From: an uncultured Anaerolineae bacterium
Lineage (GTDB): Bacteria; Chloroflexota; Anaerolineae; Anaerolineales; Villigracilaceae
DNA length: 64,000 nt
Direction of reading: 5' to 3'
Assembly: GCA_903875215.1 (NCBI GenBank)
Contig: CAIQVH010000016.1
Span: forward strand, 186,001 to 250,000
A program made the translations under genes and the position numbers. Positions 1 through 64,000 of the stretch are shown piece by piece. The notes beneath the pieces are model-generated. The model did no database searches. It saw only the letters and a program-made list of their open reading frames with translations, and was not told the DNA's origin. Every line of letters begins with the position of its first letter. The stretch's first letter is position 1.

Positions 1-1
1 C

Positions 2-64
2 GGCGGAGCCTTGCTGCTCAGCCTGGCCATCCTGTATAACACCCGGGGCCAGCCTGCCGCCTGA
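2..64 (+). CDS. C-terminal end of a membrane protein (5' end outside window)
   Basis: The frame is open from the window edge to TGA at 62-64 and encodes about 20 residues beginning GGALLLSLAILYN and ending in QPAA. The stretch is hydrophobic and looks like a last transmembrane helix with a short polar tail. The glycine pair followed by leucines recalls the last helix of FtsW/RodA-type proteins, but 20 residues are too few to assign a family. It lies 40 bases upstream of ruvA on the same strand. Confidence 0.45.
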   Translation, partial: GGALLLSLAILYNTRGQPAA

Positions 65-92
65 ATTGGCCTGCCTGGTCCCCTTTTTTTGA

Positions 93-98
93 TACAAT
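93..98 (+). promoter_or_regulatory. -10 element placed for leaderless ruvA mRNA
   Basis: TACAAT is followed by exactly six bases and then the ruvA ATG, so a transcript starting about 7 bases after the -10 box would begin at the start codon. No Shine-Dalgarno sequence precedes the ATG and no clear -35 box is seen. The same spacing recurs at 24256 and 40608. Confidence 0.45.
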
Positions 99-104
99 CA
101 AGCC

Positions 105-680
105 ATGATCGCAACCTTGCGCGGCGAAATTACCCAGATCGAAGACGCAGCCCTGATCCTCGAAGTCGGCGGGGCGGGCTTGCGCGTGTTCGTGCCCAAA
201 CCACTGCTCACCCGCTTTCAACCGGGCGAAGTCGTCTTGTTGCAGACTCACCTGATTGTGCGCGAAAATGACCTGTCTTTATATGGCTTTGAGACAGTCG
301 CCGATCGCCAGCTTTTTCTGACCTTACTCGGCGTGGATGGAGTCGGCCCGAAGATGGCGCTGGCAGTTCTTTCCACGCTGACTCTGGATACCGTGCAACG
401 GGCAGTCTTCAGCGAAGAGCCAGATTTGCTCAGCCGGGTTCCCGGCGTGGGGAAAAAGACCGCCCAGAAGATGCTGCTCTATCTCAAAGACCGGCTGAAA
501 CCCGTCAGCGGACTCGAAAAAATCGTTACAATGTCTGATGCTGATTCGGAAGTGTTGGCGGCCTTGACTGCGCTCGGGTATTCCGTCATTGAGGCGCAAA
601 CGGCGCTGCAATCCTTGCCAAAGGATGCCCCGGACAGTGTGGAAGAGAAGCTGCGACTGGCGCTGGGGTACTTCCAGTAG
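105..680 (+). CDS. ruvA: Holliday junction branch migration protein RuvA
   Basis: RuvA binds the Holliday junction as a tetramer and loads the RuvB motor during recombination repair. The 191-residue product begins MIATLRGEI, the usual start of the N-terminal OB fold. Two helix-hairpin-helix motifs follow (VDGVGPKMAL near residue 76 and VPGVGKKTAQ near 110), then an acidic linker and the small C-terminal domain that contacts RuvB. Length is normal for the family. ATG 105 has no Shine-Dalgarno and sits six bases after a TACAAT box, suggesting leaderless translation. ruvB and ruvC are not adjacent, and a strong terminator follows the gene. Confidence 0.96.
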   Translation: MIATLRGEITQIEDAALILEVGGAGLRVFVPKPLLTRFQPGEVVLLQTHLIVRENDLSLYGFETVADRQLFLTLLGVDGVGPKMALAVLSTLTLDTVQRAVFSEEPDLLSRVPGVGKKTAQKMLLYLKDRLKPVSGLEKIVTMSDADSEVLAALTALGYSVIEAQTALQSLPKDAPDSVEEKLRLALGYFQ

Positions 681-715
681 CCGGGTGGTTGGTTTAACGG
701 CGGGCGGTTTTCAGT

Positions 716-740
716 GCGGAAGCCGGGCTTCCGCTTTTTT
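716..740 (+). terminator. Rho-independent terminator after ruvA
   Basis: A perfect 7-bp stem GCGGAAG / CTTCCGC (716-722 and 728-734) with loop CCGGG is followed by six T residues at 735-740. Confidence 0.9.
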
Positions 741-790
741 ATGTAGCGCTCTCCCGGTGCAGGCAAATTGTTTGGGTGTTTGGAGGCAAA

Positions 791-1645
791 ATGTCGAATA
801 AAAAAATTGCTTTTGTAGGTTCCGGCGCAATGGGCGAGGCCATGATCTCTGGTCTGTTGCGCCAGGGGCTGGCGCAGCCACAGGATTTGATGACCGCGGA
901 TGTACACGCCCGGCGGGTGGAAGAGCTGGCGGAGCGCTACGGTACCCAACCCTTCACTGATAATCGCCTGGCGACGGCCGGGGCGGATGTGGTGGTGCTT
1001 TCTGTCAAGCCGCAACGGCTGACGGAGGTTCTGCGCGGTTTGAAAGGGGCCATCTCGCCGCAGGCTTTGATTATTTCCATCGTGGCGGGGGCCCGGATTG
1101 CCAAGATCAGTCATGGCCTGGGGCATGAGGCCATTGTGCGCTCGATGCCCAATACGCCGGCGCAGATTGGCCAGGGAATTACGGTCTGGATGCCCTCGGC
1201 GGCTGTGAGTGCGGATCAGAAAGAGATTGCCCGCACGGTGATCGGGGCGCTCGGGGCGCAGGTGGAAGTGGACGATGAGAATTATCTCGATATGGCGACG
1301 GCGCTTTCGGGCACAGGCCCGGCTTATGTCTTTTTGTTTATGGAAGCGATGATTGATGCCGGGGTGCACATGGGCTTTTCACGCCAGGTTTCCGAACAGC
1401 TGGTAGTGGAGACGTTAAAGGGGTCGGTGGCGTATCTCGAGGCCCGCAATCAAAAAGACCAGGTGCATGTGGCTGCACTGCGCAACCAGGTGACTTCTCC
1501 CGGCGGGACGACTGCCCAGGCGCTCTATTACCTCGAAAAAGCCGGCTTCCGCACGGCGATTTCGCGCGCCATTTGGGCAGCGTATGAACGCTCGCTGGAG
1601 CTTGGCAAGGAAAAAACCACCCATATTCCAGGCACTGACGATTAA
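791..1645 (+). CDS. proC: Pyrroline-5-carboxylate reductase
   Basis: ProC catalyses the last step of proline synthesis, NAD(P)H-dependent reduction of 1-pyrroline-5-carboxylate. The protein (284 residues) opens with a Rossmann motif (FVGSGAMGEAM) and contains the family signature region LSGTGPAYVFLFMEAMIDAG and the C-terminal VTSPGGTTAQAL motif. ATG 791 is preferred over the in-frame GTG at 776 because GGAGG at 782-786 lies just upstream of it and nothing resembling a Shine-Dalgarno precedes the GTG. A terminator separates it from ruvA. The next gene starts 21 bases downstream, so the two may be cotranscribed. Confidence 0.95.
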   Translation: MSNKKIAFVGSGAMGEAMISGLLRQGLAQPQDLMTADVHARRVEELAERYGTQPFTDNRLATAGADVVVLSVKPQRLTEVLRGLKGAISPQALIISIVAGARIAKISHGLGHEAIVRSMPNTPAQIGQGITVWMPSAAVSADQKEIARTVIGALGAQVEVDDENYLDMATALSGTGPAYVFLFMEAMIDAGVHMGFSRQVSEQLVVETLKGSVAYLEARNQKDQVHVAALRNQVTSPGGTTAQALYYLEKAGFRTAISRAIWAAYERSLELGKEKTTHIPGTDD

Positions 1646-1666
1646 AGTTGTGAGGCTGAGAGGCTT

Positions 1667-3709
1667 ATGCTCACCCGTTTGAAGAAATCAAATTTTCCCG
1701 AGTATGGGTTGCTTCTGCTGATCACCGGGTTGGTGTTCGGGCCGTTTTTATTTCGGTTAACGTACTTCCGTGATGACTGGTATTACATGCTGGATAGTCT
1801 TTTGGGCGGGCCGGGCATTTTTCATGCCATGTTTGCCTCCGATCGCCCCTGGCGCGGCTATTTTTTTGAACTGTATGCCTCCTTGTTTGGGCAGAATCCG
1901 GTTTATTATCAGCTGGGTGCGTATTTCTGGCGGGTGACGGGCGCCGGGGCTTTTTTATGGCTCTTTCGCCTGATGTGGCCCTCCCGCCGGCAGGAAGCCC
2001 TGTGGGGCGCGTTGTTATTTGTCCTTTATCCAGGCTATTTGTGGTGGGTTTCGGCCATCGAATACCAGCCGATGTTGGCCAGCCTGTGTATTGAGCTATT
2101 GTCCATCGGGTTGACGATTCAGGCTTTGCGCTGTGAAGCGGCCTGGCGCCGGGCGTTGTGCGCGGCGGGCGCCATTTTGACGGGCTGGATCTACATCGCG
2201 CTGGTGGATTACGCCATTGGGATGGAAATTTTCCGTTTTCTGGCTGTTTACCTCGCCCTGCGCGACCCGGCCCGGGGCTGGCTGCCCAACCTGGTCAAGG
2301 CGGTGCGCGCCTGGGCCTGGATGGTGATCATCCCGGCTGGTTTTTTGTTCTGGCGGGTTTTCCTTTTTCAGAACGAACGCAAAGCCACGGATGTTGGGTT
2401 ACAACTGGGGCGGCTGTTTGATACCACCGGGCTTTCGGGCGGCTGGGGGCTGGTACACTGGCTGCAAAGCTCTCTTAATGTGCTCTTTTTGGCCTGGGGA
2501 ACGCCTTTCTATAACAGCATCTTTAGCTTGCGTCTGCGCGATATCGCGCTCGGATTTTTGATCACCGGCTTCTGCCTTGTGATTACCCTGTTGGCCGAGG
2601 CCTGGCTGTTCAAATCTGGCCAATCAGAGTCCGGCCCGGAGCGCCTGGATCTGGTCTGGTTGGGAGTGCTGGGCGTCTTTCTGGGCGTTTTGCCGGTGGT
2701 GGCTGCCAATCGCACCATCCTGTTTGAGCGCTTTTCGCACTACGCCTTGCCGACCGTACCGGCCGGGGTGATGGCGTTGATTGGGCTGGTATTCCTGATC
2801 AGTGACCTGCGCATGCGGCGCTGGGTCCTGGCAGCCCTGATGGCTGTCGCGGTGCTGACGAATTATGCCACGGGCGTGCAGGCCCTGGCCGAAGAACAGG
2901 CTATTCAAAAATTCTGGTGGCAGGTAACCTGGCGTGTGCCCGGATTTGCCCCCGGCACTTCGTTGATGTTCTATTACCCAAACATCAGCTATGGCGAAGA
3001 TTATGAAGTGGTGCTCGGCCCGGCCAATTTCATTTACTTCTCCGAACCAGTCGATTCGCCCTCTCCGCAGGAGCAGTGGGTGACCTACCGGCTGGCATCG
3101 CTCTCTCAGACAGGTGAAACCCTCAAGCTGATTCAGGTTGGGCGACAGGCGGTGGAAAGAAACGTCCGCAGCCACCACTTTGTCGTAGATTACGGCAATG
3201 TCATCGTCGCCAGCCAACCCAGCGAAGCTGCCTGCGTCCACGTGATGGATCCGCGCTGGCCGGTCTACTCCACCGCCGATTCTGCTGAAGTTCAGCTGAG
3301 CGGGCCGCACTCAGCGATTCAAAACGTCCTTACACACAGCAGCCACCCGCCGGTTTTGCCCGAGGAACTCTTTGGCCTCGAACCGGCTCACGAATGGTGT
3401 TATTTCTACCAAAAAGCCGACCTGGCCCGCCAGCAGGGTGATTGGCAGTCCATCCTCCAGCTGGCCGCCAAAGCCGAAACGCTCGGCGCCCGCCCGGTTG
3501 ACCCGATTGAGTGGCTGCCTTTTGTGCAGGCCTATGCCTATGCCGGAGAAATGCAAAAGGTTAAAGAAATTTCCACGCGCATCAACAGCGAACCTTTTTA
3601 CAAACAGCAAACCTGCCAGGCCCTGACTCAAATGGAAGAAACCGGATCTGCTCTGCCCCCCGAAAACCGCGATAACATCCGCAATTTATTCTGCGGCCGC
3701 GACGAATAA
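1667..3709 (+). CDS. Polytopic membrane protein, GT-C glycosyltransferase-like
   Basis: The 680-residue protein has a first transmembrane helix at about residues 13-31 followed by FRDDWYYM, an acidic pair in the first extracytoplasmic loop as seen in GT-C (lipid-linked sugar) transferases. About ten further hydrophobic segments run to residue 410. The last 250 residues are soluble, including an alpha-helical stretch (ADLARQQGDWQ onward) that looks TPR-like. The exact family is not recognised and the sugar donor is unknown. It follows proC by 21 bases and is followed after only 2 bases by the ABC-F gene, suggesting one transcript. Confidence 0.7.
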   Translation: MLTRLKKSNFPEYGLLLLITGLVFGPFLFRLTYFRDDWYYMLDSLLGGPGIFHAMFASDRPWRGYFFELYASLFGQNPVYYQLGAYFWRVTGAGAFLWLFRLMWPSRRQEALWGALLFVLYPGYLWWVSAIEYQPMLASLCIELLSIGLTIQALRCEAAWRRALCAAGAILTGWIYIALVDYAIGMEIFRFLAVYLALRDPARGWLPNLVKAVRAWAWMVIIPAGFLFWRVFLFQNERKATDVGLQLGRLFDTTGLSGGWGLVHWLQSSLNVLFLAWGTPFYNSIFSLRLRDIALGFLITGFCLVITLLAEAWLFKSGQSESGPERLDLVWLGVLGVFLGVLPVVAANRTILFERFSHYALPTVPAGVMALIGLVFLISDLRMRRWVLAALMAVAVLTNYATGVQALAEEQAIQKFWWQVTWRVPGFAPGTSLMFYYPNISYGEDYEVVLGPANFIYFSEPVDSPSPQEQWVTYRLASLSQTGETLKLIQVGRQAVERNVRSHHFVVDYGNVIVASQPSEAACVHVMDPRWPVYSTADSAEVQLSGPHSAIQNVLTHSSHPPVLPEELFGLEPAHEWCYFYQKADLARQQGDWQSILQLAAKAETLGARPVDPIEWLPFVQAYAYAGEMQKVKEISTRINSEPFYKQQTCQALTQMEETGSALPPENRDNIRNLFCGRDE

Positions 3710-3711
3710 CC

Positions 3712-5709
3712 ATGTCTCTGATCACGGTTTCCTCCCTTTCCAAAGCCTATGGCCACATCGATATCTTCGCGAACCTGACTTTCGGCGTCGCCAAAGGCGC
3801 GCGCCTTGGCATTGTCGGGCCAAACGGCATTGGCAAGACCACGCTGCTGCGCATCCTGGCCGGAGTGGATGAAGCCTCTTCGGGCAGCCTCCACCGCGCC
3901 CGGGGCGTTCGAATTGGTTACCTCACCCAGGAAGCAGATTTTCAGATGACAGGCACGCTTTGGGCCGCCTGCGAATCCGTTTTCTCCGATTTGATCGACC
4001 TGCAAACCGAACTTGCCCGCCTTGAACACGAAATGGCCGCCGGAAGCGAGTCCACACTCGAACGCTACGGCAAACTTCAGCACGATTTTGAACGCCGCGG
4101 CGGGTACACCTACCCCACACGCATCCGCCAGGTTCTGAGCGGCCTCGGCTTTGACGAGACCGACTACACCCTGAGCCTCGACCACCTCTCTGGCGGACAG
4201 CGTACCCGCGCCTTTCTGTCCCAACTGCTGCTCTCCGACCCGGACGTGCTGCTGCTCGACGAACCGACCAACCACCTCGACATTAAAGCCGTCGAATGGC
4301 TCGAAGGCTACCTGAGCCAGTGGGAAGGCGCGGCGGTTATCGTCTCGCACGACCGTTACTTTCTCGACAAAGCCGCCAACGGCATCCTGGAAATGACCGC
4401 CGCCGGCATCGAGGAATATCGCGGCAACTACAGCCACTACCTCAAACAACGCCAGGAACGCTGGGAGCGCCGCTTCGAAGTCTTTGACAGCGAAAAAGAA
4501 AAACTCGTCAAGGAGATGGAATACATCAAGAAAAACATCTCCGGGCAAAATACCTTGCAGGCCAAAGGCAAGCTCAAACGCCTGACGCGCGTCATCCAGG
4601 CCATCGAACAGGTTGGCCTGGATGTGGTGCTCAACTCCAATTGGTCGCAGTTGGATGTGGAAACGACCACCAGCCCCTTTAGTGTGGAAGAAGCAGAAAA
4701 ACGCGTTCGCGCCTTGCGCCTGCCTAATATCCGCCCGCCACAGCTGCACCTCCGCCTGAGCGCCCAACGCCGCTCTGGCGAGCTGGTCATTCGCACCCGA
4801 GATATTCTCGTGGGCTGGCCCGAAAAAACTCTCTTCAGCGCCCCCGATATTGAACTGCGCCGCACCGACTGCGCCGCGCTGATCGGCCCCAACGGCGCCG
4901 GAAAATCCACCTTCCTGAAAACCATCCTCGGGCAGATTCCTCCGCTCGAAGGCGAAGTGCTGCTTGGAGCAAGCCTGCACATTGGCTATTTTGCCCAGGC
5001 CCACGAAGGACTCAACCCCGCCAATACGCTGATCCAGGAAATCCAGACCGCCGCCCCACAAATGCTGCCCGCCGAGGCGCGCCAGTATCTCGGCAAATTT
5101 CTGTTTAGCGGCGATGACGCCTTCAAAAAAGTAGATGTGCTTTCCGGCGGTGAACGCGGACGGCTGGCGCTTGCCAAGCTGGCGCTCGAAGATACCAACC
5201 TGCTGCTGCTCGACGAACCCACCAACCACCTCGACATTCCCTCGCAGGAAATCCTCGAAGAAGTGCTCGAAGCCTACCAGGGCACCATCCTGCTCGTTAC
5301 CCACGACCGCTACCTGGTGGATGCCCTCGCGACCCAGATATGGGAAATTGACCCCGATGGCAGCCAGCTCTCCATCTTTAAGGGCACCTACAGCCAGATG
5401 AAAGAGGAAAGAGAGCGGTTGGCAGCCCTGGCAGCAGCCGAAGCGGCCCAAGAAACGATCAAAGCTCCAGGCAATCGATCGCAGGCTTCCAATTTACCCA
5501 ATACCAAAGAAGAACGCCGCAAAAAGGCCCAGGTCCAGGAATTGGAAAACACCATCGCCGCCCTTGAAGCCGAATTGGCCCAACTTGGTCACCAGCTTGA
5601 AAACCCGCCCGCCGACCCCGCCAAAGTTGCGCAGTTGGGACAGGAATATGGCCGCATCCAAAAGCAGATGGATGCCAGGCTGGCCGAGTGGGAAGGCTTG
5701 CAGTCGTAA
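3712..5709 (+). CDS. ABC-F family ATPase (ribosome-associated type)
   Basis: This 665-residue protein has two ABC ATPase domains and no membrane segments, the ABC-F arrangement. Walker A motifs are GPNGIGKTT (about residue 36) and GPNGAGKST (about 392), signatures LSGGQ (about 160) and LSGGE (about 477), and both Walker B motifs read LLLDEPTNHLD (about 180 and 498). A charged linker between the domains corresponds to the P-site tRNA interaction motif region. The C-terminal 90 residues form a predicted coiled coil (ELENTIAALEAELAQL), as in Uup/YheS-type members. ABC-F proteins act on stalled ribosomes; whether this one gives antibiotic protection cannot be told. The ATG lies 2 bases after the previous stop. 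Confidence 0.93.
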   Translation: MSLITVSSLSKAYGHIDIFANLTFGVAKGARLGIVGPNGIGKTTLLRILAGVDEASSGSLHRARGVRIGYLTQEADFQMTGTLWAACESVFSDLIDLQTELARLEHEMAAGSESTLERYGKLQHDFERRGGYTYPTRIRQVLSGLGFDETDYTLSLDHLSGGQRTRAFLSQLLLSDPDVLLLDEPTNHLDIKAVEWLEGYLSQWEGAAVIVSHDRYFLDKAANGILEMTAAGIEEYRGNYSHYLKQRQERWERRFEVFDSEKEKLVKEMEYIKKNISGQNTLQAKGKLKRLTRVIQAIEQVGLDVVLNSNWSQLDVETTTSPFSVEEAEKRVRALRLPNIRPPQLHLRLSAQRRSGELVIRTRDILVGWPEKTLFSAPDIELRRTDCAALIGPNGAGKSTFLKTILGQIPPLEGEVLLGASLHIGYFAQAHEGLNPANTLIQEIQTAAPQMLPAEARQYLGKFLFSGDDAFKKVDVLSGGERGRLALAKLALEDTNLLLLDEPTNHLDIPSQEILEEVLEAYQGTILLVTHDRYLVDALATQIWEIDPDGSQLSIFKGTYSQMKEERERLAALAAAEAAQETIKAPGNRSQASNLPNTKEERRKKAQVQELENTIAALEAELAQLGHQLENPPADPAKVAQLGQEYGRIQKQMDARLAEWEGLQS

Positions 5710-5987
5710 CTTTCCTGATCCCAGCCTACAGATACCGCCATAATTCGACCGTGTTGTCACGCTGAAGCAGCTCTGAGTATGCCGCACTGGATTCTGCTGC
5801 CGGGCAGCGTAAGTCATTTCCCCCACTGATCAATTGTACCGGCGACTGAATCTTCTCCAGGTGGAATTTCGGCGAGCGCCCCCTGAAAAATTCCAGACGC
5901 TCAAATCAATCCCCAAAATTCTCAATTCATCTAGCAGGTAATTTGGCTCTGGCCGAGTTGACGCGCCGCGCCTATGGGTAGGGGTGT
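5710..5987. other. Intergenic region without recognised gene
   Basis: These 278 bases separate the plus-strand ABC-F gene from the terminator of the minus-strand methyltransferase operon. Short open frames here lack ribosome-binding sites and recognisable protein features. No repeat or RNA gene was recognised. Confidence 0.5.
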
Positions 5988-6019
5988 AAAAAAAAATCTC
6001 CCAGCAGCCATTGGGAGAT
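5988..6019 (-). terminator. Rho-independent terminator of the mtt operon
   Basis: On the minus strand an 8-bp perfect stem ATCTCCCA / TGGGAGAT with an 8-base loop is followed by a run of at least eight T residues. It lies about 35 bases after the stop codon of the last methyltransferase gene. Confidence 0.9.
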
Positions 6020-6053
6020 AGAAATTCCGAGTCTTCGGTGTCGATCAGCGTGG

Positions 6054-7475
6054 TCAGCGCACCAGCTCCTTGTGAGCGGCGGACATGATTTCGTCGAGTG
6101 CGCTTTCCTGGGCAGGTTCGAGGGGCGGGACGTGGTGTTCGGCGATGAGCCGGTCGGCTTCGGCCTGAGCGCGGGTGGCCAGGCTGCCGCGTCCGCGCTT
6201 TTCCCATTCGCCCCAGGTGCCGCGTTCGGCCAGCCTGGTGAGCAGGATTTCACCGCTTTTCAGGTGGTTGCGGGTGTGTTTTTGGCCCAGGAAATTGCGG
6301 GTGGTGTTCATAGCCGAAGCGATGACTTCGACGGCCAGGGCTTCGGCGTCGGTGGAGAATCCGCGCAGGGTGCGGTGGATGCTGGCAGCGAGTTCGTTAT
6401 CGATCACCATTTGGGCGAAGGATGAAGCTACACCGGCATCCATCTCGCCGATGCCGGAGAGTTCATCGGCGCCGGCCAGGGCCGGGATGAGGGCATTGAT
6501 GGCGCGTTCGAATCCGTTTTGCAGGTCGAGGGTGTGGGAATTGGTGGAGAAGCCGTAGACGTTGACTGGCAGGCGGTAGCGATGCCCCATCGCAACCGTC
6601 CCGGCGGAGGCCAGCCCCAACTCCACGCCTCCCCAGACCGAGACACCGGTGCGCGGTTCCATCATGGCCAGCCGTCCGCAGTAGAGTACAGGCAGTCCCG
6701 GCTTGACGAGTTGGACAAGCACGATGGAAGCCAACACTTCAGCGTTCTGTTGGGCGATCGCGCCGGAAATGGTGAGTGGGGCGGTGGCTCCGGCGGTGGG
6801 GCAGGGCAGCGCTCCAAAGGGGAGTCCGCTGCGAGCCGCTTCCATCATCGCTTCGACCAGGTGTGCGGGGAAGTTGAGCGGGCTGACGGGGGAAATTGCC
6901 ATCATGGTGACTTCGGATGGGTTTCCGAGCACTTCGGCCATGCGGACAAAGTATTGTGTCTCGCGGGCGGTCTGTACGCCGGGGCCGTAGACGGGTTTGG
7001 TGGTGTGCGGCAGGGTGTGGCGGTACATGGCCAGACCCATCAATTCGCCGGGGACATCCTGCGGGGTGAAAAAGGGGGTGACGCAGGTGCAATTTTCGAG
7101 CGCGTCTAAGATTTGGGCGGCAGTGCAGACATCTTGCACGGTTGCGGCGCGGATTTGGGTGGTGGCCGGGTCGAAGACATCGCGCGCGCCGCCCAGGTTG
7201 TGCCAGCGCAGAGAGCCATCGCCAAGGGTGACGGTTGTGCCGCCGCGCCCGCGTGTGCTGAGGGTGGGCGGGCATTGGGCCAACGCCCACTCCACGAGTT
7301 GTGGCGGAATCAGGACGCGGTTTTGAGCGGATATCGTGGCTCCGGCTGCTGTGAGCAGGGTGCGCGCTTCGGGCTGCTCCAGGATTACGCCGATTTCGCT
7401 CAAAATTCGCAGCGTGGCGGTGTGAATGGCTTCGATTTCATCCGGTTGCAGGGCGTCCATTAATAGTCTGCGCAT
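6054..7475 (-). CDS. MttB-family (trimethylamine/quaternary amine) corrinoid methyltransferase, copy 1
   Basis: Members of this superfamily move a methyl group from a methylated amine to the Co(I) of a small corrinoid protein. The 473-residue product shows the family's N-terminal region (EIEAIHTATLRILSEIGV), the VYGPGVQTARE region and the C-terminal QKHTRNHLKSGEI block. No in-frame amber codon interrupts the gene, so it belongs to the pyrrolysine-free group that includes the glycine betaine methyltransferase MtgB; substrate is not predictable here. ATG 7475 is chosen over an upstream TTG (7487) because GGGTG lies six bases before it. It is the most distal gene of a four-gene operon, followed by a terminator. 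Confidence 0.88.
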   Translation of the reverse strand: MRRLLMDALQPDEIEAIHTATLRILSEIGVILEQPEARTLLTAAGATISAQNRVLIPPQLVEWALAQCPPTLSTRGRGGTTVTLGDGSLRWHNLGGARDVFDPATTQIRAATVQDVCTAAQILDALENCTCVTPFFTPQDVPGELMGLAMYRHTLPHTTKPVYGPGVQTARETQYFVRMAEVLGNPSEVTMMAISPVSPLNFPAHLVEAMMEAARSGLPFGALPCPTAGATAPLTISGAIAQQNAEVLASIVLVQLVKPGLPVLYCGRLAMMEPRTGVSVWGGVELGLASAGTVAMGHRYRLPVNVYGFSTNSHTLDLQNGFERAINALIPALAGADELSGIGEMDAGVASSFAQMVIDNELAASIHRTLRGFSTDAEALAVEVIASAMNTTRNFLGQKHTRNHLKSGEILLTRLAERGTWGEWEKRGRGSLATRAQAEADRLIAEHHVPPLEPAQESALDEIMSAAHKELVR

Positions 7476-7494
7476 GTATTCACCCAAAACCTTT

Positions 7495-7564
7495 GTACAC
7501 GGATTGACGGATGAACACGGATAGAATTTGTAAAAAATCCGTGTAATCCGTCAAATCCGTGTAC
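7495..7564. repeat. Imperfect 28-bp inverted repeat of ATCCGTGT-type units
   Basis: Left arm 7495-7522 begins GTACACGGATTGACGGAT; right arm 7537-7564 is its near reverse complement. Each arm is built from repeated ACACGGAT/GACGGAT units around a 14-base A/T-rich centre. It fills the gap between methyltransferase copies 1 and 2. A related element lies between copy 2 and copy 3. Confidence 0.8.
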
Positions 7565-7569
7565 TGTTC

Positions 7570-9027
7570 TTAAAGCGCTAATTCTGGAAGTTTCTCCATC
7601 CCGGCTTCGTTGGCCAGGCGAGTTACCATTTCGGTCAGGGCCTGTTCCTGTTCGGGCATGGTCGGGCGTTGGTAGGCTGCGAGCAGTTTGTTTGTCTCAG
7701 CCTTGGCGCGTGACCAGGTATCGTGGCTGCCTGCATCCAGCCAGGCGCGGTGCGAGCCGCGGTCAATGACCCTGGAGGGCAGGTATTGTTCCTTCGAGAA
7801 TAAGGTGCGGGTTTCTTTCTGCTTCAAAAAATCGGCTTTGAAGTTGATGCCTGCAAACAGGCTGGTTGCCAGGGTGTCGGTCAGCACGTTGACGCCACGC
7901 ACCATGCGCTTGGCCATTCCGATCGCTTCGGCATCCATGACCAGTTTTTCAGGGCTGATGCAGGCCAGGAAATCGAGCATGCCGGCTCCGGAGATCATGT
8001 TGATGCCGGCCAGTGCGCCGATCATTGCCGAGACGCCGCTTTCCAGGCCGCCCTGGTAATCGGCGATTTTTCCGTCGGTGGCGCCGAGGTAGGTGTGGGT
8101 GGGCAGGCCGAGGAATTTGCCGACCTGGGCGTAGCAGGCGTCGATCATGGCTGTTTCGACGGCCCCCATTGGCGTGGTGCCCTGGCGCATGTCAAATACG
8201 GCTGGCGCGCCGCCCCAGACAATGGGTGCGCCGGGTTTGGCCAGCTGGTGGAGCACAATGCCCGCCAGGCATTCGGCGGTGTGCTGGACGACTGAGCCCA
8301 GGATGGTGACTGGAGAACCGGCCCCGGCCAATGGCATGGAGACCATTTCTGCCGGTACGCTGGCCCGTGCCAGGTCGATCAGCGACTGGGAGCCGAATTT
8401 ACTCCAAATCAGCGGCGGGGTTGGGCAGACATCGAAAACGGCCAGTGGTTTTTGTGCCAGCGCCTCGCGGCCTCCGGCGTACAGCGCCAGCATGTCGATC
8501 ATCGTCTGGGTGGTTTTCACCGAGAAGGCGCCGGTGACGATCGGTTTATCGGTGTAGAGCAGGGCCAGGTACAGGCGGTACAGGTCGCCGATGCCCTTGG
8601 CAACTTCGTTACAGACGACCGAGGTGGAAACGGCGTCGTAGGCGGGCAGGCTCTGGGCCACTTTCAGGACGCGCACCAGGTGCGGGGTTTCAGAGGGGAT
8701 GTGTTCGAGCGTTTCAGGGTCGAGATAATGCACGCCCGAGGAACCCGGGTCAAAGTGGACGGAATTGCCGCCATAATGGACAATCGGTTGACCGGCGTGA
8801 TTGTGGAGGAAAAATTCGTGCGGAACAGTCGCCAGCGCGGCGCGAACCATTTTTTCGGAGAGTTTGGCCACTTCGGCGGTTTCATCCACTTCGGCGCCGC
8901 CGGCGGCTAACAGTTGGCGCGCTTCGGGCAGCTGTACCTTCACACCCATTTCGCGCAGCAGTTGAAAGGCCTCGTCGAGGATTTGATTGACAAGTTCGGG
9001 GTTGAGTAATTTGAAGTCAGGTTTCAT
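7570..9027 (-). CDS. MttB-family corrinoid methyltransferase, copy 2
   Basis: The 485-residue product starts MKPDFKLLNPELVNQILDEA and carries the MttB-type N-terminal block (LREMGVKVQLPEAR), a central GGAPAVFDMRQG region and the C-terminal QKETRTLFSKEQYLPSRVIDRGS block. ATG 9027 is chosen because AGAAGG lies about seven bases upstream; an in-frame extension of 17 residues runs into the repeat element and lacks coding character. The reading frame has no amber codon, so it is a pyrrolysine-free homologue. The protein is clearly divergent from copies 1 and 3, which suggests a different substrate rather than a recent duplication. Inverted repeats separate it from both flanking paralogues. Confidence 0.88.
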   Translation of the reverse strand: MKPDFKLLNPELVNQILDEAFQLLREMGVKVQLPEARQLLAAGGAEVDETAEVAKLSEKMVRAALATVPHEFFLHNHAGQPIVHYGGNSVHFDPGSSGVHYLDPETLEHIPSETPHLVRVLKVAQSLPAYDAVSTSVVCNEVAKGIGDLYRLYLALLYTDKPIVTGAFSVKTTQTMIDMLALYAGGREALAQKPLAVFDVCPTPPLIWSKFGSQSLIDLARASVPAEMVSMPLAGAGSPVTILGSVVQHTAECLAGIVLHQLAKPGAPIVWGGAPAVFDMRQGTTPMGAVETAMIDACYAQVGKFLGLPTHTYLGATDGKIADYQGGLESGVSAMIGALAGINMISGAGMLDFLACISPEKLVMDAEAIGMAKRMVRGVNVLTDTLATSLFAGINFKADFLKQKETRTLFSKEQYLPSRVIDRGSHRAWLDAGSHDTWSRAKAETNKLLAAYQRPTMPEQEQALTEMVTRLANEAGMEKLPELAL

Positions 9028-9054
9028 TTGTGCCTTCTTCGATAAAGAAACTTT

Positions 9055-9149
9055 GGACACGGAACCCACGGAATGCACAGAATTTCACGGAAAAGGTAAA
9101 AAACTGGGTTATTCCGTATTTGTCTGCGTTTTCCGTGTTTCCCGTGTCC
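9055..9149. repeat. Imperfect 38-bp inverted repeat of CACGGAA-type units
   Basis: Arms 9055-9092 (beginning GGACACGGAACCCACGGAA) and 9112-9149 are imperfect reverse complements (roughly three quarters of positions match) around a 19-base A/T-rich centre. Like the element at 7495-7564 it consists of short degenerate direct units arranged as a dyad and fills an intergenic gap of the mtt operon. Confidence 0.75.
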
Positions 9150-9162
9150 AGGCTTGACGAGA

Positions 9163-10611
9163 TTAAGATTCTTCGGCGGCGATAATTCTCTCGAACTCGC
9201 GCACAATTGCCGGGTCGAGCGGGTCGGGCTGGTGCGTTTCCACCAGTTTGCGGGCTTTTTCGCGCGCCCAATCACGCGGGCCGTCTTTTTTGGTTTCCCA
9301 CATGTTGTAGGGCCGCCGGTCGAGGTAATTGGGGACGAAAATCTCGCGCATGTGGGCGCGGGTATGCTTCTGGCTGAGGAAATTCCCGCCCGGCCCAACA
9401 GACTTGATCGTCTCGAGCGCGAGCGTTTCATCGTTGACTTCGATGCCTGCCAGGGTGCGCCGCACGATTTCGTAGATTTCACAATCCATCAGCATTTGCT
9501 CAAACGACCAGATGCGGCTGCCGTGCAGGAAGCCGACGCCCAGCAGCATATCGGAGACCACAATAGACGCCATGAAGGTGGAAAGGCTGTTTTCCAGCCC
9601 GGCCTGCCAGTTTGGCTCTTTGGCGCCGGTGGCAAAGGAACCCATCGAGATCGGGATGTTGTAAAAATCGGCCAGGATGCCATTGGCCGCGCCAAACAGG
9701 AAATCTTCGGGGCCGCCTCCCGTGTATGCGCCGGAGCGCAGATCGGAGGCGGTTTGCGCGGCGGCATAAAAGACCGGCGCGCCGGGAAAAGCCAGCTGAA
9801 TGAGCGCCGTCCCGGCGATCACTTCGGCGTTGCCCACCACGAGATTGCCCGCCAGCGTGGCCGGGCCGGTCGTCAGGCAGGCCGCCATCGTCATGAACCC
9901 GACTGGCAGGCCGGCTTCCGCGCCGATCAGGGCTGCATCGAGACTGCCGCCATCATGGCCGAGCGGCGGGGCGGTGCATTGCATCAGCGAAAGCACCGGT
10001 CGCTTGCGCAGGGCTTCCTTGCTCCCGGCCACCGCGGTTGCCATTTCCACGGCCGCTTTGGCTTCGGCCACGCTGTAAATGCTCTCGGTTTGGACGTGCT
10101 TGGTCGAATTGCGCCACACTGCGCCGAGTTCGTGCAGGCCGCGGGTGTGCGCCGGTTTATCCTGGGCCGATAAAGCCACCCAGTGGAAAGCCACCTGCTC
10201 GCTGGCATCTGCCACCCGCGCAATTTCCTCCACATCTTGCAGCTTCGACCGCCGCCGTTCACCGTTATACAGATCGATGATCTCTACGCCGCAGCCATCC
10301 GTCCCGACCCAGACATGCTTGCCATCCAGGGGCAGATCCTGCGCCTGGTTGCGAGCCGCCAGGCTGTAAGCGGGCGGAGCCTTCTTCAGCGCTGATTCAA
10401 TCAAATGAGCGGGCGCCTTCACAATTCCGGTTTTGGCATCCACCTGGGCCCCGCAAGAAGCCCAAATCTCCTGGGCGCGTTTCGAAGGGAAGCGGATGCC
10501 GGTCTGTTCGATCACTTCCAGCGTGGCTGCGTGCAGCCGCTGGATATCCTCGGGCGAAAACATGTTCAGGCTGAGCTTGGGGTTCTCAACCGCCTTGATC
10601 GTTCCTGCCAT
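9163..10611 (-). CDS. MttB-family corrinoid methyltransferase, copy 3
   Basis: The 482-residue product has the family N-terminus (DIQRLHAATLEVIEQTGIRF), a VWVGTDGCGVEIIDL stretch in the first third, the central GAPVFYAAAQTASDLRSGAYTGG region and the C-terminal QKHTRAHMREIFVPNYLDRRPY block. This last block resembles the one in copy 1 and in the pyrrolysine-free MtgB group. No amber codon is present. It is the first methyltransferase after the corrinoid protein gene: the TAG stop of that gene opens the TAGGAGG that serves as its Shine-Dalgarno, six bases before ATG 10611, so the two are translationally linked and this pair is probably the core enzyme/carrier couple. Confidence 0.9.
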   Translation of the reverse strand: MAGTIKAVENPKLSLNMFSPEDIQRLHAATLEVIEQTGIRFPSKRAQEIWASCGAQVDAKTGIVKAPAHLIESALKKAPPAYSLAARNQAQDLPLDGKHVWVGTDGCGVEIIDLYNGERRRSKLQDVEEIARVADASEQVAFHWVALSAQDKPAHTRGLHELGAVWRNSTKHVQTESIYSVAEAKAAVEMATAVAGSKEALRKRPVLSLMQCTAPPLGHDGGSLDAALIGAEAGLPVGFMTMAACLTTGPATLAGNLVVGNAEVIAGTALIQLAFPGAPVFYAAAQTASDLRSGAYTGGGPEDFLFGAANGILADFYNIPISMGSFATGAKEPNWQAGLENSLSTFMASIVVSDMLLGVGFLHGSRIWSFEQMLMDCEIYEIVRRTLAGIEVNDETLALETIKSVGPGGNFLSQKHTRAHMREIFVPNYLDRRPYNMWETKKDGPRDWAREKARKLVETHQPDPLDPAIVREFERIIAAEES

Positions 10612-10620
10612 ATTGGCCTC

Positions 10621-11271
10621 CTATGCTGCGCCCATCATAGTCTTGGCGATGACCACTGCTCCCACGGCATCTTCACTGTAACCGTCTGCGCCGATTTCCT
10701 TGGCCCAACTCTGCGTGACGGGAGCGCCGCCCACCATGACCTTCACCTGCCCACGCATGCCATTATCCTCGAGCGCCTCAATGACATCCTTTTGCCGCAC
10801 CATGGTGGTCGTCAGCAGGGCGCTGATGCCGATGATATCCGCCTTGACTTCGCGCGCTTTTTCAATGAAAGTCATAATCGGCACATCCACACCCATGTCA
10901 TAGACCTGGAAGCCGCTGGCCGAAAGCATCGTCGCCACCAGCGATTTGCCGATTTCATGGATATCGCCCTCGATGGTACCAATCACCACCCGGCCCAAAA
11001 TCTGCCGCTCGGTGCCACGCCGCGTGAATTCGGGCTCCAGCACAGCCACGGCGGCCTTCATCGCTTCACCGGCCACCACGAGTTCTGGCAGGAACATTTC
11101 ACCCAGCCCAAATTGTTCGCCGACGTAACTCACGCCGGGAACAAATCCCTGGTTAAGCACTTCAATCGGGTCAATCCCCAACTCAACAGCTTTCTGGGCC
11201 AGCTCTGCAGCCAGCTCGGGGTCGCCGTCTATGATGCTCTGGCGCATGGCGTCAAATAATTCTTTGGACAT
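10621..11271 (-). CDS. Methyltransferase corrinoid protein (MttC/MtgC type)
   Basis: This cytoplasmic cobalamin carrier (216 residues) accepts the methyl group from the methyltransferases and passes it on, usually to a tetrahydrofolate or CoM methyltransferase. It has the two-domain form: an N-terminal helical cap (residues 5-85) and a Rossmann-like B12 domain with the base-off motif D103-x-H105-x-x-G108, then S150-A-L and G181-G182 for the nucleotide loop. ATG 11271 is preceded by GGAGGAG at a suitable distance; a 14-residue upstream extension has no support. It is the promoter-proximal gene of the operon and the only corrinoid protein for three methyltransferases. No corrinoid activase (RamA) or MtgA-type partner lies in the window. 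Confidence 0.95.
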   Translation of the reverse strand: MSKELFDAMRQSIIDGDPELAAELAQKAVELGIDPIEVLNQGFVPGVSYVGEQFGLGEMFLPELVVAGEAMKAAVAVLEPEFTRRGTERQILGRVVIGTIEGDIHEIGKSLVATMLSASGFQVYDMGVDVPIMTFIEKAREVKADIIGISALLTTTMVRQKDVIEALEDNGMRGQVKVMVGGAPVTQSWAKEIGADGYSEDAVGAVVIAKTMMGAA

Positions 11272-11325
11272 AACTCCTCCGGTGATATTGTGTGATTTTT
11301 TTGAATGAAACACTGAATCAATAAA

Positions 11326-11354
11326 ATTTTAGCGCGATTCGTTGTTTGGGTCAA
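11326..11354 (-). promoter_or_regulatory. Promoter of the corrinoid protein/methyltransferase operon
   Basis: On the minus strand TTGACC (11349-11354) and TAAAAT (11326-11331) are separated by exactly 17 bases. A GTTG-N7-CAAC dyad (11341-11355) overlaps the -35 box and is a plausible site for the adjacent Lrp/AsnC regulator. Confidence 0.65.
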
Positions 11355-11378
11355 CAATCATGGAGTAATCCTTCAAAT

Positions 11379-11409
11379 ATGACATCCGTCACTACGAATA
11401 TCGTATAAT
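11379..11409 (+). promoter_or_regulatory. Promoter of the Lrp/AsnC regulator gene, with dyad over the -10 box
   Basis: TATAAT at 11404-11409 is preceded, 18-19 bases upstream, by a weak -35 (ATGACAT region). The dyad ACGA-ATA-TCGT (11394-11404) overlaps the start of the -10 box and could be an autoregulatory operator. Confidence 0.45.
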
Positions 11410-11441
11410 GTGCGGGATAATCCAATATCGCGAGGTTCCCC

Positions 11442-11897
11442 ATGGACGAACTTGACCGAAGAATTCTCCAACTATTGCAGGAAGATGGCCGCGCCCCGTT
11501 TACCCAGCTGGCCAAGAAAGTTGGCCTTTCTGAAACGGCTGTCCGCTTTCGCTATAAAAACCTGGTCGAGCAGGGCGTTGTTCGCACGGTTTCAATTGTT
11601 GACCCGTTTGCGCTCGATTTCCAGGCTCCGGCAGTGATTAACATTGATGTCGAGCCGGGAAAAATCGAATCTGTGGCGCGTCAGATCGCCGAAATGCCCG
11701 AAACTGCCTACCTGGTTGTAACCCTCGGCCCGTATGACTTGCTGGCCGAAGTCTACTGCCGCAACCTGAAACATCTCACCGAACTGGTCACGCACCGCAT
11801 CCAGGCTATCCCTGGTGTGCGCAGTACCGAAACATCGATGGTGGCCCAGGTTTACAAGCTCAGCTATCGCTGGTCGCCTTCGCAGGAGGAAAATTAA
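11442..11897 (+). CDS. Lrp/AsnC family transcriptional regulator
   Basis: The 151-residue protein has the two standard parts of the family: an N-terminal winged HTH (MDELDRRILQLLQEDGRAPFTQLAKKVGLSE..., about residues 1-55) and a C-terminal RAM effector/oligomerisation domain (about 65-145). Lrp/AsnC proteins sense amino acids or related small molecules. It is divergent from the corrinoid/methyltransferase operon with 170 bases between start codons, and it is followed by the peptide-type ABC importer, so it probably controls one or both. ATG 11442 is the first start of the frame and directly opens the conserved HTH. The ligand is unknown; a methylated amino acid is an attractive guess. Confidence 0.93.
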   Translation: MDELDRRILQLLQEDGRAPFTQLAKKVGLSETAVRFRYKNLVEQGVVRTVSIVDPFALDFQAPAVINIDVEPGKIESVARQIAEMPETAYLVVTLGPYDLLAEVYCRNLKHLTELVTHRIQAIPGVRSTETSMVAQVYKLSYRWSPSQEEN

Positions 11898-11942
11898 GCG
11901 CGGAGAATTATGGAAATTCCGCAGGAATTTTCAGGCTTATGG

Positions 11943-11970
11943 TTGCATAACTTCAAAACATTGCTATACT
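11943..11970 (+). promoter_or_regulatory. Promoter of the ABC importer operon
   Basis: TTGCAT (11943-11948) and TATACT (11965-11970) are separated by 16 bases. It leaves a leader of almost 200 bases before the substrate-binding protein gene. Confidence 0.5.
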
Positions 11971-11976
11971 AAGGGT

Positions 11977-12170
11977 GTAATGCATACTCAAAGTTGTGTT
12001 CTTTCATCCTTTCTCTGGAGCCGATCGCCCTCTTTCCTCGCCTGCCGCGGATTAGGGGCATTTTTTTTATCCAAATCAGATTCCTGCAGGAGGTATTCCA
12101 AAAACCGACCACCTTTTTCCCACGATGTCCGTAATCTGATTGATATAAGACCAAATTCAGGAGGAGTATT
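11977..12170 (+). promoter_or_regulatory. Long 5' leader of the substrate-binding protein mRNA
   Basis: The predicted leader of about 190 bases contains a 9-bp inverted repeat, AATCAGATT (12074-12082) with AATCTGATT (12133-12141), and a decoy Shine-Dalgarno-like GCAGGAGG between them. A T8 tract at 12061-12068 follows a weak GC-rich stem. The true Shine-Dalgarno AGGAGG (12159-12164) lies six bases before ATG 12171. No known riboswitch class was recognised. Confidence 0.3.
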
Positions 12171-13799
12171 ATGAACAAGCTGCGTACGCTGGTTCCGCTG
12201 TTTGTGGTTATTATGCTGGTGTTGAGCGCCTGCGGCTCAGGTGCCTCGGCCCCGGCCACGCAACCCAAGGTTGCCACGCTGATTTTCACCCAGGAGCCGG
12301 ATTCTATGAATCCGCTCTACACCAATATGTATTTTTCCACCATTCTGCACCCGCTCTGGGATGTAGAAGCCTGGCAGTTTGATGATCAGAATGCTCCGCA
12401 TCCGGTGCTCGTGAAGGAAATGCCCAGCGCCGAAAATGGCGGCATCTCAACCGATGGGAAAGTCATCACCCTGCATCTCAAAGATGGGCTGACCTGGTCA
12501 GACGGCGAACCGCTCACCTCCGCCGATTTCAAGTTCACCTGGCAGATGGCCATGGAGCCGAAGAATGCGGTGGCGACCACCTACCCGTATGATGCGATCG
12601 CCTCGATCGATACCCCCGATGCCCAGACCGTGGTCGTGAACTTTGCCGAACCCTTTGCCCCCTGGCTGCTGCTCTTCAAAGGGCTGATTCCCGAGCATAT
12701 CTTGAAACCGGTCTTCGAGAAGGACGGCACGCTCGACAATGCCGAATGGAACAAGAACCCAACGGTTGGCGTTGGCCCCTACGTGCTTAAAGAATGGCAG
12801 TCTGGTTCGCATCTGCTTTTCGTCCGTAATGATAAATATGCAGGCGAAAAAGCCGTCATCGAGCAGATCTTTGTCCGGATTGTGCCGGATGACGCCTCCC
12901 AGGTGGCGGCGCTCAAAGCTGGTGATGGCGACCTGGGAATTTTCATTGCCTATCCTGATATTCCCGCCCTGGAAGAAGCCGGCGTGACCATGATCACGGC
13001 ACCCTCCGGCTACAGCGAAGGCTGGTTCTTTAACCTGGGTGATAAGGGCCATCCCGCCCTGAAGGATGTGAAAGTTCGTCAGGCCCTGGCTTATGCCATC
13101 GACCGGGAAAAGATCACCAAAGATTTGCTGCTCGGAAAAACCAAACCCGGCGCATCGCTGTGGGACAATTCCATTTATGTCGATCCCAGCCTGAAGCCCT
13201 ATGCCTTTGACCCCGAAAAGGCCAAGCAATATCTCGACGAGGCCGGCTGGGTGGTGGGCGCCGACGGCATCCGCGAAAAGGATGGCGTCAAGTTAAAATT
13301 GCGCTACGGCACAACCACCAAGGAAGTCCGCCAGAGCACCCAGGCTGTCATTCAACAAATGCTGGAACAGGTCGGCGTCAAGATTGATCTGCTGAACTAC
13401 GATTCCGACATCTTCTTCGCCAGCTATGGCGATAAAGGCCCCACCTACACTGGCGAATTGGACATCTACGAATGGTCAGATGCGCCGCTCTTTCCCGATC
13501 CCGATATCAGCTACTGGCGTTGTGACCAAATTCCCAGCGACGAAGCTCCCCAGGGAACGAATGCTGAATTCCTGTGCGATCAAGAGTTGGATGGATTGTT
13601 CCAGCAGCAGGCCACGCAGGTTGATTTGAATCAGCGGGTGGATACCTTCCAAAAAATTTCTAAACTGATGTTTGACCAGGTCTACTGGCTGAGCATCTGG
13701 CAGGATCCCGATATCTGGGCGGTGGGCAAGCGTCTGGCGAATGTGAAAATCTCAGGCATTACACCTCTCTACAACATTTCCCAGTGGGATTTGAAGTAG
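12171..13799 (+). CDS. ABC transporter substrate-binding lipoprotein, peptide/nickel family (SBP_bac_5)
   Basis: This is the extracytoplasmic receptor of a Dpp/Opp-type importer. The 542-residue precursor has a lipoprotein signal peptide with lipobox L18-S-A-C21 and then the family-5 solute-binding fold: TLIFTQEPDSMNPLY near the start, the HLKDGLTWSDGEPLTSADFKFTWQ signature region at about residue 100, and RQALAYAIDREKI in the second lobe. Family members bind peptides, glycosides, nickel chelates or other organic ions, so substrate is open; its position next to the methyltransferase operon makes a methylated amine or amino acid betaine possible. A strong AGGAGG precedes the ATG. A 15-bp hairpin follows the gene. 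Confidence 0.93.
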   Translation: MNKLRTLVPLFVVIMLVLSACGSGASAPATQPKVATLIFTQEPDSMNPLYTNMYFSTILHPLWDVEAWQFDDQNAPHPVLVKEMPSAENGGISTDGKVITLHLKDGLTWSDGEPLTSADFKFTWQMAMEPKNAVATTYPYDAIASIDTPDAQTVVVNFAEPFAPWLLLFKGLIPEHILKPVFEKDGTLDNAEWNKNPTVGVGPYVLKEWQSGSHLLFVRNDKYAGEKAVIEQIFVRIVPDDASQVAALKAGDGDLGIFIAYPDIPALEEAGVTMITAPSGYSEGWFFNLGDKGHPALKDVKVRQALAYAIDREKITKDLLLGKTKPGASLWDNSIYVDPSLKPYAFDPEKAKQYLDEAGWVVGADGIREKDGVKLKLRYGTTTKEVRQSTQAVIQQMLEQVGVKIDLLNYDSDIFFASYGDKGPTYTGELDIYEWSDAPLFPDPDISYWRCDQIPSDEAPQGTNAEFLCDQELDGLFQQQATQVDLNQRVDTFQKISKLMFDQVYWLSIWQDPDIWAVGKRLANVKISGITPLYNISQWDLK

Positions 13800-13822
13800 A
13801 GTCAATCGTGCGGTAAGAAAAG

Positions 13823-13855
13823 GGAGATTGCAGGCCGGCCCGGCCTGCAATCTCC
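13823..13855 (+). promoter_or_regulatory. Intercistronic stem-loop between binding protein and permease genes
   Basis: A perfect 15-bp stem (GGAGATTGCAGGCCG at 13823-13837 with its complement at 13841-13855) has a 3-base loop and no T run. Such a hairpin after a binding-protein gene typically stabilises the upstream mRNA or causes partial termination, giving more binding protein than permease. Confidence 0.75.
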
Positions 13856-13874
13856 TCTGTCTGGTCGAGGTATT

Positions 13875-14906
13875 ATGGCCCGTTACATTCTCAGACGTAT
13901 TTTGCAAGGCATCCCCCTGATTTTTATCGTCAGCCTGGTCTTATTTGTCCTGATGCAAAACATGGGCGACCCGCTGGCGACCATGGGCGGGCGCTCTGTG
14001 ACTCGCAAGGAAGATCGGGAGCGTCTGGCGCGCCAGATGGGATTGGATCAACCCGTCATCGTCCAGTACCTTTTCTGGTTGGCGGGCAATGATTGGAGCA
14101 AAGTGGATTTCGATGGAGATGGCCTGGCCGAAAGTTACGGCACGCGCCGGGGCGTTTTGCGCGGCGACTTTGGATATTCCCTCGTCGCCCGGCAGCCGGC
14201 CATGGAAGTCATCGCCAGCCGCATTCCGAATACGCTGATCTTGATGCTGACTTCCGAGTTCATCGTCATCGTGGGTGCTCTGCTGATTGGCGTCTATTCC
14301 GCGCTGAAACAATACTCCTTGCTCGACAACCTGGTCACCACTTTTTCCTTTGTCGGCTACTCCATGCCGATCTTCTTCCTCGCTCTTAGCCTGATGTACA
14401 TTTTCGCGGTCAATTTCAAACGCTGGGGGCTGCCGTACCTGCCCACGGTAGGCATGTACGATCCTCGCGTGGGCAGTACGCCGGGCCAGGTGCTTCTGCA
14501 CATGATCTTGCCGGTCGCGGCCATTGCGGTCAACAGCTTTTCTGCTTACAGCCGCTACATCCGCAGCACCATGCTCGAAGCGCTGAACCAGGACTATGTT
14601 CGCACGGCCCGTTCGAAGGGCCTGCCCCGGCGCGAGATCATCTTTATCCATGCCCTCAAAAATGCATCCCTGCCGATTGTCACCATCGTCGGTCTCGACC
14701 TGCCCTTCCTGCTGGGCGGCGCGCTGGTGACTGAACGCATCTTTGCCTGGCCGGGCATGGGCCGCCTGTTCATTGACCACGTCTCGCGCGGCGATACCCC
14801 GGTGGTGATGGGCATCCTGATGTTGATCGCTGTCTCGGTCGTCTTCTTCCAAATTCTGACCGATATCGTCTACGCCTGGCTCGATCCACGAATTCGTTAC
14901 GACTAG
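13875..14906 (+). CDS. ABC transporter permease, DppB/OppB type
   Basis: The 343-residue membrane protein starts MARYILRRILQGIPLIFIVSLVLFVL, the standard first helix of DppB-like permeases, followed by a periplasmic loop (residues 35-100) and five more helices. The ATPase-contact EAA loop is visible as ALNQDYVRTARSKGLPRREIIFIHALKNA (about residues 235-263). The C-terminal TERIFAWPGMGRL region is also characteristic. It lies 75 bases after the binding-protein gene, beyond the stem-loop, and 9 bases before the DppC-type gene, so the permease and ATPase genes form one tightly packed unit. Confidence 0.95.
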   Translation: MARYILRRILQGIPLIFIVSLVLFVLMQNMGDPLATMGGRSVTRKEDRERLARQMGLDQPVIVQYLFWLAGNDWSKVDFDGDGLAESYGTRRGVLRGDFGYSLVARQPAMEVIASRIPNTLILMLTSEFIVIVGALLIGVYSALKQYSLLDNLVTTFSFVGYSMPIFFLALSLMYIFAVNFKRWGLPYLPTVGMYDPRVGSTPGQVLLHMILPVAAIAVNSFSAYSRYIRSTMLEALNQDYVRTARSKGLPRREIIFIHALKNASLPIVTIVGLDLPFLLGGALVTERIFAWPGMGRLFIDHVSRGDTPVVMGILMLIAVSVVFFQILTDIVYAWLDPRIRYD

Positions 14907-14915
14907 AGCATCGCC

Positions 14916-15875
14916 ATGACAGAGACCTCCCCTGCTCCTGTTTCAAACATCGCAGCCTTGCCTCTCGACCAGTTGGATGCACCGCCCCTGACGCTTGGCC
15001 GCCTGGCCTGGCTGCGCTTTCGCCGCCACAAAATGGCCCTGGCGGGCATGGCCCTTCTCGGCCTGCTGATCCTGTACTGCGTCGGCGGCGGTTTCGTTTT
15101 CAGCGAGAAATACGCCAACTACAACGACACCAGCCTGGCACTCCAGCCGCCCTCCGCCGCGCATTGGTTCGGCACCGATACCATTGGCCGCGACATCCTG
15201 GCGCGCACGATCTATGGCGGGCAGATTTCCCTGCTGATTGGTCTGACTGCCGTCATTCTTGAAGTTTCCGCCGGCATCGTGGTCGGCGCGCTGGCCGGGT
15301 ATTTCGGCGGCTGGGTGGATAACCTGCTGATGCGCTTTACCGAAGCCATTCTCATCATTCCCCAAATTTTCCTACTGTTGGTCATGGCCAAGTTTTTCGC
15401 TGGCGATATCCCCGATATTAACTTTCTCGGGCGCGAGTTCAGCGGCAGTGTGATCGTCATCGTCGTGATTATCGGGCTGACCTCCTGGCCCTACCTGGCC
15501 CGCATTGTGCGCGCCGAGTTTCTCTCGCTCAAAGAAAGCGAGTTCATCCTGGCCGCCCGCGCCACCGGAACTTCCACCCCCGAGATTATTTTCCTGCACA
15601 TCCTGCCCAACTGCATTGCTCCGATCGTGGTCTCTGCCACCCTGGGCGTGGCCAACGCGATTACGCTGGAAGCCTACATCAGCTTCCTCGGCCTGGGTGT
15701 GCGCCCGCCGACAGCTACCTGGGGCAACATGCTTGAAGGCGCTTACAACTACATCGAGTCAGCCTATTGGATGTGGCTGTTCCCTGGCCTGCTGATTCTG
15801 TTCATTGTCCTGGCCATCAATTTTGTGGGCGACGGCCTGCGGGACGCGCTTGACCCGCGCAGTCGGGCGGTTTGA
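14916..15875 (+). CDS. ABC transporter permease, DppC/OppC type
   Basis: The 319-residue protein has the OppC-type N-terminal extension (LRFRRHKMALAGMALLGLLIL, first helix), then the HWFGTDTIGRDILARTIYGGQISLLIG motif that opens the transport domain. The EAA loop is LSLKESEFILAARATGTSTPEIIFLHILPN (about residues 202-231), and the protein ends GDGLRDALDPRSRAV, as expected for the family. It forms a heterodimeric channel with the preceding permease. Its stop is 7 bases before the next ATG. Confidence 0.95.
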   Translation: MTETSPAPVSNIAALPLDQLDAPPLTLGRLAWLRFRRHKMALAGMALLGLLILYCVGGGFVFSEKYANYNDTSLALQPPSAAHWFGTDTIGRDILARTIYGGQISLLIGLTAVILEVSAGIVVGALAGYFGGWVDNLLMRFTEAILIIPQIFLLLVMAKFFAGDIPDINFLGREFSGSVIVIVVIIGLTSWPYLARIVRAEFLSLKESEFILAARATGTSTPEIIFLHILPNCIAPIVVSATLGVANAITLEAYISFLGLGVRPPTATWGNMLEGAYNYIESAYWMWLFPGLLILFIVLAINFVGDGLRDALDPRSRAV

Positions 15876-15882
15876 GGTGCCT

Positions 15883-16902
15883 ATGACCAATCTTCTGCTC
15901 GAAGTGCGTGATTTGAAAACCCGCTTCCATACCCCTGAAGGGACGGTCTACGCGGTGAATGGCATTTCCTTTAACTTACCGCAGGGCAGCGCCCTGGCGG
16001 TGGTGGGCGAAAGCGGCTGCGGCAAGTCGGTGACGATGATGTCGATTTTGCGGCTGATTCCCATCCCGCCCGGTCAAATTGTCAGCGGCGAAGCGCTTTA
16101 CGTGGGTCAGGATCTGCTCAAGCTCAGCGAAAACGAGATGGAGGCCAATATCCGCGGCAAGGCCATCGCCATGATTTTCCAGGACCCGATGACCTCGCTC
16201 AACCCGGTGCTGACGATTGGCCGTCAGCTGACCGAGCCGCTGCGAATTCATCTTGGGCTGGATCACAATCAGGCGCAGAGGCGCGCCATCCAGCTGCTGG
16301 AAATGGTCGGTATTTCGGGTGGCGCGAACCGGCTGGAGAGTTATCCCCACCAGTTTTCGGGCGGCATGCGTCAGCGTGTGATGATTGCCATGGCACTGGC
16401 TGCCAATCCCAGTCTTCTGATCGCTGATGAACCCACCACAGCGCTGGATGTCACCATCCAGGCGCAGATTATTGAACTGGTGGAGCGTCTGCGTCGTGAG
16501 ATTGGTCTGACGATTATCTGGATCACGCACGATCTGGGCGTGGTGGCCGGGATGGCGGAGCGCGTCATCGTGATGTACGCCGGCTACATTGTGGAAGAAG
16601 CGGATGTGGATGCGCTCTATGAAATGCCCTGCCACCCCTATACACAGGCCTTGCTGGCGGCTCTGCCGCGCGCAGACCGCCGCCGCGACCGGCGCCTGAA
16701 ATCCATTCCGGGTGCGCCGCCCAATTTGCTGGTGGAGCCGAAAGGCTGCCCCTTTGCTCCGCGCTGTGAGCACGTCCGCGAGCGCTGCCGCCTCGAAAAC
16801 CCCACCCTGACGACCGTTTCCAGCTCCGCTGCGCTGCGGGGACTTTCTGGCGATCATCGTGTCGCCTGCTGGGTCGATCTTGCCACCGGAGCCATGCGAT
16901 GA
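15883..16902 (+). CDS. ABC transporter ATPase, DppD/OppD type
   Basis: The 339-residue ATPase energises the importer. Walker A is G42-ESGCGKS, the signature is FSGGMRQRV, Walker B is [12 protein letters not shown], followed by the H-loop in WITHDLGV. The C-terminal extension with [14 protein letters not shown] is the oligopeptide-ABC C-terminal domain, which can hold an iron-sulfur cluster in family members. ATG 15883 is preferred: the longer in-frame start at 15805 would overlap most of the DppC C-terminus and add non-homologous residues. The stop overlaps the start of the next gene (ATGA). Confidence 0.95.
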
Positions 16903-17891
16903 CCCCCCTCGATTCCCAACCCCTTGTCCAGGTCAAGAATCTGACCAAGCATTTCCCCGTTCTGCGTGGGTTGGTGCTGCAACGTCAGGTCGGTTTGGTG
17001 CGCGCCGTGGATGGGATTTCCTTCGACATTCAGCGCGGCGAGACTCTCGGGCTGGTGGGCGAAAGCGGTTGCGGAAAAACCACCGCCGGGCGTACGCTGC
17101 TTGGGCTATACCCGCCAACCAGCGGCGAGGTGCTGATCGATGGACAGGACATGCGGCACACCCGCGGCCCGGAGCTGATGGCCTTGCGCCGCAAAGCTCA
17201 GATCATCTTCCAGGATCCATACGCCTCGCTCAACCCGCGCTGGACGGTGAATTCGATCATTGCCGAGCCGCTGCGTGTTCACCGCTTGCTCCCCACCGAA
17301 AAAGAGCGCGTGGAACGGGTTAAGGAACTGCTCCGGCTGGTGGGATTAAGCCCCACGCACTTGAACCGCTTTCCGCACGAATTCTCCGGCGGACAGCGCC
17401 AGCGCATTGGCGTGGCGCGTGCCCTGGCTTCGAATCCGCTCTTTATCGTTTGCGATGAACCCATTTCCGCGCTGGATGTGTCCATCCAGGCCCAGGTTGT
17501 CAACCTGCTTGAGGAGTTGCAGGATCAATTCGAGTTGACTTACCTTTTTATCGCCCATGATTTGAGCATGGTGCGCCATATCTGCGACCGGGTGGCGGTG
17601 ATGTATCTGGGCCTGATTGTGGAATTGGCGGAACGGAACGAGCTGTACGAGAATCCGCTTCACCCGTATACTGCCGCGCTGCTCTCGGCGGTACCGATTC
17701 CGGACCCGAAGCAGGAACGCGCCCGACAGCGGATTCTCTTGAAGGGAGAGATTCCCAGCCCGCTTAACCCGCCTTCCGGCTGCCGCTTTCATCCGCGCTG
17801 CCCGCTGGCCAAAGCGCATTGCGCCGAGACGACCCCGGCCTGGCGTGAGATTTCGCCCGGGCATTGGGTGGCCTGTCACGAAGTGGCCTGA
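16899..17891 (+). CDS. ABC transporter ATPase, DppF/OppF type
   Basis: This 330-residue second ATPase completes the importer. It has Walker [10 protein letters not shown] (about residue 53), signature [15 protein letters not shown], Walker [14 protein letters not shown]-loop in FIAHDLSMV, and the C-terminal [14 protein letters not shown] motif. An insertion near the N-terminus ([19 protein letters not shown]) is typical of OppF/DppF. Translation is coupled to the preceding gene by an ATGA overlap. A strong bidirectional terminator follows at once. Confidence 0.95.
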
Positions 17892-17909
17892 TGGTGTGTG
17901 GAAGGAAAA

Positions 17910-17950
17910 GCGCCCGCCCTGAAATATTTCAGGGCGGGCGCCTGCTTTTT
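17910..17950. terminator. Bidirectional terminator between convergent genes
   Basis: A perfect 16-bp palindromic stem (17910-17941, GCGCCCGCCCTGAAAT and its complement) is followed by CTGCTTTTT on the plus strand and by TTTTCCTTC on the minus strand. It ends both the importer operon and the convergent gene at 17959. Confidence 0.9.
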
Positions 17951-17958
17951 AAACGGTG

Positions 17959-18366
17959 TTACGCTGCCAGCTCGGTGAGAAAAACTTTGCGTACGTGGGC
18001 GGACATTTGTCGCCCGGTCATCTTGTCGGCTGTTTCTACTTTGAGCAGGCGTTCGCGCAATTCACGGTGTTTTTGCAGGATTTTTTCAAATTCGTGCTTG
18101 GCTTCGCCCGGCCCCATGACAAAGATATGCTCTGCCTTCTGGATCTGTTCCAGCACGCGGGTGTAATAATCATGCAATTGATGTTCGTAATGGTCATTGT
18201 GGCCCAATTCTGAATCCAGGCCCTGATTATAGGTGCCGCCGATACGCCGCCCGCCGCCATGGACGCGCGGCGTGAGATTGGATGGAATGACCTGGATGGT
18301 TTCTTCGTCTGGCCGGATGATGCAGGCGTTCTTATGGTCAATCCATACCCCGACGTTCTCTGACAT
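17959..18366 (-). CDS. Small protein resembling bacterial eRF1-domain-like proteins, function unknown
   Basis: The 135-residue soluble protein opens with SENVGVWIDHKNACII, a beta strand containing WIDHKxA as in archaeo-eukaryotic release-factor-like proteins of bacteria. It contains AEHIFVMGPGEAKHEFEKIL, typical of the eRF1 domain 3/L7Ae-like fold, and has a His-rich middle (HNDHYEHQLHDYY). I assign only fold resemblance; there is no GGQ loop, so it cannot act as a release factor on its own. A strong AAGGAGG lies 8 bases before ATG 18366. It is monocistronic and convergent with the importer operon. Confidence 0.7.
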   Translation of the reverse strand: MSENVGVWIDHKNACIIRPDEETIQVIPSNLTPRVHGGGRRIGGTYNQGLDSELGHNDHYEHQLHDYYTRVLEQIQKAEHIFVMGPGEAKHEFEKILQKHRELRERLLKVETADKMTGRQMSAHVRKVFLTELAA

Positions 18367-18798
18367 AGTTATGCCTCCTTACTGAAAAGGAATCTGGGTC
18401 GATCGAATTCTATAGGCGAAAAACGTTGCAACCTCCTTCACTTACACTGTAGCTTGTTCAAGCGGGAAAAACAATCCCCCAAAAGAGAATTCTCAGTGCC
18501 GGCGATTGGGTCGGCGGGAAATGTTCAAAACATTGCGGCGGTTTCTGACTAGATCTTCTGGGGGATTATCAATAGGGTTGACCGGAGACCTTATTTGGAT
18601 AAAATTGATCCTAATTGGTGCAGCAAAGACGGTTGGCCCTGCCAGGGTTGCATCGTTTATTGGGAAGCAGGTGAAACTATCGAAGTAAGTCGCGCAAGGA
18701 GGAGCCGGTCAGGAATTGATTGAATGGCAAGAGCAAGGTCAGCCCGCTGACGGGCAATTAACGATAGACCTATTCGATGACATTGTGGAGAATGCAAC
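18367..18798. other. Intergenic region, no convincing gene
   Basis: This 432-base stretch lies between two divergent genes. An open frame of 60 codons at 18506-18688 has no ribosome-binding site and no recognisable similarity, so it is not called. The region must hold promoters for both flanking genes, but no strong -35/-10 pair was found. Confidence 0.4.
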
Positions 18799-19179
18799 AT
18801 GAAAAATCGTTTGAATTATTGGGTTCTTTTGGTGCTGGCCATGGCCGTTTTGTTCGCCGCCGTACCCTTGCGCTCGGCCCGGGCTGCAGATGCGGGTGTT
18901 AATCACGTTGTTATTAACAATAAAACCGGTGGGGTTGCCACGTTGCGGCTGTTCAACCTGGCAACGAATCAATCGATTATTTATACCCTGGTGCCAGGGG
19001 TTCAAGTGGTGGATATTCCTGCCGGCGCTCGTTACGATTTGTTTGTCTTTGATGCGAATAATGCCCTGGTCACGTCTCAGCGCAATTACTCGTTTGCCAA
19101 CCGCCTGCAGATTCAGATTGGCTACGATAACGAGGATAATTTCTCTGCGGAGAAATTTGTATTCGAATTTGACACATAG
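18799..19179 (+). CDS. Small secreted protein, function unknown
   Basis: The 126-residue product has a clear Sec signal peptide: KNR at the N-terminus, a hydrophobic core VLLVLAMAVLFAAV, and a probable cleavage site after SARA (about residue 30). The mature part of about 96 residues is rich in beta-strand-forming sequence (NHVVINNKTGGVATLRLFNL, YTLVPGVQVVDIPAGARYDLFVFD) and looks like a single immunoglobulin-like or DUF4397-like domain. No cysteines or lipobox are present. The ribosome-binding site is weak (GGAG). The gene is single and ends at a strong terminator shared with the convergent helicase gene. Confidence 0.7.
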   Translation: MKNRLNYWVLLVLAMAVLFAAVPLRSARAADAGVNHVVINNKTGGVATLRLFNLATNQSIIYTLVPGVQVVDIPAGARYDLFVFDANNALVTSQRNYSFANRLQIQIGYDNEDNFSAEKFVFEFDT

Positions 19180-19200
19180 ACGGGCAGTCAAGCTTGTCTT

Positions 19201-19244
19201 GAAAAACACTGAACGGTCTCACCCGGGGCCGTTCAGTGTTTTTC
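19201..19244. terminator. Bidirectional terminator overlapping the helicase stop codon
   Basis: A 12-bp perfect stem AACACTGAACGG (19205-19216) / CCGTTCAGTGTT (19229-19240) is flanked by A residues upstream and T residues downstream, so it works in both directions. The minus-strand helicase stop codon (19233-19235) lies inside the right arm. Confidence 0.88.
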
Positions 19245-21749
19245 TGTCAGTTCTTTCAGCACGGCCAGAGTCTCCAGCTTGCCACCCAGGCCGTTTTCGC
19301 CCGCCGGGCCGACGCAGGCCGGGCAGCCATCTTCGCACGGGCAGGCTTGCACCAGTTCGAGGGCTTGCGCCAGCAATTGTTCGTGCAGTTCGAACAGCTT
19401 TTCGCTGAAGCCGATGCCCGCCGGGACCTGGTCATAGAGCGCCACGGAGGGCTGCCCAAAGGAATCGCTTTCTCCCACCTCCAGGTGCAGGCCCAGGTCG
19501 CCGGTGTCGCACATCAGGAAGAGCGGCGCCAGGTTGGCGAGCACAAACCCCAGCCCGGCCAGTCCGCTGCGGACGCGCACATTTGCCTCGGCTTTGTGGT
19601 GACATTCCGGGCAGAGTGTCACCAGGTTTTCCATCCGGTTGGCCTGTTCGCGTTGGATTTTTCCCTCTGCATCGCGGAACATGCGAAAAGGAGTTTTGTG
19701 ATGCACGTCATGCTGGCGATCTGTTTCGGCGCGCCAGCACAGCTGGCAGCGGAAGCCATCGCGCGCCCGGACGCGCGCCCGAATTTGGGGCCAGGCCGGG
19801 CCGTAATCATTGGGCGCATTCGTCCACAGCCCATCCTGGCTGAGACGTTCCACGATTTGTGGAGATACCGAAAGCCAGTAGGCGGTGGTTTGCAGGTCGC
19901 TGGGCGGCAGGTCGAGCGCTTCCTGGCCGAGCGTCTCACCGCCGAACCAGGCTCTCTGGCGGAATCCTGTGACCTGCGTCGTCACCTGCACCTCGCCCCA
20001 GGCTTTCTGCGCGGATTGCGCCAGGGTTGCCAGCACCTGCACGCTTGTTTCACGCAGCGGCTCGGTGAAATAATCCAGCGCAACCGGGATGAGAGTGGCG
20101 CGCCCTTGCGCCAGGTTCAGCTCCTGCACAAAATACTGTTGACCTTCATGCAGGTACACCGCGCGCGGGTGCACCATCCAGGGCGCCGATTCGCGATCCA
20201 CTTCCCCAATCACCCGCGGACGTGGAGCAGACTCTTCCGCGGCCATCTCCCCATGCGCTTCCAGGAGTACCGTCTCGGGCGAGGCTGAACGCAGCGAAAC
20301 TCCGGCCGCCGGGTAGGCATCGGCCATCCAGTACGTTTTGTCACTGCGCGCATGTGCCTCGCCGCCACTGGTCAGAATCTGCAGGTATTCATCCACCAGT
20401 TCCGGCGCCAGGCGCCCAAAGCCCTCGCCTGTCGCAAAGGGCAGCTCAAACAGCGCACAGCGGATGTGGTTGAGCAGAATCAGCAGATGATCCGGGTTGA
20501 TCAGGCCCTGTTCCGGTGAGCGCTCCAGCAAATATTCCGGGTGCCGGGCCAGAAACTGATCCAGCGGACTCGCCGTGCTGATCAGCAGCGACACTGCCGG
20601 AGCCTCTCCACGCCCGGCCCGCCCAGACTGCTGCCGCACGCTGGCCACCGAGCCGGGATACCCAACCAGGATGGCCGCCCCCAGTCCGCCGATATCAATT
20701 CCCAGCTCGAGCGCATTGGTTGCCACGACAATCTGCACCGACCCGTCGCGCAGCCCCTTTTCAATCTCCCGCCGCTGCGAGGGCAGGTAGCCGGAACGGT
20801 AACCTCGAATTGGAGAATTGGGCCGGTTTCCACCCTGCAAATAACTTAACAGAATTTCCACACTGCGCCTTGACCGCGCAAACATCACCGCCTGAGTACC
20901 GGTTTCCAGCACATCCCGCGCCAGGCGCACTGCTTCCTGTGTTGCGCTCTTGCGCAGCCCAATCGCCGCATCCAGCACCGGCGGATTGTAGATTAAGAAA
21001 TGACGCGCGCCGCGCGCCGAACCGTCGTTGTCGATCAGCGTAACAGGTGCTTCGATCAGCTTTTCAGCCAGTTGGGCCGGGTTGGCAATGGTGGCCGAGG
21101 TCAGGATGAACTGCGGGAAGGCGCCATAAAAAGCCGCCACGCGCTTCAAGCGTCGCACCACATTGGCAACGTGCGACCCGAACACCCCGCGATAGGTGTG
21201 CATTTCGTCAATGACCACGTAGCGCAGCGAGCTAAAAAAACTGGCCCAAACCGCGTGGTGCGGCAAAATGCCGGTATGCAGCATATCGGGGTTGCTCAAC
21301 AGGATGCGCGCATTCTTGCGGATCAGCGCGCGCTGGTCCGCTGGTGTATCGCCATCGTAAATGGCCGCAGCAATCGAAAATTGCCCGGTCAGGGCCGAGA
21401 ATTGATCTTGAGCAAGTGCTTTGGTGGGGAACAGGTAAAGCGCCCGCGCTGCGGGGTTTTCCGTTATGGTGGCCAGCACCGGCAGATTGTAGCAAAGTGA
21501 TTTCCCGGAAGCGGTTCCCGTGGCGAGGATGAGATTCTCCCCGCGGCGCGCAGCGGCCCACGCTTCAGCCTGGTGGCTGTACAGGCGCCTGATTCCGCGC
21601 TGGTACAGGGCAGCAGCCAGGCTGGGAGGCAGGTCGGAGGGCAGCGAGCGCAATTCAGCGCGGCGGGCTGGCCGGGTGTCCCAGGTGGAAATGTTTTCAG
21701 CAGTCAGTGGATCAGTTTTCCAGCGCTGCAGGAGCGAGTCAAAGGTCAT
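19233..21749 (-). CDS. MrfA/YprA-type DEAD/DEAH helicase with an HNH nuclease-like domain
   Basis: The 838-residue protein has superfamily 2 helicase motifs: Q-motif-like YSHQAEAW (about 57), motif I ATGTASGKS (76-84), FPTKALAQDQ, DEMH (181-184), SAT (218-220), and motif VI QQSGRAGRG. Its C-terminal CPCEDGCPAC (Cys 803, 805, 809, 812) is the zinc-binding end of the MrfA/YprA family, linked to DNA repair in Bacillus. Between the helicase core and this end lies an HNH/McrA-like module: C668-x2-C671, HH 683-684, NLVTLC713-x2-C716-HH. The length exceeds the roughly 750 residues of standard members, consistent with this insertion. Confidence 0.92.
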   Translation of the reverse strand: MTFDSLLQRWKTDPLTAENISTWDTRPARRAELRSLPSDLPPSLAAALYQRGIRRLYSHQAEAWAAARRGENLILATGTASGKSLCYNLPVLATITENPAARALYLFPTKALAQDQFSALTGQFSIAAAIYDGDTPADQRALIRKNARILLSNPDMLHTGILPHHAVWASFFSSLRYVVIDEMHTYRGVFGSHVANVVRRLKRVAAFYGAFPQFILTSATIANPAQLAEKLIEAPVTLIDNDGSARGARHFLIYNPPVLDAAIGLRKSATQEAVRLARDVLETGTQAVMFARSRRSVEILLSYLQGGNRPNSPIRGYRSGYLPSQRREIEKGLRDGSVQIVVATNALELGIDIGGLGAAILVGYPGSVASVRQQSGRAGRGEAPAVSLLISTASPLDQFLARHPEYLLERSPEQGLINPDHLLILLNHIRCALFELPFATGEGFGRLAPELVDEYLQILTSGGEAHARSDKTYWMADAYPAAGVSLRSASPETVLLEAHGEMAAEESAPRPRVIGEVDRESAPWMVHPRAVYLHEGQQYFVQELNLAQGRATLIPVALDYFTEPLRETSVQVLATLAQSAQKAWGEVQVTTQVTGFRQRAWFGGETLGQEALDLPPSDLQTTAYWLSVSPQIVERLSQDGLWTNAPNDYGPAWPQIRARVRARDGFRCQLCWRAETDRQHDVHHKTPFRMFRDAEGKIQREQANRMENLVTLCPECHHKAEANVRVRSGLAGLGFVLANLAPLFLMCDTGDLGLHLEVGESDSFGQPSVALYDQVPAGIGFSEKLFELHEQLLAQALELVQACPCEDGCPACVGPAGENGLGGKLETLAVLKELTEKH

Positions 21750-21752
21750 GGG

Positions 21753-23114
21753 TTATAAAATAGCGGCCAGCCGCATGGCCAGCGTGAGGACATCCGTCAC
21801 GTAAAGCGCAAACAACAGGATGGAGAGTGCGATGAGAAGTTGGATGGCTCGTCCGGGCAGTTTTTGCGCGGCGTTATGGAACAGCACCGGGAAGGCTGGC
21901 AGGGCCGGGTAAAGGAAGATCGCTTTCATCACCGGGTATTCGCGGTAGATCCAGGCGTAGAGCGCCACGAAGCTGAGGTACCCCAGCCAGACGAGCAGAA
22001 ACAGGGCGTTCTCGTCTGCACCGCGCAGCAGGCGGGCGCTTTCGCGCACTGTCCCGGCCAGTAGCAGGCCGGTGGGCAGGAGCGCCAGCAGGTAGATGGC
22101 GCGGCGCAGTGGAAAGCCAGCCGGGTTGTCACTGCGCCAGGTGGCGGGCCAGTTGTCAAAGTTGACCGAGTGGGCGCGTCCGTAGAGTTGCGTCCAGAAG
22201 GAGGTGCGGTGGGGCAGCGGCTGTTGCGGCTCGGGGTTGATGTAAGGAGTGGCAAGCAGGGAACTGAGTTTGAAGGTGAAAAAACCATCTTGAATGGAAA
22301 GCAGGCCTGGTTTGTTGGTTGGGGTTGGCTCAAAGAGAGCCGGCGGCGCGGCGCGATTGATGTTGGTGACCAGCGGCGTGCCGTATTTTTGAACGTTGGA
22401 GAAGTACTGGTTGAGCGGGTTGAGGCTGACCGCGGCGGGTACGATCAACAGCCAGGCCAAGGCATAGGTTTCAAGGCGCAGACGGTTGGCCGGGTCGCGC
22501 AGGGCGCGGATCAGCAGGGCCAACAGGATGGCGGTGAAGGTCACCCATCCGTTGGTTTTGGTCGAGGCGGCCAGGAATGTGAACAGGCAGGCCAGGCCGA
22601 AACTGACGCGGCTTCGGGAGGCGGGGGAGTTTTTCGGCGCCTGCAGCAAGTTCCAGGCCTGGTGCAGTGCCAGCGTGGAAAAGAGAATCAGCAGCGAATC
22701 ATTGGTGGCCTGGGCGTTGATTCCGATCAGCTTGGGGTTGAGGGCCGCCAGGGTGAAGGCCAGCCAGCCTGTCGGGCGGCTGGTCAGGCCGAGTTGTGCC
22801 ATCCAGCGCCACAGCGCGGCCAGGGTCAGCACGCCGGCAGCGGCGCTGAACAGGTTGGCGGCGACAATCTGCGCAGCCGGGCGGTTAATCTGCCCGGCCT
22901 GGAACAGTTTCGCCAGGATGATGTGGTAGAGTTTGGGTTGAAAGCATTCCCAGCAGTCGTCGCGGGTTGGCAGGCGGTTGTTTTGCAGGATGATCTGCGC
23001 CACTTCCAGGTGTGGGTCGTTGGCCTCGCGATTGACCAGGCTCAGTCCCAGCCGCAGGGCGGTGGCCAGCAGGAAGGTCAGCAGGAACAGGATACGCAGC
23101 AGGCGGGGGGCCAT
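21753..23114 (-). CDS. Polytopic membrane protein, GT-39-like glycosyltransferase
   Basis: The 453-residue protein starts MAPRLLRILFLLTFLLATALRLGL, a first membrane helix, followed by NREANDPHLEVAQIILQNNRLP with an acidic residue pair position used by GT-C enzymes, and DDCWECFQPKLYH, which recurs in glycosyltransferase 39-like proteins. About ten membrane helices follow. ATG 23114 is chosen because the longer frame overlaps the preceding cyclase gene entirely out of phase. Its start lies 16 bases after the cyclase stop codon, so the two are probably cotranscribed. Substrate is unknown. Confidence 0.75.
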   Translation of the reverse strand: MAPRLLRILFLLTFLLATALRLGLSLVNREANDPHLEVAQIILQNNRLPTRDDCWECFQPKLYHIILAKLFQAGQINRPAAQIVAANLFSAAAGVLTLAALWRWMAQLGLTSRPTGWLAFTLAALNPKLIGINAQATNDSLLILFSTLALHQAWNLLQAPKNSPASRSRVSFGLACLFTFLAASTKTNGWVTFTAILLALLIRALRDPANRLRLETYALAWLLIVPAAVSLNPLNQYFSNVQKYGTPLVTNINRAAPPALFEPTPTNKPGLLSIQDGFFTFKLSSLLATPYINPEPQQPLPHRTSFWTQLYGRAHSVNFDNWPATWRSDNPAGFPLRRAIYLLALLPTGLLLAGTVRESARLLRGADENALFLLVWLGYLSFVALYAWIYREYPVMKAIFLYPALPAFPVLFHNAAQKLPGRAIQLLIALSILLFALYVTDVLTLAMRLAAIL

Positions 23115-23130
23115 GAGGGGTCTGCACCGT

Positions 23131-23754
23131 TTAGATTGTTTCGGGCGGCTGGTGGGAATATTCCAGGCTGTAAGCCTTGATGCGCACACCAGAGAGTGAG
23201 GGCGTAATCAGTTTGCCGGTATACCCCGCTTCAGCCGGGATGTGGCGGAAAGCGTGCTCGGTGACGAGGATTTCGCCGGGTCCGGCGACATCTTCGCCGA
23301 GCTTGCTGGCGCAGTTGACCGCGTCGCCGAAGTAATCGGGGCCGCCAATCATCAACACATCGCCATAATCGATGCCAATCGAGACGCGGATGTCGAAGGC
23401 GCTTTCGGTAAAGAGGTTCATGGCGTTAAAGGCGGTGTTGATGCGTACCGCGGCGCGGGCGGCGGGGAGGACTTCCTTGAAAGCGGCGAAGCAGTTGTCG
23501 GCCTCGTATTTGATCACCTGCCCGCCCAACTGTTCAATGATCGGCAGGGTGGTGATCTGCATTCGCTTGACCATGGAAAGGTAGTGGACGATGCCGAATT
23601 TTTGCGTCAACCGGGAGAAACCGGACATATCCATGATCAATATGGCCCTGGTGGTGCCAAATTCACGCCACAGGGTCTGTTCTATTTCCTCGCGCCGGGA
23701 TTTCGTCTCGGCCTGGACGTATTGCAGGAGCAGTTCTTCGAATCGCGTATCCAG
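23131..23754 (-). CDS. Class III adenylate/guanylate cyclase domain protein, probable CTG start
   Basis: The 207-residue protein is a compact class III nucleotide cyclase. Both metal-binding Asp positions are visible (IMDMSGFSRLT and KYEADNCFAAF), and YFGDAVNCASKLGE matches the GDxVNxAxR-type motif with Lys in place of the usual Arg. The N-terminal FEELLLQYVQAETKSRREEIEQTLWREF helix is coding in character and in frame, but the only start codons are an internal TTG at 23640 (which would remove the helix) and CTG at 23754. The CTG has AAAGGAGG five bases upstream and a -10 box at 23780. The protein is cytosolic with no sensor domain. Confidence 0.85.
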   Translation of the reverse strand: MDTRFEELLLQYVQAETKSRREEIEQTLWREFGTTRAILIMDMSGFSRLTQKFGIVHYLSMVKRMQITTLPIIEQLGGQVIKYEADNCFAAFKEVLPAARAAVRINTAFNAMNLFTESAFDIRVSIGIDYGDVLMIGGPDYFGDAVNCASKLGEDVAGPGEILVTEHAFRHIPAEAGYTGKLITPSLSGVRIKAYSLEYSHQPPETI

Positions 23755-23779
23755 GGACGCCTCCTTTGCCTATGGATTG

Positions 23780-23785
23780 ATTATA
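23780..23785 (-). promoter_or_regulatory. -10 element of the cyclase gene
   Basis: TATAAT on the minus strand lies 25 bases upstream of the proposed CTG start; a transcript from it would have a leader of about 19 bases that just includes the AAAGGAGG Shine-Dalgarno. No good -35 box is seen. Confidence 0.45.
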
Positions 23786-23854
23786 GCCCAGCTTGCAGGC
23801 GGCGCGCCCCGGTTTCAGGCGGGTTTGGTAAGCGGCGGGTTCTGACTATCGAAG

Positions 23855-24175
23855 TCAACGATTTTCCTTGCGCTGGCGCACAACTCTGATCAGCCACAAG
23901 ATTGCGTTGATGAGCAGGTAAATGATGAACAGAATCAGCGCTGTGGGTACCGAAAAAAAGCTGAACCAGAACAGGTTGCCCAGGGTGTAAAGCCCCTCGC
24001 CGTAATCGATTCCACCAATTACGCAGGGGTGCACACTGCCTTCATCCAACTGGCAGCTGTTGGCGCTGGCAAAGCTTCCTGCCAGCGCGCTGGCTAACAG
24101 CGGCCCGGCAGCCAACAAGACCAGGCAGGTCAGGATTCCAAGGTTGACGAGAATGAGTGTGGTTTTCTTATTCAT
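23855..24175 (-). CDS. Small membrane protein with two transmembrane helices, unknown function
   Basis: The 106-residue product starts MNKKTTLILVNLGILTCLVLLAAG (first helix), has an extracytoplasmic loop with two cysteines (SCQLDEGSVHPCVIGG) that could form a disulfide, and a second helix FFSVPTALILFIIYLLINAILWLI, ending in a basic tail VVRQRKENR. ATG 24175 is chosen because AAGGAG lies nine bases upstream; the longer in-frame start adds a non-homologous 41-residue stretch that overlaps the adh promoter. I do not recognise a family. It is divergent from the alcohol dehydrogenase gene. Confidence 0.7.
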   Translation of the reverse strand: MNKKTTLILVNLGILTCLVLLAAGPLLASALAGSFASANSCQLDEGSVHPCVIGGIDYGEGLYTLGNLFWFSFFSVPTALILFIIYLLINAILWLIRVVRQRKENR

Positions 24176-24255
24176 CGGTGGCAGCTCCTTTTGGATAAAG
24201 TAGGCTAAATATACCCGATAATAACTGACGGGGAAGCTTTTTCTCCGTTTTGAGA

Positions 24256-24261
24256 TACAAT
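24256..24261 (+). promoter_or_regulatory. -10 element placed for leaderless adh mRNA
   Basis: TACAAT is followed by six bases (TTTTCC) and then ATG 24268. No Shine-Dalgarno is present. The spacing is identical to that at ruvA. Confidence 0.45.
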
Positions 24262-24267
24262 TTTTCC

Positions 24268-25296
24268 ATGCAAGCTCAGCGCCTTTTTTCTCCTGCACCG
24301 ATTGAACAGCAGCCCTTGCGCCGGGTGGAAGTGCCGGTGCCCGAGCCGGGGCCGGGCCAGGTGCGTATTCGCGTGGCGGCTTGCGGGGTCTGTCACACTG
24401 ATCTGCACATTGTCGAGGGCGAGCTCATCCCACCGCGTTACCCGGTCACGCCGGGGCACCAGGTGGTGGGCGTGGTGGATGCCATTGGCCCGCCTCGTTC
24501 CCCCTTCTTGCTACAGGAAAATGGGGGGAACGAGGCGGGCGTTGGTCAGCGGGTCGGCGTCCCGTGGCTGCATTCTGCCTGTGGGGAGTGTGAATTTTGT
24601 CGGCGCGGGCAGGAAAACCTGTGCCCGCGGGTCCGGTTCACCGGGTTCAGCGTGGATGGCGGTTATGCCGAATATCTGTTGGCCGAGGCGCGCTATGTGC
24701 TGCCGCTGCCGGATGAAATCTGCGATGAGCAGGCAGCGCCGCTTTTGTGCGCGGGCATCGTCGGCTACCGGGCGCTGAAGAAGGCGCAGATTCAGCCAGG
24801 GCAGCGGGTCGGGCTCTTTGGGTTCGGAGCCAGCGCGCATTTGTGTTTGCAGGTGCTGCGGCATTGGGGCTGCGAAGTCCACGTTTTCACTCGCTCGGCG
24901 GCGCACCAGCGTCATGCCCTGGAGCTGGGGGCGGTGCGGGCAATGGAGGCCGGCTCCAGCCTGGAACAATCGCTCGACCGGGCGGTGGTGTTTGCCCCGG
25001 CGGGGGAGTTGGTGGTGCGGGCGTTGGAAAGTGTTCGTCCCGGCGGCGCAGTCTCCATTAATGCCATCCACATGAGCGCTATCCCGTCTTTTCCATATTC
25101 AACGTTGTGGGGCGAGCGGATGTTATGCTCGGTGGCGAATGCGACTTACCGTGATGGAGAAGAATTCCTGGCCCTGGCAGCGGCCCTGGGGATTCACTCC
25201 ACTGTGACGGTGTATCCGTTATGGGATTCGAATGCGGCCCTGCAGGATTTGAAGGCCAGCCGTTTTAATGGGGAAGCAGTGCTCAAAGTCAGTTGA
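24268..25296 (+). CDS. Zinc-dependent alcohol dehydrogenase (MDR family, AdhP-like)
   Basis: The 342-residue NAD(P)-dependent enzyme oxidises alcohols or reduces aldehydes. Catalytic zinc ligands are expected at C42 (GVCHTD) and H64 (PGHQ); structural zinc Cys are C105, C108, C111 and C119. The Rossmann segment is GLFGFGASAHLCLQVLRHWGCEVHVFTRS (GFGxSAH). Residues 74-91 (PPRSPFLLQENGGNEAGV) are encoded by a perfect 17-bp inverted repeat and replace the shorter loop usually found between AIGP and GQRVGVPW, so an in-frame insertion seems likely. The overall length is still within the family range. The translation start follows a TACAAT box without Shine-Dalgarno. Confidence 0.92.
   Translation: MQAQRLFSPAPIEQQPLRRVEVPVPEPGPGQVRIRVAACGVCHTDLHIVEGELIPPRYPVTPGHQVVGVVDAIGPPRSPFLLQENGGNEAGVGQRVGVPWLHSACGECEFCRRGQENLCPRVRFTGFSVDGGYAEYLLAEARYVLPLPDEICDEQAAPLLCAGIVGYRALKKAQIQPGQRVGLFGFGASAHLCLQVLRHWGCEVHVFTRSAAHQRHALELGAVRAMEAGSSLEQSLDRAVVFAPAGELVVRALESVRPGGAVSINAIHMSAIPSFPYSTLWGERMLCSVANATYRDGEEFLALAAALGIHSTVTVYPLWDSNAALQDLKASRFNGEAVLKVS
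24488..24540. repeat. Perfect 17-bp inverted repeat inside the adh coding region
   Basis: GCCCGCCTCGTTCCCCC at 24488-24504 is the exact reverse complement of 24524-24540, with a 19-base loop. It encodes residues 74-91 of the dehydrogenase without breaking the frame. No second copy was noticed in the window. Confidence 0.9.
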
Positions 25297-25329
25297 CATT
25301 TGTCACTATGGGGCGGGGGTGCGCGGTTG

Positions 25330-25335
25330 TATAAT
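25330..25335 (+). promoter_or_regulatory. Candidate -10 element of folD
   Basis: TATAAT lies 41 bases before the folD ATG, leaving a leader with GGAG about ten bases from the start. No well-spaced -35 box is visible. A perfect TGACA-TT-TGTCA palindrome overlaps the adh stop codon at 25294-25305. Confidence 0.35.
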
Positions 25336-25376
25336 GAACTTGCGTTTTTCTTCACATTCCAATTGGAGAGACAATC

Positions 25377-26288
25377 ATGACAGCACAAATAATTGATGGA
25401 ACTGCCATCGCGCAGAAAGTTCGCGATGAAGTGAAAGCCAAGGTCGCGGCTCGGATCGCGGCGGGCAAATCACAGCCGGGGCTGGCCACGGTGCTGGTCG
25501 GCGATCGTGTCGATTCGGCAGCGTATGTGGGCATGAAGCAGAAGGCCTGCGCCGAATTGGGGATGACTTCTTTTCATCACCCGCTTCCGGCGGATGTCAG
25601 CCAGGAAGACCTGGAGAAGCTGATCAAGGAACTGAACGCCGACCCGAAGGTCAATGGCATTTTGGTGCAGTTGCCCCTGCCCTCGCACCTCGATGAAGAG
25701 CGCGTCCTGCAACTGATCAGCATCGAAAAAGATGTGGATGGCTTCTCGCCGATCAACCTGGGCCGTCTGGCCCAGAAGGGCCGTGAGCCGTTGTTCGTGC
25801 CCTGCACGCCTTTCGGCTGTATTTACCTGCTCAAGGAAGTCGGCGTACAGATCAAAGGCGCCAATGCAGTGGTGCTGGGGCGCTCGAACATCGTCGGCAT
25901 GCCGGCTGCGCTGCTGCTCATCAAGGAAGATGCCACCGTCACCGTTGTCCACTCGCGCACCAAGGATATTCCCGCCGTGCTGCGCCAGGCGGATATTGTG
26001 ATTGCGGCGATTGGCCGCGCCGAGATGGTGCGCGGCGACTGGCTCAAACCCGGCGTGGCGGTTATCGACGTCGGCATCAACGGCATCCCGATGCTCAACG
26101 AAGACGGCACCCCGGTCATCAGCCAGAAAACCGGCAAACCGCGCCAGAAACTGGTCGGGGATGTGAACTATGCCGAGGCCAGCGAAGTGGCCGGGTTCAT
26201 CACGCCCGTTCCCGGCGGCGTCGGCCCGATGACGATTGCGATGTTGATGCGCAATACCCTGCGGGCGGCCGAGATTCAGCAGGGTTAA
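25377..26288 (+). CDS. folD: Bifunctional methylene-THF dehydrogenase / methenyl-THF cyclohydrolase
   Basis: FolD interconverts 5,10-methylene-, 5,10-methenyl- and 10-formyl-tetrahydrofolate. The 303-residue protein shows the substrate-domain Y-VGMK motif with the catalytic Lys (about residue 56), the VQLPLP loop (about 100), DVDGFSPINLG, the NADP-binding GRSNIVGMP (about 174) and the closing PVPGGVGPMTIAMLM. It has a slightly longer C-terminal half than E. coli FolD (insert NGIPMLNEDGTPVISQKTGKPRQKLVG), a variation seen in many bacteria. It stands alone, with its own promoter candidate and terminator. Its one-carbon role could serve methyl groups released by the upstream methyltransferases, but no direct linkage is visible. 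Confidence 0.97.
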   Translation: MTAQIIDGTAIAQKVRDEVKAKVAARIAAGKSQPGLATVLVGDRVDSAAYVGMKQKACAELGMTSFHHPLPADVSQEDLEKLIKELNADPKVNGILVQLPLPSHLDEERVLQLISIEKDVDGFSPINLGRLAQKGREPLFVPCTPFGCIYLLKEVGVQIKGANAVVLGRSNIVGMPAALLLIKEDATVTVVHSRTKDIPAVLRQADIVIAAIGRAEMVRGDWLKPGVAVIDVGINGIPMLNEDGTPVISQKTGKPRQKLVGDVNYAEASEVAGFITPVPGGVGPMTIAMLMRNTLRAAEIQQG

Positions 26289-26333
26289 TCCGGCCCCAGG
26301 GAGGCTGCTCCCATTTTCAGCGACAAAGTTTCG

Positions 26334-26364
26334 GCCCCGTCTGATCAGGCGGGGCTGTTTTTTT
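26334..26364 (+). terminator. Rho-independent terminator after folD
   Basis: The stem GCCCCGTCTG / CAGGCGGGGC (26334-26355, one G-U pair) is followed by TG and a run of seven T residues. Confidence 0.85.
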
Positions 26365-26386
26365 AGCGCGCATGCTGGATAAGCAA

Positions 26387-26461
26387 TTTTCACCGCAGAG
26401 ATGCCGAGAACACGGAGAAACCCAAAAAATCTCTGGGCGCTCTGTGGCGCTGCGGTAAAAA
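26387..26461. repeat. Imperfect inverted repeat of CGCAGAG-type units
   Basis: Arms 26387-26418 (beginning TTTTCACCGCAGAG) and 26430-26461 (ending GCTGCGGTAAAAA) are imperfect reverse complements around an 11-base A-rich centre. The arms are made of degenerate 7-8-base units. It belongs to the same structural class as the elements at 7495, 9055 and 27983. Confidence 0.65.
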
Positions 26462-26559
26462 TCGGGGTTTTTAATGGGATTAATCTCAGCCATTATCCGC
26501 GTTTTTTAACGGCGGGCAGCCCGTTTCCCCGAAATCTGCCAGGAAAAACTATTTAGGTC
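26462..26559. other. Remainder of the folD-padR intergenic region
   Basis: Together with the terminator, the repeat and the promoter this fills the 345 bases between folD and padR. Nothing coding was seen; the sequence includes a short A/T-rich stretch and GGCGGGCAGCCCG. Confidence 0.4.
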
Positions 26560-26602
26560 TTGACATACTGTGAATTTTGCACTATTATAAATCTAATAAT
26601 AG
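26560..26602 (+). promoter_or_regulatory. padR promoter with overlapping operator-like dyad
   Basis: TTGACA (26560-26565) and TATTAT (26583-26588) are separated by exactly 17 bases, the best consensus promoter in the window. The dyad CTATTAT-N7-ATAATAG (26582-26602) covers the -10 box and is a likely site for autorepression by the PadR protein encoded just downstream. Confidence 0.75.
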
Positions 26603-26633
26603 AGATAATTTTGGAGTATTGAAAGGAGACTAT

Positions 26634-26990
26634 ATGGTTGAAGCATCCCTCGCTACAAAAAAGTTCCAAAAGGAAATGAACGCGGGCACCGCCTCGTTGG
26701 TTTTGCTGAGCGTTCTGGACCGCAGCGCCGCGCCGATGTACGGCTATCAGATTGCGAAATTGCTCGAAGACGGTGAATCCGAAGTGGCTATGATGAAACA
26801 GGGCAGCCTGTACCCGGTGCTGCGCTCGCTGGAAGAGAACAGCCTGCTCAGCAGCGCGGTGGAGCCGTCGGTGTCCGGCCCGCCCCGGCGCTATTACACC
26901 ATCACCACCGAGGGCCGGGGAGCGCTCAAGGAATGGATCGAAATCTGGCAGCAGACTAAAAAGTTCGTCGACGCGCATTTGAAAGGATAA
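26634..26990 (+). CDS. PadR family transcriptional regulator
   Basis: The 118-residue protein is a PadR winged-helix repressor of the short (s1) class. It has the recognisable sequence SLVLLSVLDRSAAPMYGYQIAKLL for the first helices and GSLYPVLRSLEENSLL for the recognition helix, then the wing RRYYTITTEGRGALKEW. ATG 26634 is preceded by AAAGGAG; a further upstream start would lie inside the operator. It overlaps no gene but is followed after only 4 bases by a membrane sensor-like gene, the usual PadR plus HAAS/DUF1700 pair that responds to envelope or drug stress. Confidence 0.93.
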   Translation: MVEASLATKKFQKEMNAGTASLVLLSVLDRSAAPMYGYQIAKLLEDGESEVAMMKQGSLYPVLRSLEENSLLSSAVEPSVSGPPRRYYTITTEGRGALKEWIEIWQQTKKFVDAHLKG

Positions 26991-26994
26991 CACC

Positions 26995-27873
26995 ATGTAC
27001 AAGACAATTGAAGAATATCTGAACGCCCTCAAAGATGTGATGCAGGATGCCGACCCGGCGCTGTTGCAGGATGCGCAGGCGGATGCGCGTGAGCATCTGT
27101 TCACCGGGCTGGAGGTGGCGCGTGGCGCCAACCCGGCGTTCAACGAAACTGAGACGCTCCAGAAACTGATTGATGAATACGGCTCCCCCGAAGAAACCGC
27201 CGCCGCCTACCGCGAAGTGGAGCGCCGCACCTCCCCGGCCTTAAAACAGGCTGTCAAACCACGCTCACTGTTGGGGCGCTTCTTTGGCGTCTACACCGAT
27301 CCGCGCGCCTGGGGCGGATTGTTGTATATGTTTATCGCCTTCATCACTGGCATTTTCTATTTCACCTGGGCTGTCACCGGTCTGTCGTTGTCGGTTTCGT
27401 TCTCGATTTTCATCTTTGGCCTGCCGCTGGCGCTCCTGTTCCTGCTCTCGGTGCGCGGACTGGCGCTGTTGGAAGGCCGTCTGGTTGAGGCGTTGCTCGG
27501 TGTGCGCATGCCGCGCCGGCCGTTGTTCTCGCACCCGGATATGAAATGGGTCGATCGACTCAAAGCGCTGGTTTTGGATCGACAAACCTGGTTGTTCATC
27601 ATCTACATGCTGCTCCAACTGGTGCTGGGCATCGTTTACTTTGTCATTTTGGTCACCTTGTTGAGCTTTTCCCTGGCGCTGATTTCAGTCCCCGTTTTAC
27701 AGGCGACTTTTCATCAAGGCGTCATCATGTTTGGCAATCAGCCGCGCATTGTCCCGACCTGGTCGTATCCACTGTGGGTCTTGGGCGGCTTCCTGCTATT
27801 GACCATCTTCATGAAGATTGCCCGCGGCATCGGTCAACTCCACGGACGCTTCGCCAAGTGGATGCTGGTGTAA
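26995..27873 (+). CDS. Membrane protein with N-terminal HAAS-like domain and sensor-type transmembrane region
   Basis: The 292-residue protein begins with a soluble helical domain (YLNALKDVMQDADPALLQDAQADAREHL, EYGSPEETAAAYREV; residues 1-80) like the HAAS/DUF1700 domain found next to PadR regulators. The rest has four hydrophobic segments (about 103-125, 128-155, 198-225 and 255-280) and resembles the putative sensor domain found in streptomycete and Chloroflexota kinases. It has no catalytic domain, so a role as partner of the PadR regulator is an inference. A strong terminator follows. Confidence 0.8.
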   Translation: MYKTIEEYLNALKDVMQDADPALLQDAQADAREHLFTGLEVARGANPAFNETETLQKLIDEYGSPEETAAAYREVERRTSPALKQAVKPRSLLGRFFGVYTDPRAWGGLLYMFIAFITGIFYFTWAVTGLSLSVSFSIFIFGLPLALLFLLSVRGLALLEGRLVEALLGVRMPRRPLFSHPDMKWVDRLKALVLDRQTWLFIIYMLLQLVLGIVYFVILVTLLSFSLALISVPVLQATFHQGVIMFGNQPRIVPTWSYPLWVLGGFLLLTIFMKIARGIGQLHGRFAKWMLV

Positions 27874-27898
27874 GCCAGCAATAAACGGCGCTTAATCG

Positions 27899-27938
27899 TT
27901 TCGGCGGCCACTCACCTGGGAGTGGCCGCCGAAATTTT
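27899..27938 (+). terminator. Rho-independent terminator of the padR operon
   Basis: A perfect 15-bp stem TTTCGGCGGCCACTC (27899-27913) with its complement at 27920-27934 and a 6-base loop is followed by TTTT. Confidence 0.88.
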
Positions 27939-27982
27939 AACAAGTGTTCACGTGGTTTCGGACACTTTCGGAACCGATTTTC

Positions 27983-28062
27983 TTAACGCCAAGGCGCCAA
28001 GACGCTAAGATTTACAGGTTTTCCTTTGCGATTCCGTCTCTCTGCGGTGAAATTTCCTTATC
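27983..28062. repeat. Chimeric intergenic repeat (CCAAGGCG and CTCTGCGGTG units)
   Basis: The left half (TTAACGCCAAGGCGCCAAGACGC...) consists of degenerate CCAAG/GGCG units and the right half (TTCCGTCTCTCTGCGGTGAA) matches the right-arm type of the element at 26387. Pairing between the halves is weak, so it may be two fused half elements. Confidence 0.5.
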
Positions 28063-28077
28063 CATAACTCACGTGGT

Positions 28078-29997
28078 TTAGAGATTTTCAATTTCCACCG
28101 GTTCAATCTCATCCGCCGTTTGGAATTTGAAAATTTTGGAGTAGAAATACAACTCGGCTTCGAAGGAGCGCTTGATGTTCTCGGCTTTGCGGAAGCCGTG
28201 CTGTTCATCCTTGAACAGCAAAAACGCGGTGGGTACTTTGCGGGCTCGCGCCGCCAGGTACATGCTCTCGGCCTGGTTGGGCGGCACGACCGGGTCCGAA
28301 TCGCCTTGCAGCAGGATGATTGGTGTGGAGAGCTGTTCGACATGCCGCACCGGTGAGCGCTCGTGGTACAGGTCGCGGCGGGCCGGGTAGGGGCCGATCA
28401 GGTTGTCGCAATAGCGGCTCTCGAATTTGTGGGTGTCGAGGGCCAGGGCTTCCAGGTCGCCGATGCCATAGTGACTGGCGCCGGCGCTGAAGACGTTGCG
28501 GAAGACGAGCGCGGCCAGGGTGGTGAATCCTCCGGCGCTGCCGCCGCGGATGGCCATGCGCTGAGGATCTACCAGGCCTTGCCCGGCCAGCCAGCGCGCG
28601 CCGTTGCAGCAGTCGTCCACGTCCACGATACCCCAGCGGTCATTCAGGCGCAGGCGGTAGGCGCGGCCGTAGCCCGTCGAGCCGCCGTAGTTGACATCCA
28701 GCACGGCGAATCCACGGCTGGTCCAGTATTGCAGCGAGTAGCGCAGGGTGGTGCTGGTGGCGCCGGTTGGGCCGCCGTGGCTCAAGACCATTAGTGGCGG
28801 CAGTTCGCCGGGAGGCGCGGTAAAGTCCTGGTTGGCAGGGGGGTAGAAGATGCCGTAGGCGGTCAGGCCGTTCTCGGTGGGGAATTCGACCGGTTGGGGC
28901 TGCGAGAAGTAGCCCGGGGCGATGGAGGGCTCGAAGGCGCGGCGCAACACTTTCAGCTGCTGGCTGGCCGGGTCGAGGCGCAGGATGGAGGCTGGTTGAG
29001 TGGGCGATCCGCCCAGGAAAAAGGCGGCTCCGCTTCCAGTGTGGATGTCAGCGTAATCGCTGTAGGGCAGGTCGAGCGGGGTCAGGGTTCCGGCGGCGGT
29101 ATCCAGCCGGGCCAGTGTCCAGTGTCCGTTTTGGGTGTAGCGGCATAAAATTTCCTGTGCGCTGAGGAAGGCGTAGGTGCGCATACCGAAGACCCATTGG
29201 GGGTCGCCAAATTCGGCATTGAGGGGCGCCAGGGCTTCGAGGCCGCGGCCCAGGCGATAGAGATTCCACCAGCCGGAGCGGTCGGAGACGAAGTGGAGCA
29301 CCCCGTCGGGCGACCATTCAGGCTGGAAGATGGATTCGCCTGGCCCGCCGGCTACTGCTTCGGGCGGCCCGAGCGTGCCATCTGGCTGGAAGGTTGCCCG
29401 CCATAAGGTGGTGCCGTCCCAGGGCATGTTGGGGTGATCCCAGGCCAGCCAGCAGAGCTGGCTGCCATCCGGGCTGAGACGCGGGTTGGAAAAAAAGTCG
29501 TGCCCGGCGGCGAGGGTGAGGCCCGGCTGATCGGTTTGCAGCGAAATGGTGACCACGCTGTTGCGGGGTTCGCCGCCCGCGCTGTGATCTTCGCGGATGC
29601 AGATCAGGCGCTGGCGGGCGCGATCGAGCGTGAAATCGGCATGGCGCTGGCCGGGGCTGCTGGCCAGGATTTCGGGTCTGCCGCCGGGCTGCTGGCGATA
29701 GAGGCACTGGTCGCGGAAGTTGATGAAGTAGAGTACGCCCTCGAAGGCGGCGAAGGCGCCGCCGCCGTATTCGTGGACTCGCGTGCGCACGTTAAATTGG
29801 GCGGGCAGACATTCCACGGGCGGGTTGCCAGGGGAAAGGCGCATCAGGGCCACGCGCCCGCCTTCGAGTGGGCGGCTTTCGCTCCAGTATAGATCGGCGC
29901 CATCGAGGCAGAGGGCGTTCAGGCCGATGGTCTTGGCGGTCATCAGTTCGGTGGTGATGGGTGATTTCCAGCTGCCGTATGGGGCGGTAAGGGGCAT
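28078..29997 (-). CDS. Prolyl oligopeptidase family (S9) serine peptidase
   Basis: The 639-residue protein has an N-terminal beta-propeller-like region with repeated WD/TolB-type strands (SPDGSQLCWLAWDHP, SPDGVLHFVSDRSG) and a C-terminal alpha/beta-hydrolase domain. The catalytic triad is visible as Ser in RGGSAGGFTT (about 485), Asp in GDSDPVVPP (about 567) and His in DEQHGF (about 600). The family cleaves oligopeptides or releases dipeptides/acyl-amino acids. No signal peptide is present, so it is cytoplasmic. ATG 29997 has AAAGGA upstream. The neighbouring P1 peptidase suggests a peptide-degradation pair. Confidence 0.93.
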   Translation of the reverse strand: MPLTAPYGSWKSPITTELMTAKTIGLNALCLDGADLYWSESRPLEGGRVALMRLSPGNPPVECLPAQFNVRTRVHEYGGGAFAAFEGVLYFINFRDQCLYRQQPGGRPEILASSPGQRHADFTLDRARQRLICIREDHSAGGEPRNSVVTISLQTDQPGLTLAAGHDFFSNPRLSPDGSQLCWLAWDHPNMPWDGTTLWRATFQPDGTLGPPEAVAGGPGESIFQPEWSPDGVLHFVSDRSGWWNLYRLGRGLEALAPLNAEFGDPQWVFGMRTYAFLSAQEILCRYTQNGHWTLARLDTAAGTLTPLDLPYSDYADIHTGSGAAFFLGGSPTQPASILRLDPASQQLKVLRRAFEPSIAPGYFSQPQPVEFPTENGLTAYGIFYPPANQDFTAPPGELPPLMVLSHGGPTGATSTTLRYSLQYWTSRGFAVLDVNYGGSTGYGRAYRLRLNDRWGIVDVDDCCNGARWLAGQGLVDPQRMAIRGGSAGGFTTLAALVFRNVFSAGASHYGIGDLEALALDTHKFESRYCDNLIGPYPARRDLYHERSPVRHVEQLSTPIILLQGDSDPVVPPNQAESMYLAARARKVPTAFLLFKDEQHGFRKAENIKRSFEAELYFYSKIFKFQTADEIEPVEIENL

Positions 29998-30050
29998 GGG
30001 GGTCCTTTCTGCGCAGGCCGGTGCGAGGCATTCCCGTGTGTAAATTCGAA

Positions 30051-31130
30051 TTACTGTTCCAGCCGATTATACTGCCGCATCACCGCCTGCAATTGGTCAT
30101 GTGGAATGGCGTGGAAGGTGATGTTTTCGTGGCCGTTCATTGTTTCGGCGGCGATCAGCGCGTTGAGGATGGCTTCTTCGGTGGCGTAGGCGACCGACCA
30201 GAAGAGGGTATCCAGATTGTCGTTGGGCAGCATGGTCAATGTGGCCAATTGGTCTTTAGGGCGGGCGCAGCCGGGGTTGGCGGTCGTAAAGGCGATGAAA
30301 ATATCGCCGGAGCCATTTCCGGCCATGCCGCCAGTGCGCGCCAGGCCGATGGAGGCGCGTTTGGCGACGCGTTTCAACTGGTAGGGGAGCAGCGGCGCAT
30401 CAGTGGCGATGACAACGATGATGGAGCCCTGTTCTCGGAAGGGGTTTTCACCGTTGGTCAGCGGGGCATTTTCGGTCAGGTGCTTTCCAACCGGCACGCC
30501 GGCAACTGTCAATTGGAAGCGCCGCCCGAAATTGGATTGCACCAGCACGCCGATGGTGTAGCCGCCAGACTGGGCGGGCAAGACGCGCGAGGCTGTGCCG
30601 GTGCCGGCCTTGAATTCGAAACTGGTCATGCCGGTGCCGCCGCCGACATTTCCTTCGGCCACCGGGCCGCTGGCGGCTTCGTTCAGCGCCTGACGGACGT
30701 GCTCCCTCCGCACATGGAACTGGTTCATGTCATTCAGCCAGCCATCGGCGGTTTCGGTGACGATTGGGCAGGACCAGGGCTGAAAGAAGCGGTTATTTTC
30801 GGCCTGCCAGTGGATGATGGCATCTCGCACGGTGCCGACGTTATGGGTGTTGGTGATCCCGATTGGGCCTTCCAGAAAGCCGCCTTCGTCAATCCAGGCG
30901 GTGCCGGTCATCTCGCCGTTGCCATTCAGCGGGAACCAGGCCGCAAATACCGGGTCATAGTCATGTTTGCCGCGCGGGTGGATGATGGTCACACCGGTGC
31001 GGCAATTATTGCCTTCGATCAGGGTGGCCATGCCGACTTCCACTCCGGGTACGTCAGTGATGGCGTTGAAAGTTCCTGGATTTCCCTCAAACGGGATGCC
31101 CAGGTCGCGGGCACGCGGTTTGGCGGTCAT
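30051..31130 (-). CDS. P1 (S58/DmpA) family aminopeptidase
   Basis: DmpA-type enzymes are self-processing N-terminal nucleophile hydrolases that release N-terminal residues or hydrolyse beta-peptides and D-amino acid esters/amides. The 359-residue protein shows ITDVPGVEVGMATL near the start, ITNTHNVGTVRDAI, EGNVGGGTGMTSFEFKAGTGTASR in the middle, and QGSIIVVIATDAPLLPYQLKR, which holds the Gly-Ser bond expected to be the self-cleavage point. GAGGAG lies about eight bases before ATG 31130 and a -10 box at 31151. It is cytoplasmic (no signal peptide) and lies 50 bases upstream of the S9 peptidase gene on the same strand. Confidence 0.92.
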   Translation of the reverse strand: MTAKPRARDLGIPFEGNPGTFNAITDVPGVEVGMATLIEGNNCRTGVTIIHPRGKHDYDPVFAAWFPLNGNGEMTGTAWIDEGGFLEGPIGITNTHNVGTVRDAIIHWQAENNRFFQPWSCPIVTETADGWLNDMNQFHVRREHVRQALNEAASGPVAEGNVGGGTGMTSFEFKAGTGTASRVLPAQSGGYTIGVLVQSNFGRRFQLTVAGVPVGKHLTENAPLTNGENPFREQGSIIVVIATDAPLLPYQLKRVAKRASIGLARTGGMAGNGSGDIFIAFTTANPGCARPKDQLATLTMLPNDNLDTLFWSVAYATEEAILNALIAAETMNGHENITFHAIPHDQLQAVMRQYNRLEQ

Positions 31131-31150
31131 AGTGGTCTCCTCTGCTGATA

Positions 31151-31161
31151 ATTGTATAGCA
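31151..31161 (-). promoter_or_regulatory. Extended -10 element of the P1 peptidase gene
   Basis: On the minus strand TGC-TATACA-AT forms an extended -10 (TGnTATACA) about 23 bases upstream of ATG 31130, giving a leader of about 16 bases that contains the GAGGAG ribosome-binding site. Confidence 0.45.
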
Positions 31162-31211
31162 CTTTGTTTTTTCGCGCAGGAAGACCCGGAAACCTGGAAG
31201 ATAGCGCCGGT

Positions 31212-32486
31212 TTAGAAGTGGATTTCCCCGCTCAAGCCTTCTTCTGTTAACCCGGTCAGTCTGACCGGGTCGATCAGATTCCAGCGCGGGGTGGGCGCGT
31301 AGGCGCTGACGCGCAGGTAATTTCCGGTCAGGCCTTCCAGCTTCCAGCCGCGGTCGTCGCGCTGGGAGGTGGATTCCCATAAAACGGGCAGGGTCTGGCC
31401 AAGACAGGTTTTACGGTAGGCCAGCGCGAGTTCGCTGAAGACGGTGCGCAGTTCGCGGCTGCGGGCTTTTTTGATCTCGGGGGGCAGGTGGTTTTTCATG
31501 CGCGCGGCGGGAGTGCCGGGGCGGGCGGAATAGGTGAAGACGTGTCCACCTGCGAAGTTGATGGCGCGAATCAGGGTAAGTGTTTCGCTGAATTCTGCTT
31601 CCGTTTCGCCGGGAAATCCAGCGATCAGGTCAGTGGTGAGGGCCATGTCGGGGCGGATGGCGCGGGCGGCGGCGGCCAGTTCGCAGAAGGATTGCGGGGT
31701 GGTTTTGCGCAGCATGCGTTTCAGGGTGCTGGCGCTGCCCGATTGCAAGGGCAGGTGCAGGTGTGGCATCAGCCGGGGATTTTCCCAGAGTGAGAAAAAG
31801 TTCGGGGAAAGGTCCCACGGTTCGAGCGAGGAGAGCCGCAGGCGCGGGGTGTCGGTCTGGTCGAGGATGGCGGTGATCAGTGTGGAGAGGTGGTCTCCAA
31901 AATCATGGCCCCAGGAGCCGAGGTGGACGCCGGTCAGGACGATTTCTTGCGCGCCGCCGGCGCGCGCCGCGTGGATTTCGGTCAGCACGGCAGGCAGGGG
32001 GCGCGAACGGCCGGCGCCGCGGGCCAGGGTGGTGATGCAGAAGGTACAGGCGTTGTCGCAGCCATCCTGTACTTTGATGAAGGCGCGCGTGCGCTGGTGC
32101 AGGCCGGGCAGTCTTTGGCGGGCGAGTGGTTCGCGGTCGAACAGGTCGTCGGCGGCCAGGCCGAGGGTGGTTGCGACGAGTTTGTCTTTTTCGGCGTTGG
32201 GGATGACGTGCCGGACGCCGGGCAGGGCCAGGGCCTGTTGGGGATTCAGGGTGGACCAGCAACCGGTGGCGAGGATGTCTTGAGCGCCGGCGCGCGCGGC
32301 CTGGCGGATTTTTTGGCGTGAGTCGGCGGCGGCTTCGGTGGTTACGGCGCAGGTGTTGATGATGACCAGGTCGGCGCTGGCAGCTTCTGCGCTCAGGCTG
32401 TGACCTTCGGCGCGGAATTGGCGTGCCATTTCTTCAATTTCTGCCTGGTTAAGTCGGCAGCCCAGGGTGTCCAGGTAGATTTTCAC
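31212..32486 (-). CDS. mtaB: tRNA t6A37 methylthiotransferase MtaB
   Basis: MtaB adds a methylthio group to N6-threonylcarbamoyladenosine at position 37 of tRNAs, using two iron-sulfur clusters. The 424-residue protein has the N-terminal cluster Cys in TLGCRLNQAE, NTCAVT and ATGCWS, the radical-SAM CxxxCxxC in DGCDNACTFC, LTGVHLGSWG, and a C-terminal TRAM-like domain. GCRLNQ and the sequence VQDGCDNACTFC point to MtaB rather than MiaB or RimO. The start is taken as GTG 32486 because the family begins directly with the KIYLDTLGC strand and the upstream in-frame extension overlaps the lipoprotein gene. No Shine-Dalgarno is visible. Confidence 0.93.
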   Translation of the reverse strand: MKIYLDTLGCRLNQAEIEEMARQFRAEGHSLSAEAASADLVIINTCAVTTEAAADSRQKIRQAARAGAQDILATGCWSTLNPQQALALPGVRHVIPNAEKDKLVATTLGLAADDLFDREPLARQRLPGLHQRTRAFIKVQDGCDNACTFCITTLARGAGRSRPLPAVLTEIHAARAGGAQEIVLTGVHLGSWGHDFGDHLSTLITAILDQTDTPRLRLSSLEPWDLSPNFFSLWENPRLMPHLHLPLQSGSASTLKRMLRKTTPQSFCELAAAARAIRPDMALTTDLIAGFPGETEAEFSETLTLIRAINFAGGHVFTYSARPGTPAARMKNHLPPEIKKARSRELRTVFSELALAYRKTCLGQTLPVLWESTSQRDDRGWKLEGLTGNYLRVSAYAPTPRWNLIDPVRLTGLTEEGLSGEIHF

Positions 32487-32514
32487 GTGGGTGAGCGGGG
32501 TAGAGAGTGGGGAT

Positions 32515-33159
32515 TCAGGGTTTGAAGACGAAGAAGTTGTCGAAGTAGACGTCTGCTCCGGGTTGTGAGAAGGTGCCGGCCAGCAGGCCGCTGTCGCCGC
32601 GAGAGAAGTCACTGTCGGTGATGGAGGCAACCGGCTGGCCATTGACCGTCAGGCTGAGCAGGTTGTCCACGCAGTCACCACGCACCAGGTTGGGGACGTT
32701 GCCGGTCAGGATGGCTGCGCTGGGAAGCATTTCCCCGTTGCCTGTCAACAGGGTGACCTGTCCGGTTTTGATTTTACCGATGCCGTAATACCCGTCGGCG
32801 CTGATGATGAAGAAGTAGAAATTTTGGTTGTCCACCAGCCGGCAGATCAGCCCCATGCGGTTCTCGAGCGGCCCGGCGGCCGGAAAAACGCTCACTTCGG
32901 CATGGGTGTTGGTAAAATCCAGCCCGGGATGAGACCAGATGTTGATATTGGATTGGTTGACGACGATGCGGTAGGTACGGTCGGCGTAGCCGGCGGCGCC
33001 GGCCGGGGTGGTCAACGACCCCCAGGCGCCGGTGTTATTGGAGAAGGTATCCTGATACAGTACGCCACCGGCCGGGATGAAGGTCTCCGTCAGGCTGGAG
33101 GTGCGGCAGGCCAGCGTGGCCAGCAGGAGCAGGATGAGCAGGGGGTAGGTTCGTTTCAC
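32515..33159 (-). CDS. Lipoprotein with concanavalin-like beta-sandwich, unknown function
   Basis: The 214-residue precursor has a lipoprotein signal peptide (KRTYPLLILLLLATLAC) with lipobox ATLAC at Cys18. The mature part begins with a linker and then a region GGVLYQDTFSNNTGAWGSLTTP that opens a family of secreted beta-sandwich (DUF1080/LamG-like) domains common in Chloroflexota, running to DVYFDNFFVF at the end. Conserved strands such as NFYFFIISADGYYGI and VNGQPVASI support this. No catalytic residues are evident; carbohydrate binding is a guess. It precedes mtaB by 28 bases and follows the TPR gene by 39, all on the minus strand. Confidence 0.75.
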   Translation of the reverse strand: MKRTYPLLILLLLATLACRTSSLTETFIPAGGVLYQDTFSNNTGAWGSLTTPAGAAGYADRTYRIVVNQSNINIWSHPGLDFTNTHAEVSVFPAAGPLENRMGLICRLVDNQNFYFFIISADGYYGIGKIKTGQVTLLTGNGEMLPSAAILTGNVPNLVRGDCVDNLLSLTVNGQPVASITDSDFSRGDSGLLAGTFSQPGADVYFDNFFVFKP

Positions 33160-33198
33160 GGCGTCTCCATTTTACCTGACAATCGTATTGGTCGTATT

Positions 33199-34578
33199 TT
33201 AGGGGAAATAACGGGCCAGGAGGCTTTCGGCCTGTACTCCGTAGGGGCCATCCCCATCGCTGTGCAGGGTTTCTTCGAGTAATGTTTTTGATTCGGTCAT
33301 GCGTCCGTTTTGCAGATAGAGCAGCGCCAGATGGAATTTTGCTCCGGCTTGTTGGGGTGCTGCGGCGATCGCCTGCTGGAACATGGCTTCCGCTGATTCG
33401 GCTTCTCCGCTGGCTGCCAGGGCGCGCCCGAGCAGGTCCATGTAGTGTGGGTTTTGCGGGTCGAGCGCATACGTGCGCAGGGCGGCTTCCAGGCCGTATT
33501 CTTGCAGAAAGGCTTCATTTTCCACGCAAAATGCGGCCAGAGAATACCAGGTTTCTGCTTTTTGCGGGTCGAGATCGACTGCGTGACGGTAGGTTTCCAG
33601 TGCGGCGGCCAGGTCGCGGCGTGAGAGGACGCGGGCCAGTGCCAGCCACCAGGCGTAGTTTTCTGGCTCAAGCCGGGTGGCCAGCTGGTATTGTGTCTCG
33701 GCTTCTGGCAGGCGATTTTCGGCTTCCAGGTAGATGCCGTACAGGCTGTGGATGGGCGCCGAGTTGTCTTGCAAGGCGAGGGCTTGGGTGAACTTTTGCT
33801 CTGCGCCGGGCGAGTTGGTGCGCAGGTCGGTGATGGCGAGCCAGGCCCAGGCAGGGGCGTAAGTTGGGTCGGCTTGCAAGGCGCTGGTGAGGGCGGTGCG
33901 GGCCAGCTTCCATTCGGACAAGCTGACCAGGGCTTGCCCGGTCAGGGTCAGGCGGTAGGCGGGCGGGGCGGTGGTATTTTTCAGGGCGTTGATCAGACCC
34001 TGGAGGTGGTCAGCAGTGATCGGCTTGCTTGCGGCGGCCTGTTCGAGCAGGGGCAGTGCCTCGGCGGGAGAGTCTGGTGAAAGGAGCAGGCCCAGTCGCT
34101 GGTTTGCCTGTGTGTCGAGCGGATCGAAGTTCAGCCAGCGGCGCAGGATTCGTTCTTCGTTGGCGGTGTCCCCTTGGGCCTGGTAGGCTTCAGCCAGGAG
34201 TGGAGCGGCCTGGCCGATGAGCTGGCCTTCTTCCAGTAATTCTTCCCAGGTGCGAATGGAGTTTCCGTTGTCTCCGCTGTTCTGGTAGGCTTTTCCCAGT
34301 TCAAACTTCCCCAGGGGGCTGAGTGTGCCGTGCTGGCGGGCCAGGTTGAACAGCAGGATGGCGCGATCTCTCTGTTGGCTGGCCTGGTAAGCCATCCCGG
34401 CTTGTTCGTATAAATCTGGCTGCCAGGGAATCAGGCGGGCGGCTTGTTCCAGGTGGAAAGCACGCTGCCGGTTGTCGGAAGTGCTTGCGGCACTGCTGAG
34501 GTGTGCGAGGCCTGTTCCAAGCGGAATGCTGCAGGTGACCATCACCAACAGGCATAGAATCAAGCAGTTTTGCTTCAT
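33199..34578 (-). CDS. Secreted or membrane-anchored TPR-repeat protein
   Basis: The 459-residue protein has an N-terminal hydrophobic segment (CLILCLLVMVTCSIPLGTGLAHL) that could be a signal peptide or anchor; VTCS is lipobox-like but not canonical. From residue 40 to the end it is a chain of about ten TPR units (for example QPDLYEQAGMAYQASQQRDRAILLF and AGAKFHLALLYLQNGRMTESKTLLEE). TPR arrays serve as protein-binding scaffolds; the partner is unknown. A TATAAT box lies ten bases upstream of the ATG without Shine-Dalgarno, so the mRNA is probably nearly leaderless. It is divergent from the kinase-like gene. Confidence 0.85.
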   Translation of the reverse strand: MKQNCLILCLLVMVTCSIPLGTGLAHLSSAASTSDNRQRAFHLEQAARLIPWQPDLYEQAGMAYQASQQRDRAILLFNLARQHGTLSPLGKFELGKAYQNSGDNGNSIRTWEELLEEGQLIGQAAPLLAEAYQAQGDTANEERILRRWLNFDPLDTQANQRLGLLLSPDSPAEALPLLEQAAASKPITADHLQGLINALKNTTAPPAYRLTLTGQALVSLSEWKLARTALTSALQADPTYAPAWAWLAITDLRTNSPGAEQKFTQALALQDNSAPIHSLYGIYLEAENRLPEAETQYQLATRLEPENYAWWLALARVLSRRDLAAALETYRHAVDLDPQKAETWYSLAAFCVENEAFLQEYGLEAALRTYALDPQNPHYMDLLGRALAASGEAESAEAMFQQAIAAAPQQAGAKFHLALLYLQNGRMTESKTLLEETLHSDGDGPYGVQAESLLARYFP

Positions 34579-34588
34579 GGTGCCTGCT

Positions 34589-34594
34589 ATTATA
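34589..34594 (-). promoter_or_regulatory. -10 element of the TPR gene
   Basis: TATAAT on the minus strand ends ten bases before ATG 34578, predicting a leader of only a few bases. It lies in the 84-base divergent region shared with the kinase-like gene. Confidence 0.45.
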
Positions 34595-34639
34595 CGTCTA
34601 TACGTCCATCTTCGCGCTGCTTTCGAAATATATAAGCCG

Positions 34640-34648
34640 TGCTATAAT
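34640..34648 (+). promoter_or_regulatory. Extended -10 element of the kinase-like gene
   Basis: TGC-TATAAT is an extended -10 sequence 14 bases upstream of ATG 34663. No Shine-Dalgarno lies between them, so the leader is very short. Confidence 0.5.
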
Positions 34649-34662
34649 CATTTGATAGAACT

Positions 34663-37032
34663 ATGGGATTCTTCGATCAACTCTTCACGCTTCTCGCTCA
34701 GCCGCCGGGGAATTTTGTCTATAACCTGGTGGTGCCGATCATTGTCGTTGGCGCGTTGCAGGGTGCGCTGAGTCAGTGGCGCTCCACCGGGTATCCGCAG
34801 GCACTGAGGATGGTGATGGGCCTCGGTTTTGTGCTGACCAGCCAGGTCTTTTTACTGCTGGTCGGTATTTTAATGTATCAGCAGATCATTCCGGGACAGG
34901 TCTTTTTGCCTGTGCTGGACCGCGCAGTTACCATATTCAGTCTGGTTTGGATTATCTGGGTTTGGGCCTTTCCTGAACCGTTCCATCTGGGCGATGCTGC
35001 AGCCGAAATACTCAGCCTGGTTCTCCTGGCGGGTTTATTGTTTGGGGCCATCACCCGCGCTTCGCAGGCAGCGGAACCTGGTTCGTTCAATCTTTCGACG
35101 CAGGAATTGCTGTGGAGTTTCCTCGGGCTGCTGGTGATGGCCGCGGGAGCGGGTTTCCTGTATTCGCGCAAGCCTCAGGGTTGGGGAACTGGCCTGACGC
35201 TGGTCGTGCTGGCCCTGTTGGGTTTTCTTTTTGACCTGATCGCCCCGATGCCAGGCGATTATTCGGGGGTGGTTCGGTTCTTTGCGCTGGCGGGATATCC
35301 GCTCCTGCTTACGCTGCCGCTGCGCTTCCCGGGGGGCGCCGAATCACCCAAACCGCGCTCTGTGACGGCCCAAAAGGAAAGACATCCCGAAGCACCGGCC
35401 AGACCGGATCCCAGCGCCGATACTGCCAGCCAGGCCCTGCGCGAGCGCCGCCGCTATAGCACCGATCCGAAAACGCTGCAATCCCTGCTAACGCTGGCCG
35501 CCGAAACCGACTTGTCGAACATCAGCCATTACATTGCGCGGGCAGTGGCCCAGGCCATGCTTGCGGACCTTTGTTTCCTGCTTTATCTCGGGGAGGATCG
35601 CGATTCAATCTTCATCGCCACCGGTTATGACTTGATCCGCGAAGAGACCCTTGAAGGCGGAATTCTCAACAAGGAAGCTGTCCCAATGCTTGCCAGCGCT
35701 GTGCTGCGCTCGCGGGCGTTGCGTTTGCCGGCCAGCACCACCTCCTCCGACCTGAAAGGCCTGGGCGATATGCTCGGCTTATCCAACCCGGGCAATCTAT
35801 TGAATGTGCCCATCTCTTCTGAAAAAGGGACGCTGGGGAGTGTCCTGCTGCTTTCACCCTACTCCAACCGCGTCTGGAGTGCTGACGACCAGACATTTTT
35901 AGTCAATATCGCCTCATCTTTTGCCTCCATCGTGGAGCGTGGCCGCTACATCAAGTCAATTGAAACTGAGCGTGAGCGCGTCCGCCTGTCTATTGAAGAT
36001 GCCCAGGCGCAAGTAAACCGCTACCAGACTGCCAACGCAGAGCTTTTGCTTCAGCTTGAAGCTCTAAAAAGGCAGGCCAATCAGATTTCTCCCAAGGATA
36101 TCGCCGGGACCGAAATCGAAGCAAAAATTATCAGCCTGGAAAAAGAAAATGCCGCCCTGCGCACCCAGGCCGGGGATGGAGGCCAGCAATTCGAAAACGA
36201 ACTCCGTCAGGCCCTACGCGAGACAGCCCGCCTGCAAAATGCGCTGGCCGAATCCAACCAAAAGATCTTTGAATTGCAGAACCGGCCGGCTGGCGCATCC
36301 AACCTCTCGGGCGATCAAACCGAAGTAATTGTTTCCATCTCTCAAGAATTGCGTCAGCCGATGGCTTCCATCATCGGTTACGCCGACTTGCTGCTCGGCG
36401 AATCGGTTGGCATTCTGACCGCACTCCAACGCAAATTCATCGAACGGATTCGCACCTCCACCGAACGGATCGGCAGCCTGATCGATGACCTGATCCAGAT
36501 CACCAGCCTTGGCACTCCCAACTCCGTCGCCAGGCTCGAAATGGTGGATCTCAACCTGATCATCGACAACGCCATGGCCTACACCTCCAGCCAATTGCGC
36601 GAGAAAAACATCACCCTGCGGATTGACATTCCAGAAAGCATGCAGCCCATTCTCACCGAACGCGAAGCCGTCCAGCAGATAATGATCCACCTGTTGCAGA
36701 ACGCCGGCGCCTCTTCTGCCGACGAGGGGATTGTCACCCTGCGTGTGCGCATGCAAAAAGAAAAAGACAGCGACTACGCCCTGATCCAGGTGACCGACAC
36801 CGGCGGTGGAATCCCGTCTGAAGATCTCCCACGCGTCTTCTCGCGCCTGTACCGGGCAGAAAATGCCCTGATCCAGGGCGTGGGGGATACCGGCGTAGGA
36901 CTTTCGATCGCCAAATCGCTCACCGAGGCCCAAGGCGGCCGCATCTGGGTCGATACAGAAATGGGCTCAGGTTCCACTTTCAGTGTTTTGCTGCCACTCA
37001 GGCGCCAGCCGAGTGACGCCCAGGAAGGCTGA
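34663..37032 (+). CDS. Membrane histidine-kinase-like protein lacking the phospho-acceptor histidine
   Basis: The 789-residue protein has about seven transmembrane helices (residues 15-225), a soluble GAF-like domain (about 270-430), a coiled coil (435-545), a dimerisation helix region and a C-terminal HATPase domain (about 660-785). The H-box reads SISQELRQPMASIIGYADLL, with Gln561 where the phosphorylated His of SHELRTPL should be. The ATPase boxes look intact: LLQNAG (N box), VTDTGGGIP (G1), and GVGDTGVGLSIAKSL (G2). It therefore may bind ATP but cannot autophosphorylate in the usual way, or it acts as an allosteric partner. No response regulator is adjacent. The LysM gene follows after one base. 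Confidence 0.9.
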   Translation: MGFFDQLFTLLAQPPGNFVYNLVVPIIVVGALQGALSQWRSTGYPQALRMVMGLGFVLTSQVFLLLVGILMYQQIIPGQVFLPVLDRAVTIFSLVWIIWVWAFPEPFHLGDAAAEILSLVLLAGLLFGAITRASQAAEPGSFNLSTQELLWSFLGLLVMAAGAGFLYSRKPQGWGTGLTLVVLALLGFLFDLIAPMPGDYSGVVRFFALAGYPLLLTLPLRFPGGAESPKPRSVTAQKERHPEAPARPDPSADTASQALRERRRYSTDPKTLQSLLTLAAETDLSNISHYIARAVAQAMLADLCFLLYLGEDRDSIFIATGYDLIREETLEGGILNKEAVPMLASAVLRSRALRLPASTTSSDLKGLGDMLGLSNPGNLLNVPISSEKGTLGSVLLLSPYSNRVWSADDQTFLVNIASSFASIVERGRYIKSIETERERVRLSIEDAQAQVNRYQTANAELLLQLEALKRQANQISPKDIAGTEIEAKIISLEKENAALRTQAGDGGQQFENELRQALRETARLQNALAESNQKIFELQNRPAGASNLSGDQTEVIVSISQELRQPMASIIGYADLLLGESVGILTALQRKFIERIRTSTERIGSLIDDLIQITSLGTPNSVARLEMVDLNLIIDNAMAYTSSQLREKNITLRIDIPESMQPILTEREAVQQIMIHLLQNAGASSADEGIVTLRVRMQKEKDSDYALIQVTDTGGGIPSEDLPRVFSRLYRAENALIQGVGDTGVGLSIAKSLTEAQGGRIWVDTEMGSGSTFSVLLPLRRQPSDAQEG

Positions 37033-37033
37033 A

Positions 37034-37906
37034 ATGCAATCGCTGCGCCCGGCCGAATCAGGGTTCCTGTTTGGCCTGATTTTTCTCCTGCTCGTCATAG
37101 GCGGGTTCGCACTTTCGATGGCCGAAGGTGGAATCGCCGCCCTCGCCCAGCCCACTGCCACCCTGCTGTCCCAACCCGGCCTCGCCACTCTCCAGACGAC
37201 CAGCATTCCCACGCTTTCGCCGACCGTCTTCCCCATCTTCACCTTCGAAACCTCCACCGAATCCACTCAACCGCAGACGGCACTACCGCCAACCGACTTA
37301 CCGCCAACCGATCTGCCGCAGACGGATACTCCACAGCCCACCCCCACGCTTACCTACACCCCACCTCCTCCTCCGACCACCTGCCCGCCTCCTGCCGGCT
37401 GGGTCGCCGCCTATATCCAACCCACCGATACTCTTGCCAGCCTGGCCCAGGTTCACCGCACCAGCATCGAAGCCATCCGCCAGGGGAATTGCCTGGTCAG
37501 TGACCAACTTGTCCCCGGTTCATTCCTGTACCTGCCGGCCCTGCCCACCGCCACCACCCAACCCTGCGGCACTCCATCCAATTGGACCAATTACCTGGTG
37601 GTTCATGGTGACACGCTTTTCAACCTCAGTCAGCGATATGCCATCAGCGTGGCCGAATTGCAGCGTGCCAACTGTCTTGGAAGCTCCACCTATCTCCAGG
37701 CCGGAAAATACATCAAAGTCCCGCCGATTGCAGCCACCGTCACCCTGGCAGTCACCAAAACCTCCACCCCGACCATGATCATCATCGCCCAGCCAACCGC
37801 CACGCCGACGGTTCCCCAGCCCACCACCGAAGTCCCGCCGACGGCCAGCCCCACCTCGACTCAGCTCGACACACCCTTGCCGACTGCCAGCCCGGTCACG
37901 CCCTGA
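37034..37906 (+). CDS. Membrane-anchored LysM protein with Thr/Pro-rich linkers
   Basis: The 290-residue protein has one N-terminal membrane helix (GFLFGLIFLLLVIGGFALSM), a Thr/Pro-rich extracellular stalk (residues 40-115), and two LysM-type modules: WVAAYIQPTDTLASLAQVHR... and WTNYLVVHGDTLFNLSQRYA..., each ending in a YLP/VPP strand. Both contain cysteine pairs, as in Chloroflexota LysM proteins. A second Thr/Pro-rich tail follows to the C-terminus. LysM modules bind peptidoglycan-like glycans. ATG 37034 lies one base after the kinase-like stop, so the genes are coupled; the longer upstream start is inside that gene. Confidence 0.88.
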   Translation: MQSLRPAESGFLFGLIFLLLVIGGFALSMAEGGIAALAQPTATLLSQPGLATLQTTSIPTLSPTVFPIFTFETSTESTQPQTALPPTDLPPTDLPQTDTPQPTPTLTYTPPPPPTTCPPPAGWVAAYIQPTDTLASLAQVHRTSIEAIRQGNCLVSDQLVPGSFLYLPALPTATTQPCGTPSNWTNYLVVHGDTLFNLSQRYAISVAELQRANCLGSSTYLQAGKYIKVPPIAATVTLAVTKTSTPTMIIIAQPTATPTVPQPTTEVPPTASPTSTQLDTPLPTASPVTP

Positions 37907-37956
37907 TATCTCAATCCCCGGTCAAGCCGCCCGGGGAACGGATGCCCCTCGTAGTT

Positions 37957-39420
37957 ATGAAAATCACCCTCCCCTCCCTGCTGATCGTCAGCCTGACCTT
38001 CCTGCTGGTCTCCTGCACGACAGCCCAGGCTGAACCCGCTGCTTACCAGCCCTATTACTTTGTCACCGCGCCGCCCGATTCCACCGCGACCCCCACCCCG
38101 TTCCAACCCATCAACCTCGTCTCCTCTGCCGCCCAACCGGTCATCCTGCCCACCCATGCGCAGACGCTGGTAACGGCCACCCTCCCGCCGCTGATTGTCA
38201 CCTCCACACCCTTCCCCACTGCGAGCGCCCCTGCAGAAGCTCAGCCCATGCCCGAGCTGGTCACCACCCCTCAGCCGCTGATAGACGCCCCCGATACCAT
38301 CACATTTCTCCTGCTCGGGTCCGACCTGCGATCCGGCCAATCTTACCGCACCGACACCATCGTTCTTGCCATCATCCGCCCCAGGGATGGGCAGGTCTCG
38401 CTTATTTCCATCCCGCGCGATCTGTGGGTCAACATCCCCACCGTCGGAATGCAGCGCATCAACACCGCCTTTCAGTACGGAGAAATCTATGGGTACAGCG
38501 GTGGTGGCGCCGGCCTGCTCAAAGACACTCTGCTCTTCAACTTCGGCCTGCAAATTGATCACACCGCACTGGTTGATTTTGACGGCTTCCGCCGCATCAT
38601 TGACACCCTGGGCGGCATCGACGTCCCGATTTTCTGCCCCTACACCGACTGGCGCCTGATCGACCCATCCTACGATCCCGAAGACGAAAACAACTGGACT
38701 CTTTTCACCGCCGGCCCCGGCCTGATCCACATGGACGGCGACTATGCCCTCTGGTACGCGCGCTCACGCAAAAAATCCAACGACTTTGACCGCGGACGCC
38801 GCCAGCAGGAAGTCCTGCGCTCCATCTACGCCCAGGCCTTGCGCACCAACACCCTGGCCAGCCTACCTCAGCTTTACTCCGACTTCAGCACCACCATCCA
38901 GACCGACCTGGGCCTCGGGGATATCCTGCAATTCGCCCCGCTGGCCCTTCATCTGAATAACGCCGATATTCGCAGCTACTACATTGCCGGCGACCTCGTC
39001 ATTCCCTGGATCACCCCTGGCGGCGCCTACGTTCTGCTCCCCAACACCGAACTGATCCAGCAGACCATCAACACCGCCCTGGCCGCCTCGCCGCGCCAAC
39101 AGGAACGACAGGCCCTGACCGTCGAAATCCAGAATGGCTCACCCTATGACGGCTGGGATGCTCTCGTGGCTGAACGTTTGAACTATGCCGGCTACGACAC
39201 TTCCTTCAACCTCGCCGACAACCGCGACCATGCCCAAACCCTGCTCTACGATCTGACCTCCGACCAGGATCGCACCCGTTCAGCCAGCCTGCTTGCCAGC
39301 CTCGGTTTGCCCGATTCAGCCCTGGTCTCTGTTCCAACTGCCAACAGCCGCACCTCTTACGCAGTCATCGTCGGGTCTGATTACAACGCCTGCTTCGACC
39401 CGCAGGGCCTCGCCCCCTGA
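37957..39420 (+). CDS. LytR-CpsA-Psr (LCP) family protein with LytR_C domain
   Basis: LCP enzymes transfer lipid-linked glycopolymers onto cell-wall or other acceptors outside the membrane. The 487-residue protein has a lipoprotein-type signal (LPSLLIVSLTFLLVSC) and a Thr/Pro-rich stalk. The LCP domain (about residues 110-300) has FLLLGSDLRSGQSYRTDTIVLA, ISIPRDLWVNIP, MQRINTAFQYG, DTLGGIDVPI and WYARSRKKSNDFDRGRRQQEVLRSI, which hold the pyrophosphate-lipid-binding Arg and Asp residues. The LytR_C domain (ALTVEIQNGSPYDGWDALVAERL) follows. ATG 37957 is used; an ATG 15 bases earlier is equally possible. It ends the kinase-like/LysM/LCP group. Confidence 0.92.
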   Translation: MKITLPSLLIVSLTFLLVSCTTAQAEPAAYQPYYFVTAPPDSTATPTPFQPINLVSSAAQPVILPTHAQTLVTATLPPLIVTSTPFPTASAPAEAQPMPELVTTPQPLIDAPDTITFLLLGSDLRSGQSYRTDTIVLAIIRPRDGQVSLISIPRDLWVNIPTVGMQRINTAFQYGEIYGYSGGGAGLLKDTLLFNFGLQIDHTALVDFDGFRRIIDTLGGIDVPIFCPYTDWRLIDPSYDPEDENNWTLFTAGPGLIHMDGDYALWYARSRKKSNDFDRGRRQQEVLRSIYAQALRTNTLASLPQLYSDFSTTIQTDLGLGDILQFAPLALHLNNADIRSYYIAGDLVIPWITPGGAYVLLPNTELIQQTINTALAASPRQQERQALTVEIQNGSPYDGWDALVAERLNYAGYDTSFNLADNRDHAQTLLYDLTSDQDRTRSASLLASLGLPDSALVSVPTANSRTSYAVIVGSDYNACFDPQGLAP

Positions 39421-39521
39421 TTCCGTCTTGAGCGCTCCACAACCCTGGGGGAAAGTGACAAAACCATTTCAAAACCGTTCTTCCTGAAAAACCTGCAGCT
39501 ATTTGTGCTAAACTATGCGCG

Positions 39522-39538
39522 TAGTGATGTTATTACTA
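39522..39538. promoter_or_regulatory. Operator-like dyad before the recombinase-like gene
   Basis: TAGTGAT-GTT-ATTACTA is a 7-bp inverted repeat with one mismatch, 20 bases upstream of ATG 39559. It could be an autoregulatory site, but no regulator is identified. Confidence 0.35.
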
Positions 39539-39558
39539 GGTATTAATCAGGAGAACTA

Positions 39559-40455
39559 ATGGCAACCACCTCGGTAACAGCTCATATTACCGCCACCACC
39601 TCAATCATTCCCGCCGTAAGCGCTTACGACATTTATCTCAACGACCAGGGACGTTCCCCGTACACCGTCAAAGCCTTCCTTTCTGATCTTCGTTTAATGG
39701 CCTCCTTCTTCCCATCCGAACAGCCTCTCGGTACCTTGACGACCGCAGACCTGAATAAATACTTTGAATGGATGCAGCACGACCGCGGCGTCCCGTGCAG
39801 CCCCAAAACCCTCGCCCGGCGCATCACCACCACCAAATCCTTCTTCCGTTGGTTGAGCAAAAATGGCATCCTGATCAGCGACCCGGCCGAAAAAGTCATC
39901 CAGCACTCGGTCATGTCGCCACTTCCCACCATCCTTACTGATGAAGACATCCCGGCCATCCTGCTCGCCGCCGACCGCTACCGCCGCAAGAAAAAACCAG
40001 ATGCCCGTCCTTACACTCTGCTCCAACTGCTGCTTGCCACTGGCATCAAGAAAAGCGAATGCCTCGGTATCCACCTTAACCACATCGACGCCAGCGGGCC
40101 TGAAGGTCCGGTTGTTTTTATCAAATATGCCAGCCCGGTCAATCGCTACAAAGAACGAAAATTATCCCTGCCGGAAGACTGGTTTCCCATCTACGAAGAA
40201 TATGTATCACAATACAGCCCAAGTGACCGGCTATTTCCCTGGTCGCCGCGCCGGCTCGAATACCTGCTCGAAGATATCGGTAACGACGCCGGCCTCAACA
40301 AACACCTCTCCTTCGACATGTGCCGCTGGACGTACGCACTTAATGAATACCGCCGCGGCATTGAAAATGATACCATTCGTCAAAACCTGGGGGTCTCCAA
40401 GATCCAGTGGCGCGAATTGAACATGAAACTCAGGCAGCTGGCAGGCCAATCGTAA
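39559..40455 (+). CDS. Tyrosine-recombinase-like protein with missing catalytic residues
   Basis: The 298-residue protein has the two-part form of XerC/D-type recombinases: an N-terminal SAM-like core-binding domain (YDIYLNDQGRSPYTVKAFLSDLRLM...LARRITTTKSFFRWL, residues 20-110) and a C-terminal catalytic-fold domain. The catalytic set is broken: box I reads ATGIKKSE with Lys164 for the first Arg; box II reads LSFDMCRWTYA with Asp253 for His and Trp257 for the second His, keeping only Arg256; the C-terminal end (TIRQNLGVSKIQWRELNMKL) has no nucleophile Tyr. The frame is intact and a good ribosome-binding site (CAGGAGAA) is present, so it is likely expressed as a DNA-binding protein rather than a pseudogene. 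No att sites or phage genes flank it. Confidence 0.85.
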   Translation: MATTSVTAHITATTSIIPAVSAYDIYLNDQGRSPYTVKAFLSDLRLMASFFPSEQPLGTLTTADLNKYFEWMQHDRGVPCSPKTLARRITTTKSFFRWLSKNGILISDPAEKVIQHSVMSPLPTILTDEDIPAILLAADRYRRKKKPDARPYTLLQLLLATGIKKSECLGIHLNHIDASGPEGPVVFIKYASPVNRYKERKLSLPEDWFPIYEEYVSQYSPSDRLFPWSPRRLEYLLEDIGNDAGLNKHLSFDMCRWTYALNEYRRGIENDTIRQNLGVSKIQWRELNMKLRQLAGQS

Positions 40456-40502
40456 ACCGCGACCCTTCCCCGCCGGGGAAGGCCCACCGCATCCATGCGC
40501 TC

Positions 40503-40532
40503 ACAAAGCTCCCATCACGGGAGCTTTGTTTT
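40503..40532 (+). terminator. Rho-independent terminator after the recombinase-like gene
   Basis: A perfect 11-bp stem ACAAAGCTCCC / GGGAGCTTTGT with 5-base loop ends in TTTT. A second hairpin, CCTTCCCC-GCC-GGGGAAGG at 40464-40482, lies just upstream. Confidence 0.88.
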
Positions 40533-40607
40533 AGCAGCGAATTGCATTTATCCGCGCGGCAGGGCAGTACGCTCCAAAAACCTGCCATAATTCTTCCCTT
40601 CATCGGG

Positions 40608-40613
40608 TACAAT
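40608..40613 (+). promoter_or_regulatory. -10 element for the acyltransferase pseudogene
   Basis: TACAAT followed by exactly six bases and ATG 40620, the same leaderless arrangement as ruvA and adh, is preserved in front of the broken gene. Confidence 0.4.
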
Positions 40614-40619
40614 TTCCCC

Positions 40620-41085
40620 ATGCCCACCACCCAACAACTGACTTTCACCCGCTTCGCCGCTGCGCTCACGGTGGTTATCTTCCATTACGGGCGCAAAATC
40701 TTCCCGTTCCAAATCTACCCCATCAGCAGTTTAATTCCCACCGGGCAAATTTTTGTCAGTTATTTCGTTGTTCTATCCGGTTTCATCATGATGCTGGCCT
40801 ACTGGCCGCAGACCGAAGGCTTTAAACCCTGGCGTTATTGGCTTTTTCGCCTGGCGCGCATCTACCCGGTTTGTCCTGCTCGGCGATTCCAGCTACGCTA
40901 TCTACATCCTGCAATTTCCCGTCAACCTCTTCTACAAAAATTATCTTGAACCCCGCTTTGGGCAATTCTTCAACGAAGCCCATTTTTATGCCTACCTGCT
41001 CCTTCTGATCCTCGTTTCCATTGGCACGTTTTTATTGATCGAAACCCCCATCCGCCGGGCCGTCAAACATTGGTTGGCCGCTTAA
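40620..41085 (+). pseudogene. Acyltransferase 3 (OafA/YrhL type) pseudogene with internal deletion
   Basis: The first 83 codons encode the N-terminal part of a membrane acyltransferase: TRFAAALTVVIFHYGRKIF (helix 1 with the catalytic-type His), FVVLSGFIMMLAYW and RYWLFRLARIYPV. At about 40868-40872 the frame shifts and the sequence continues directly with the family's C-terminal end, LLGDSSYAIYILQFPV and FYAYLLLLILVSIGTFLLIETPIRRAV, to TAA 41083-41085. About 200 central residues are missing, so the gene carries a deletion that also breaks the frame. Its start region and promoter remain. The 3' end overlaps the tilS stop by 23 bases. Confidence 0.85.
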
Positions 41086-42424
41086 TCCGCACCGCCAACA
41101 CGTGCCGGGTCGACTCGGTACAGCGATAATGATGCCCCATCCGCAAGCCCGGCACCCAGGCAATTTCCTCCTCCACGCACAGCACCGGCCAATGGGGTCG
41201 CAATCGTTTGGGGATTTTAAGATTTACGAATAAATCGGAGAGCTTGATCGTCTGCCTGGGCATGCCAAGCGGCTCGAACCGGTCTCCCGCCCGGCAGGGA
41301 CGCACCCGCAGCCGGCCTTCCGTCAAATCGGCATCGAAGAACGCTGAAAAGGGATCGGGCGTAACGAAGGAAGCGGGTGGTGGAATCAGTTCGCAGGTCA
41401 AACTCCAACCATTCTCAAGGTCCAACGGACTCCCGGTAACCTTATACGGCTGGCGGATTTGCGGCCATTTTGCCGCCGGCAGCGCCGATTCATCTTCCGT
41501 TAAATACAAAACTTCGGCTTCGATCAGGGTTTTCAGTCCTCCAGCCACCTCCACTGCCTTTAACGTGCAAGCCTTTTCCAGCGCGTCGAAATCGGCATCG
41601 CGCAGGCCGGGTTTCAGGGTGAAGATGGCGCGTCGAAACAGGTTGCGGCGCAAGGCCGGCGGCAGTTCGCGCAGTTGCGGTAAATCGAAGGCCACAAATC
41701 CGCTCTCTACCGCGCGGATGGTTTGTTGCCAGGCTGAATCGGTCAGTTGATTGAGCAGTTCTGCATCCCCTTGCAGGGCGGCGGCGGTTTTGGCCAGCGT
41801 CTGCCGGATTTGGGGGTTGTAGGTTTCGAGCTGTGGGAGCAGTTCGTGGCGCAGTCGGTTGCGCAGGTAGGTGGTATCGGCGTTGGTGGGGTCTTTTAGG
41901 GCGGGGAGGTTGTTTTCGCGGCAGTAGTTTTCGGTTTGGGCACGCGTCCAGCCGAGCAGGGGGCGCACGAGCGGGATTTCTGGGTCGAATACGGGGAGCA
42001 GGCTGCGGGGCGGCATTCCTTTCAGCCCGGTCAGTCCTGCTCCGCGCAGAAAGTGCATCAGTACGGTTTCAGCCTGGTCATCGGCGGTATGCCCGACGGC
42101 TACGGCCTGCGCCCCGGCGCGGCGCGCGGCACGGAACAGGAAGCGGTAGCGCAGGTGGCGCGCGGCTTCTTCCAGCGAGAGGCCGGCGTCTCTGGCGTGC
42201 GCCGCTGCATCGGCAGAATCGGTGACGAAGGGCAGCCCCAGCGCGGCGGCGATGCGTTGGACGTGAAGCACGTCGGCCCCGGATGCGGGGCGGAGACGAT
42301 GGTCAAACGAGGCTACGAGCAGCGGGTAGCCCGCCTGGTGCAGGAGATGCAGCAGGGTGAGGCTATCCGGGCCGCCGGAGACGCCTGCGACGAGCAGTTT
42401 TCTAGATTCCAAAAAAGGGAACAT
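41063..42424 (-). CDS. tilS: tRNA(Ile)-lysidine synthetase
   Basis: TilS converts the wobble cytidine of the AUA-reading tRNA-Ile to lysidine and is normally essential. The 453-residue protein has the PP-loop S16GGPDS at the N-terminus, FDHRLRPAS and VGHTADDQAETVLMHFLRGAG in the catalytic domain, and a C-terminal TilS substrate-binding domain (GLRVRPCRAGDRFEPLGMPRQTIKLSDLFVNLKIPKRLR). Length matches the long form of the enzyme. It is the last gene of a minus-strand set with the epimerase and phosphodiesterase genes, starting 17 bases after the epimerase stop. Confidence 0.95.
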   Translation of the reverse strand: MFPFLESRKLLVAGVSGGPDSLTLLHLLHQAGYPLLVASFDHRLRPASGADVLHVQRIAAALGLPFVTDSADAAAHARDAGLSLEEAARHLRYRFLFRAARRAGAQAVAVGHTADDQAETVLMHFLRGAGLTGLKGMPPRSLLPVFDPEIPLVRPLLGWTRAQTENYCRENNLPALKDPTNADTTYLRNRLRHELLPQLETYNPQIRQTLAKTAAALQGDAELLNQLTDSAWQQTIRAVESGFVAFDLPQLRELPPALRRNLFRRAIFTLKPGLRDADFDALEKACTLKAVEVAGGLKTLIEAEVLYLTEDESALPAAKWPQIRQPYKVTGSPLDLENGWSLTCELIPPPASFVTPDPFSAFFDADLTEGRLRVRPCRAGDRFEPLGMPRQTIKLSDLFVNLKIPKRLRPHWPVLCVEEEIAWVPGLRMGHHYRCTESTRHVLAVRIKRPTNV

Positions 42425-42441
42425 GTGGGCAGGCTGGCGGC

Positions 42442-42846
42442 TTACAGTTGGTACAGTTCCACCAGCACGCCGCCGGTGCTTTCGGGGTGGATGAAGGCGT
42501 AGCGTTTGCCATCGGCGGCGGTGCGCGGTTCTTCGTTGATCAGGTGGATGGCTTTTTCTTTGAGGCGGGCGAGCATACTGTCAATGTCGTCGACTTCGAG
42601 GCAGACATGGTGCATGCCGGGGCCGCGTTTGGCGAGGTATTTGGCCAGGCCCGAGTCGTCGCTGGTGGGGCGGACGAGTTCGATTTCTGCGCCGTCCAGC
42701 GGCAAAAAGGCGATCTGACTTTTTTCGGCGGGCACGTCGCGCAGTTCGTGCAGGGTCAGGCCGAGCGCGTCGCGCCAGAAGTTGAGCGATTTTTCCATGT
42801 CGTCTACGATGATGGCGACGTGGTTGATGCGGTTGATTTGGGCCAT
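42442..42846 (-). CDS. mce: Methylmalonyl-CoA epimerase
   Basis: This enzyme racemises (2R/2S)-methylmalonyl-CoA in propionate metabolism. The 134-residue protein is a single vicinal-oxygen-chelate (glyoxalase-like) unit: metal ligands are expected in INHVAIIVDD (H9), GPGMHHVCLEVDD and the terminal GGVLVELYQL Glu. RTAADGKRYAFIHPESTGG matches the epimerase family and separates it from glyoxalase I. The start at ATG 42846 is set by the family's N-terminus; 42 upstream in-frame codons overlap the neighbouring gene. No methylmalonyl-CoA mutase or carboxylase gene is near. Confidence 0.9.
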   Translation of the reverse strand: MAQINRINHVAIIVDDMEKSLNFWRDALGLTLHELRDVPAEKSQIAFLPLDGAEIELVRPTSDDSGLAKYLAKRGPGMHHVCLEVDDIDSMLARLKEKAIHLINEEPRTAADGKRYAFIHPESTGGVLVELYQL

Positions 42847-42875
42847 GAGGGTCTCCAATGCTTGGGGTGAGGGGG

Positions 42876-43589
42876 TTACAGGTAGCCGAGCGCCTGTCGG
42901 GCTTCGAGCGGGTTGCCCCAGCTGAGCATATCCACGCCGAGTTGGGCCGCGGCTCCGAAATCGGGTTGCCACAGGCCGCCCAGCAGGGCGGCTGCGCCTG
43001 CAGCGTGGATCTGTTCAACATCGGCAGGGCGCGCGATGCCATAATTCAGGCTGACGGCGTCAACCTGGGTGGTGTGCAGGAAGGCGCGGTAATCTGTCAG
43101 GCGGCCCGCCAGGAGGGCGCGGGTGGTCACGGTGGGCTGGCTCTGCTTGATCTTGAGCAGTTCGACGTGATCCCAGGCGAGCAGCATCACTTTGTGATGG
43201 GTTCCGGTCTTTTGGAGCGCGGCCAGCACGGCGCGGCTGAGGCACTCTTCCGGCTGGAAGCCGCATTTCAGGTCGAGCGAAAGGCAGGTTTCGCGGCTGC
43301 GGATCCAGTCCAGTACGTCTGAAAGGCGCGGGAAGGGCAGGCCGTTGGAGCGCAGCGTCTCGATTTCGGCCCAGGAGACGGCGCCGCACAGGCGGCCATC
43401 GGGCAGGCTGTAATGGTGATGCAGGAACGGGATGCCGTCCTGGCTGAGCTGGATGTCCACTTCCAGAAAATCTGCCCCACTTGCCAGGCCGGCTTCAAGC
43501 GCAGGCCAGGAGTTTTCGGGAGCGAGGCCTTCTGCGCCGCGATGGGCTTCGATCAGGATGCGCTGGGTGCGAGATTTGAGCAATTCCAT
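42876..43589 (-). CDS. Glycerophosphodiester phosphodiesterase
   Basis: GDPD enzymes hydrolyse glycerophosphodiesters to glycerol-3-phosphate and an alcohol. The 237-residue TIM-barrel protein shows the catalytic and metal-binding set AHRGAEGLAPENS (first His and Glu), DFLEVDIQLSQDGIPFLHHH and later LSLDLKC. No signal peptide is visible, so it is cytoplasmic. The stop codon is 29 bases before the epimerase start, consistent with one transcript. The start codon has only a weak ribosome-binding site. Confidence 0.93.
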   Translation of the reverse strand: MELLKSRTQRILIEAHRGAEGLAPENSWPALEAGLASGADFLEVDIQLSQDGIPFLHHHYSLPDGRLCGAVSWAEIETLRSNGLPFPRLSDVLDWIRSRETCLSLDLKCGFQPEECLSRAVLAALQKTGTHHKVMLLAWDHVELLKIKQSQPTVTTRALLAGRLTDYRAFLHTTQVDAVSLNYGIARPADVEQIHAAGAAALLGGLWQPDFGAAAQLGVDMLSWGNPLEARQALGYL

Positions 43590-43920
43590 CGATGGATTCT
43601 CTCTTTTCTTTCTCTAGTGGGCTTGAGTGTACCCGAAAACTCTCCCGGCGGGAGGTTGGGCGGCGGGCCCGTGTAGTAAACTGCCGGGCAGCAGTAAAAT
43701 ACCCTGACTCCGTTTGCTGCCGCCAGGGTATCTGTAGGCCATTAATCGCCACGGTCAACGCTCTGGAGCAAACCTCCTGAGCGTGGTGGCGCTGCCTGGT
43801 ATAGCCTATGAGCCGAGATTTCGGATATAGCTAGAATTGGCAGCGGTCAGGGCCGAATTGTTTTTGCGCTGGATAAGCCCCCCTGCGATATTTCTTCGCA
43901 GGGGGGCGGTCGGTGGGGGG
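43590..43920. other. Intergenic region upstream of the phosphodiesterase gene
   Basis: About 330 bases without a supported gene. It contains a GC-rich hairpin near the end (separate entry) and should hold the promoter of the phosphodiesterase/epimerase/tilS unit, although no clear -35/-10 pair was found. Confidence 0.4.
43878..43906 (-). terminator. Strong hairpin after the polysaccharide sugar-nucleotide operon
   Basis: An 11-bp perfect stem CCCCCCTGCGA / TCGCAGGGGGG with a 7-base loop lies 15 bases beyond the aminotransferase stop codon. There is no T run, so it may act as a weak terminator or an mRNA 3'-end stabiliser. Confidence 0.5.
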
Positions 43921-45063
43921 CTACAGGCTGCGCACCAGGGAGGTTTGCAGGGCTTGGACGACGCTGAGCACGTCCTCATCTTTCATGGCCGGGTAGAGCG
44001 GCAGGGTGATTTCGCGGCTGGCGATTTCTTCAGTGACGGGCAGATCTGCGCCCCTGCCAGGTTTTTGATAGGCGCTGAAGGTATGGATGGGCGGATAATG
44101 GATGCTGGTCTGGATGCCCTGGGCTTTGAGGGCTTCCATCACGGAGATACGGTCCCAATTGGGCGGCAGCAGGGCCGGCAGGATGTGGCACGAGGATGTT
44201 CCGGGGTGTTGCTCGAAGGGCAGGCTGATCTCTGGGGTGAGGGCCTGGAGGGCGACGCGATAGGTCCCGGTCAGCGCGCGGCGGCGGGCGTTGTTGCGTT
44301 CCAGCTTTTTGAGTTGTGCCAGCCCCAGCGCGGCGCGGATTTCGTCGATGCGGTAGTTGTAGCCCAGTTCGGTCACGTCATAGCTCCAGGCATGGCCTTT
44401 GTGTCGATCCCAGGTGAGTGTGGTCATGCCGTGCGAGCGCAGGGCGCGCAGTTTTTCAAACAGTTCCGGGCTGTCGGTGGTGAGCATGCCGCCTTCGCCG
44501 GTGGTCATGTTTTTATTGGAGAAGAAGCTGAAACAGCCGATTTCGCCCCAGGTGCCGAGCTGGCGCGCCTCCAGACTGGCACCGACGCCGTGGGCGTTGT
44601 CTTCGATGACAAGCAGGTCGTGGCGGCGGGCGATTTCCAATACGCGGGGCATATCCACCGGGTAGCCGGCGTAGTGGACGACGATGATGGCGCGCGTTCT
44701 GGGGCTGAGGGCGTTTTCGATCGAGAGCGGGGAGATGTTGAAGTTGTTGGTGCCGCACACATCTGCAAAGATGGGGGTAGCGCCAACATAGCGGACGGCG
44801 TTGGCGGTGGCGACAAAGGTCAGGGATGGGACGATGACTTCGTCACCGGGGCCGAGACCGAGCGCCAGGCAGGCCATGTGCAGGGCGGCCGTGGCGTTGG
44901 CTACGCCGAGGGCGTAGTGTGCGCCGGTGTAGGCGGCAAAAGCCTGTTCAAATTCCTGGGTGATGGCGCCCATTGTCAGCCAGCGGCTGGTGATGACAGA
45001 TTGGACGGCGTCGGCTTCTTCGGGGCCGAAGTCAATATCGGAGAGGGGAATGCGCCAGTTCAT
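43921..45063 (-). CDS. DegT/DnrJ/EryC1/StrS family sugar aminotransferase
   Basis: These PLP enzymes aminate keto-sugar nucleotides. The 380-residue protein has the fold-type I set: GVANATAALHMACLAL, DEVIVPSLTFVATANAV, EDNAHGVGAS with the PLP-pyridine Asp155, and the Schiff-base Lys184 in FSFFSNKNMTTGEGG. In keeping with the group, the C-terminal half has HYPPIHTFSAYQ. Its stop lies at the operon end; its start overlaps the nucleotidyltransferase stop by 4 bases. Together with the LegB-type dehydratase it would give an amino-deoxy sugar nucleotide. Confidence 0.93.
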   Translation of the reverse strand: MNWRIPLSDIDFGPEEADAVQSVITSRWLTMGAITQEFEQAFAAYTGAHYALGVANATAALHMACLALGLGPGDEVIVPSLTFVATANAVRYVGATPIFADVCGTNNFNISPLSIENALSPRTRAIIVVHYAGYPVDMPRVLEIARRHDLLVIEDNAHGVGASLEARQLGTWGEIGCFSFFSNKNMTTGEGGMLTTDSPELFEKLRALRSHGMTTLTWDRHKGHAWSYDVTELGYNYRIDEIRAALGLAQLKKLERNNARRRALTGTYRVALQALTPEISLPFEQHPGTSSCHILPALLPPNWDRISVMEALKAQGIQTSIHYPPIHTFSAYQKPGRGADLPVTEEIASREITLPLYPAMKDEDVLSVVQALQTSLVRSL

Positions 45064-45779
45064 GTGTGTTGCTCCTCGGGTAGGAATTGTGATCGCATTT
45101 GTTCAAAGTCGTGGGCGGCTTGTTCGTAATCATCGGGGCGGCCTAAATCTTGCCAGTAGCCGCTGAATTCGTAGCCGACTACTTTTTCGCGGGCGGAGAT
45201 CAGTTTTTTGACCAGGTCGGGGAAGTCGAGATATTGACCGATTGGGATGTAGTCGAGCACGCGCGGCTCGAAGACGTAAACGCCCATGCTGACACAGTAA
45301 TCGTAGGTGGGTTTTTCGATGTAGCCGTTAATCTGTGGCCGGCCATCCCATTCAATTACGCCCAGGTCTATTTTTACTGTGCGACGGTGTACGGCGATGC
45401 TGGCGAGGGCGCTCTGTTGCCGATGAAATTGGATCAGTTCGGCGAAGGGGAGCGTGGTGAGCACGTCGCCGTTGATGACGAGGAAGGGTTCATCCAGGTC
45501 TTTGATCAGGGCAATTGGCCCGGCGGTGCCGAGCGGGCTTTTTTCGTAGCTGTAAGTGATTTCCAGCCCCCATTGGTGGCCATCCTGGAAGAAGGCCCGC
45601 AGCAGTTCGGACAGGTGCCCGACCGTCAGGATGACCTGGTCTATGCCGGCCAGTTTCATTTGCCGCAGGATGACTTCCAGGATGGGTGAATCGCCGATGG
45701 GCATTAAAGGTTTGGGCAGGATTTTGGTATACGGTGCAAGCCGTGTTCCTTTGCCCCCTGCCAGCACTACCGCTTTCAT
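45060..45779 (-). CDS. Sugar-nucleotide nucleotidyltransferase (RmlA/RfbF-like)
   Basis: The 239-residue protein activates a sugar 1-phosphate with a nucleoside triphosphate. The signature GGKGTRLAPYTKILPKPLMPI is at residues 8-28, and VINGDVLTT supplies the metal-binding Asp. No C-terminal left-handed helix or acetyltransferase extension is present. ATG 45779 is used (AGGAGG upstream); an in-frame TTG six bases earlier is less likely. It overlaps the aminotransferase start by 4 bases and follows the dehydratase by 26, so all three are one operon. The sugar is unknown. Confidence 0.93.
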   Translation of the reverse strand: MKAVVLAGGKGTRLAPYTKILPKPLMPIGDSPILEVILRQMKLAGIDQVILTVGHLSELLRAFFQDGHQWGLEITYSYEKSPLGTAGPIALIKDLDEPFLVINGDVLTTLPFAELIQFHRQQSALASIAVHRRTVKIDLGVIEWDGRPQINGYIEKPTYDYCVSMGVYVFEPRVLDYIPIGQYLDFPDLVKKLISAREKVVGYEFSGYWQDLGRPDDYEQAAHDFEQMRSQFLPEEQHT

Positions 45780-45805
45780 GGTCAACCTCCTCTAAAATGA
45801 CAACC

Positions 45806-46801
45806 CTAAAATTCGTATACTCCAACCCGGTATTGATCCAGGTTGTGACGGATCCACTGGATGGTTTGCTCCAGGCCCTGGTCGAGGTCAATTTCTGGTT
45901 GCCAGCCCAGTGACTGGCGGGCCAGAGAATTGTCCGAGATCAGGCGGAAGACCTCCGAAGCGGCCGGCCGGAGCCGCCCGGTGTCGACCTCCACCTGTAC
46001 CGGGCGGTTGACCCGGGCGACGATTTTTTCCACCAGTTCACCAATGCGGATCTCGAAGCCGGTTCCCAGGTTGATGGTCTGACCTTCCACGCCGGGCGCC
46101 TGGGCACCGAGCAGGAACCCGTTGACGGTATCCTGCACGAAGGTGAAATCACGTGTCGTGTTCAGGTTGCCCAGCTTGATGACCGGCTGGGTCAGCGCCT
46201 GGGTGATGATGGTTGGGATGACGGCGCGCGCCGACTGGCGCGGCCCGTAGGTGTTGAAGGGGCGGATGGTGACAACTGGCAGGTTATAGGCGCTAAAAAA
46301 ACTCTCGGCCAGCTTATCTGCGCCGATTTTGCTGGCCGAATAGGGTGACTGCCCCTGGAGAGGGTGCGCCTCGCTGATTGGGGTTTGCCGCGCGGTGCCA
46401 TAGACTTCGCTGGTGGAGGTGTGCACCAGCCGCTCGACGCCCAGGTCGCGGCAGGCCAGCAGGATGTTGAGCGTGCCGAGCAGGTTGGTCTGCGCCACTT
46501 CCACGGGGTGGTGGTAAGAATATGGGATGGAGATGAGCGCTCCCAGGTGCAGGACGATCTGGCAGCTGCGCACTGCCTGCCGGACGGCGTCTTCATCCCG
46601 CAGGTCGCCGCCGACGAGTTCGACAGCTGCCCGCACATCCGGGTCGGTAAATTTGAGCAATCCCGGGTCGGCGCGCGAGTTGTAGCGCACAAAGGCGCGC
46701 ACCTGCGCCCCTTGTTCGACCAGTTTTTCAACCAGGTGGCTGCCGATGAAGCCGCCGGCGCCGGTGACCAGTACCTTTTTATTGTGCCAGGGCATATTCA
46801 T
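45806..46801 (-). CDS. NAD-dependent 4,6-dehydratase of LegB type
   Basis: LegB enzymes convert UDP-GlcNAc-type sugars to 4-keto-6-deoxy forms. The 331-residue short-chain dehydrogenase has the NAD motif VTGAGGFIGSHLVEKLVEQG (about 12-30), YNSRADPG, LIALG-like LGALISIPYSYHHP, TSTSEVYGTARQTPISEAHPL and the catalytic Y-x3-K in SPYSASKIGADKLA, followed by RPFNTYGPRQSARAVIPTIITQ. These match the LegB group closely rather than GDP-mannose dehydratases. Its start lies inside the C-terminal coding region of the phosphoglycosyl transferase fusion (23-base overlap), so all four genes are one transcription unit. Confidence 0.9.
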   Translation of the reverse strand: MNMPWHNKKVLVTGAGGFIGSHLVEKLVEQGAQVRAFVRYNSRADPGLLKFTDPDVRAAVELVGGDLRDEDAVRQAVRSCQIVLHLGALISIPYSYHHPVEVAQTNLLGTLNILLACRDLGVERLVHTSTSEVYGTARQTPISEAHPLQGQSPYSASKIGADKLAESFFSAYNLPVVTIRPFNTYGPRQSARAVIPTIITQALTQPVIKLGNLNTTRDFTFVQDTVNGFLLGAQAPGVEGQTINLGTGFEIRIGELVEKIVARVNRPVQVEVDTGRLRPAASEVFRLISDNSLARQSLGWQPEIDLDQGLEQTIQWIRHNLDQYRVGVYEF

Positions 46802-48839
46802 GATGACTGTGATCCTTGAGAAGGGTTCGTTTTTGGTAGCAATCGGTCATATCCAGCGGCCCGGAATTTTCGAGTGTATCAGCCTCGAAAATTCCCAGGC
46901 TGGCATCCAGGCTGAATTTGCGCCCATTCAACTGCAACGGTTGCAGCAGGCTGTCGTAGATGCGGCGCGCGATCAGGGTGGTTTCAGATTGTCGGGCCAG
47001 GTGTTCCAAGATCAGTGTGAATTGGTGGTCGCTGGTGCGTGCCAGGGTGTCGCTTTCTCGCTTGCAGAGCATCAGGCGCTGGGCCACCAGGATCAGCAGT
47101 TCGTCGCCATATTTATGGCCGAGAATGTGATTGATGTCTGCCAGGCTGGGCAGGTCGATGAACAGGATGGCGACTCGCGTGTCGTAGCGGCGCGCATAGG
47201 AAATGGAGTGTTGCAGTCGTTCTTGCAGCAGGTAGCGGTTGGGGAGTTGGGTGGTGATGTCGTGGATGGCTTTAAACTCCAGGTGGTCGAGTCGCCAGGC
47301 TGGAGGGCTTGAATTCTGCCGGGGTTGTGTGACTTGTTTATCCACCAGGTTCAGCAAATCATCCAGAAAAACCAGCCGCAGGCCGGTTGAGCGGCACAGG
47401 TCGAAGATGTATTCATCCACTGTGGGGTTGGTGGCTGGTATGGTGGATAAGATGACACCGATATCCTGTTTTTTGATAATGACGGGCAGATCCAGCAGCC
47501 CGCCGAGAATTGGCGTGCCCCCAATGCGCAGGCCGTGCAGGGTGGGGTCAATCTCATCGACGATGCCGATGATCGAAAACGCTGTGCGAAAGATGCGTCG
47601 CTTGAGCAGCCATCCGGCAATCTGGCTGCCTTCGCCGGCGCCGACAATCAGCACCCGCTCGCCGAGTTTCAGGCGATCCTGGCGCAGATTCAGCCAGCGA
47701 TTGGCCAGCCCGGAAATCACGCGCAGACGGTATCGGGCCACGATAAACCCAACCAGGGCCAGCATATTGATGATGATCAGCATGCTGGCGGGGAAGTCTG
47801 GAAAGGTCAGAAAGTTCGCGATGCGGTTGCTTTCACAGATCAATAAGACGAAGCAGGAGGTCAGACTGCCAGAGAGCAGCAGCCCCAGCCCGTCTTCTGC
47901 GCTGGAGCGTGACCATAAGATGCGGTTCTGGCCGGAGATGGTATTCAAGCTGCTGAAGAGCAGGGTGATGAGCAGGCTGAGTACTGCGAGGGCATTTAAT
48001 CCCCAGGAGGCGGATTCTGGCGGCCAAAAGATACTGACCAACCCTACGGAGCAGGCTGCCACGAGAAAATCCACGATGAACCAGTTGGCGTAGCGGTGCA
48101 CGAAGCGTGAGAACGGCCCGGCAAACAGGTACCCTTCCGGGATCTGGGTGCTCGTCAGGCGTGGGATCAGGATGGCCATCGTCCAGAAGAGGATATCCAA
48201 ATCGGTTGAAAAGGAAGGGTAGCGGACATACAGGCGATCCAGACGCATTTTATTGGGGAGGATGCTCTGCAAGTAGTCTTCCATCAGGCTGCCCGGGCTG
48301 AGATGTTTTTCCTCGTCATGGTACAGGATGCTGGCCGGGCTGGTAATGCCAGGGCGGACGGACAGGATTTCGCGGTGGGCTTCTTCTGGCCAGTGTTTGG
48401 CAATTTCCACATCTTCCGGGCGCGGGCCGACCAGGCTCATGTCTCCGGTCAGCACATTCCAGAGCTGGGGCAATTCGTTGATCTTGGTATAGCGCAGCCA
48501 TGCCCCAAGCGGGGTGATGCGGCTGTCTCCTTCGGCGGTGACGCGCGGGCCGGCATAACTCTCCGGGCGTTCATACATCGTGCGAAATTTTAATATCCTG
48601 AATGGCTTGCCGTTTCGGCCGGCGCGAGTCCCCCAAAAGAAGATCGGGCCGGGCGAATCCCGTTGAATCAGCAGTGCGATCAGCGTCAGAAAAGGGGCCA
48701 GGATGATGATCCCGAACGCAGACAGGCTGATATCAAACAGGCGTTTGATCGTGCTTTTTAAGAATTTCAGGGCAGGGTGGAACCTGGCGGTTTCCTCGCG
48801 CGCTGCTGGTTGTGCAATTGTCGTTTGGGTGCGCACCAT
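46779..48839 (-). CDS. Permuted phosphoglycosyl transferase fused to Rossmann and degenerate GGDEF domains
   Basis: The 686-residue membrane protein begins with a bacterial sugar-transferase (polyprenyl-phosphate phosphoglycosyl transferase) domain, residues 26-230, containing FRILKFRTMYERPESYAGPRV and KINELPQLWNVLTGDMSLVGPRPED. The catalytic acidic dyad reads Asn121-Glu122, not the usual Asp-Glu. Then come four membrane helices (about 253-375), a CoA-binding-like Rossmann segment (GERVLIVGAGEGSQIAGWLL, 393-500) and a GGDEF domain (520-655). In WbaP-type enzymes the membrane and Rossmann parts precede the transferase, so this order is permuted. The GGDEF active site is lost (RTSDHQF), but R594-x-x-D597 matches the c-di-GMP I-site. 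ATG 48839 has AGGGAGG upstream. Confidence 0.9.
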   Translation of the reverse strand: MVRTQTTIAQPAAREETARFHPALKFLKSTIKRLFDISLSAFGIIILAPFLTLIALLIQRDSPGPIFFWGTRAGRNGKPFRILKFRTMYERPESYAGPRVTAEGDSRITPLGAWLRYTKINELPQLWNVLTGDMSLVGPRPEDVEIAKHWPEEAHREILSVRPGITSPASILYHDEEKHLSPGSLMEDYLQSILPNKMRLDRLYVRYPSFSTDLDILFWTMAILIPRLTSTQIPEGYLFAGPFSRFVHRYANWFIVDFLVAACSVGLVSIFWPPESASWGLNALAVLSLLITLLFSSLNTISGQNRILWSRSSAEDGLGLLLSGSLTSCFVLLICESNRIANFLTFPDFPASMLIIINMLALVGFIVARYRLRVISGLANRWLNLRQDRLKLGERVLIVGAGEGSQIAGWLLKRRIFRTAFSIIGIVDEIDPTLHGLRIGGTPILGGLLDLPVIIKKQDIGVILSTIPATNPTVDEYIFDLCRSTGLRLVFLDDLLNLVDKQVTQPRQNSSPPAWRLDHLEFKAIHDITTQLPNRYLLQERLQHSISYARRYDTRVAILFIDLPSLADINHILGHKYGDELLILVAQRLMLCKRESDTLARTSDHQFTLILEHLARQSETTLIARRIYDSLLQPLQLNGRKFSLDASLGIFEADTLENSGPLDMTDCYQKRTLLKDHSHHEYALAQ

Positions 48840-49092
48840 TCCAACCTCCCTGGTGACTGGTGATTTCACTGATGACGCTTACGGTGGGTTTCAAAGCTTG
48901 TCTTTATGAGTATTCATCAGCCGGTCTTTTGGCTGATACTGAAAAAGTCCGCCCTGGCAAAGTCATCGACCTTGCAAATCTGTAATGTAAAATCATTATA
49001 TGCCGTTGAAGTAAAAATACAAGGGGGTTCCAGAGTCATTCCTCGGGCCAGGCGGGGGCTGATTTTTCGATTAATTACCTCCTGTAGAGACC
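48840..49092. other. Divergent intergenic region with leader of the phosphoglycosyl transferase gene
   Basis: The minus-strand promoter at 48995-49022 predicts a leader of about 150 bases for the transferase-GGDEF mRNA. The leader contains the hairpin ATCAGCC-N8-GGCTGAT (48916-48937). I do not recognise a riboswitch; it does not show the conserved core of GEMM c-di-GMP sensors, though a covariance search is worth doing. Confidence 0.4.
48995..49022 (-). promoter_or_regulatory. Promoter of the phosphoglycosyl transferase operon
   Basis: On the minus strand TTGTAT (49017-49022) and TATAAT (48995-49000) are separated by 16 bases. Confidence 0.55.
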
Positions 49093-49123
49093 TTGACTTA
49101 ACAAAAATGAAAGGTGATATAAT
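49093..49123 (+). promoter_or_regulatory. Promoter with extended -10 before the acetyltransferase gene
   Basis: TGA-TATAAT is an extended -10 at 49115-49123, with TTGACT at 49093-49098 (19-base spacing). It lies about 42 bases before ATG 49165, whose CAGGAGG ribosome-binding site falls within the leader. Confidence 0.6.
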
Positions 49124-49164
49124 AAATCAGATCGTTTCTTTGTTCTCAACCAGGAGGTGGGTCT

Positions 49165-49845
49165 ATGTTGGAGAACGTCGGATTGAGTTTCCATTTGTTG
49201 CTCGAATCAATCGCAGAAGGCAAGCTGATACACCTGTTCCACCAGCAGGTTTTCCGGAGCCGGCTGATCACCCCGGTGGTGATGGATTTAACCGTGTTAG
49301 ACCCGGCCCAGGATCCACTGCGAGGCACGGAATGCAGTTTTATCGAGTTGGATCTGGATCAAATCCGGGCGGGTATATATTCTTTTGCAGTTAAAAGCCG
49401 CCGCTTTAAGGCCTTCCGGAACATCCGCCGCGGTATGCGTGGCTTTGCGCTGGTCAAGGATGGGCGCGTGCTGGGCGATCTGTGGTGTCTGGCTCCTCGC
49501 GAGAAAGGGCGTCGGGTGCAGCATCCCGATCTGGACATGCTGAAGATTATCTGCGCGGAAGGCGAAGCCTACGCCCAGGACATGTTGATTGACCCGGCGT
49601 ATCGGGGCAAAAACCTGGCAGTGCCGCTTTTGCGTTCGCTGCACCTGGAGCTAAAAAAAGAAGGTTGGCGCAAAGTCTACGGCTGTTTTTGGGACGATAA
49701 TATTCCGGCCATGTGGATGCATCGCATGCTCAAGTTCAAGGAATTGCCGAAGTGCCGCGTCTCCCGGTTTTTTCGGTGGATTAGAAGCGAATCGCAGCCT
49801 CAGCCTGGCCTCAGCGCGGATTACGCCGAAAATTGCTCTCAATAA
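49165..49845 (+). CDS. GNAT-fold acyltransferase
   Basis: The 226-residue protein has an N-terminal region of about 60 residues and then a GNAT core: GFALVKDGRVLGDLWCLAP strand, AEGEAYAQDMLIDPAYRGKNLAVPLLRSLHLELKKEGWRKVYGCFWDDNIPAMWMHRMLKFKEL, with the RxxxxA/G-type acyl-CoA pyrophosphate loop in YRGKNLAVPL. It belongs to the group found in polysaccharide loci that N- or O-acylate sugars, but the acceptor is unknown. It has its own promoter and terminator and lies directly upstream of the ACP operon, so it may transfer an acyl group made there. Confidence 0.82.
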   Translation: MLENVGLSFHLLLESIAEGKLIHLFHQQVFRSRLITPVVMDLTVLDPAQDPLRGTECSFIELDLDQIRAGIYSFAVKSRRFKAFRNIRRGMRGFALVKDGRVLGDLWCLAPREKGRRVQHPDLDMLKIICAEGEAYAQDMLIDPAYRGKNLAVPLLRSLHLELKKEGWRKVYGCFWDDNIPAMWMHRMLKFKELPKCRVSRFFRWIRSESQPQPGLSADYAENCSQ

Positions 49846-49880
49846 AAGAATCTGGTCGCTCACTGGCCAGATTCTTTCTT
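49846..49880 (+). terminator. Rho-independent terminator between acetyltransferase and ACP genes
   Basis: A 10-bp stem AAGAATCTGG (49846-49855) / CCAGATTCTT (49867-49876) ends in TTTCTT. It directly follows the acetyltransferase stop codon. Confidence 0.85.
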
Positions 49881-49950
49881 AAATCCCCGGGGGAACTGCC
49901 GCCCGTATCATGACGGGCCCTCATCTCAACTCACATTCAGGAGGAAAACA

Positions 49951-50199
49951 ATGGATACAAAAAACGCCATCCGTGATTTCATCACCCATGAAATGCTGCG
50001 TCACGCCCTCGAAACCCCCCTCGGCGATGACGACCAGCTCGTCGAATCGGGCATCATCGATTCCCTGGGAGTCATGACTCTCTTGAGCTTCCTCGAAGAA
50101 CGGTACGCCCTCCAAATCTCCGGTGACGATCTAATCCCAGACAATTTCTCCTCCATTTCCAGCATCGCCAGCCTGGTGGAAATGCGGCGCACCAGCTAG
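49951..50199 (+). CDS. Acyl/peptidyl carrier protein
   Basis: The 82-residue protein is a stand-alone carrier protein whose Ser38 (in GIIDSLGVMTLLSFLEERYAL) is the expected phosphopantetheine site. The DSLG motif, surrounding acidic residues and length match acyl/peptidyl carrier proteins used with adenylation enzymes. AGGAGG lies eight bases before the ATG. It leads a four-gene operon with an acyl-CoA dehydrogenase, an adenylation enzyme and an amidohydrolase, so it probably carries an aminoacyl or acyl group through their reactions. No dedicated phosphopantetheinyl transferase is in the window. Confidence 0.92.
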   Translation: MDTKNAIRDFITHEMLRHALETPLGDDDQLVESGIIDSLGVMTLLSFLEERYALQISGDDLIPDNFSSISSIASLVEMRRTS

Positions 50200-50208
50200 G
50201 AGCCGGCT

Positions 50209-51354
50209 ATGAACTTTACTTTTACCCCCGACCAGGTCGCGATGCGCAAGACCATCGTCGACTTTGCCCGCCAGGAACTCAACCCCGGCGCCGCGGAAAG
50301 GGATCGTCAGAGCCTTTTTTCGCGGCAGCTGTGGGATAAATGCGCCGCCATGCACCTGCTGGCGCTGCCCTTCCCCGAACAATATGGCGGCGACGGCTTT
50401 GATTTTGTCACCACGGTGGCGGTTTACCATGCGCTCGGCTACGCCTGCAAAGACGCCGGCCTGTTGCATGCCCTCACCGCCCAGCTGATTTGCGGACTGC
50501 AGATCGTTTTATTCGCCAGCGATGAGCAGAAAGCCGCGCTGTTGCCCGACCTCGCTGCGGGCCGCCTGATCTACGCCCAGGCCATGACCGAACCCGGCTC
50601 CGGTTCAGATGCCTTTGCCATGCACACCAGCGCCCAAAAAACCGAATCGGGCTACCTGCTCAATGGCGCCAAGACCATGATCAGCAACGCCCCGGTCGCC
50701 GACCGCGTGCTGCTCTTTGCCGTCAGCGACTCAGAAAAGAAAGCGTTTGGCGGCATCTCCTGCTTCATCGTTGCCCGTGACGCGGCGGGCTTTTCCGCCG
50801 GCAAAGCCATGGACAAGCTCGGCCTGCGCACCCTGACCAACGGCGAACTGGTCTTCAGCGACTGCCAGGTGCCCGCCTCAGCCCTGATCGGGCGCGCCGG
50901 GCAGGGCGCCATGCTCTTCACCGAAGCCATGGAATGGGAACGCACCCTCATCCCGGCCTGCCTGCTTGGTGAACAGGAGCGCATCCTCGAGGAATCTGTC
51001 CGCTACGCCCGCGAAAGGCGCGCCTTTGGACAGTCGATCGGCGAATTTCAGGCCGTGGCGCACAAACTGGCCCGCATGAAAATGAACGCCGAATTGGGCG
51101 CGCTGGCCCTTTACAGCGCCGCCGCTCTCAAAGATCAACACAAACGTGCCGCGCTGGAAACTTCCACCGCCAAATTGTTCATCAGCGAAAGCCTGAAACA
51201 GGCCGCCCTGGACGCGGTTCAACTGCGCGGAGGCTATGGTTACATGACCGAGTACGAGGCCGAGCGCGAACTGCGCGACAGCATTGCCTCCACCCTCTAT
51301 TCCGGCACATCAGAAATGCAACTCAACCTGATTGCCCGGCTGACCGGAGTGTGA
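50209..51354 (+). CDS. Acyl-CoA dehydrogenase family flavoenzyme, probably acting on carrier-bound substrate
   Basis: The 381-residue FAD enzyme has the family motifs AQAMTEPGSGSD (124-134), RRAFGQSIGEFQ (270-280) and LRGGYGYMTEYEAERELRD. The residue at the catalytic-base position of medium-chain enzymes is Ser365 (LYSGTSEMQ, not YEGT), but Glu244 in MEWERTLI sits where isovaleryl-CoA dehydrogenase keeps its base. That pattern, with a length near 380, also fits prolyl-S-carrier dehydrogenases (PltE/RedW type). It starts 9 bases after the carrier gene and ends 3 bases before the adenylation gene. Substrate is unproven. Confidence 0.9.
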   Translation: MNFTFTPDQVAMRKTIVDFARQELNPGAAERDRQSLFSRQLWDKCAAMHLLALPFPEQYGGDGFDFVTTVAVYHALGYACKDAGLLHALTAQLICGLQIVLFASDEQKAALLPDLAAGRLIYAQAMTEPGSGSDAFAMHTSAQKTESGYLLNGAKTMISNAPVADRVLLFAVSDSEKKAFGGISCFIVARDAAGFSAGKAMDKLGLRTLTNGELVFSDCQVPASALIGRAGQGAMLFTEAMEWERTLIPACLLGEQERILEESVRYARERRAFGQSIGEFQAVAHKLARMKMNAELGALALYSAAALKDQHKRAALETSTAKLFISESLKQAALDAVQLRGGYGYMTEYEAERELRDSIASTLYSGTSEMQLNLIARLTGV

Positions 51355-51357
51355 CCC

Positions 51358-52959
51358 ATGCGCGCGCACCTCGGGCAGGATTACCTGGCGCACGCCGCGG
51401 CGCGCCACCCGCAAAAATGCGCCGTCACCGACGGGCGGACGGCGCTTACTTTTGAGACGCTGGCGAGCGAGTCAAATTTGCTGGCCAGCTTTCTCGGGGC
51501 CATCGGCATCGCACGCGGCGAGCGCGTGGCCTATTTCCTTAAACGCAGTCCTGCCTGCCTGACGGCCACCCTCGGCATTCTCAAGGCGGGCGCAGCCTAC
51601 GTCCCGCTCGACCAAAAAACTCCGCCCGAGCGCTGGAAACAAATCATGGCAGACGCCGCGCCGCGCGCCATCCTTTGCGGCACCGAAACACTCTCTGCCG
51701 CGCTTGAACGGGCTGCCAGCCTCGATTTTTCCCCAACCCTGATCTGCCTCGACGAGAGCCACAGCCTTTCTCCCCGCGTCGAGCGGCTTTTTTATCGCGA
51801 AGAGCTGGCTGCCACCGCCGGCTGGCCAGTCCCCAGCGACCTGACCGCGGACGATATCGCTTACGTCCTCTATACCAGCGGCTCCACCGGCGCCCCGAAA
51901 GGCGTCATGGTCACGCATCGCAACCTGACCAACTACATTGATTGGGCGCGGGAGTACTTTCATCTCACCGCCGCTGACCGCATCCTGGGAACTGCCCCAT
52001 TTTATTTTGACATGTCCGTCTTTGACATATTCTGCGCCCTGGCAGCTGGTGCCACCTTTAGCCTGGCTACCGACGAACAGCTGCTCTTCCCCGAAAAGCT
52101 GGTGCGTTTCATGGAACAGGAACAGATCAGCGTCTGGAAGGGCGTTTCCTCGCTGCTGATGTATCTCAGCCGCGCCGGCGTGTTGCGGCCGGGCCGCCTG
52201 CCTCATCTGCGGACAGTCATCTTTGCTGGTGAGCCGCTCGACGTGCAGTATGTGCGTGCCTGGCAATCTGCGCTTCCAGCGGCGGCTTTCTACAACGGCT
52301 ACGGCCCCACCGAAGCCACCGGCGTTTCGCTCTGTCATCCGGTGACGGAACTGCCCGAAGCGGGCCAGCCCATCCCGATTGGGAAACCATGCAAGGGGGC
52401 ATCCGTTCTGCTGATTGACGAAAATGACCATCTGGTGGCGCCCGGCCAGGTTGGTGAGCTGTGCATCGCCGGTGAATGCCTGGCGGCAGGTTATCTCAAC
52501 GACCCGGAAAAAACCCGTTTGCGCTTTACGCCCCCGCCGCCGGGCTGCGAGGTGGGGCCGCGCATCTACCGTACCGGTGATTTATGCCGCCAGACCCCGC
52601 AGGGCGAGTATGTCTTTGTTGCGCGCAAAGATCACCAGGTGAAGTGGATGGGGTATCGGATTGAATTGGGCGAGATTGAGGCCCATATGCTGGCGCATCC
52701 CCAGGTGCGCTGCGCGGTGGCTTTGCTGGTTGGGGCCGGGAACGGCGGGCTGACTGAGTTGGCGGCCTGCTTCGAGGCGGAAGGCCAGCTGGAGCCGGGG
52801 GTTTTGTCGAAGTTTCTCGAAAAAAGACTGCCTTTTTACATGCTTCCCAGACGCTTTATCCAACTGGAGACCATTCCTCGCAATGACCGTGGAAAAATTG
52901 CGCGCGAGCAACTTGCAGAGTGTCTGGCCCAGCGGGCCGGGGAGGGCCATGGTGCGTAA
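51358..52959 (+). CDS. Stand-alone amino-acid/acyl adenylation enzyme
   Basis: The 533-residue ANL-family enzyme activates a carboxylic acid as the adenylate and loads it on a carrier protein. Adenylation core motifs are in order: VLYTSGSTGAPKG (A3, about 171), FYFDMSVFDIF (A4, about 215), YNGYGPTEATG (A5, about 314), YRTGDLCR (A7/A8, about 404) and NDRGKIAREQL (A10 Lys, about 512). The sequence between A4 and A5 resembles amino-acid-activating (NRPS/DltA-like) enzymes rather than fatty-acyl ligases. A manual specificity reading gives roughly D-M-F-S-I-A-G-G-V-K, not a standard proline code. It follows the dehydrogenase by 3 bases and overlaps the next gene by 11. Confidence 0.9.
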   Translation: MRAHLGQDYLAHAAARHPQKCAVTDGRTALTFETLASESNLLASFLGAIGIARGERVAYFLKRSPACLTATLGILKAGAAYVPLDQKTPPERWKQIMADAAPRAILCGTETLSAALERAASLDFSPTLICLDESHSLSPRVERLFYREELAATAGWPVPSDLTADDIAYVLYTSGSTGAPKGVMVTHRNLTNYIDWAREYFHLTAADRILGTAPFYFDMSVFDIFCALAAGATFSLATDEQLLFPEKLVRFMEQEQISVWKGVSSLLMYLSRAGVLRPGRLPHLRTVIFAGEPLDVQYVRAWQSALPAAAFYNGYGPTEATGVSLCHPVTELPEAGQPIPIGKPCKGASVLLIDENDHLVAPGQVGELCIAGECLAAGYLNDPEKTRLRFTPPPPGCEVGPRIYRTGDLCRQTPQGEYVFVARKDHQVKWMGYRIELGEIEAHMLAHPQVRCAVALLVGAGNGGLTELAACFEAEGQLEPGVLSKFLEKRLPFYMLPRRFIQLETIPRNDRGKIAREQLAECLAQRAGEGHGA

Positions 52960-54100
52960 TCCTGCTGCGCTGCTGTGCTGGTCGAGCGAAATCGGCCGGG
53001 ACCATCCTTTTTTGGATTTTCACACTCATCCGTTTGATGTGCTGCGCGGGGAGATTGCCTATCAACCGGGCGCTGCGACCGCGGGGTTGTTCACCGCCGG
53101 AATGACCTGTTATCACGCTCCGGTGTTGGCTGCCGAACCCGGCCTGGAGGCGCGCCCTCTGCCGGCGGCGGCCCAGTCGGAGCGTGGGTTGCTGTTGGCG
53201 GCGCGCCTGGTCTATGCCCATACCGGCCCCAGAGTATTTGCCGACCAGCTGGCGTTGGTGCCTGTGGCGGGAGCGCTGCTGCTGCCGGTTGCGCGCGCTC
53301 CGGGCCAGGCCGGGCTTTTGCTGGAGGCACAGGCCGAGATGTTTGGCGGGGAGCCGCGCTGGGTGCCGGGCTGTCCCTTCCCGGTTGGGGCGGCGCCGGA
53401 TGAGCTGGAGCCTTTTTTCAGGCAGGCGCGCACCAGGCAGGGCATACGGGTCATCAAGGTTCATCCCAACTTGAGTAATCTCAATCCTCGCGGCGCGGTG
53501 GGCGGGGAATTGTTGGAGGCGACTCTGGCGGCGGCAGGCGCATTGAACCTGGCGTTGGTGCTGCATACCGGGCGCACGCCGGGGCTGGAGCCGCCCGAAC
53601 AGCGCGAATTCAGTGCTCTTTCGCAGCTGGCCCAGGTGGATTGGAGCCTTTCTGCGGCGCCGGTCATTTTTGCGCATGCTGGTTGTTACGGCCTGGCCCC
53701 ATCGGAATGGCCGCAGGCTTTGCACAGGATGGCACGCCTGCTGGAGAAATACCCCAACCTGATGGCAGATACCTCCAACCTGGCGCCGGAAGCGCTGCAA
53801 CTGGTGCTGGCGAAACTGGACCCGGCCCGGCTGCTGTTTGGTTCGGATGCGCTCTACGTCCCGGTCTGGAAAGCCTGGCTGCAGTTTTTGGCCGCGCTCG
53901 AGCAGGTTTCTGCCAGCCCCGAACGCGACCTGATCCAGATTGCTTCGACAAATCCGCTGCGCTGCCTGGCCGCCACCGGGCTGGATTTTTCTCGGGCGAC
54001 AGCGGATTCGGCTCAATCCGCTTCTGGCGGGTTGCTGGTCGAAGCGGCCAGCACCGCCGGCAGCGACTGCCGTTCTGCGGGCAGCCGGCCATTCAAGTAG
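52949..54100 (+). CDS. Amidohydrolase-family (amidohydrolase 2) TIM-barrel protein
   Basis: The 383-residue protein has metal-binding DFHTHP near the N-terminus, IKVHPNL in the middle, FAHAGCYG and the late FGSDAL, the arrangement of amidohydrolase-2 (ACMSD/TatD-like) enzymes. The metal-free C-terminal tail is Ser/Ala-rich. The start is ATG 52949, overlapping the adenylation stop by 11 bases; GTG 52952 is equally spaced from the GGGAGG. As the last gene of the carrier-protein operon it could hydrolyse the carrier-bound product or a related lactone/amide. Its last 88 bases overlap the convergent acyltransferase gene. Confidence 0.85.
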   Translation: MVRNPAALLCWSSEIGRDHPFLDFHTHPFDVLRGEIAYQPGAATAGLFTAGMTCYHAPVLAAEPGLEARPLPAAAQSERGLLLAARLVYAHTGPRVFADQLALVPVAGALLLPVARAPGQAGLLLEAQAEMFGGEPRWVPGCPFPVGAAPDELEPFFRQARTRQGIRVIKVHPNLSNLNPRGAVGGELLEATLAAAGALNLALVLHTGRTPGLEPPEQREFSALSQLAQVDWSLSAAPVIFAHAGCYGLAPSEWPQALHRMARLLEKYPNLMADTSNLAPEALQLVLAKLDPARLLFGSDALYVPVWKAWLQFLAALEQVSASPERDLIQIASTNPLRCLAATGLDFSRATADSAQSASGGLLVEAASTAGSDCRSAGSRPFK

Positions 54101-54960
54101 AACCGGAAAACTCCCTCAGCTTTGGAAAGAGTGGGATTGTGTGGCAGGCATTTTTGGGCCAGTTGCAACAGATTATGACTCAGCGGGTTGACCCAGGGAC
54201 GTAAAAGCGGCGCGAGCAGGATGCGCTGGCGCACCGGGCGGGGAGTAAATCCCATGCGGAATTTATATTCATCCACGCTGGCGGGTGCATCCAGCGAGTG
54301 CAGCCCATAAAAAATGGAGCGCACCCCGGGTTGCAGCAACACTTCCGCGGCGACGACATATGTCAGGGCGTTGTTCACCCCAAAACGCAGGGAATCTGAC
54401 CGGCTTTGCTGGTAGAGGATGCAGTAGCAGTCCTCACACAGGAAGCTCAACAACGCCGCAGCCAGGCGCCCGTTGACCGTTGCGCCCCAGGCTTCAAAAC
54501 CTTCCAGCCCTGCAGCACTTAAACATAACTTCTGCCACCAGCTCTGCGATTCGGCCTGCGACCGGCCCTGGCGAAGCAACGTTTCTTGGCGCAGATCCCA
54601 GCCTTCTTCGGCCAGGCGCGCAAAAGAAATGGGTTCAATGACCGCCATGGAAAGACCTTTTTTTACGTCGTGGCGGGCCTTTTTGGAGAGATCCAGCTGT
54701 GAATAAGGCCGGCGCTCCAGCACGACATGGTAACTCAAACTGCCGAGCGGCGCCTCGACCGGCGTGGAAAACCGCAGCGCGGTGAGATGCTGCTCGCGCA
54801 GAAACTGTTCGGTTTCTGCCTCGTCAGGTGTTCGCACGGTGTGGAAGGGGATTGCCTGGTACGTCCCCAGCCCGGCGCTGGCCCAGCTTCCGGCCGCAGA
54901 GTGGAGCACGGAAACTCCCCGGCGGCGCAGCCATTCTGACAGGATTTCTCTTTCTGCCAT
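54013..54960 (-). CDS. GNAT/FemAB-like acyltransferase
   Basis: The 315-residue protein resembles the acetyltransferase group with FemAB-like fold: YHVVLERRPYSQLDLSKKARHDVKKGLS in the first half and WGATVNGRLAAALLSFLCEDCYCILYQQSRSD, YVVAAEVLLQPGVRSIFYGLHSLDAPASVDEYKFRMGF in the second. Such proteins add amino acids or acyl groups to sugars or peptides. ATG 54960 has AGGGGA upstream; the longer frame has no support. Its C-terminal 88 bases are antisense to the amidohydrolase gene. It starts 23 bases after the GT4 stop and belongs to the minus-strand polysaccharide operon. Confidence 0.82.
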   Translation of the reverse strand: MAEREILSEWLRRRGVSVLHSAAGSWASAGLGTYQAIPFHTVRTPDEAETEQFLREQHLTALRFSTPVEAPLGSLSYHVVLERRPYSQLDLSKKARHDVKKGLSMAVIEPISFARLAEEGWDLRQETLLRQGRSQAESQSWWQKLCLSAAGLEGFEAWGATVNGRLAAALLSFLCEDCYCILYQQSRSDSLRFGVNNALTYVVAAEVLLQPGVRSIFYGLHSLDAPASVDEYKFRMGFTPRPVRQRILLAPLLRPWVNPLSHNLLQLAQKCLPHNPTLSKAEGVFRFYLNGRLPAERQSLPAVLAASTSNPPEAD

Positions 54961-54983
54961 TTTGTTTTTCCCCTGGGTGTTGA

Positions 54984-56234
54984 TCAGTTCTTCAGTCGCG
55001 GCTGACCATTTTTGATCGCGATCGCCTCGGTCAGCAGCTTTTCGACTTCCAGTGCGCCTGCCATGGGCGAGTGATGAGCTTCGGCCCACAGGCGGCCACG
55101 CCGCCCCAGCTCTGCGCACCGGGCTGGATCCTGCTTCAGATTCAACACGGCAGCTGCCAGCGCGGACGGATTCTCCGGCGGCACACAAACCCCGCCTCCT
55201 GAAAGATGAATCAGCTTCCAGGCTTCGCTGTCATCCTCCACACTGGCCAGCAACGGGCGGCCGCTGGCGAAGATCGAATAGGTTTTTGAAGGCAGTGACC
55301 GGCTTCCGATGCCGCGCTGCAAAGTGACCAACGAGAGATCGGCGCTGGCCAGCACCTCCGGCAGGCGCGGGCGGGGCTGGTAGGGCAGAAATTGCACATT
55401 TTCCAGCTGGCGGCGGGCCGCTTCGGCCATCAGGCTGGCGCGGCTGGCGCCATCGCCCACAAACACAAAGCGGATTTCCCGGTTGGCTCTGAGCAGGTCG
55501 GCGGCGGCCAGGATTTGTTCCAGCCCCTGCGAAAGGCCCAGGTTGCCGGCATACAGGACAACGAATTTTCCATCCAGGCCCTGTTCGCGGGCGAAGGCGT
55601 TGTTGCGGGGCAGGGGTTGAATCAGATGGGTATCCACCCAGTCGTAACCGTGAACCATTTTTCCGTCTGGTACGCCCATATCGCGCAGTTCGTCTCGAAA
55701 AGTTTCAGAAATAATGCGCACCAGTTGGGCGTGTTCCAGGCAATAACGTTCCATGCTGCTCACCAGCTTGATGATGGGTTTGTGCCGGAAGACGCCCAGC
55801 GCCACGCCCACGCCAGGATAAACGTCATACACGCCGTAAACGGCCGGCTTGTTTCGCAATCCGACCAGCGTGATGAATGGCAGCCAGGCCGATAGCGATG
55901 AACTGCCGGCGAAAACGACCTCATACTGCCGGCCCAACCCGGCCCAGGCGGCGCCCAGCTGGTATACCAGATATTGAATCAGGCGCTGGGGCAGGCGGGC
56001 CCGGTCAACCGAGGGCAGCCCGACCCGGATGACCTCGACGCCATTTTCTATTGTTCTGCCAAGCCAGGTGCCCCGATATTCGGGCGCTACACGCCCGGAA
56101 GGATAGTGCGGCACCATGGTGAGCATGGTGACCTGGTGCCCGCGTCTGACCAGGTTTTCGCACAGCATGGTAAAAATGGGCGCACTGGGCCCCAGATCTG
56201 GCTCATAATTTGCTCCAAAAATCAAAACACGCAT
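54984..56234 (-). CDS. Glycosyltransferase family 4 (WcaI-like)
   Basis: The 416-residue GT-B enzyme begins MRVLIFGANYEPDLGPSAPIFTMLCENLVRRGHQVTMLTMVPHYP, the start of the WcaI-like group, and has the sugar-donor end VVLYAGNLGLSQGLEQILAAADLLR, FVFVGDGASRASLM, LPSKTYSIFASGRPLLASV. No membrane helix is seen apart from a weakly hydrophobic surface. Its substrate is not predictable. It lies in the middle of the minus-strand polysaccharide unit, 16 bases after the GNAT gene stop. Confidence 0.92.
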   Translation of the reverse strand: MRVLIFGANYEPDLGPSAPIFTMLCENLVRRGHQVTMLTMVPHYPSGRVAPEYRGTWLGRTIENGVEVIRVGLPSVDRARLPQRLIQYLVYQLGAAWAGLGRQYEVVFAGSSSLSAWLPFITLVGLRNKPAVYGVYDVYPGVGVALGVFRHKPIIKLVSSMERYCLEHAQLVRIISETFRDELRDMGVPDGKMVHGYDWVDTHLIQPLPRNNAFAREQGLDGKFVVLYAGNLGLSQGLEQILAAADLLRANREIRFVFVGDGASRASLMAEAARRQLENVQFLPYQPRPRLPEVLASADLSLVTLQRGIGSRSLPSKTYSIFASGRPLLASVEDDSEAWKLIHLSGGGVCVPPENPSALAAAVLNLKQDPARCAELGRRGRLWAEAHHSPMAGALEVEKLLTEAIAIKNGQPRLKN

Positions 56235-56250
56235 GGTTGACGCTCCCTTT

Positions 56251-56889
56251 TCATAAGGATGATGCCCTGCCCGGCAGAGTTAAGGAGTAGCGCAGCACCT
56301 CCACCCTGGCCCCGGAAAAAAGCCCGCCAGGCAGCCGCTTTTTTGCCTCCAATAGAAATCCCACCCGGGTGTAGAGCTTGATTGCTGCCAGGTTATCTTT
56401 TTCCACGAACAAGAAGATACGTTCGAAGCCACGCTGGCGCGCATCTGCATAAACCTGTTCGATGAGGCGGTCGGCCACGCCCTGCCCTCTGAAGGCTGGC
56501 AGGACAACAAGCGGACGCATCTCGTAGCCGTTCTCGTCCAGCGGATCGCGCGGTCTGGATAGCTGGTGGAGCAATGCTCCGGCGGCGATGAGCAGAAATT
56601 TTGGATCGGACAGGCAGTGCCGGGCGGCATTCACTGCCAGCAGCGGGAGTTTTTTAAATAACGCCTGCCGGAGCATGCGGCGGTCCCAGATTCCGCAAAT
56701 GAAGCCGGCAAAATGCTCATCCAGGTTACAGATGTATCCGCTTGACCCGGCACCGGTGCTGATGGCTTCATAACGTGTCTGGAGCAAGCGGGCGCCAGCC
56801 GTGGTCTTAAAGGGCGTACTCAGGCAGGCAGCGTGCGTGGCTGCTACTGTCGCACAATCGGCCAACATTAAGGGCTTGATGTCAAGCAA
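56251..56889 (-). CDS. GNAT acetyltransferase
   Basis: The 212-residue protein is a GNAT enzyme with the acetyl-CoA loop in LVVLPAFRGQGVADRLIEQVYADARQRGFERIFLFVEKDNLAAIKLYTRVGF, and an N-terminal IKPLMLADCATVAATHAACL that opens the fold. TTG 56889 is proposed as start because AAGGA precedes it, the fold begins there, and the longer ATG start would run through the preceding gene; the region overlaps that gene's stop by 8 bases, suggesting coupling. It probably modifies a sugar or amino sugar of the polysaccharide. Confidence 0.78.
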   Translation of the reverse strand: MLDIKPLMLADCATVAATHAACLSTPFKTTAGARLLQTRYEAISTGAGSSGYICNLDEHFAGFICGIWDRRMLRQALFKKLPLLAVNAARHCLSDPKFLLIAAGALLHQLSRPRDPLDENGYEMRPLVVLPAFRGQGVADRLIEQVYADARQRGFERIFLFVEKDNLAAIKLYTRVGFLLEAKKRLPGGLFSGARVEVLRYSLTLPGRASSL

Positions 56890-57541
56890 GAAGTTTTTCC
56901 TTCGCAGGCAGGAATGGCGCTGCCTGGCCCAGCTCACGAATGAAGCCTGCCGGGTTGCCGGCAAAAATAACATTTTCGGGCACATTTTTGGTTACGACGC
57001 TGCCTGCGCCGATCACGCTGTTTTTCCCGATGGTGACGCCCTTCAGAATCAGGCAGTTCATTCCGATAAAGACCTGGTCGCCAATTGTGATGGGCGCCGA
57101 CTGGCCATCCTGTGGGTGTTCGTGGCGCAGCGCAGCAGCGAGTGGATGAAAGTCAGTATCCACGATGCAGCAGTTGGCGCCGATGGCGACGTGGTCGCCA
57201 ATTTCAATGCGGCTGGCCGCGCAAATCGAACCGCCGGTCATGCCGAAATGCTCCCCGATTTGCAGGACGGCGCCGGCTTTGAGCGTGCTCAAGATGACCG
57301 GGTGATTGGCTCCGAGCGGGTTGGAAGCCAGCGAGGAACGCAGGCTGAAGCCCTCTCCGAAGCTCATGGTGCTCTGGCGGTGTTTTTGGATGATCGGCAG
57401 CCCGTAGAAACTCCAGCCGCGCCGCCAGGGGATGTCGTTCAGGGCCATCACCAGTCTCATCCATGGCAGGATGGCCCGGCTGAGTAGAAGATTGCTGATT
57501 TTCCAGGGCGTTTGCAGGCTTTGAGAGATGAGATTCGTCAT
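56882..57541 (-). CDS. Left-handed beta-helix O-acetyltransferase
   Basis: The 219-residue protein has a series of hexapeptide repeats (IGEHFGMTGGSICAASRIEIGDHVAIGANCCIVDTDFHPL..., ITIGDQVFIGMNCLILKGVTIGKNSVIGAGSVVTKNVPENVIFAGNPAGFI), the WbbJ/maltose acetyltransferase type. DTDFHP supplies the catalytic His region. It would O-acetylate a sugar with acetyl-CoA. It lies 36 bases after the Wzz-like gene stop, all on the minus strand. Confidence 0.92.
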   Translation of the reverse strand: MTNLISQSLQTPWKISNLLLSRAILPWMRLVMALNDIPWRRGWSFYGLPIIQKHRQSTMSFGEGFSLRSSLASNPLGANHPVILSTLKAGAVLQIGEHFGMTGGSICAASRIEIGDHVAIGANCCIVDTDFHPLAAALRHEHPQDGQSAPITIGDQVFIGMNCLILKGVTIGKNSVIGAGSVVTKNVPENVIFAGNPAGFIRELGQAAPFLPAKEKLLA

Positions 57542-57577
57542 CGTTTTCCCCTTTAACTGGAATGGAAAGGCCTTTCC

Positions 57578-59350
57578 TTACTCCCCGGCTTTGACCCCGG
57601 TATGGAAGCCGGGGTAATAATTTTGCCAGCGCCACGGGATGCGGTTCAGCACCACACCAACCAGGTGCGCTCCCACACGCTGAAGGTGGGCTACTGCCTC
57701 CTGCGCAGTTTCTTTTTGCGTGGTGCCGGGCTGCAGGACCAGCAGGACCGCATCCACCCGCGAAGCAAAGGCCAGTGTGTCGGCGGAAAATAGCGCCGGG
57801 CCGTTCAGGATCAGCAGTTCAGCGCTCTTGTTGAGCCGGGTCAGTACCGCGGCGAGACGCTCGGATTCAAGTTTTTCTGTCAGGCTGGCGGGCAGGTTTC
57901 CGGCGGTGACTGCCGAGGCTGCCGGGATATTCTTGAGCGGGATGGCGGCACTCGCAGCGGGTTCCTCTGCGGTCAGGCTGTCTCCCAGACCGGTGGAATT
58001 TTCTATTTGCAGGTAGTGATGCAGTTGCGGGTCGCGCACATTGGCATCCACGATGGTTACTTTCTTTCCGAGGGCGCTGAAACTGGCCGCCAGGTTCACT
58101 ACCAGCATGGTGCGGCTTTCTTTTTCTCCGGGGCTGACCACCAGCAAGGTGCGGAGATGTTTGCCCTTTTCGGAGTGCAGGATGTTCTTACGCAAAATCC
58201 GTAATGCGTCCGAGACGGCGGAGTTGGGATGATCGAGAAAATGGATGGCTCCATGCCGGCTCTGCCGGAATTTGGGGAGGCATCCGATGGTGGGCAGACT
58301 CAGCAGGCTTTCCACCTCGCCCGGCGATTTGACCGTGTTATCGAGGAATTCGAGTGCAATGGCGCCGCCGGCGGACAGGAACAACCCGGCCAGTGTCGCA
58401 AGGGCGATGATAACCGGGGCTGAGAAATTGGTCGGCTCTTCGGGCAGGATCGCTGATTCAATCTCTGCGATGTTGGGTGAAAGCTGCAGGCGCATCAGGC
58501 GGACGGATTCCAGGTTGCTGAGCAGGCTTAAATAGAGCTGTTCGTACAATTTCAAGGTGGATTGCAGTTGAACCAGCCGTGGATTTTCGTTGCCCGATAC
58601 CCCGGTCTGGCTGGCGACGCCCAGCAGGGCCAGGTTGGAGCGAATTTGCTGGTAGAACAGGAGCCGTGGCTCAATTTGAGCCAGTTGTGCTTGCTTGATG
58701 TTCAGTTCGGCCCGTTTTTCCACATCGTACAACGGGTTGATTCGGGCAATGTCGGCCTGTAGAGTGGCGATTTCTTTCTGAAATTCGGCAATCTGCGCGT
58801 CAATTTCTGCAATGTGGCCCTGGATATCCTGCTGGGTGCCGGTATCGTAAGCGGTGCGCAGCGAGTCCATTTGTTTTTTAATCTGCTCCACCTGCCGGTT
58901 CAGGTTGTTTTCGGCGGAGGCGTACTTGGCGCTCTGCAGGCGCTCACTTTGCGTCAACAGGTTCGAGACCAGCGCGTTGGCAATATCTCTGGCCAGCCGG
59001 GGATCGCTGTGGTTGACCGCAATTTCAATGATCTGGGTATCCAGCACCTGGTTGACATCAATGGATTTGACGTCGATTTCTGTGCCCACCTGTGCGGCAG
59101 TGGCTTCCAGGATGGAACGCGATTTCAGGAGCTGAACATAGGTAGAGACCAGCTGCTGTCCGCTCAGATAGCCTAGATCCAGATTGCTGTTTTGTGGGTT
59201 GTCCTGCGAAACCAGGATGCGAGCTTTGGCCTGATAGTTTGGAACTTGATAAGTTGCCAGGGCGATGCCGGCGGCGGCCCCCAGGATCAGACCGAGGATC
59301 AGCAGCCAGAGCCATTTGCCAGCCAGCATAAAAGTGTGTTTGGTATTCAT
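57578..59350 (-). CDS. Wzz/BY-kinase-like polysaccharide co-polymerase with degenerate ATPase
   Basis: The 590-residue protein has an N-terminal membrane helix (WLWLLILGLILGAAAGIAL), a periplasmic coiled coil (about 120-300), a second helix (310-335) and a cytosolic BY-kinase-like domain (350-590), the Wzc/CpsCD arrangement. The ATPase is degenerate: the Walker A stretch SPGEKESRT (406-414) has Glu411 in place of the Lys, and the Walker B position is Asn516 (LLILNGP). DAN at 435-437 replaces Walker A'. A C-terminal tyrosine pair (578-579) is present but no tyrosine cluster. It should regulate chain length rather than act as a kinase. Confidence 0.9.
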   Translation of the reverse strand: MNTKHTFMLAGKWLWLLILGLILGAAAGIALATYQVPNYQAKARILVSQDNPQNSNLDLGYLSGQQLVSTYVQLLKSRSILEATAAQVGTEIDVKSIDVNQVLDTQIIEIAVNHSDPRLARDIANALVSNLLTQSERLQSAKYASAENNLNRQVEQIKKQMDSLRTAYDTGTQQDIQGHIAEIDAQIAEFQKEIATLQADIARINPLYDVEKRAELNIKQAQLAQIEPRLLFYQQIRSNLALLGVASQTGVSGNENPRLVQLQSTLKLYEQLYLSLLSNLESVRLMRLQLSPNIAEIESAILPEEPTNFSAPVIIALATLAGLFLSAGGAIALEFLDNTVKSPGEVESLLSLPTIGCLPKFRQSRHGAIHFLDHPNSAVSDALRILRKNILHSEKGKHLRTLLVVSPGEKESRTMLVVNLAASFSALGKKVTIVDANVRDPQLHHYLQIENSTGLGDSLTAEEPAASAAIPLKNIPAASAVTAGNLPASLTEKLESERLAAVLTRLNKSAELLILNGPALFSADTLAFASRVDAVLLVLQPGTTQKETAQEAVAHLQRVGAHLVGVVLNRIPWRWQNYYPGFHTGVKAGE

Positions 59351-59403
59351 TGTGTTTTCTCCTTATTCCTGAACCTGGTAGTTGATAGGTCGCGGGTCTG
59401 TCA

Positions 59404-61473
59404 TCATGGAAGTACCAGCCTGATCTTCTGGCTGCCATCGGCCAGGATTTCCACATATCCGTAACTTGTCCCAACTGGCTGAAAGGTGATCCAGCGCCTG
59501 GTTTTTAAGCTGCGATAATAGGCCAACACTCCGGGCTGCCACTCACCCGGCAGATCGTTGAATAATTCTTCCTCGCAAAAAAGACTGGCCCGCGCCTGGC
59601 TCCAGGCGGCCAGTTCATCCGAAATACCCGCATCGCCGGGCATGGAGATTTGCGGCAGAGTTCCCAGCAGTGCCGAGCTGACCGCGTCCTGGTGGTCTTC
59701 GTTGCTTTCGCGCCCCCAGGTGTAGCTCCCGATCAGCGCCGTGCGCAGCGGGTGATTGATTGGGGCGTGGACATACTGGTTTTGCGCCAGGTGTGTGGCC
59801 GAGCCTTCCCAGGCAAAAAAAACATACGGTATCAGCCACGGCGCCTGGTATTCGCTCATCACGGCCAGCCCTGGCAGGTTTTGCTCCAACTGCTGCAGGG
59901 TGCCAATCTCTCCGAGCACATAATTTTCCCCGGCGATGAGTTTCTGCGACTCGGAAAAGCGGAACTCTTCATTGGCGCCCAGAATGTCGAAATACGCTCC
60001 CTGCGCCTGGAATTTTTCGGCATAGGCTCCAAAATTGTGGACCAGGTATTCCTTGAAACGCTTTGCGCCGGGATGCAGTACATAAGAATTGCCATCTTCT
60101 GCGTAGGGGGTCTTGATCGCATCCCAGTAGGCCTGCCAGCCTTCAGCGCTGCCGCCATAATCTGGCGTAAACTGATAATCAGCTGGCAGCCAGCCCAGGC
60201 GCGCCAGCTTTTCCAGCCGCCGGGCTGCTCCCTGCTCCGAATAAATCAGCGTGTATGGATGATAGAGTAACAGCGGCCAGCCATAAGCCCGAATCTGCTT
60301 GAGCGCGGATTCGGATGGCCGGGTGATTTCTGCCACCAGGGTTGGGTCGCCAAACAGCACCAGCCGGTCGCCGTTCCACAAGAAGAACAGAGTCTGCGCC
60401 GGAGGTGTGACGCGCGCCAGGGCGGCGTATTTTTGCGGGTCGCCGCCATAGTCCTGGAGGGTGGAATCGTATACGGCGTGGATGTTTTGTACCCAGGGAA
60501 CGCGATTTTCCCACAGCGGTAGAGCGCCGGTGCGTTGTTCGAACCGCTCACGCCAACGGCGCGCGGCTTCCAGCCAGGTGGGGTAGGTGCCGATTATCCA
60601 GGGCGGTGAAACCAGCTGGGAGGGGTTCGCCTGCAGCGCACTGCGGCCGCCATGCAGGGTCAGCTGGTCGGAGGCTGGTTGATGCTCAAGTTGGATAAAT
60701 TCCGGGTCATACGTGGATGTTTCAGACCAGATGGCCGCCACCGCGTCCACCTGCTCGAGGACGGCCATGGTCGGTGAGTACAGCCCGTAAGCCACCTCGC
60801 TGGTCTGGATCTGGATGGCGGCTGAATCGTGCGTCACCCGGCTGCCGTTGCCCAAAATGACCGCCTGTGTGGCTGGATTGGAGATGGGCAGGTCGATGGA
60901 GATGATTTCTGCCTGTGGAGATTCTTCCTGGCCGGTGAATTGGAGCAGGATTTCCCCGCTGGTTTCTTCCACCGTTATGTCCACATGAAACTGGCCCAGG
61001 CTGCCAGCTTCGCCCCCCTCCAGCTGAGCATAGGTTAGCCTGGCGCGGTTGGGGGCTGTTACGGTCAGGGTGGTTTGGGCCGGGTTGGCTTGCGGGGAGC
61101 GGGTGTGTGTGGAGCCGTCGGGGTGGCGAGTGGTGAAGCTGCCGGGCCTGGCCGGGCTGGCCGAATTGACCAGAAGCGTGCCGGTGGCTTGGTCTTTGAG
61201 ATAGGTAATCGCCCCGCTGGCGAGATGCAGTTCCAGCCGCGGGGTGGTGATGCGCAGCAGGCCGTTTTCCAGCTCAAAATAACGGGAGGCGGGGACGGTG
61301 GGCGCGGGGTGTGTGGCGGTGGTGACCGTGGGGGCGAGCGGGGTGCGGGTGACGAGCGGGGCGGGACTGGCGGGCGCGCAATGCGTCGTCAGCACCAGCG
61401 CAATCAACAGGAAGAGGCTTGTTTTCCTGGATTGTCTGGCCTGCTTTTGAGCTGCGCGGCGTTGGATGGTCAT
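59404..61473 (-). CDS. Secreted carbohydrate-active-like protein, family not assigned
   Basis: The 689-residue precursor has a signal peptide-like segment (SLFLLIALVLTTHC; the Cys context THC is not a good lipobox) and a Thr/Pro-rich linker. An N-terminal beta-sandwich (RYFELENGLLRITTPRLELHLASGAITYL) is followed by a region with aromatic and acidic loops (WENRVPWVQNIHAVYDSTLQDYGGDPQKY, YHPYTLIY, YFDILGANEEFRF, SEYQAPW) that suggest a TIM-barrel glycoside hydrolase or DUF6259-like fold. ATG 61473 has a GGGGGA upstream. It sits between the chain-length and GT4 genes, so it may cleave or remodel the polysaccharide, but no catalytic pair is confirmed. Confidence 0.7.
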   Translation of the reverse strand: MTIQRRAAQKQARQSRKTSLFLLIALVLTTHCAPASPAPLVTRTPLAPTVTTATHPAPTVPASRYFELENGLLRITTPRLELHLASGAITYLKDQATGTLLVNSASPARPGSFTTRHPDGSTHTRSPQANPAQTTLTVTAPNRARLTYAQLEGGEAGSLGQFHVDITVEETSGEILLQFTGQEESPQAEIISIDLPISNPATQAVILGNGSRVTHDSAAIQIQTSEVAYGLYSPTMAVLEQVDAVAAIWSETSTYDPEFIQLEHQPASDQLTLHGGRSALQANPSQLVSPPWIIGTYPTWLEAARRWRERFEQRTGALPLWENRVPWVQNIHAVYDSTLQDYGGDPQKYAALARVTPPAQTLFFLWNGDRLVLFGDPTLVAEITRPSESALKQIRAYGWPLLLYHPYTLIYSEQGAARRLEKLARLGWLPADYQFTPDYGGSAEGWQAYWDAIKTPYAEDGNSYVLHPGAKRFKEYLVHNFGAYAEKFQAQGAYFDILGANEEFRFSESQKLIAGENYVLGEIGTLQQLEQNLPGLAVMSEYQAPWLIPYVFFAWEGSATHLAQNQYVHAPINHPLRTALIGSYTWGRESNEDHQDAVSSALLGTLPQISMPGDAGISDELAAWSQARASLFCEEELFNDLPGEWQPGVLAYYRSLKTRRWITFQPVGTSYGYVEILADGSQKIRLVLP

Positions 61474-61489
61474 TTTCCCCCTGCCTGGT

Positions 61490-62689
61490 TCATCCGCGGA
61501 TTGAGACTGGGCTTTTGGGCCGGCTGAGGCGCTGGTAGAGTGTCTCAACCCGGTCGGTTACGGCTTCGAGTGAGAACATCTCGGCGGCCAGGCGGCCGCA
61601 GTTGGCTTTGTATTGGTCATAGCGCGGGCGATCCGCGAGCAGGCGTTCCATGCCGCTGGCAAAGGCGCCGGCTTCGCAGGGAGTCACTTCGGCTACCTGA
61701 TCTTTGAGCAGAGGCGCGATTTTGCATTCTTCTGTTACGACCATGGGTACGCCCATCAGGCAGGCTTCGACGACCGTCATGGGGAAGGCGTCGAAGCGGC
61801 TGGGCAGCACGAACAGGTCAGCGTCCTGGTAGGCGGGCAGCACGTCGGGGCCGGAGAGCAGCCCGGTCAGGGTGACGCGGTCCTGGAGGTGGTGGTGTTC
61901 GATCAGGCGCTGGACTTCGCCCAGCAAGCCGTCATCGGGGCCGGCAATGACCAGGCGCGCGTCGGGCCGGTTCAGCTGGGCGAAGGCTTCGATGAGCAGG
62001 TCGGGGCCTTTGATGGGGTTGATGCGCCCGAGGAAGAGGATCAGCGGGCAATCGGCGGGCAGGCCCAGGCGTTGACGAAATCCGCCGGGGGCGGGGAGAT
62101 TTTTCCGCACGGAGGGGTCGATTCCGTTCGGGATGATTTCTATTTTTTCGGCGGGGATGCCCTGCAGCAGGGCCTGCTGGCGTTCGCTCTCTTGCAGGGC
62201 GATCAGTGCGCTGATGTTTTCCAACTCGAGGCGTCTGAAGACCTGGTCGTAGGCGCGTTTGAGCCAGAATGAGCTGACCAGGACCTGCAAGGCACCATGC
62301 GGCTGGGTGACGATGGGGATACCTGCCTGGCTGGCTGTTCGCACGGCCGGGATGAATGAGAAACTGCGGTAGCCGTGCAGGTGGACCACATCGAAGCTGG
62401 TGATGTTGGCGGCCATGGTGCGCGGCAGGTCGGGCATCCAAAAGGGGCCGAGCACGCCGGGCCACCAGGGCAGGTGCCAGGTGTCAAAATAGACCACGTG
62501 GATGCCGTCAATTTCGCGTTCGAAGGTGCCGGGTGCGATTTTGTGTTTTTTGTCGAGCAGGTTGGTGCAGTATACGGTCACTTTGTGTCCGCGCTGTACC
62601 AGGCTGGTGCACAGATGGTGGACGACCTTGAGCGGGCCGCCCCAGCTTTCGGCGGGGTAGAAACCCAGGGTGATGTGGAGAATGTTCAT
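61490..62689 (-). CDS. Glycosyltransferase family 4
   Basis: The 399-residue GT-B protein starts MNILHITLGFYPAESWGGPLKVVHHLCTSLVQRGHKVTVYCTN, the typical N-terminus of GT4 enzymes, and its donor domain has ILFLGRINPIKGPDLLIEAFAQLN, RLVIAGPDDG, LFVLPSRFDAFPMTVVEACLMGVPMVVTEECKI with the E-x7-E motif (EACLMGVP...E). ATG 62689 has AAGGA upstream. It starts 16 bases after the Wzy-like stop codon and 16 bases before the carbohydrate-active-like gene. Confidence 0.94.
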   Translation of the reverse strand: MNILHITLGFYPAESWGGPLKVVHHLCTSLVQRGHKVTVYCTNLLDKKHKIAPGTFEREIDGIHVVYFDTWHLPWWPGVLGPFWMPDLPRTMAANITSFDVVHLHGYRSFSFIPAVRTASQAGIPIVTQPHGALQVLVSSFWLKRAYDQVFRRLELENISALIALQESERQQALLQGIPAEKIEIIPNGIDPSVRKNLPAPGGFRQRLGLPADCPLILFLGRINPIKGPDLLIEAFAQLNRPDARLVIAGPDDGLLGEVQRLIEHHHLQDRVTLTGLLSGPDVLPAYQDADLFVLPSRFDAFPMTVVEACLMGVPMVVTEECKIAPLLKDQVAEVTPCEAGAFASGMERLLADRPRYDQYKANCGRLAAEMFSLEAVTDRVETLYQRLSRPKSPVSIRG

Positions 62690-62705
62690 CGGGTCGGATC
62701 CTTTC

Positions 62706-64000
62706 TCAGGTTTGCGTTGAATCTTTGCCGTGTGTTGGGGTGGGAGCCAGGTGTTTTGGCGCTGCAATCCACAGCAGGATGGCCGGTATGGCGATGGTTC
62801 CGATGACTTGCATGGCCCAGTATTCCTGCCCGGCCCAGAGGATCCACAGGGTACTGATCCAGCAGATGCCGGTGGCTTTGACCAGTAGCGGGCTTTCGGG
62901 GCTGAGCATGCCGTCCATTTTGCGGCACAGGTATCCCATCAGCCCGGCGAGCAGGATGACGGCTGGCAGGCCGCCATTATCGTAAAAACTGCCCAGCAGG
63001 CTCCATTTTGCGCCAACCAGGCTGCGGTTGATGGCGGCGTTCAGGATGGGCGGCTGGCTGGCTTGCAGCCAGTTTAGTAAAAAGTATTTTTGGGGGAAGA
63101 ACCGGCTGGGGATAAAACCAAACAGGGAATAATTCAGGAAGGGGATGCCGTAGGTGTACCCGGTGATCGAGTCGCGGATGTAGCTGACCAGGTACCAGGT
63201 CGGCAGCATGGAGGTGTTGTTGTTGGCCAGTTTGGGGCCGATCAGGTCCGGGATTTGGGTGATCAGGGTCATCAGGTCATTGTTGGAGTCGAGGCTGGTG
63301 TGTCCGCGGACGACGAGCAGTGCCGCCAGCAGCAGGATGGCCACCAGGTAGGGGAGCGGGGGCCATTGGCGTTTTTTGAAGACGGTTGTGCTGATGGACA
63401 TGGCAATCAGGAAAGAAATCAGCGCCCAGCGCCCCCAGGCGTCGCCAAGTTTCATGATGACGTAGGTGCCTGTCAACAGGAAGCCAAGCAGGCGGGCAAA
63501 GCGGGAGGGGGAAAGCATGAGCAGAATGGCGGGGATGAACAGGAAAATATGCGCAGAATTCTGATAACCGGTGATATTTCCGGTAAAACGGCCTCCGGCA
63601 GCCACAAAGCGGCCCTGGTCGAGCGCTGCGCTGCCCCCGGTGCGGTAGGTGAGAAAAGAGATTGAAGCCACGACAACGAGCAGGAGGAGGAGAACTTTCA
63701 TCAGCGGGGTGAGGCGGTTGTCGCTGGGGGGCAATTTCCAGGTCACGGGTTGCGCCCGGGTGGTCAGATAGGCTAGGAAAAAGGCGCTCATGCCGATGAT
63801 GGAGACGATCCCGATCCAGGCGCCGCGCTCCAGCCCGCCGGCGATTTGCAGGTTGATGCGGTAGGCGGCCACATTCCATTGGGTGCTGAAGAGTGGGTTA
63901 AGTAAAAAATAGATCCCAAAGGCGGCCCAGGTCCAGAAACCGGATTTGGTCCAGTTGAACAGGCCTTTTTTCAGCATGGGAATGATGAACATGAAGAGCA
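62706..64000 (-). CDS. Wzy-like polysaccharide polymerase or O-antigen ligase-type membrane protein (5' end beyond window)
   Basis: The visible 431 codons encode a polytopic membrane protein with about ten hydrophobic segments (WTWAAFGIYFLLNPLF, IVSIIGMSAFFLAYL, ISFLIAMSISTTVF and others) and a large loop containing RDSITGYTYGIPFLNYSLFGFIPSRFFPQKYF, as in Wzy/O-antigen ligase families. The frame is open past the first Met (63992) to the window edge, so the true start lies outside. It is the first visible gene of the minus-strand polysaccharide operon, with the GT4 gene starting 16 bases downstream. Confidence 0.7.
   Translation of the reverse strand, partial: LFMFIIPMLKKGLFNWTKSGFWTWAAFGIYFLLNPLFSTQWNVAAYRINLQIAGGLERGAWIGIVSIIGMSAFFLAYLTTRAQPVTWKLPPSDNRLTPLMKVLLLLLVVVASISFLTYRTGGSAALDQGRFVAAGGRFTGNITGYQNSAHIFLFIPAILLMLSPSRFARLLGFLLTGTYVIMKLGDAWGRWALISFLIAMSISTTVFKKRQWPPLPYLVAILLLAALLVVRGHTSLDSNNDLMTLITQIPDLIGPKLANNNTSMLPTWYLVSYIRDSITGYTYGIPFLNYSLFGFIPSRFFPQKYFLLNWLQASQPPILNAAINRSLVGAKWSLLGSFYDNGGLPAVILLAGLMGYLCRKMDGMLSPESPLLVKATGICWISTLWILWAGQEYWAMQVIGTIAIPAILLWIAAPKHLAPTPTHGKDSTQT

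Follow-up and report, generated by a model that had tools for sequence, protein, structure and literature searches.

A conserved carrier-protein, oxidase and adenylation cassette in an Anaerolineae polysaccharide locus: a candidate system for acylating an exported glycan

The window, a 64,000-nucleotide stretch of DNA from an uncultured Anaerolineae bacterium, carried on its plus strand a cassette that probably assembles an unusual acyl group while it is bound to a carrier protein and then transfers the group to an amino sugar within an exported polysaccharide. ORFs and family scans revealed a compact operon of genes for an acyl carrier protein (ACP), an ACAD-like oxidase, a stand-alone amino-acid adenylation domain and a PF04909 amidohydrolase. 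Spacing was 9 nt between ACP and ACAD and 3 nt between ACAD and adenylation genes, and the adenylation and amidohydrolase genes overlapped by 11 nt. The four-gene operon at 49951-54100 proposed in the initial annotation was real, as shown by its ORFs, its Pfam and NCBIfam families and the same order and strand in five genomes, this one included; because order and strand recur, the arrangement is not due to chance. A GNAT gene at 49165-49845, beyond the span initially annotated, was the conserved first member of the unit. The features of the cassette were as follows.

49165-49845, + strand: GNAT-family N-acyltransferase (PF00583, 21.1 bits, cut-off 20.7)
49845-49877, + strand: 14-bp hairpin between GNAT and ACP, a possible attenuator or terminator with no clear T tract after the stem
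49951-50199, + strand: stand-alone acyl/aminoacyl carrier protein (PF00550, 29.3 bits, cut-off 20.8), with Ser38 in GIIDSLG as the phosphopantetheine site
50209-51354, + strand: ACAD-family aminoacyl-carrier-protein oxidase (FAD), predicted from domains PF00441, PF02770 and PF02771, with Glu244 as base and Ser365 at the MCAD base position
51358-52959, + strand: stand-alone amino-acid adenylation domain P0003 (PF00501, 295.9), with pocket DMFKIAGGVK and Lys513 as the conserved lysine
52949-54100, + strand: PF04909 amidohydrolase-superfamily enzyme (48.6, cut-off 26.4), from the ATG at 52949 in an ORF listed from 52883

The hairpin could split the GNAT gene from the rest of the unit. The 66-nt stretch that held it had a z of -4.23, and none of 200 shuffles was as stable; it was not picked up by the consensus scan for promoters and terminators, which remained at background level.

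The likeness to the PltL/PltE/PltF set noticed initially was borne out by the best PDB match of the ACAD, the prolyl-ACP dehydrogenase AnaB (4irn, E 2.5e-94), and by the best stand-alone adenylation match of P0003 in the PDB, PltF (6o6e, 1.8e-79). When the ACAD was aligned with AnaB, Bmp3 and PigA, Glu244 (within MEWER) and Ser365 (within YSGTSE) were both seen at the positions first assigned to them. This Glu is described as essential in AnaB and Bmp3 in PMC10849742. In the larger ACAD tree, the window enzyme belonged to a carrier-oxidase group of 30 rows (100/99), set against nine other rows of which eight were CoA-type by their residues; the corresponding group in the smaller tree had 16 rows (100/99). 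The 24-row group that contained AnaB, Bmp3 and PigA (95/87) did not include the six cassette-type ACADs, which had a stem of 0.82. Judged from these trees, the ACAD is a separate, long-branched subfamily within the carrier-bound oxidases and not a CoA enzyme. Its proposed oxidation of an aminoacyl-ACP is drawn from homology, because all six enzymes sit on that long stem outside the characterised ones. The pairing of Glu244 with a non-acidic residue 365 was not unique, being found outside the carrier-oxidase group in L012 and L051 (Glu244 with Gly or Ala365). The residues F5, A52, H74, A272 and N293 were specific to the subfamily, and the ACAD alignment gave no tie between them and the substrate. 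The enzyme missed the NCBIfam cut-offs of the PigA (348.7 of 500) and RedW (317.7 of 650) models; these misses carry little weight against proline, because an ACAD from a sister locus (described below) missed them as well (463.5 of 500).

P0003 passed the amino-acid adenylation model TIGR01733 (399.1, cut-off 317.4) and was the only one of eight matches in the whole genome to do so. An NRPS fragment was rejected, since the genome had no further adenylation domain above this cut-off. In agreement with the initial annotation, a Pfam scan of 20 proteins encoded between 39559 and 63992 of the window revealed no NRPS or PKS. P0003 was below the cut-off of the XrtA-associated ligase model TIGR03098 (266.2 of 592.35) and far below both DltA cut-offs (285.8 of 476; 276.5 of 559.85), so that DltA-like alanylation was rejected. 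With the ACAD apart from CoA enzymes and the adenylation domain distant from DltA, the initial reading of a carrier-bound pathway was not refuted.

The pocket of P0003 was not of the proline type. Pocket positions, numbered after Stachelhaus, were read by motif without a gap, PltF-type rows included. The pocket DMFKIAGGVK was common to all five full cassettes save for one V to I change, and that of PltF was DLLYLALVCK. When the nine positions were compared (DMFKIAGGV versus DLLYLALVC), two were shared (D235 and A301) and seven were different. Formation of pyrrole from proline is therefore not favoured at this locus, the pocket being unlike the proline pocket of PltF. Asp-type (Lys278) and Thr-type codes served as hints, and an acidic amino acid would suit the Lys-containing pocket. 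The initial proposal of a group on the glycan thus stood in part: a dehydro-amino-acyl group is still the best reading, and a proline or pyrrole product was disfavoured by the pocket and the ACAD tree.

The amidohydrolase had H25, H27, K170, H172, H206, H243 and D300 invariant in five sequences, and H25, H27, H206, H243 and D300 satisfied the superfamily metal pattern HxH...H...H...D. Its final ~38 residues, which overlap the convergent gene, were absent from four homologues. A sequence search of the PDB gave no match at E 0.1. The predicted structure was of low confidence (pLDDT 55.5, pTM 0.59); for this model the best Foldseek matches were ACMSD/gamma-resorcylate-type decarboxylases and the LigJ hydratase (E 2.8e-4 to 5e-3). 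By VIA, such decarboxylase and hydratase folds scored Z of about 9, and the best matches to the same model were uncharacterised proteins with higher scores (3irs, Z 12.1, rmsd 4.0, 189 aligned). The gene was fixed in 5/5 full cassettes and was met only alongside the Lys-containing pocket; we know of no PF04909 gene in pyrrole pathways.

Glycan genes flanked the cassette as initially described, family scans showing a sugar transferase, a 4,6-dehydratase, a nucleotidyltransferase, a DegT aminotransferase, GT4 glycosyltransferases, a Wzz/kinase, the GNAT and a hexapeptide transferase. The principal flanking features, with homologues from one of five other cassette-type loci (G358), are listed here.

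43921-45063, - strand: DegT/PseC/ArnB-like NDP-4-amino sugar aminotransferase (PF01041, 401.7; PseC model, 369 of 423.5; 74% homologue in G358)
45060-45785, - strand: sugar-1-phosphate nucleotidyltransferase (PF00483, 153 bits; 81% homologue in G358)
45806-46801, - strand: LegB-like NDP-sugar 4,6-dehydratase (TIGR04180, 419.2 of 475; 75% homologue in G358)
46779-48869, - strand: initiating sugar-phosphate transferase fused to a GGDEF domain (PF02397, 181.9 bits; 61% over 686 residues in G358)
54013-55188, - strand: convergent FemAB/Acetyltransf_6-like acyltransferase (PF13480, 20.5 bits, just below the cut-off of 22)
54984-56234, - strand: WcaI-like GT4 glycosyltransferase (family scans; 63% homologue in G358)
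57578-59350, - strand: Wzz chain-length regulator with a tyrosine-autokinase-like domain (PF02706, 41.8, cut-off 25.5; TIGR01007, 90.4, below 108.05)

The Wzz-type gene (PF02706) marks a polysaccharide export locus, and the initiating sugar transferase (PF02397) was present as a further marker of an exported polysaccharide. By eye, the GGDEF domain of this transferase had a degenerate signature, SDHQF. The convergent FemAB-like gene probably has an internal true start, as its homologues start further in; two homologues of its product (54 and 43%) were found at the same place in G358. NDP-4-amino-sugar genes adjoined the cassette in two loci (the window and G358), and the other four had a deacetylase-like gene near the GNAT. 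The 407-aa product of this gene matched no Pfam or NCBIfam model and may be a deacetylase, read as such by a CE4 motif.

The order GNAT-ACP-ACAD-adenylation-amidohydrolase was kept in five genomes of one family, two from one genus and three from another, and all five carried it in polysaccharide loci; the glycan context was conserved. Identity of the ACAD to those of the other four was 69.6-76.1%. A sixth genome (G364) kept GNAT, ACP and ACAD with a different adenylation domain and without the amidohydrolase, a hybrid that may reflect modular exchange of the part that sets specificity. ACP counterparts in the five other loci were 57-70% identical (in G358, an ORF at 14683-14928), and GNAT homologues (45-60% identity) lay immediately 5' of the ACP in all five, G364 included. 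The remaining gene content varied between the six polysaccharide loci, and the GNAT was always there. Glycosyltransferase matches were found in the window and in 5/5 other cassette-type loci, a comparison in which self matches counted because some queries derived from cassette-type loci themselves; they were found in none of the five stretches that surround the remaining six ACADs of this genome and in none of seven other carrier-type loci. When contigs were scanned with two narrow peptide patterns, the five known loci and two unrelated ACADs were recovered. The AlphaFold model of the GNAT (pLDDT 75.0) matched GNAT-fold structures such as glucosamine N-acetyltransferase 5kga (Z 12.2, rmsd 3.4, 164 aligned), with the GNAT-fold lipid-aminoacylating enzymes MprF and A-PGS among lower-ranked matches. 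A phosphopantetheinyl transferase was encoded in the genome.

The genes present, their order and conservation, the families and catalytic residues of their products and the glycan setting were observed; the reactions, substrate and acceptor that follow are inferred. Using ATP, the adenylation domain would activate an amino acid, which is probably not proline, and load it onto the Ser38-phosphopantetheine of the ACP. Glu244 of the ACAD would take the alpha proton while FAD accepts the hydride, and an alpha,beta-dehydroaminoacyl-S-ACP (imine/enamine) would result. The PF04909 enzyme may tailor this carrier-bound intermediate; decarboxylation or side-chain hydration is a guess, made because the characterised enzymes nearest in fold catalyse such reactions and because each time the gene was seen, it accompanied the Lys-containing pocket. 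The GNAT would transfer the acyl group from the ACP to an amine, N-acylating an amino sugar. The adjoining 4,6-dehydratase/aminotransferase pair would be the source of this amine in the window and G358, and the deacetylase-like protein near the GNAT would probably be its source in the four other loci.

Other families of the order carried sister loci, rich in glycosyltransferases, with an ACAD, a proline-type adenylation domain, an ACP and Acyl_transf_3 acyltransferases, and some added a likely WxWxIP flavin halogenase, as with the PF04820 protein of G624. The proline-type code was present in 10 of the 11 sister-locus adenylation domains read; in the exception, G419, the motif used to read the last part of the code found no match. 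The best reading of these loci is a predicted pyrrolyl, possibly halogenated, decoration of the glycan, and the pyrrole version suits them much better than the window locus. A broader proposal, put more tentatively than that for the window cassette, is that the order may share an unrecognised form of decoration of exported glycans, with amino acids oxidised in NRPS fashion on stand-alone carriers and with modular specificity: proline-derived pyrrolyl groups in several families, some with a flavin halogenase that would yield chloro- or bromopyrrole on a polysaccharide, and another amino acid in the family of the window, with a subfamily of adenylation domain and oxidase of its own and with PF04909 and GNAT enzymes.

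That proline is loaded at the window locus itself, oxidised to pyrrolyl-2-carboxyl-S-ACP and placed on its glycan appears unlikely. The closest solved relatives of both enzymes act on prolyl substrates, the Glu244/Ser365 pattern is common to AnaB, Bmp3 and PigA, and the sister loci keep the proline-type code, but the seven differing pocket positions, the position of the six ACADs outside the group to which AnaB, Bmp3 and PigA, the characterised prolyl enzymes in the tree, all belong and the extra PF04909 gene in every full cassette argue against it. It is more improbable still that the product is a diffusible small molecule (a signal, a siderophore piece or an antibiotic building block) in an incidental glycan setting. 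Elsewhere, the three-gene set belongs to pathways for antibiotics, pigments and toxins, and in G279, G346 and G272 it lay near long NRPS-like ORFs (1102, 1987 and 2329 aa) that gave adenylation matches. Against this stand the polysaccharide setting in 6/6 genomes with differing further content and a constant GNAT, and the single adenylation domain above the TIGR01733 cut-off in the genome.

We give a similarly small chance to the FemAB-like protein acting as the transferase in place of the GNAT, with an amine of a peptide, lipid or protein as acceptor. FemAB enzymes transfer aminoacyl groups, and FemAB/Acetyltransf_6 proteins were close to the cassette in 6/6 loci. However, they fell into at least two subfamilies, with window-type homologues only in G358 and another type in the other four loci, whereas the GNAT invariably lay next to the ACP; in addition, exopolysaccharide loci in general are known to carry proteins of the FemAB-like type (TIGR03019). 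An ordinary CoA-thioester catabolic operon located here by chance is hardly credible and was rejected on the TIGR01733 score, the ACAD tree placement and the base residues: catabolic pathways often include members of the ACAD, AMP-ligase and amidohydrolase families, but this operon has its own ACP, and its ACAD lacks the MCAD-type base and stands apart from the CoA-type paralogues of the genome.

If acylation of the glycan by this cassette is true, chemistry of the antibiotic type applied to amino acids builds bacterial surface polymers, and pyrrole sets, hitherto classed with antibiotics and pigments, gain a structural role. Heteroaromatic, halogenated or dehydroaminoacyl groups would alter the charge, UV absorption, metal binding and enzyme resistance of the polysaccharide and provide reactive handles on it. 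The pocket code that is predicted, and the substrate of the ACAD subfamily, would be open to tests with purified proteins. Genome miners may mistake such loci for antibiotic clusters. No description of such a glycan-decorating system was found in the open-licence papers searched.

Thiotemplated pyrrole sets include PltL/PltE/PltF (pyoluteorin), CloN5/CloN3/CloN4 (clorobiocin), AnaD/AnaB/AnaC (anatoxin) and Bmp1/Bmp3/Bmp4. Like these sets, the cassette has adjacent genes for a stand-alone ACP, a Glu-base ACAD with Ser at the MCAD position and a stand-alone amino-acid adenylation domain; unlike them, it has a non-proline pocket, a separate ACAD subfamily and added PF04909 and GNAT enzymes, and it lies in a polysaccharide locus rather than an antibiotic cluster. 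DltA/DltC place an amino acid on a stand-alone carrier, destined for a surface polymer, but have no oxidation step, and P0003 is unlike DltA by score. The XrtA/PEP-CTERM acyl module (ligase TIGR03098, FemAB TIGR03019, amidotransferase TIGR03108) likewise combines an AMP-forming ligase with genes of FemAB-like and deacetylase-like type, also in an exopolysaccharide setting; the cassette differs in its amino-acid-type adenylation domain, which TIGR03098 does not accept, and in having its own ACAD. In clorobiocin, a pyrrolyl group is moved from a carrier to a sugar, noviose, according to PMC11218499. In Pseudomonas syringae, the viosamine island (vioA, vioB, vioS, vioR, acp), for which PMC3927599 proposes an ACP-built acyl group on viosamine, resembles the proposed action of the cassette in that such a group is attached to an NDP-4-amino-4,6-dideoxy sugar, through its amine, within a surface glycan. 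There, the acyl chain is 3-hydroxybutyryl, made by fatty-acid-type enzymes, whereas in the cassette an amino acid would be activated and oxidised.

The cassette in the window (the host genome is 3.77 Mb in 38 contigs) consists of a compact four-gene unit and, 5' of it and beyond the coordinates covered by the initial annotation, a GNAT gene:

49165-49845, plus strand, GNAT, 5' of the ACP
49951-50199, plus strand, ACP with a GIIDSLG motif, first gene of the compact unit
50209-51354, plus strand, acyl-CoA-dehydrogenase-like oxidase (ACAD), second gene
51358-52959, plus strand, adenylation domain, third gene
52949-54100, plus strand, PF04909 amidohydrolase, last gene

AGGAGG precedes the ACP. A 14-bp hairpin lies between GNAT and ACP in the window (49845-49877; z -4.23 versus shuffles), a possible attenuator that would uncouple acyl supply from the transferase, whereas the two genes overlap by 4 nt in genome G462. 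The adenylation and amidohydrolase genes overlap by 11 nt in the window and by 17 nt in G462, G496 and G472; a 3-nt gap separates them in G358.

When the ACAD was searched across the family, 7 of 152 genomes matched at E <= 1e-85. Six of these, the host included, were of the cassette type, and the other five ACADs were 67-76% identical to that of the window. The seventh (G415, 47% identity) had different neighbours, namely an ABC transporter, GDSL lipases and a methyltransferase; the Wzt_C domain on its ATPase indicates that this locus may also be of polysaccharide type. The order GNAT, ACP, ACAD, adenylation domain, amidohydrolase was identical in five genomes (the host, G358, G462, G496 and G472). 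In G364, GNAT, ACP and ACAD were followed by a different adenylation domain (35% identity to that of the window), which looks like a specificity change by a one-gene swap. Behind it, in the amidohydrolase's place, lies a 395-aa protein that matched nothing in Pfam or NCBIfam (17450-18637 of stretch L042), and no amidohydrolase match was found between that locus and the contig end. The amidohydrolase profile (E <= 1e-25) matched 1 of 400 phylum-sampled genomes, the host only; the protein search matched 2 of 61, the host and G358. A scan of genome contigs with two narrow patterns recovered the five other cassette-type loci again, with no closer match.

The closest solved structure to the window ACAD was AnaB (4irn, E 2.5e-94), with Bmp3 (6cxt) and PigA (5zw0) also within the five best matches; all three are characterised prolyl-carrier oxidases. 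In a 28-row tree, the window ACAD and its five relatives formed one group (100/100) nested in a 16-row group (100/99) with AnaB, Bmp3 and PigA, separate from CoA-type rows. When the long-branched L003, L006 and L051 were removed and 14 rows added, giving 39 rows, the six stood on a 0.82 stem beside a 24-row group (95/87) containing the same three enzymes. The initial annotation, which proposed a prolyl-to-pyrrolyl set like PltL/PltE/PltF, had singled out Glu244 and Ser365, and this was borne out, since both were present in 16/16 carrier-group rows of the 28-row tree. Most rows outside that group combined Gly or Ala at 244 with Glu at 365, the exceptions being L012 (Glu, Gly), L051 (Glu, Ala) and L006 (Met, Thr). 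Because of L012 and L051, Glu244 alone is insufficient to define the carrier group. A chalkophomycin paper (PMC10849742) reports that AnaB and Bmp3 cannot do without this Glu and describes a four-electron oxidation of carrier-bound proline by RedW, PltE and Bmp3. Judged from its sequence, and with few outside sequences in this tree or the adenylation tree, the window ACAD is a sister subfamily distinct from the known prolyl enzymes.

The window adenylation domain passed the amino-acid adenylation model (399.1; cut-off 317.4) and failed the DltA and TIGR03098 models. Its pocket, taken like the others from ungapped motifs, reads D M F K I A G G V plus Lys513 and was identical in five cassettes except for V/I in G358. 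The same approach gave D L L Y L A L V C for the proline domain PltF and D M F N L A M S S for G364. A 27-row tree, in which outside sequences were few, grouped the five window-type domains together (stem 1.71, 100/100) inside the same larger set as PltF (98/96); the G364 domain fell elsewhere in that set, at a tentative position. Lys at 278 is known from aspartate-type pockets, a hint that the substrate has an acidic side chain or another one bearing a carboxylate. The PF04909 gene accompanied the Lys-type pocket in 5/5 cases, and searches next to the G364 pocket and in the sister loci that were scanned gave no match for it; this co-occurrence suggests that the enzyme acts on the side chain selected by that pocket. 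Its metal-site residues were invariant. With a low-confidence model, Foldseek placed LigJ hydratase, dihydroxybenzoate decarboxylase and ACMSD nearest, and VIA two uncharacterised proteins.

Polysaccharide genes surrounded all six cassette-type loci. The window is flanked by a sugar-phosphate transferase, a LegB-like dehydratase, a nucleotidyltransferase, a DegT/PseC-like aminotransferase, GT4s and Wzz; dehydratase, nucleotidyltransferase, aminotransferase, Wzz and a GT were kept in G358 at 46-81% identity. The other four loci instead share a protein of about 407 aa adjoining GNAT (one gene away in G364), which had no family-model match and whose aligned motifs look like those of a CE4 deacetylase. 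G364 has an additional aminotransferase match (35%) further off. Across the loci an amine acceptor could thus have two origins, in keeping with an N-acyltransferase as the gene that opens each cassette. FemAB/Acetyltransf_6-like proteins were present in 6/6 loci. Beside the G358 cassette (stretch L021), three such genes are consecutive (8006-10955), and a second GNAT paralogue without its own ACP lies at 5804-6619. In a tblastn control with seven glycosyltransferase queries from the window, L040 and L082 (self matches counted; Pfam results independent), at least one match was found in the window's 20 kb and in 5/5 other cassette-type loci, compared with 0/5 stretches around the host's six other ACADs and 0/7 other carrier-type ACAD loci.

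The window's initiating sugar-phosphate transferase (46779-48869, minus strand) is fused to GGDEF with a degenerate signature, SDHQF; the fusion is retained in G358 (61% over 686 residues). Two large ORFs of the glycan locus, 59404-61548 and 62706-63992 (both minus strand), had no Pfam or NCBIfam match; the latter has a 45% homologue in G358.

Among 400 genomes of the order (a sample from a larger group, some genomes fragmentary), 25 matched a profile built from the six ACADs at E <= 1e-100: the six of cassette type and 19 others. Context was examined for 15 of the 19, 14 sister loci and G104 (stretch L025), leaving out G752, G772, G782 and G790. An adenylation match adjoined the ACAD in 14/15, four being cut by a contig end (L088, L089, L090, L092); G104 had no adenylation or ACP match within 16.7 kb. 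Second ACAD copies in G715 and G711 (L096, L099) had no adenylation match in the stretches examined, and a Wzz-like gene was near both. L096 9100-10248, L099 7649-8827 and L025 9872-11122 make up another branch of carrier-type ACADs that had no adenylation match in the stretches covered.

An ACP was found in 9/14 sister loci. Acyl_transf_3-type homologues follow in eight (L081, L082, L083, L084, L085, L087, L091, L093; PF01757 confirmed in L082, L084, L085), and a flavin halogenase homologue adjoins the ACP in five (L081, L082, L084, L091, L093; PF04820 confirmed in the first three). The one halogenase homologue examined per locus had WxWxIP and GxGxxG in all five; CmlS was the best NCBIfam match for two, at 180.2 and 160.3, far below the cut-off of 900. 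L094 has a halogenase homologue about 3 kb away; L083, L085 and L087 have none. G088, of the same class, has two PF04820 proteins, one without WxWxIP. Three loci share the order GT4, GT, GT2, GT4, ACAD, adenylation, ACP, halogenase, two acyltransferases, epimerase, GT2, sulfotransferase, with one inserted gene each in L091 and L093:

L082, 7419-16889
L091, 1891-10957
L093, 2199-11572

A proline-type pocket was present in 10/11 adenylation domains examined (DLFYLALVC in nine, DLLYLALVC in G584); the eleventh (G419) kept D, L, F, Y and L-A, and its last part was not matched by the motif used. Glycosyltransferase matches occurred in 10/14 loci, and tblastn gave none in L084, L086, L092, L094 or L025. 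Downstream on the same contig, G642 and G690 each have a PF02397 sugar-phosphate transferase and also a Wzz-like match. G642 also encodes a Wzy_C protein, and its Wzz-like protein matched only kinase-type families in Pfam; G715 encodes a Wzz-domain protein. G715 and G642 each encode a second AMP-ligase, of TIGR03098 type (464.2 and 446.8, below the cut-off of 592.35). At L095 11418-14913 and L097 2-3518, a second TIGR03098-like AMP ligase adjoins an asparagine-synthase-type amidotransferase (also TIGR03108-like), so these sister loci may hold two acyl modules.

All chemistry proposed here for the window and sister loci is what we infer. As the simplest account of the sister loci, proline would be converted to pyrrolyl-S-ACP, halogenated in some cases, and the Acyl_transf_3 protein would O-acylate a glycan with the pyrrolyl group. 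L081-L085, L087, L091 and L093, which lie in other families of the order and are mostly glycosyltransferase-rich, are candidates for (halo)pyrrole-decorated polysaccharides. The window would follow the same logic for a different amino acid, with a tailoring enzyme and GNAT in addition. The open-licence literature searched held no description of such a system, a weak negative given that restriction. The clorobiocin pathway moves pyrrolyl from carrier to sugar (PMC11218499), a direct precedent for the transfer proposed in the sister loci. For the window, the vio island offers a precedent (PMC3927599): there an acyl group, proposed to be built on an ACP, is attached to the amine of a 4-amino-4,6-dideoxy sugar.
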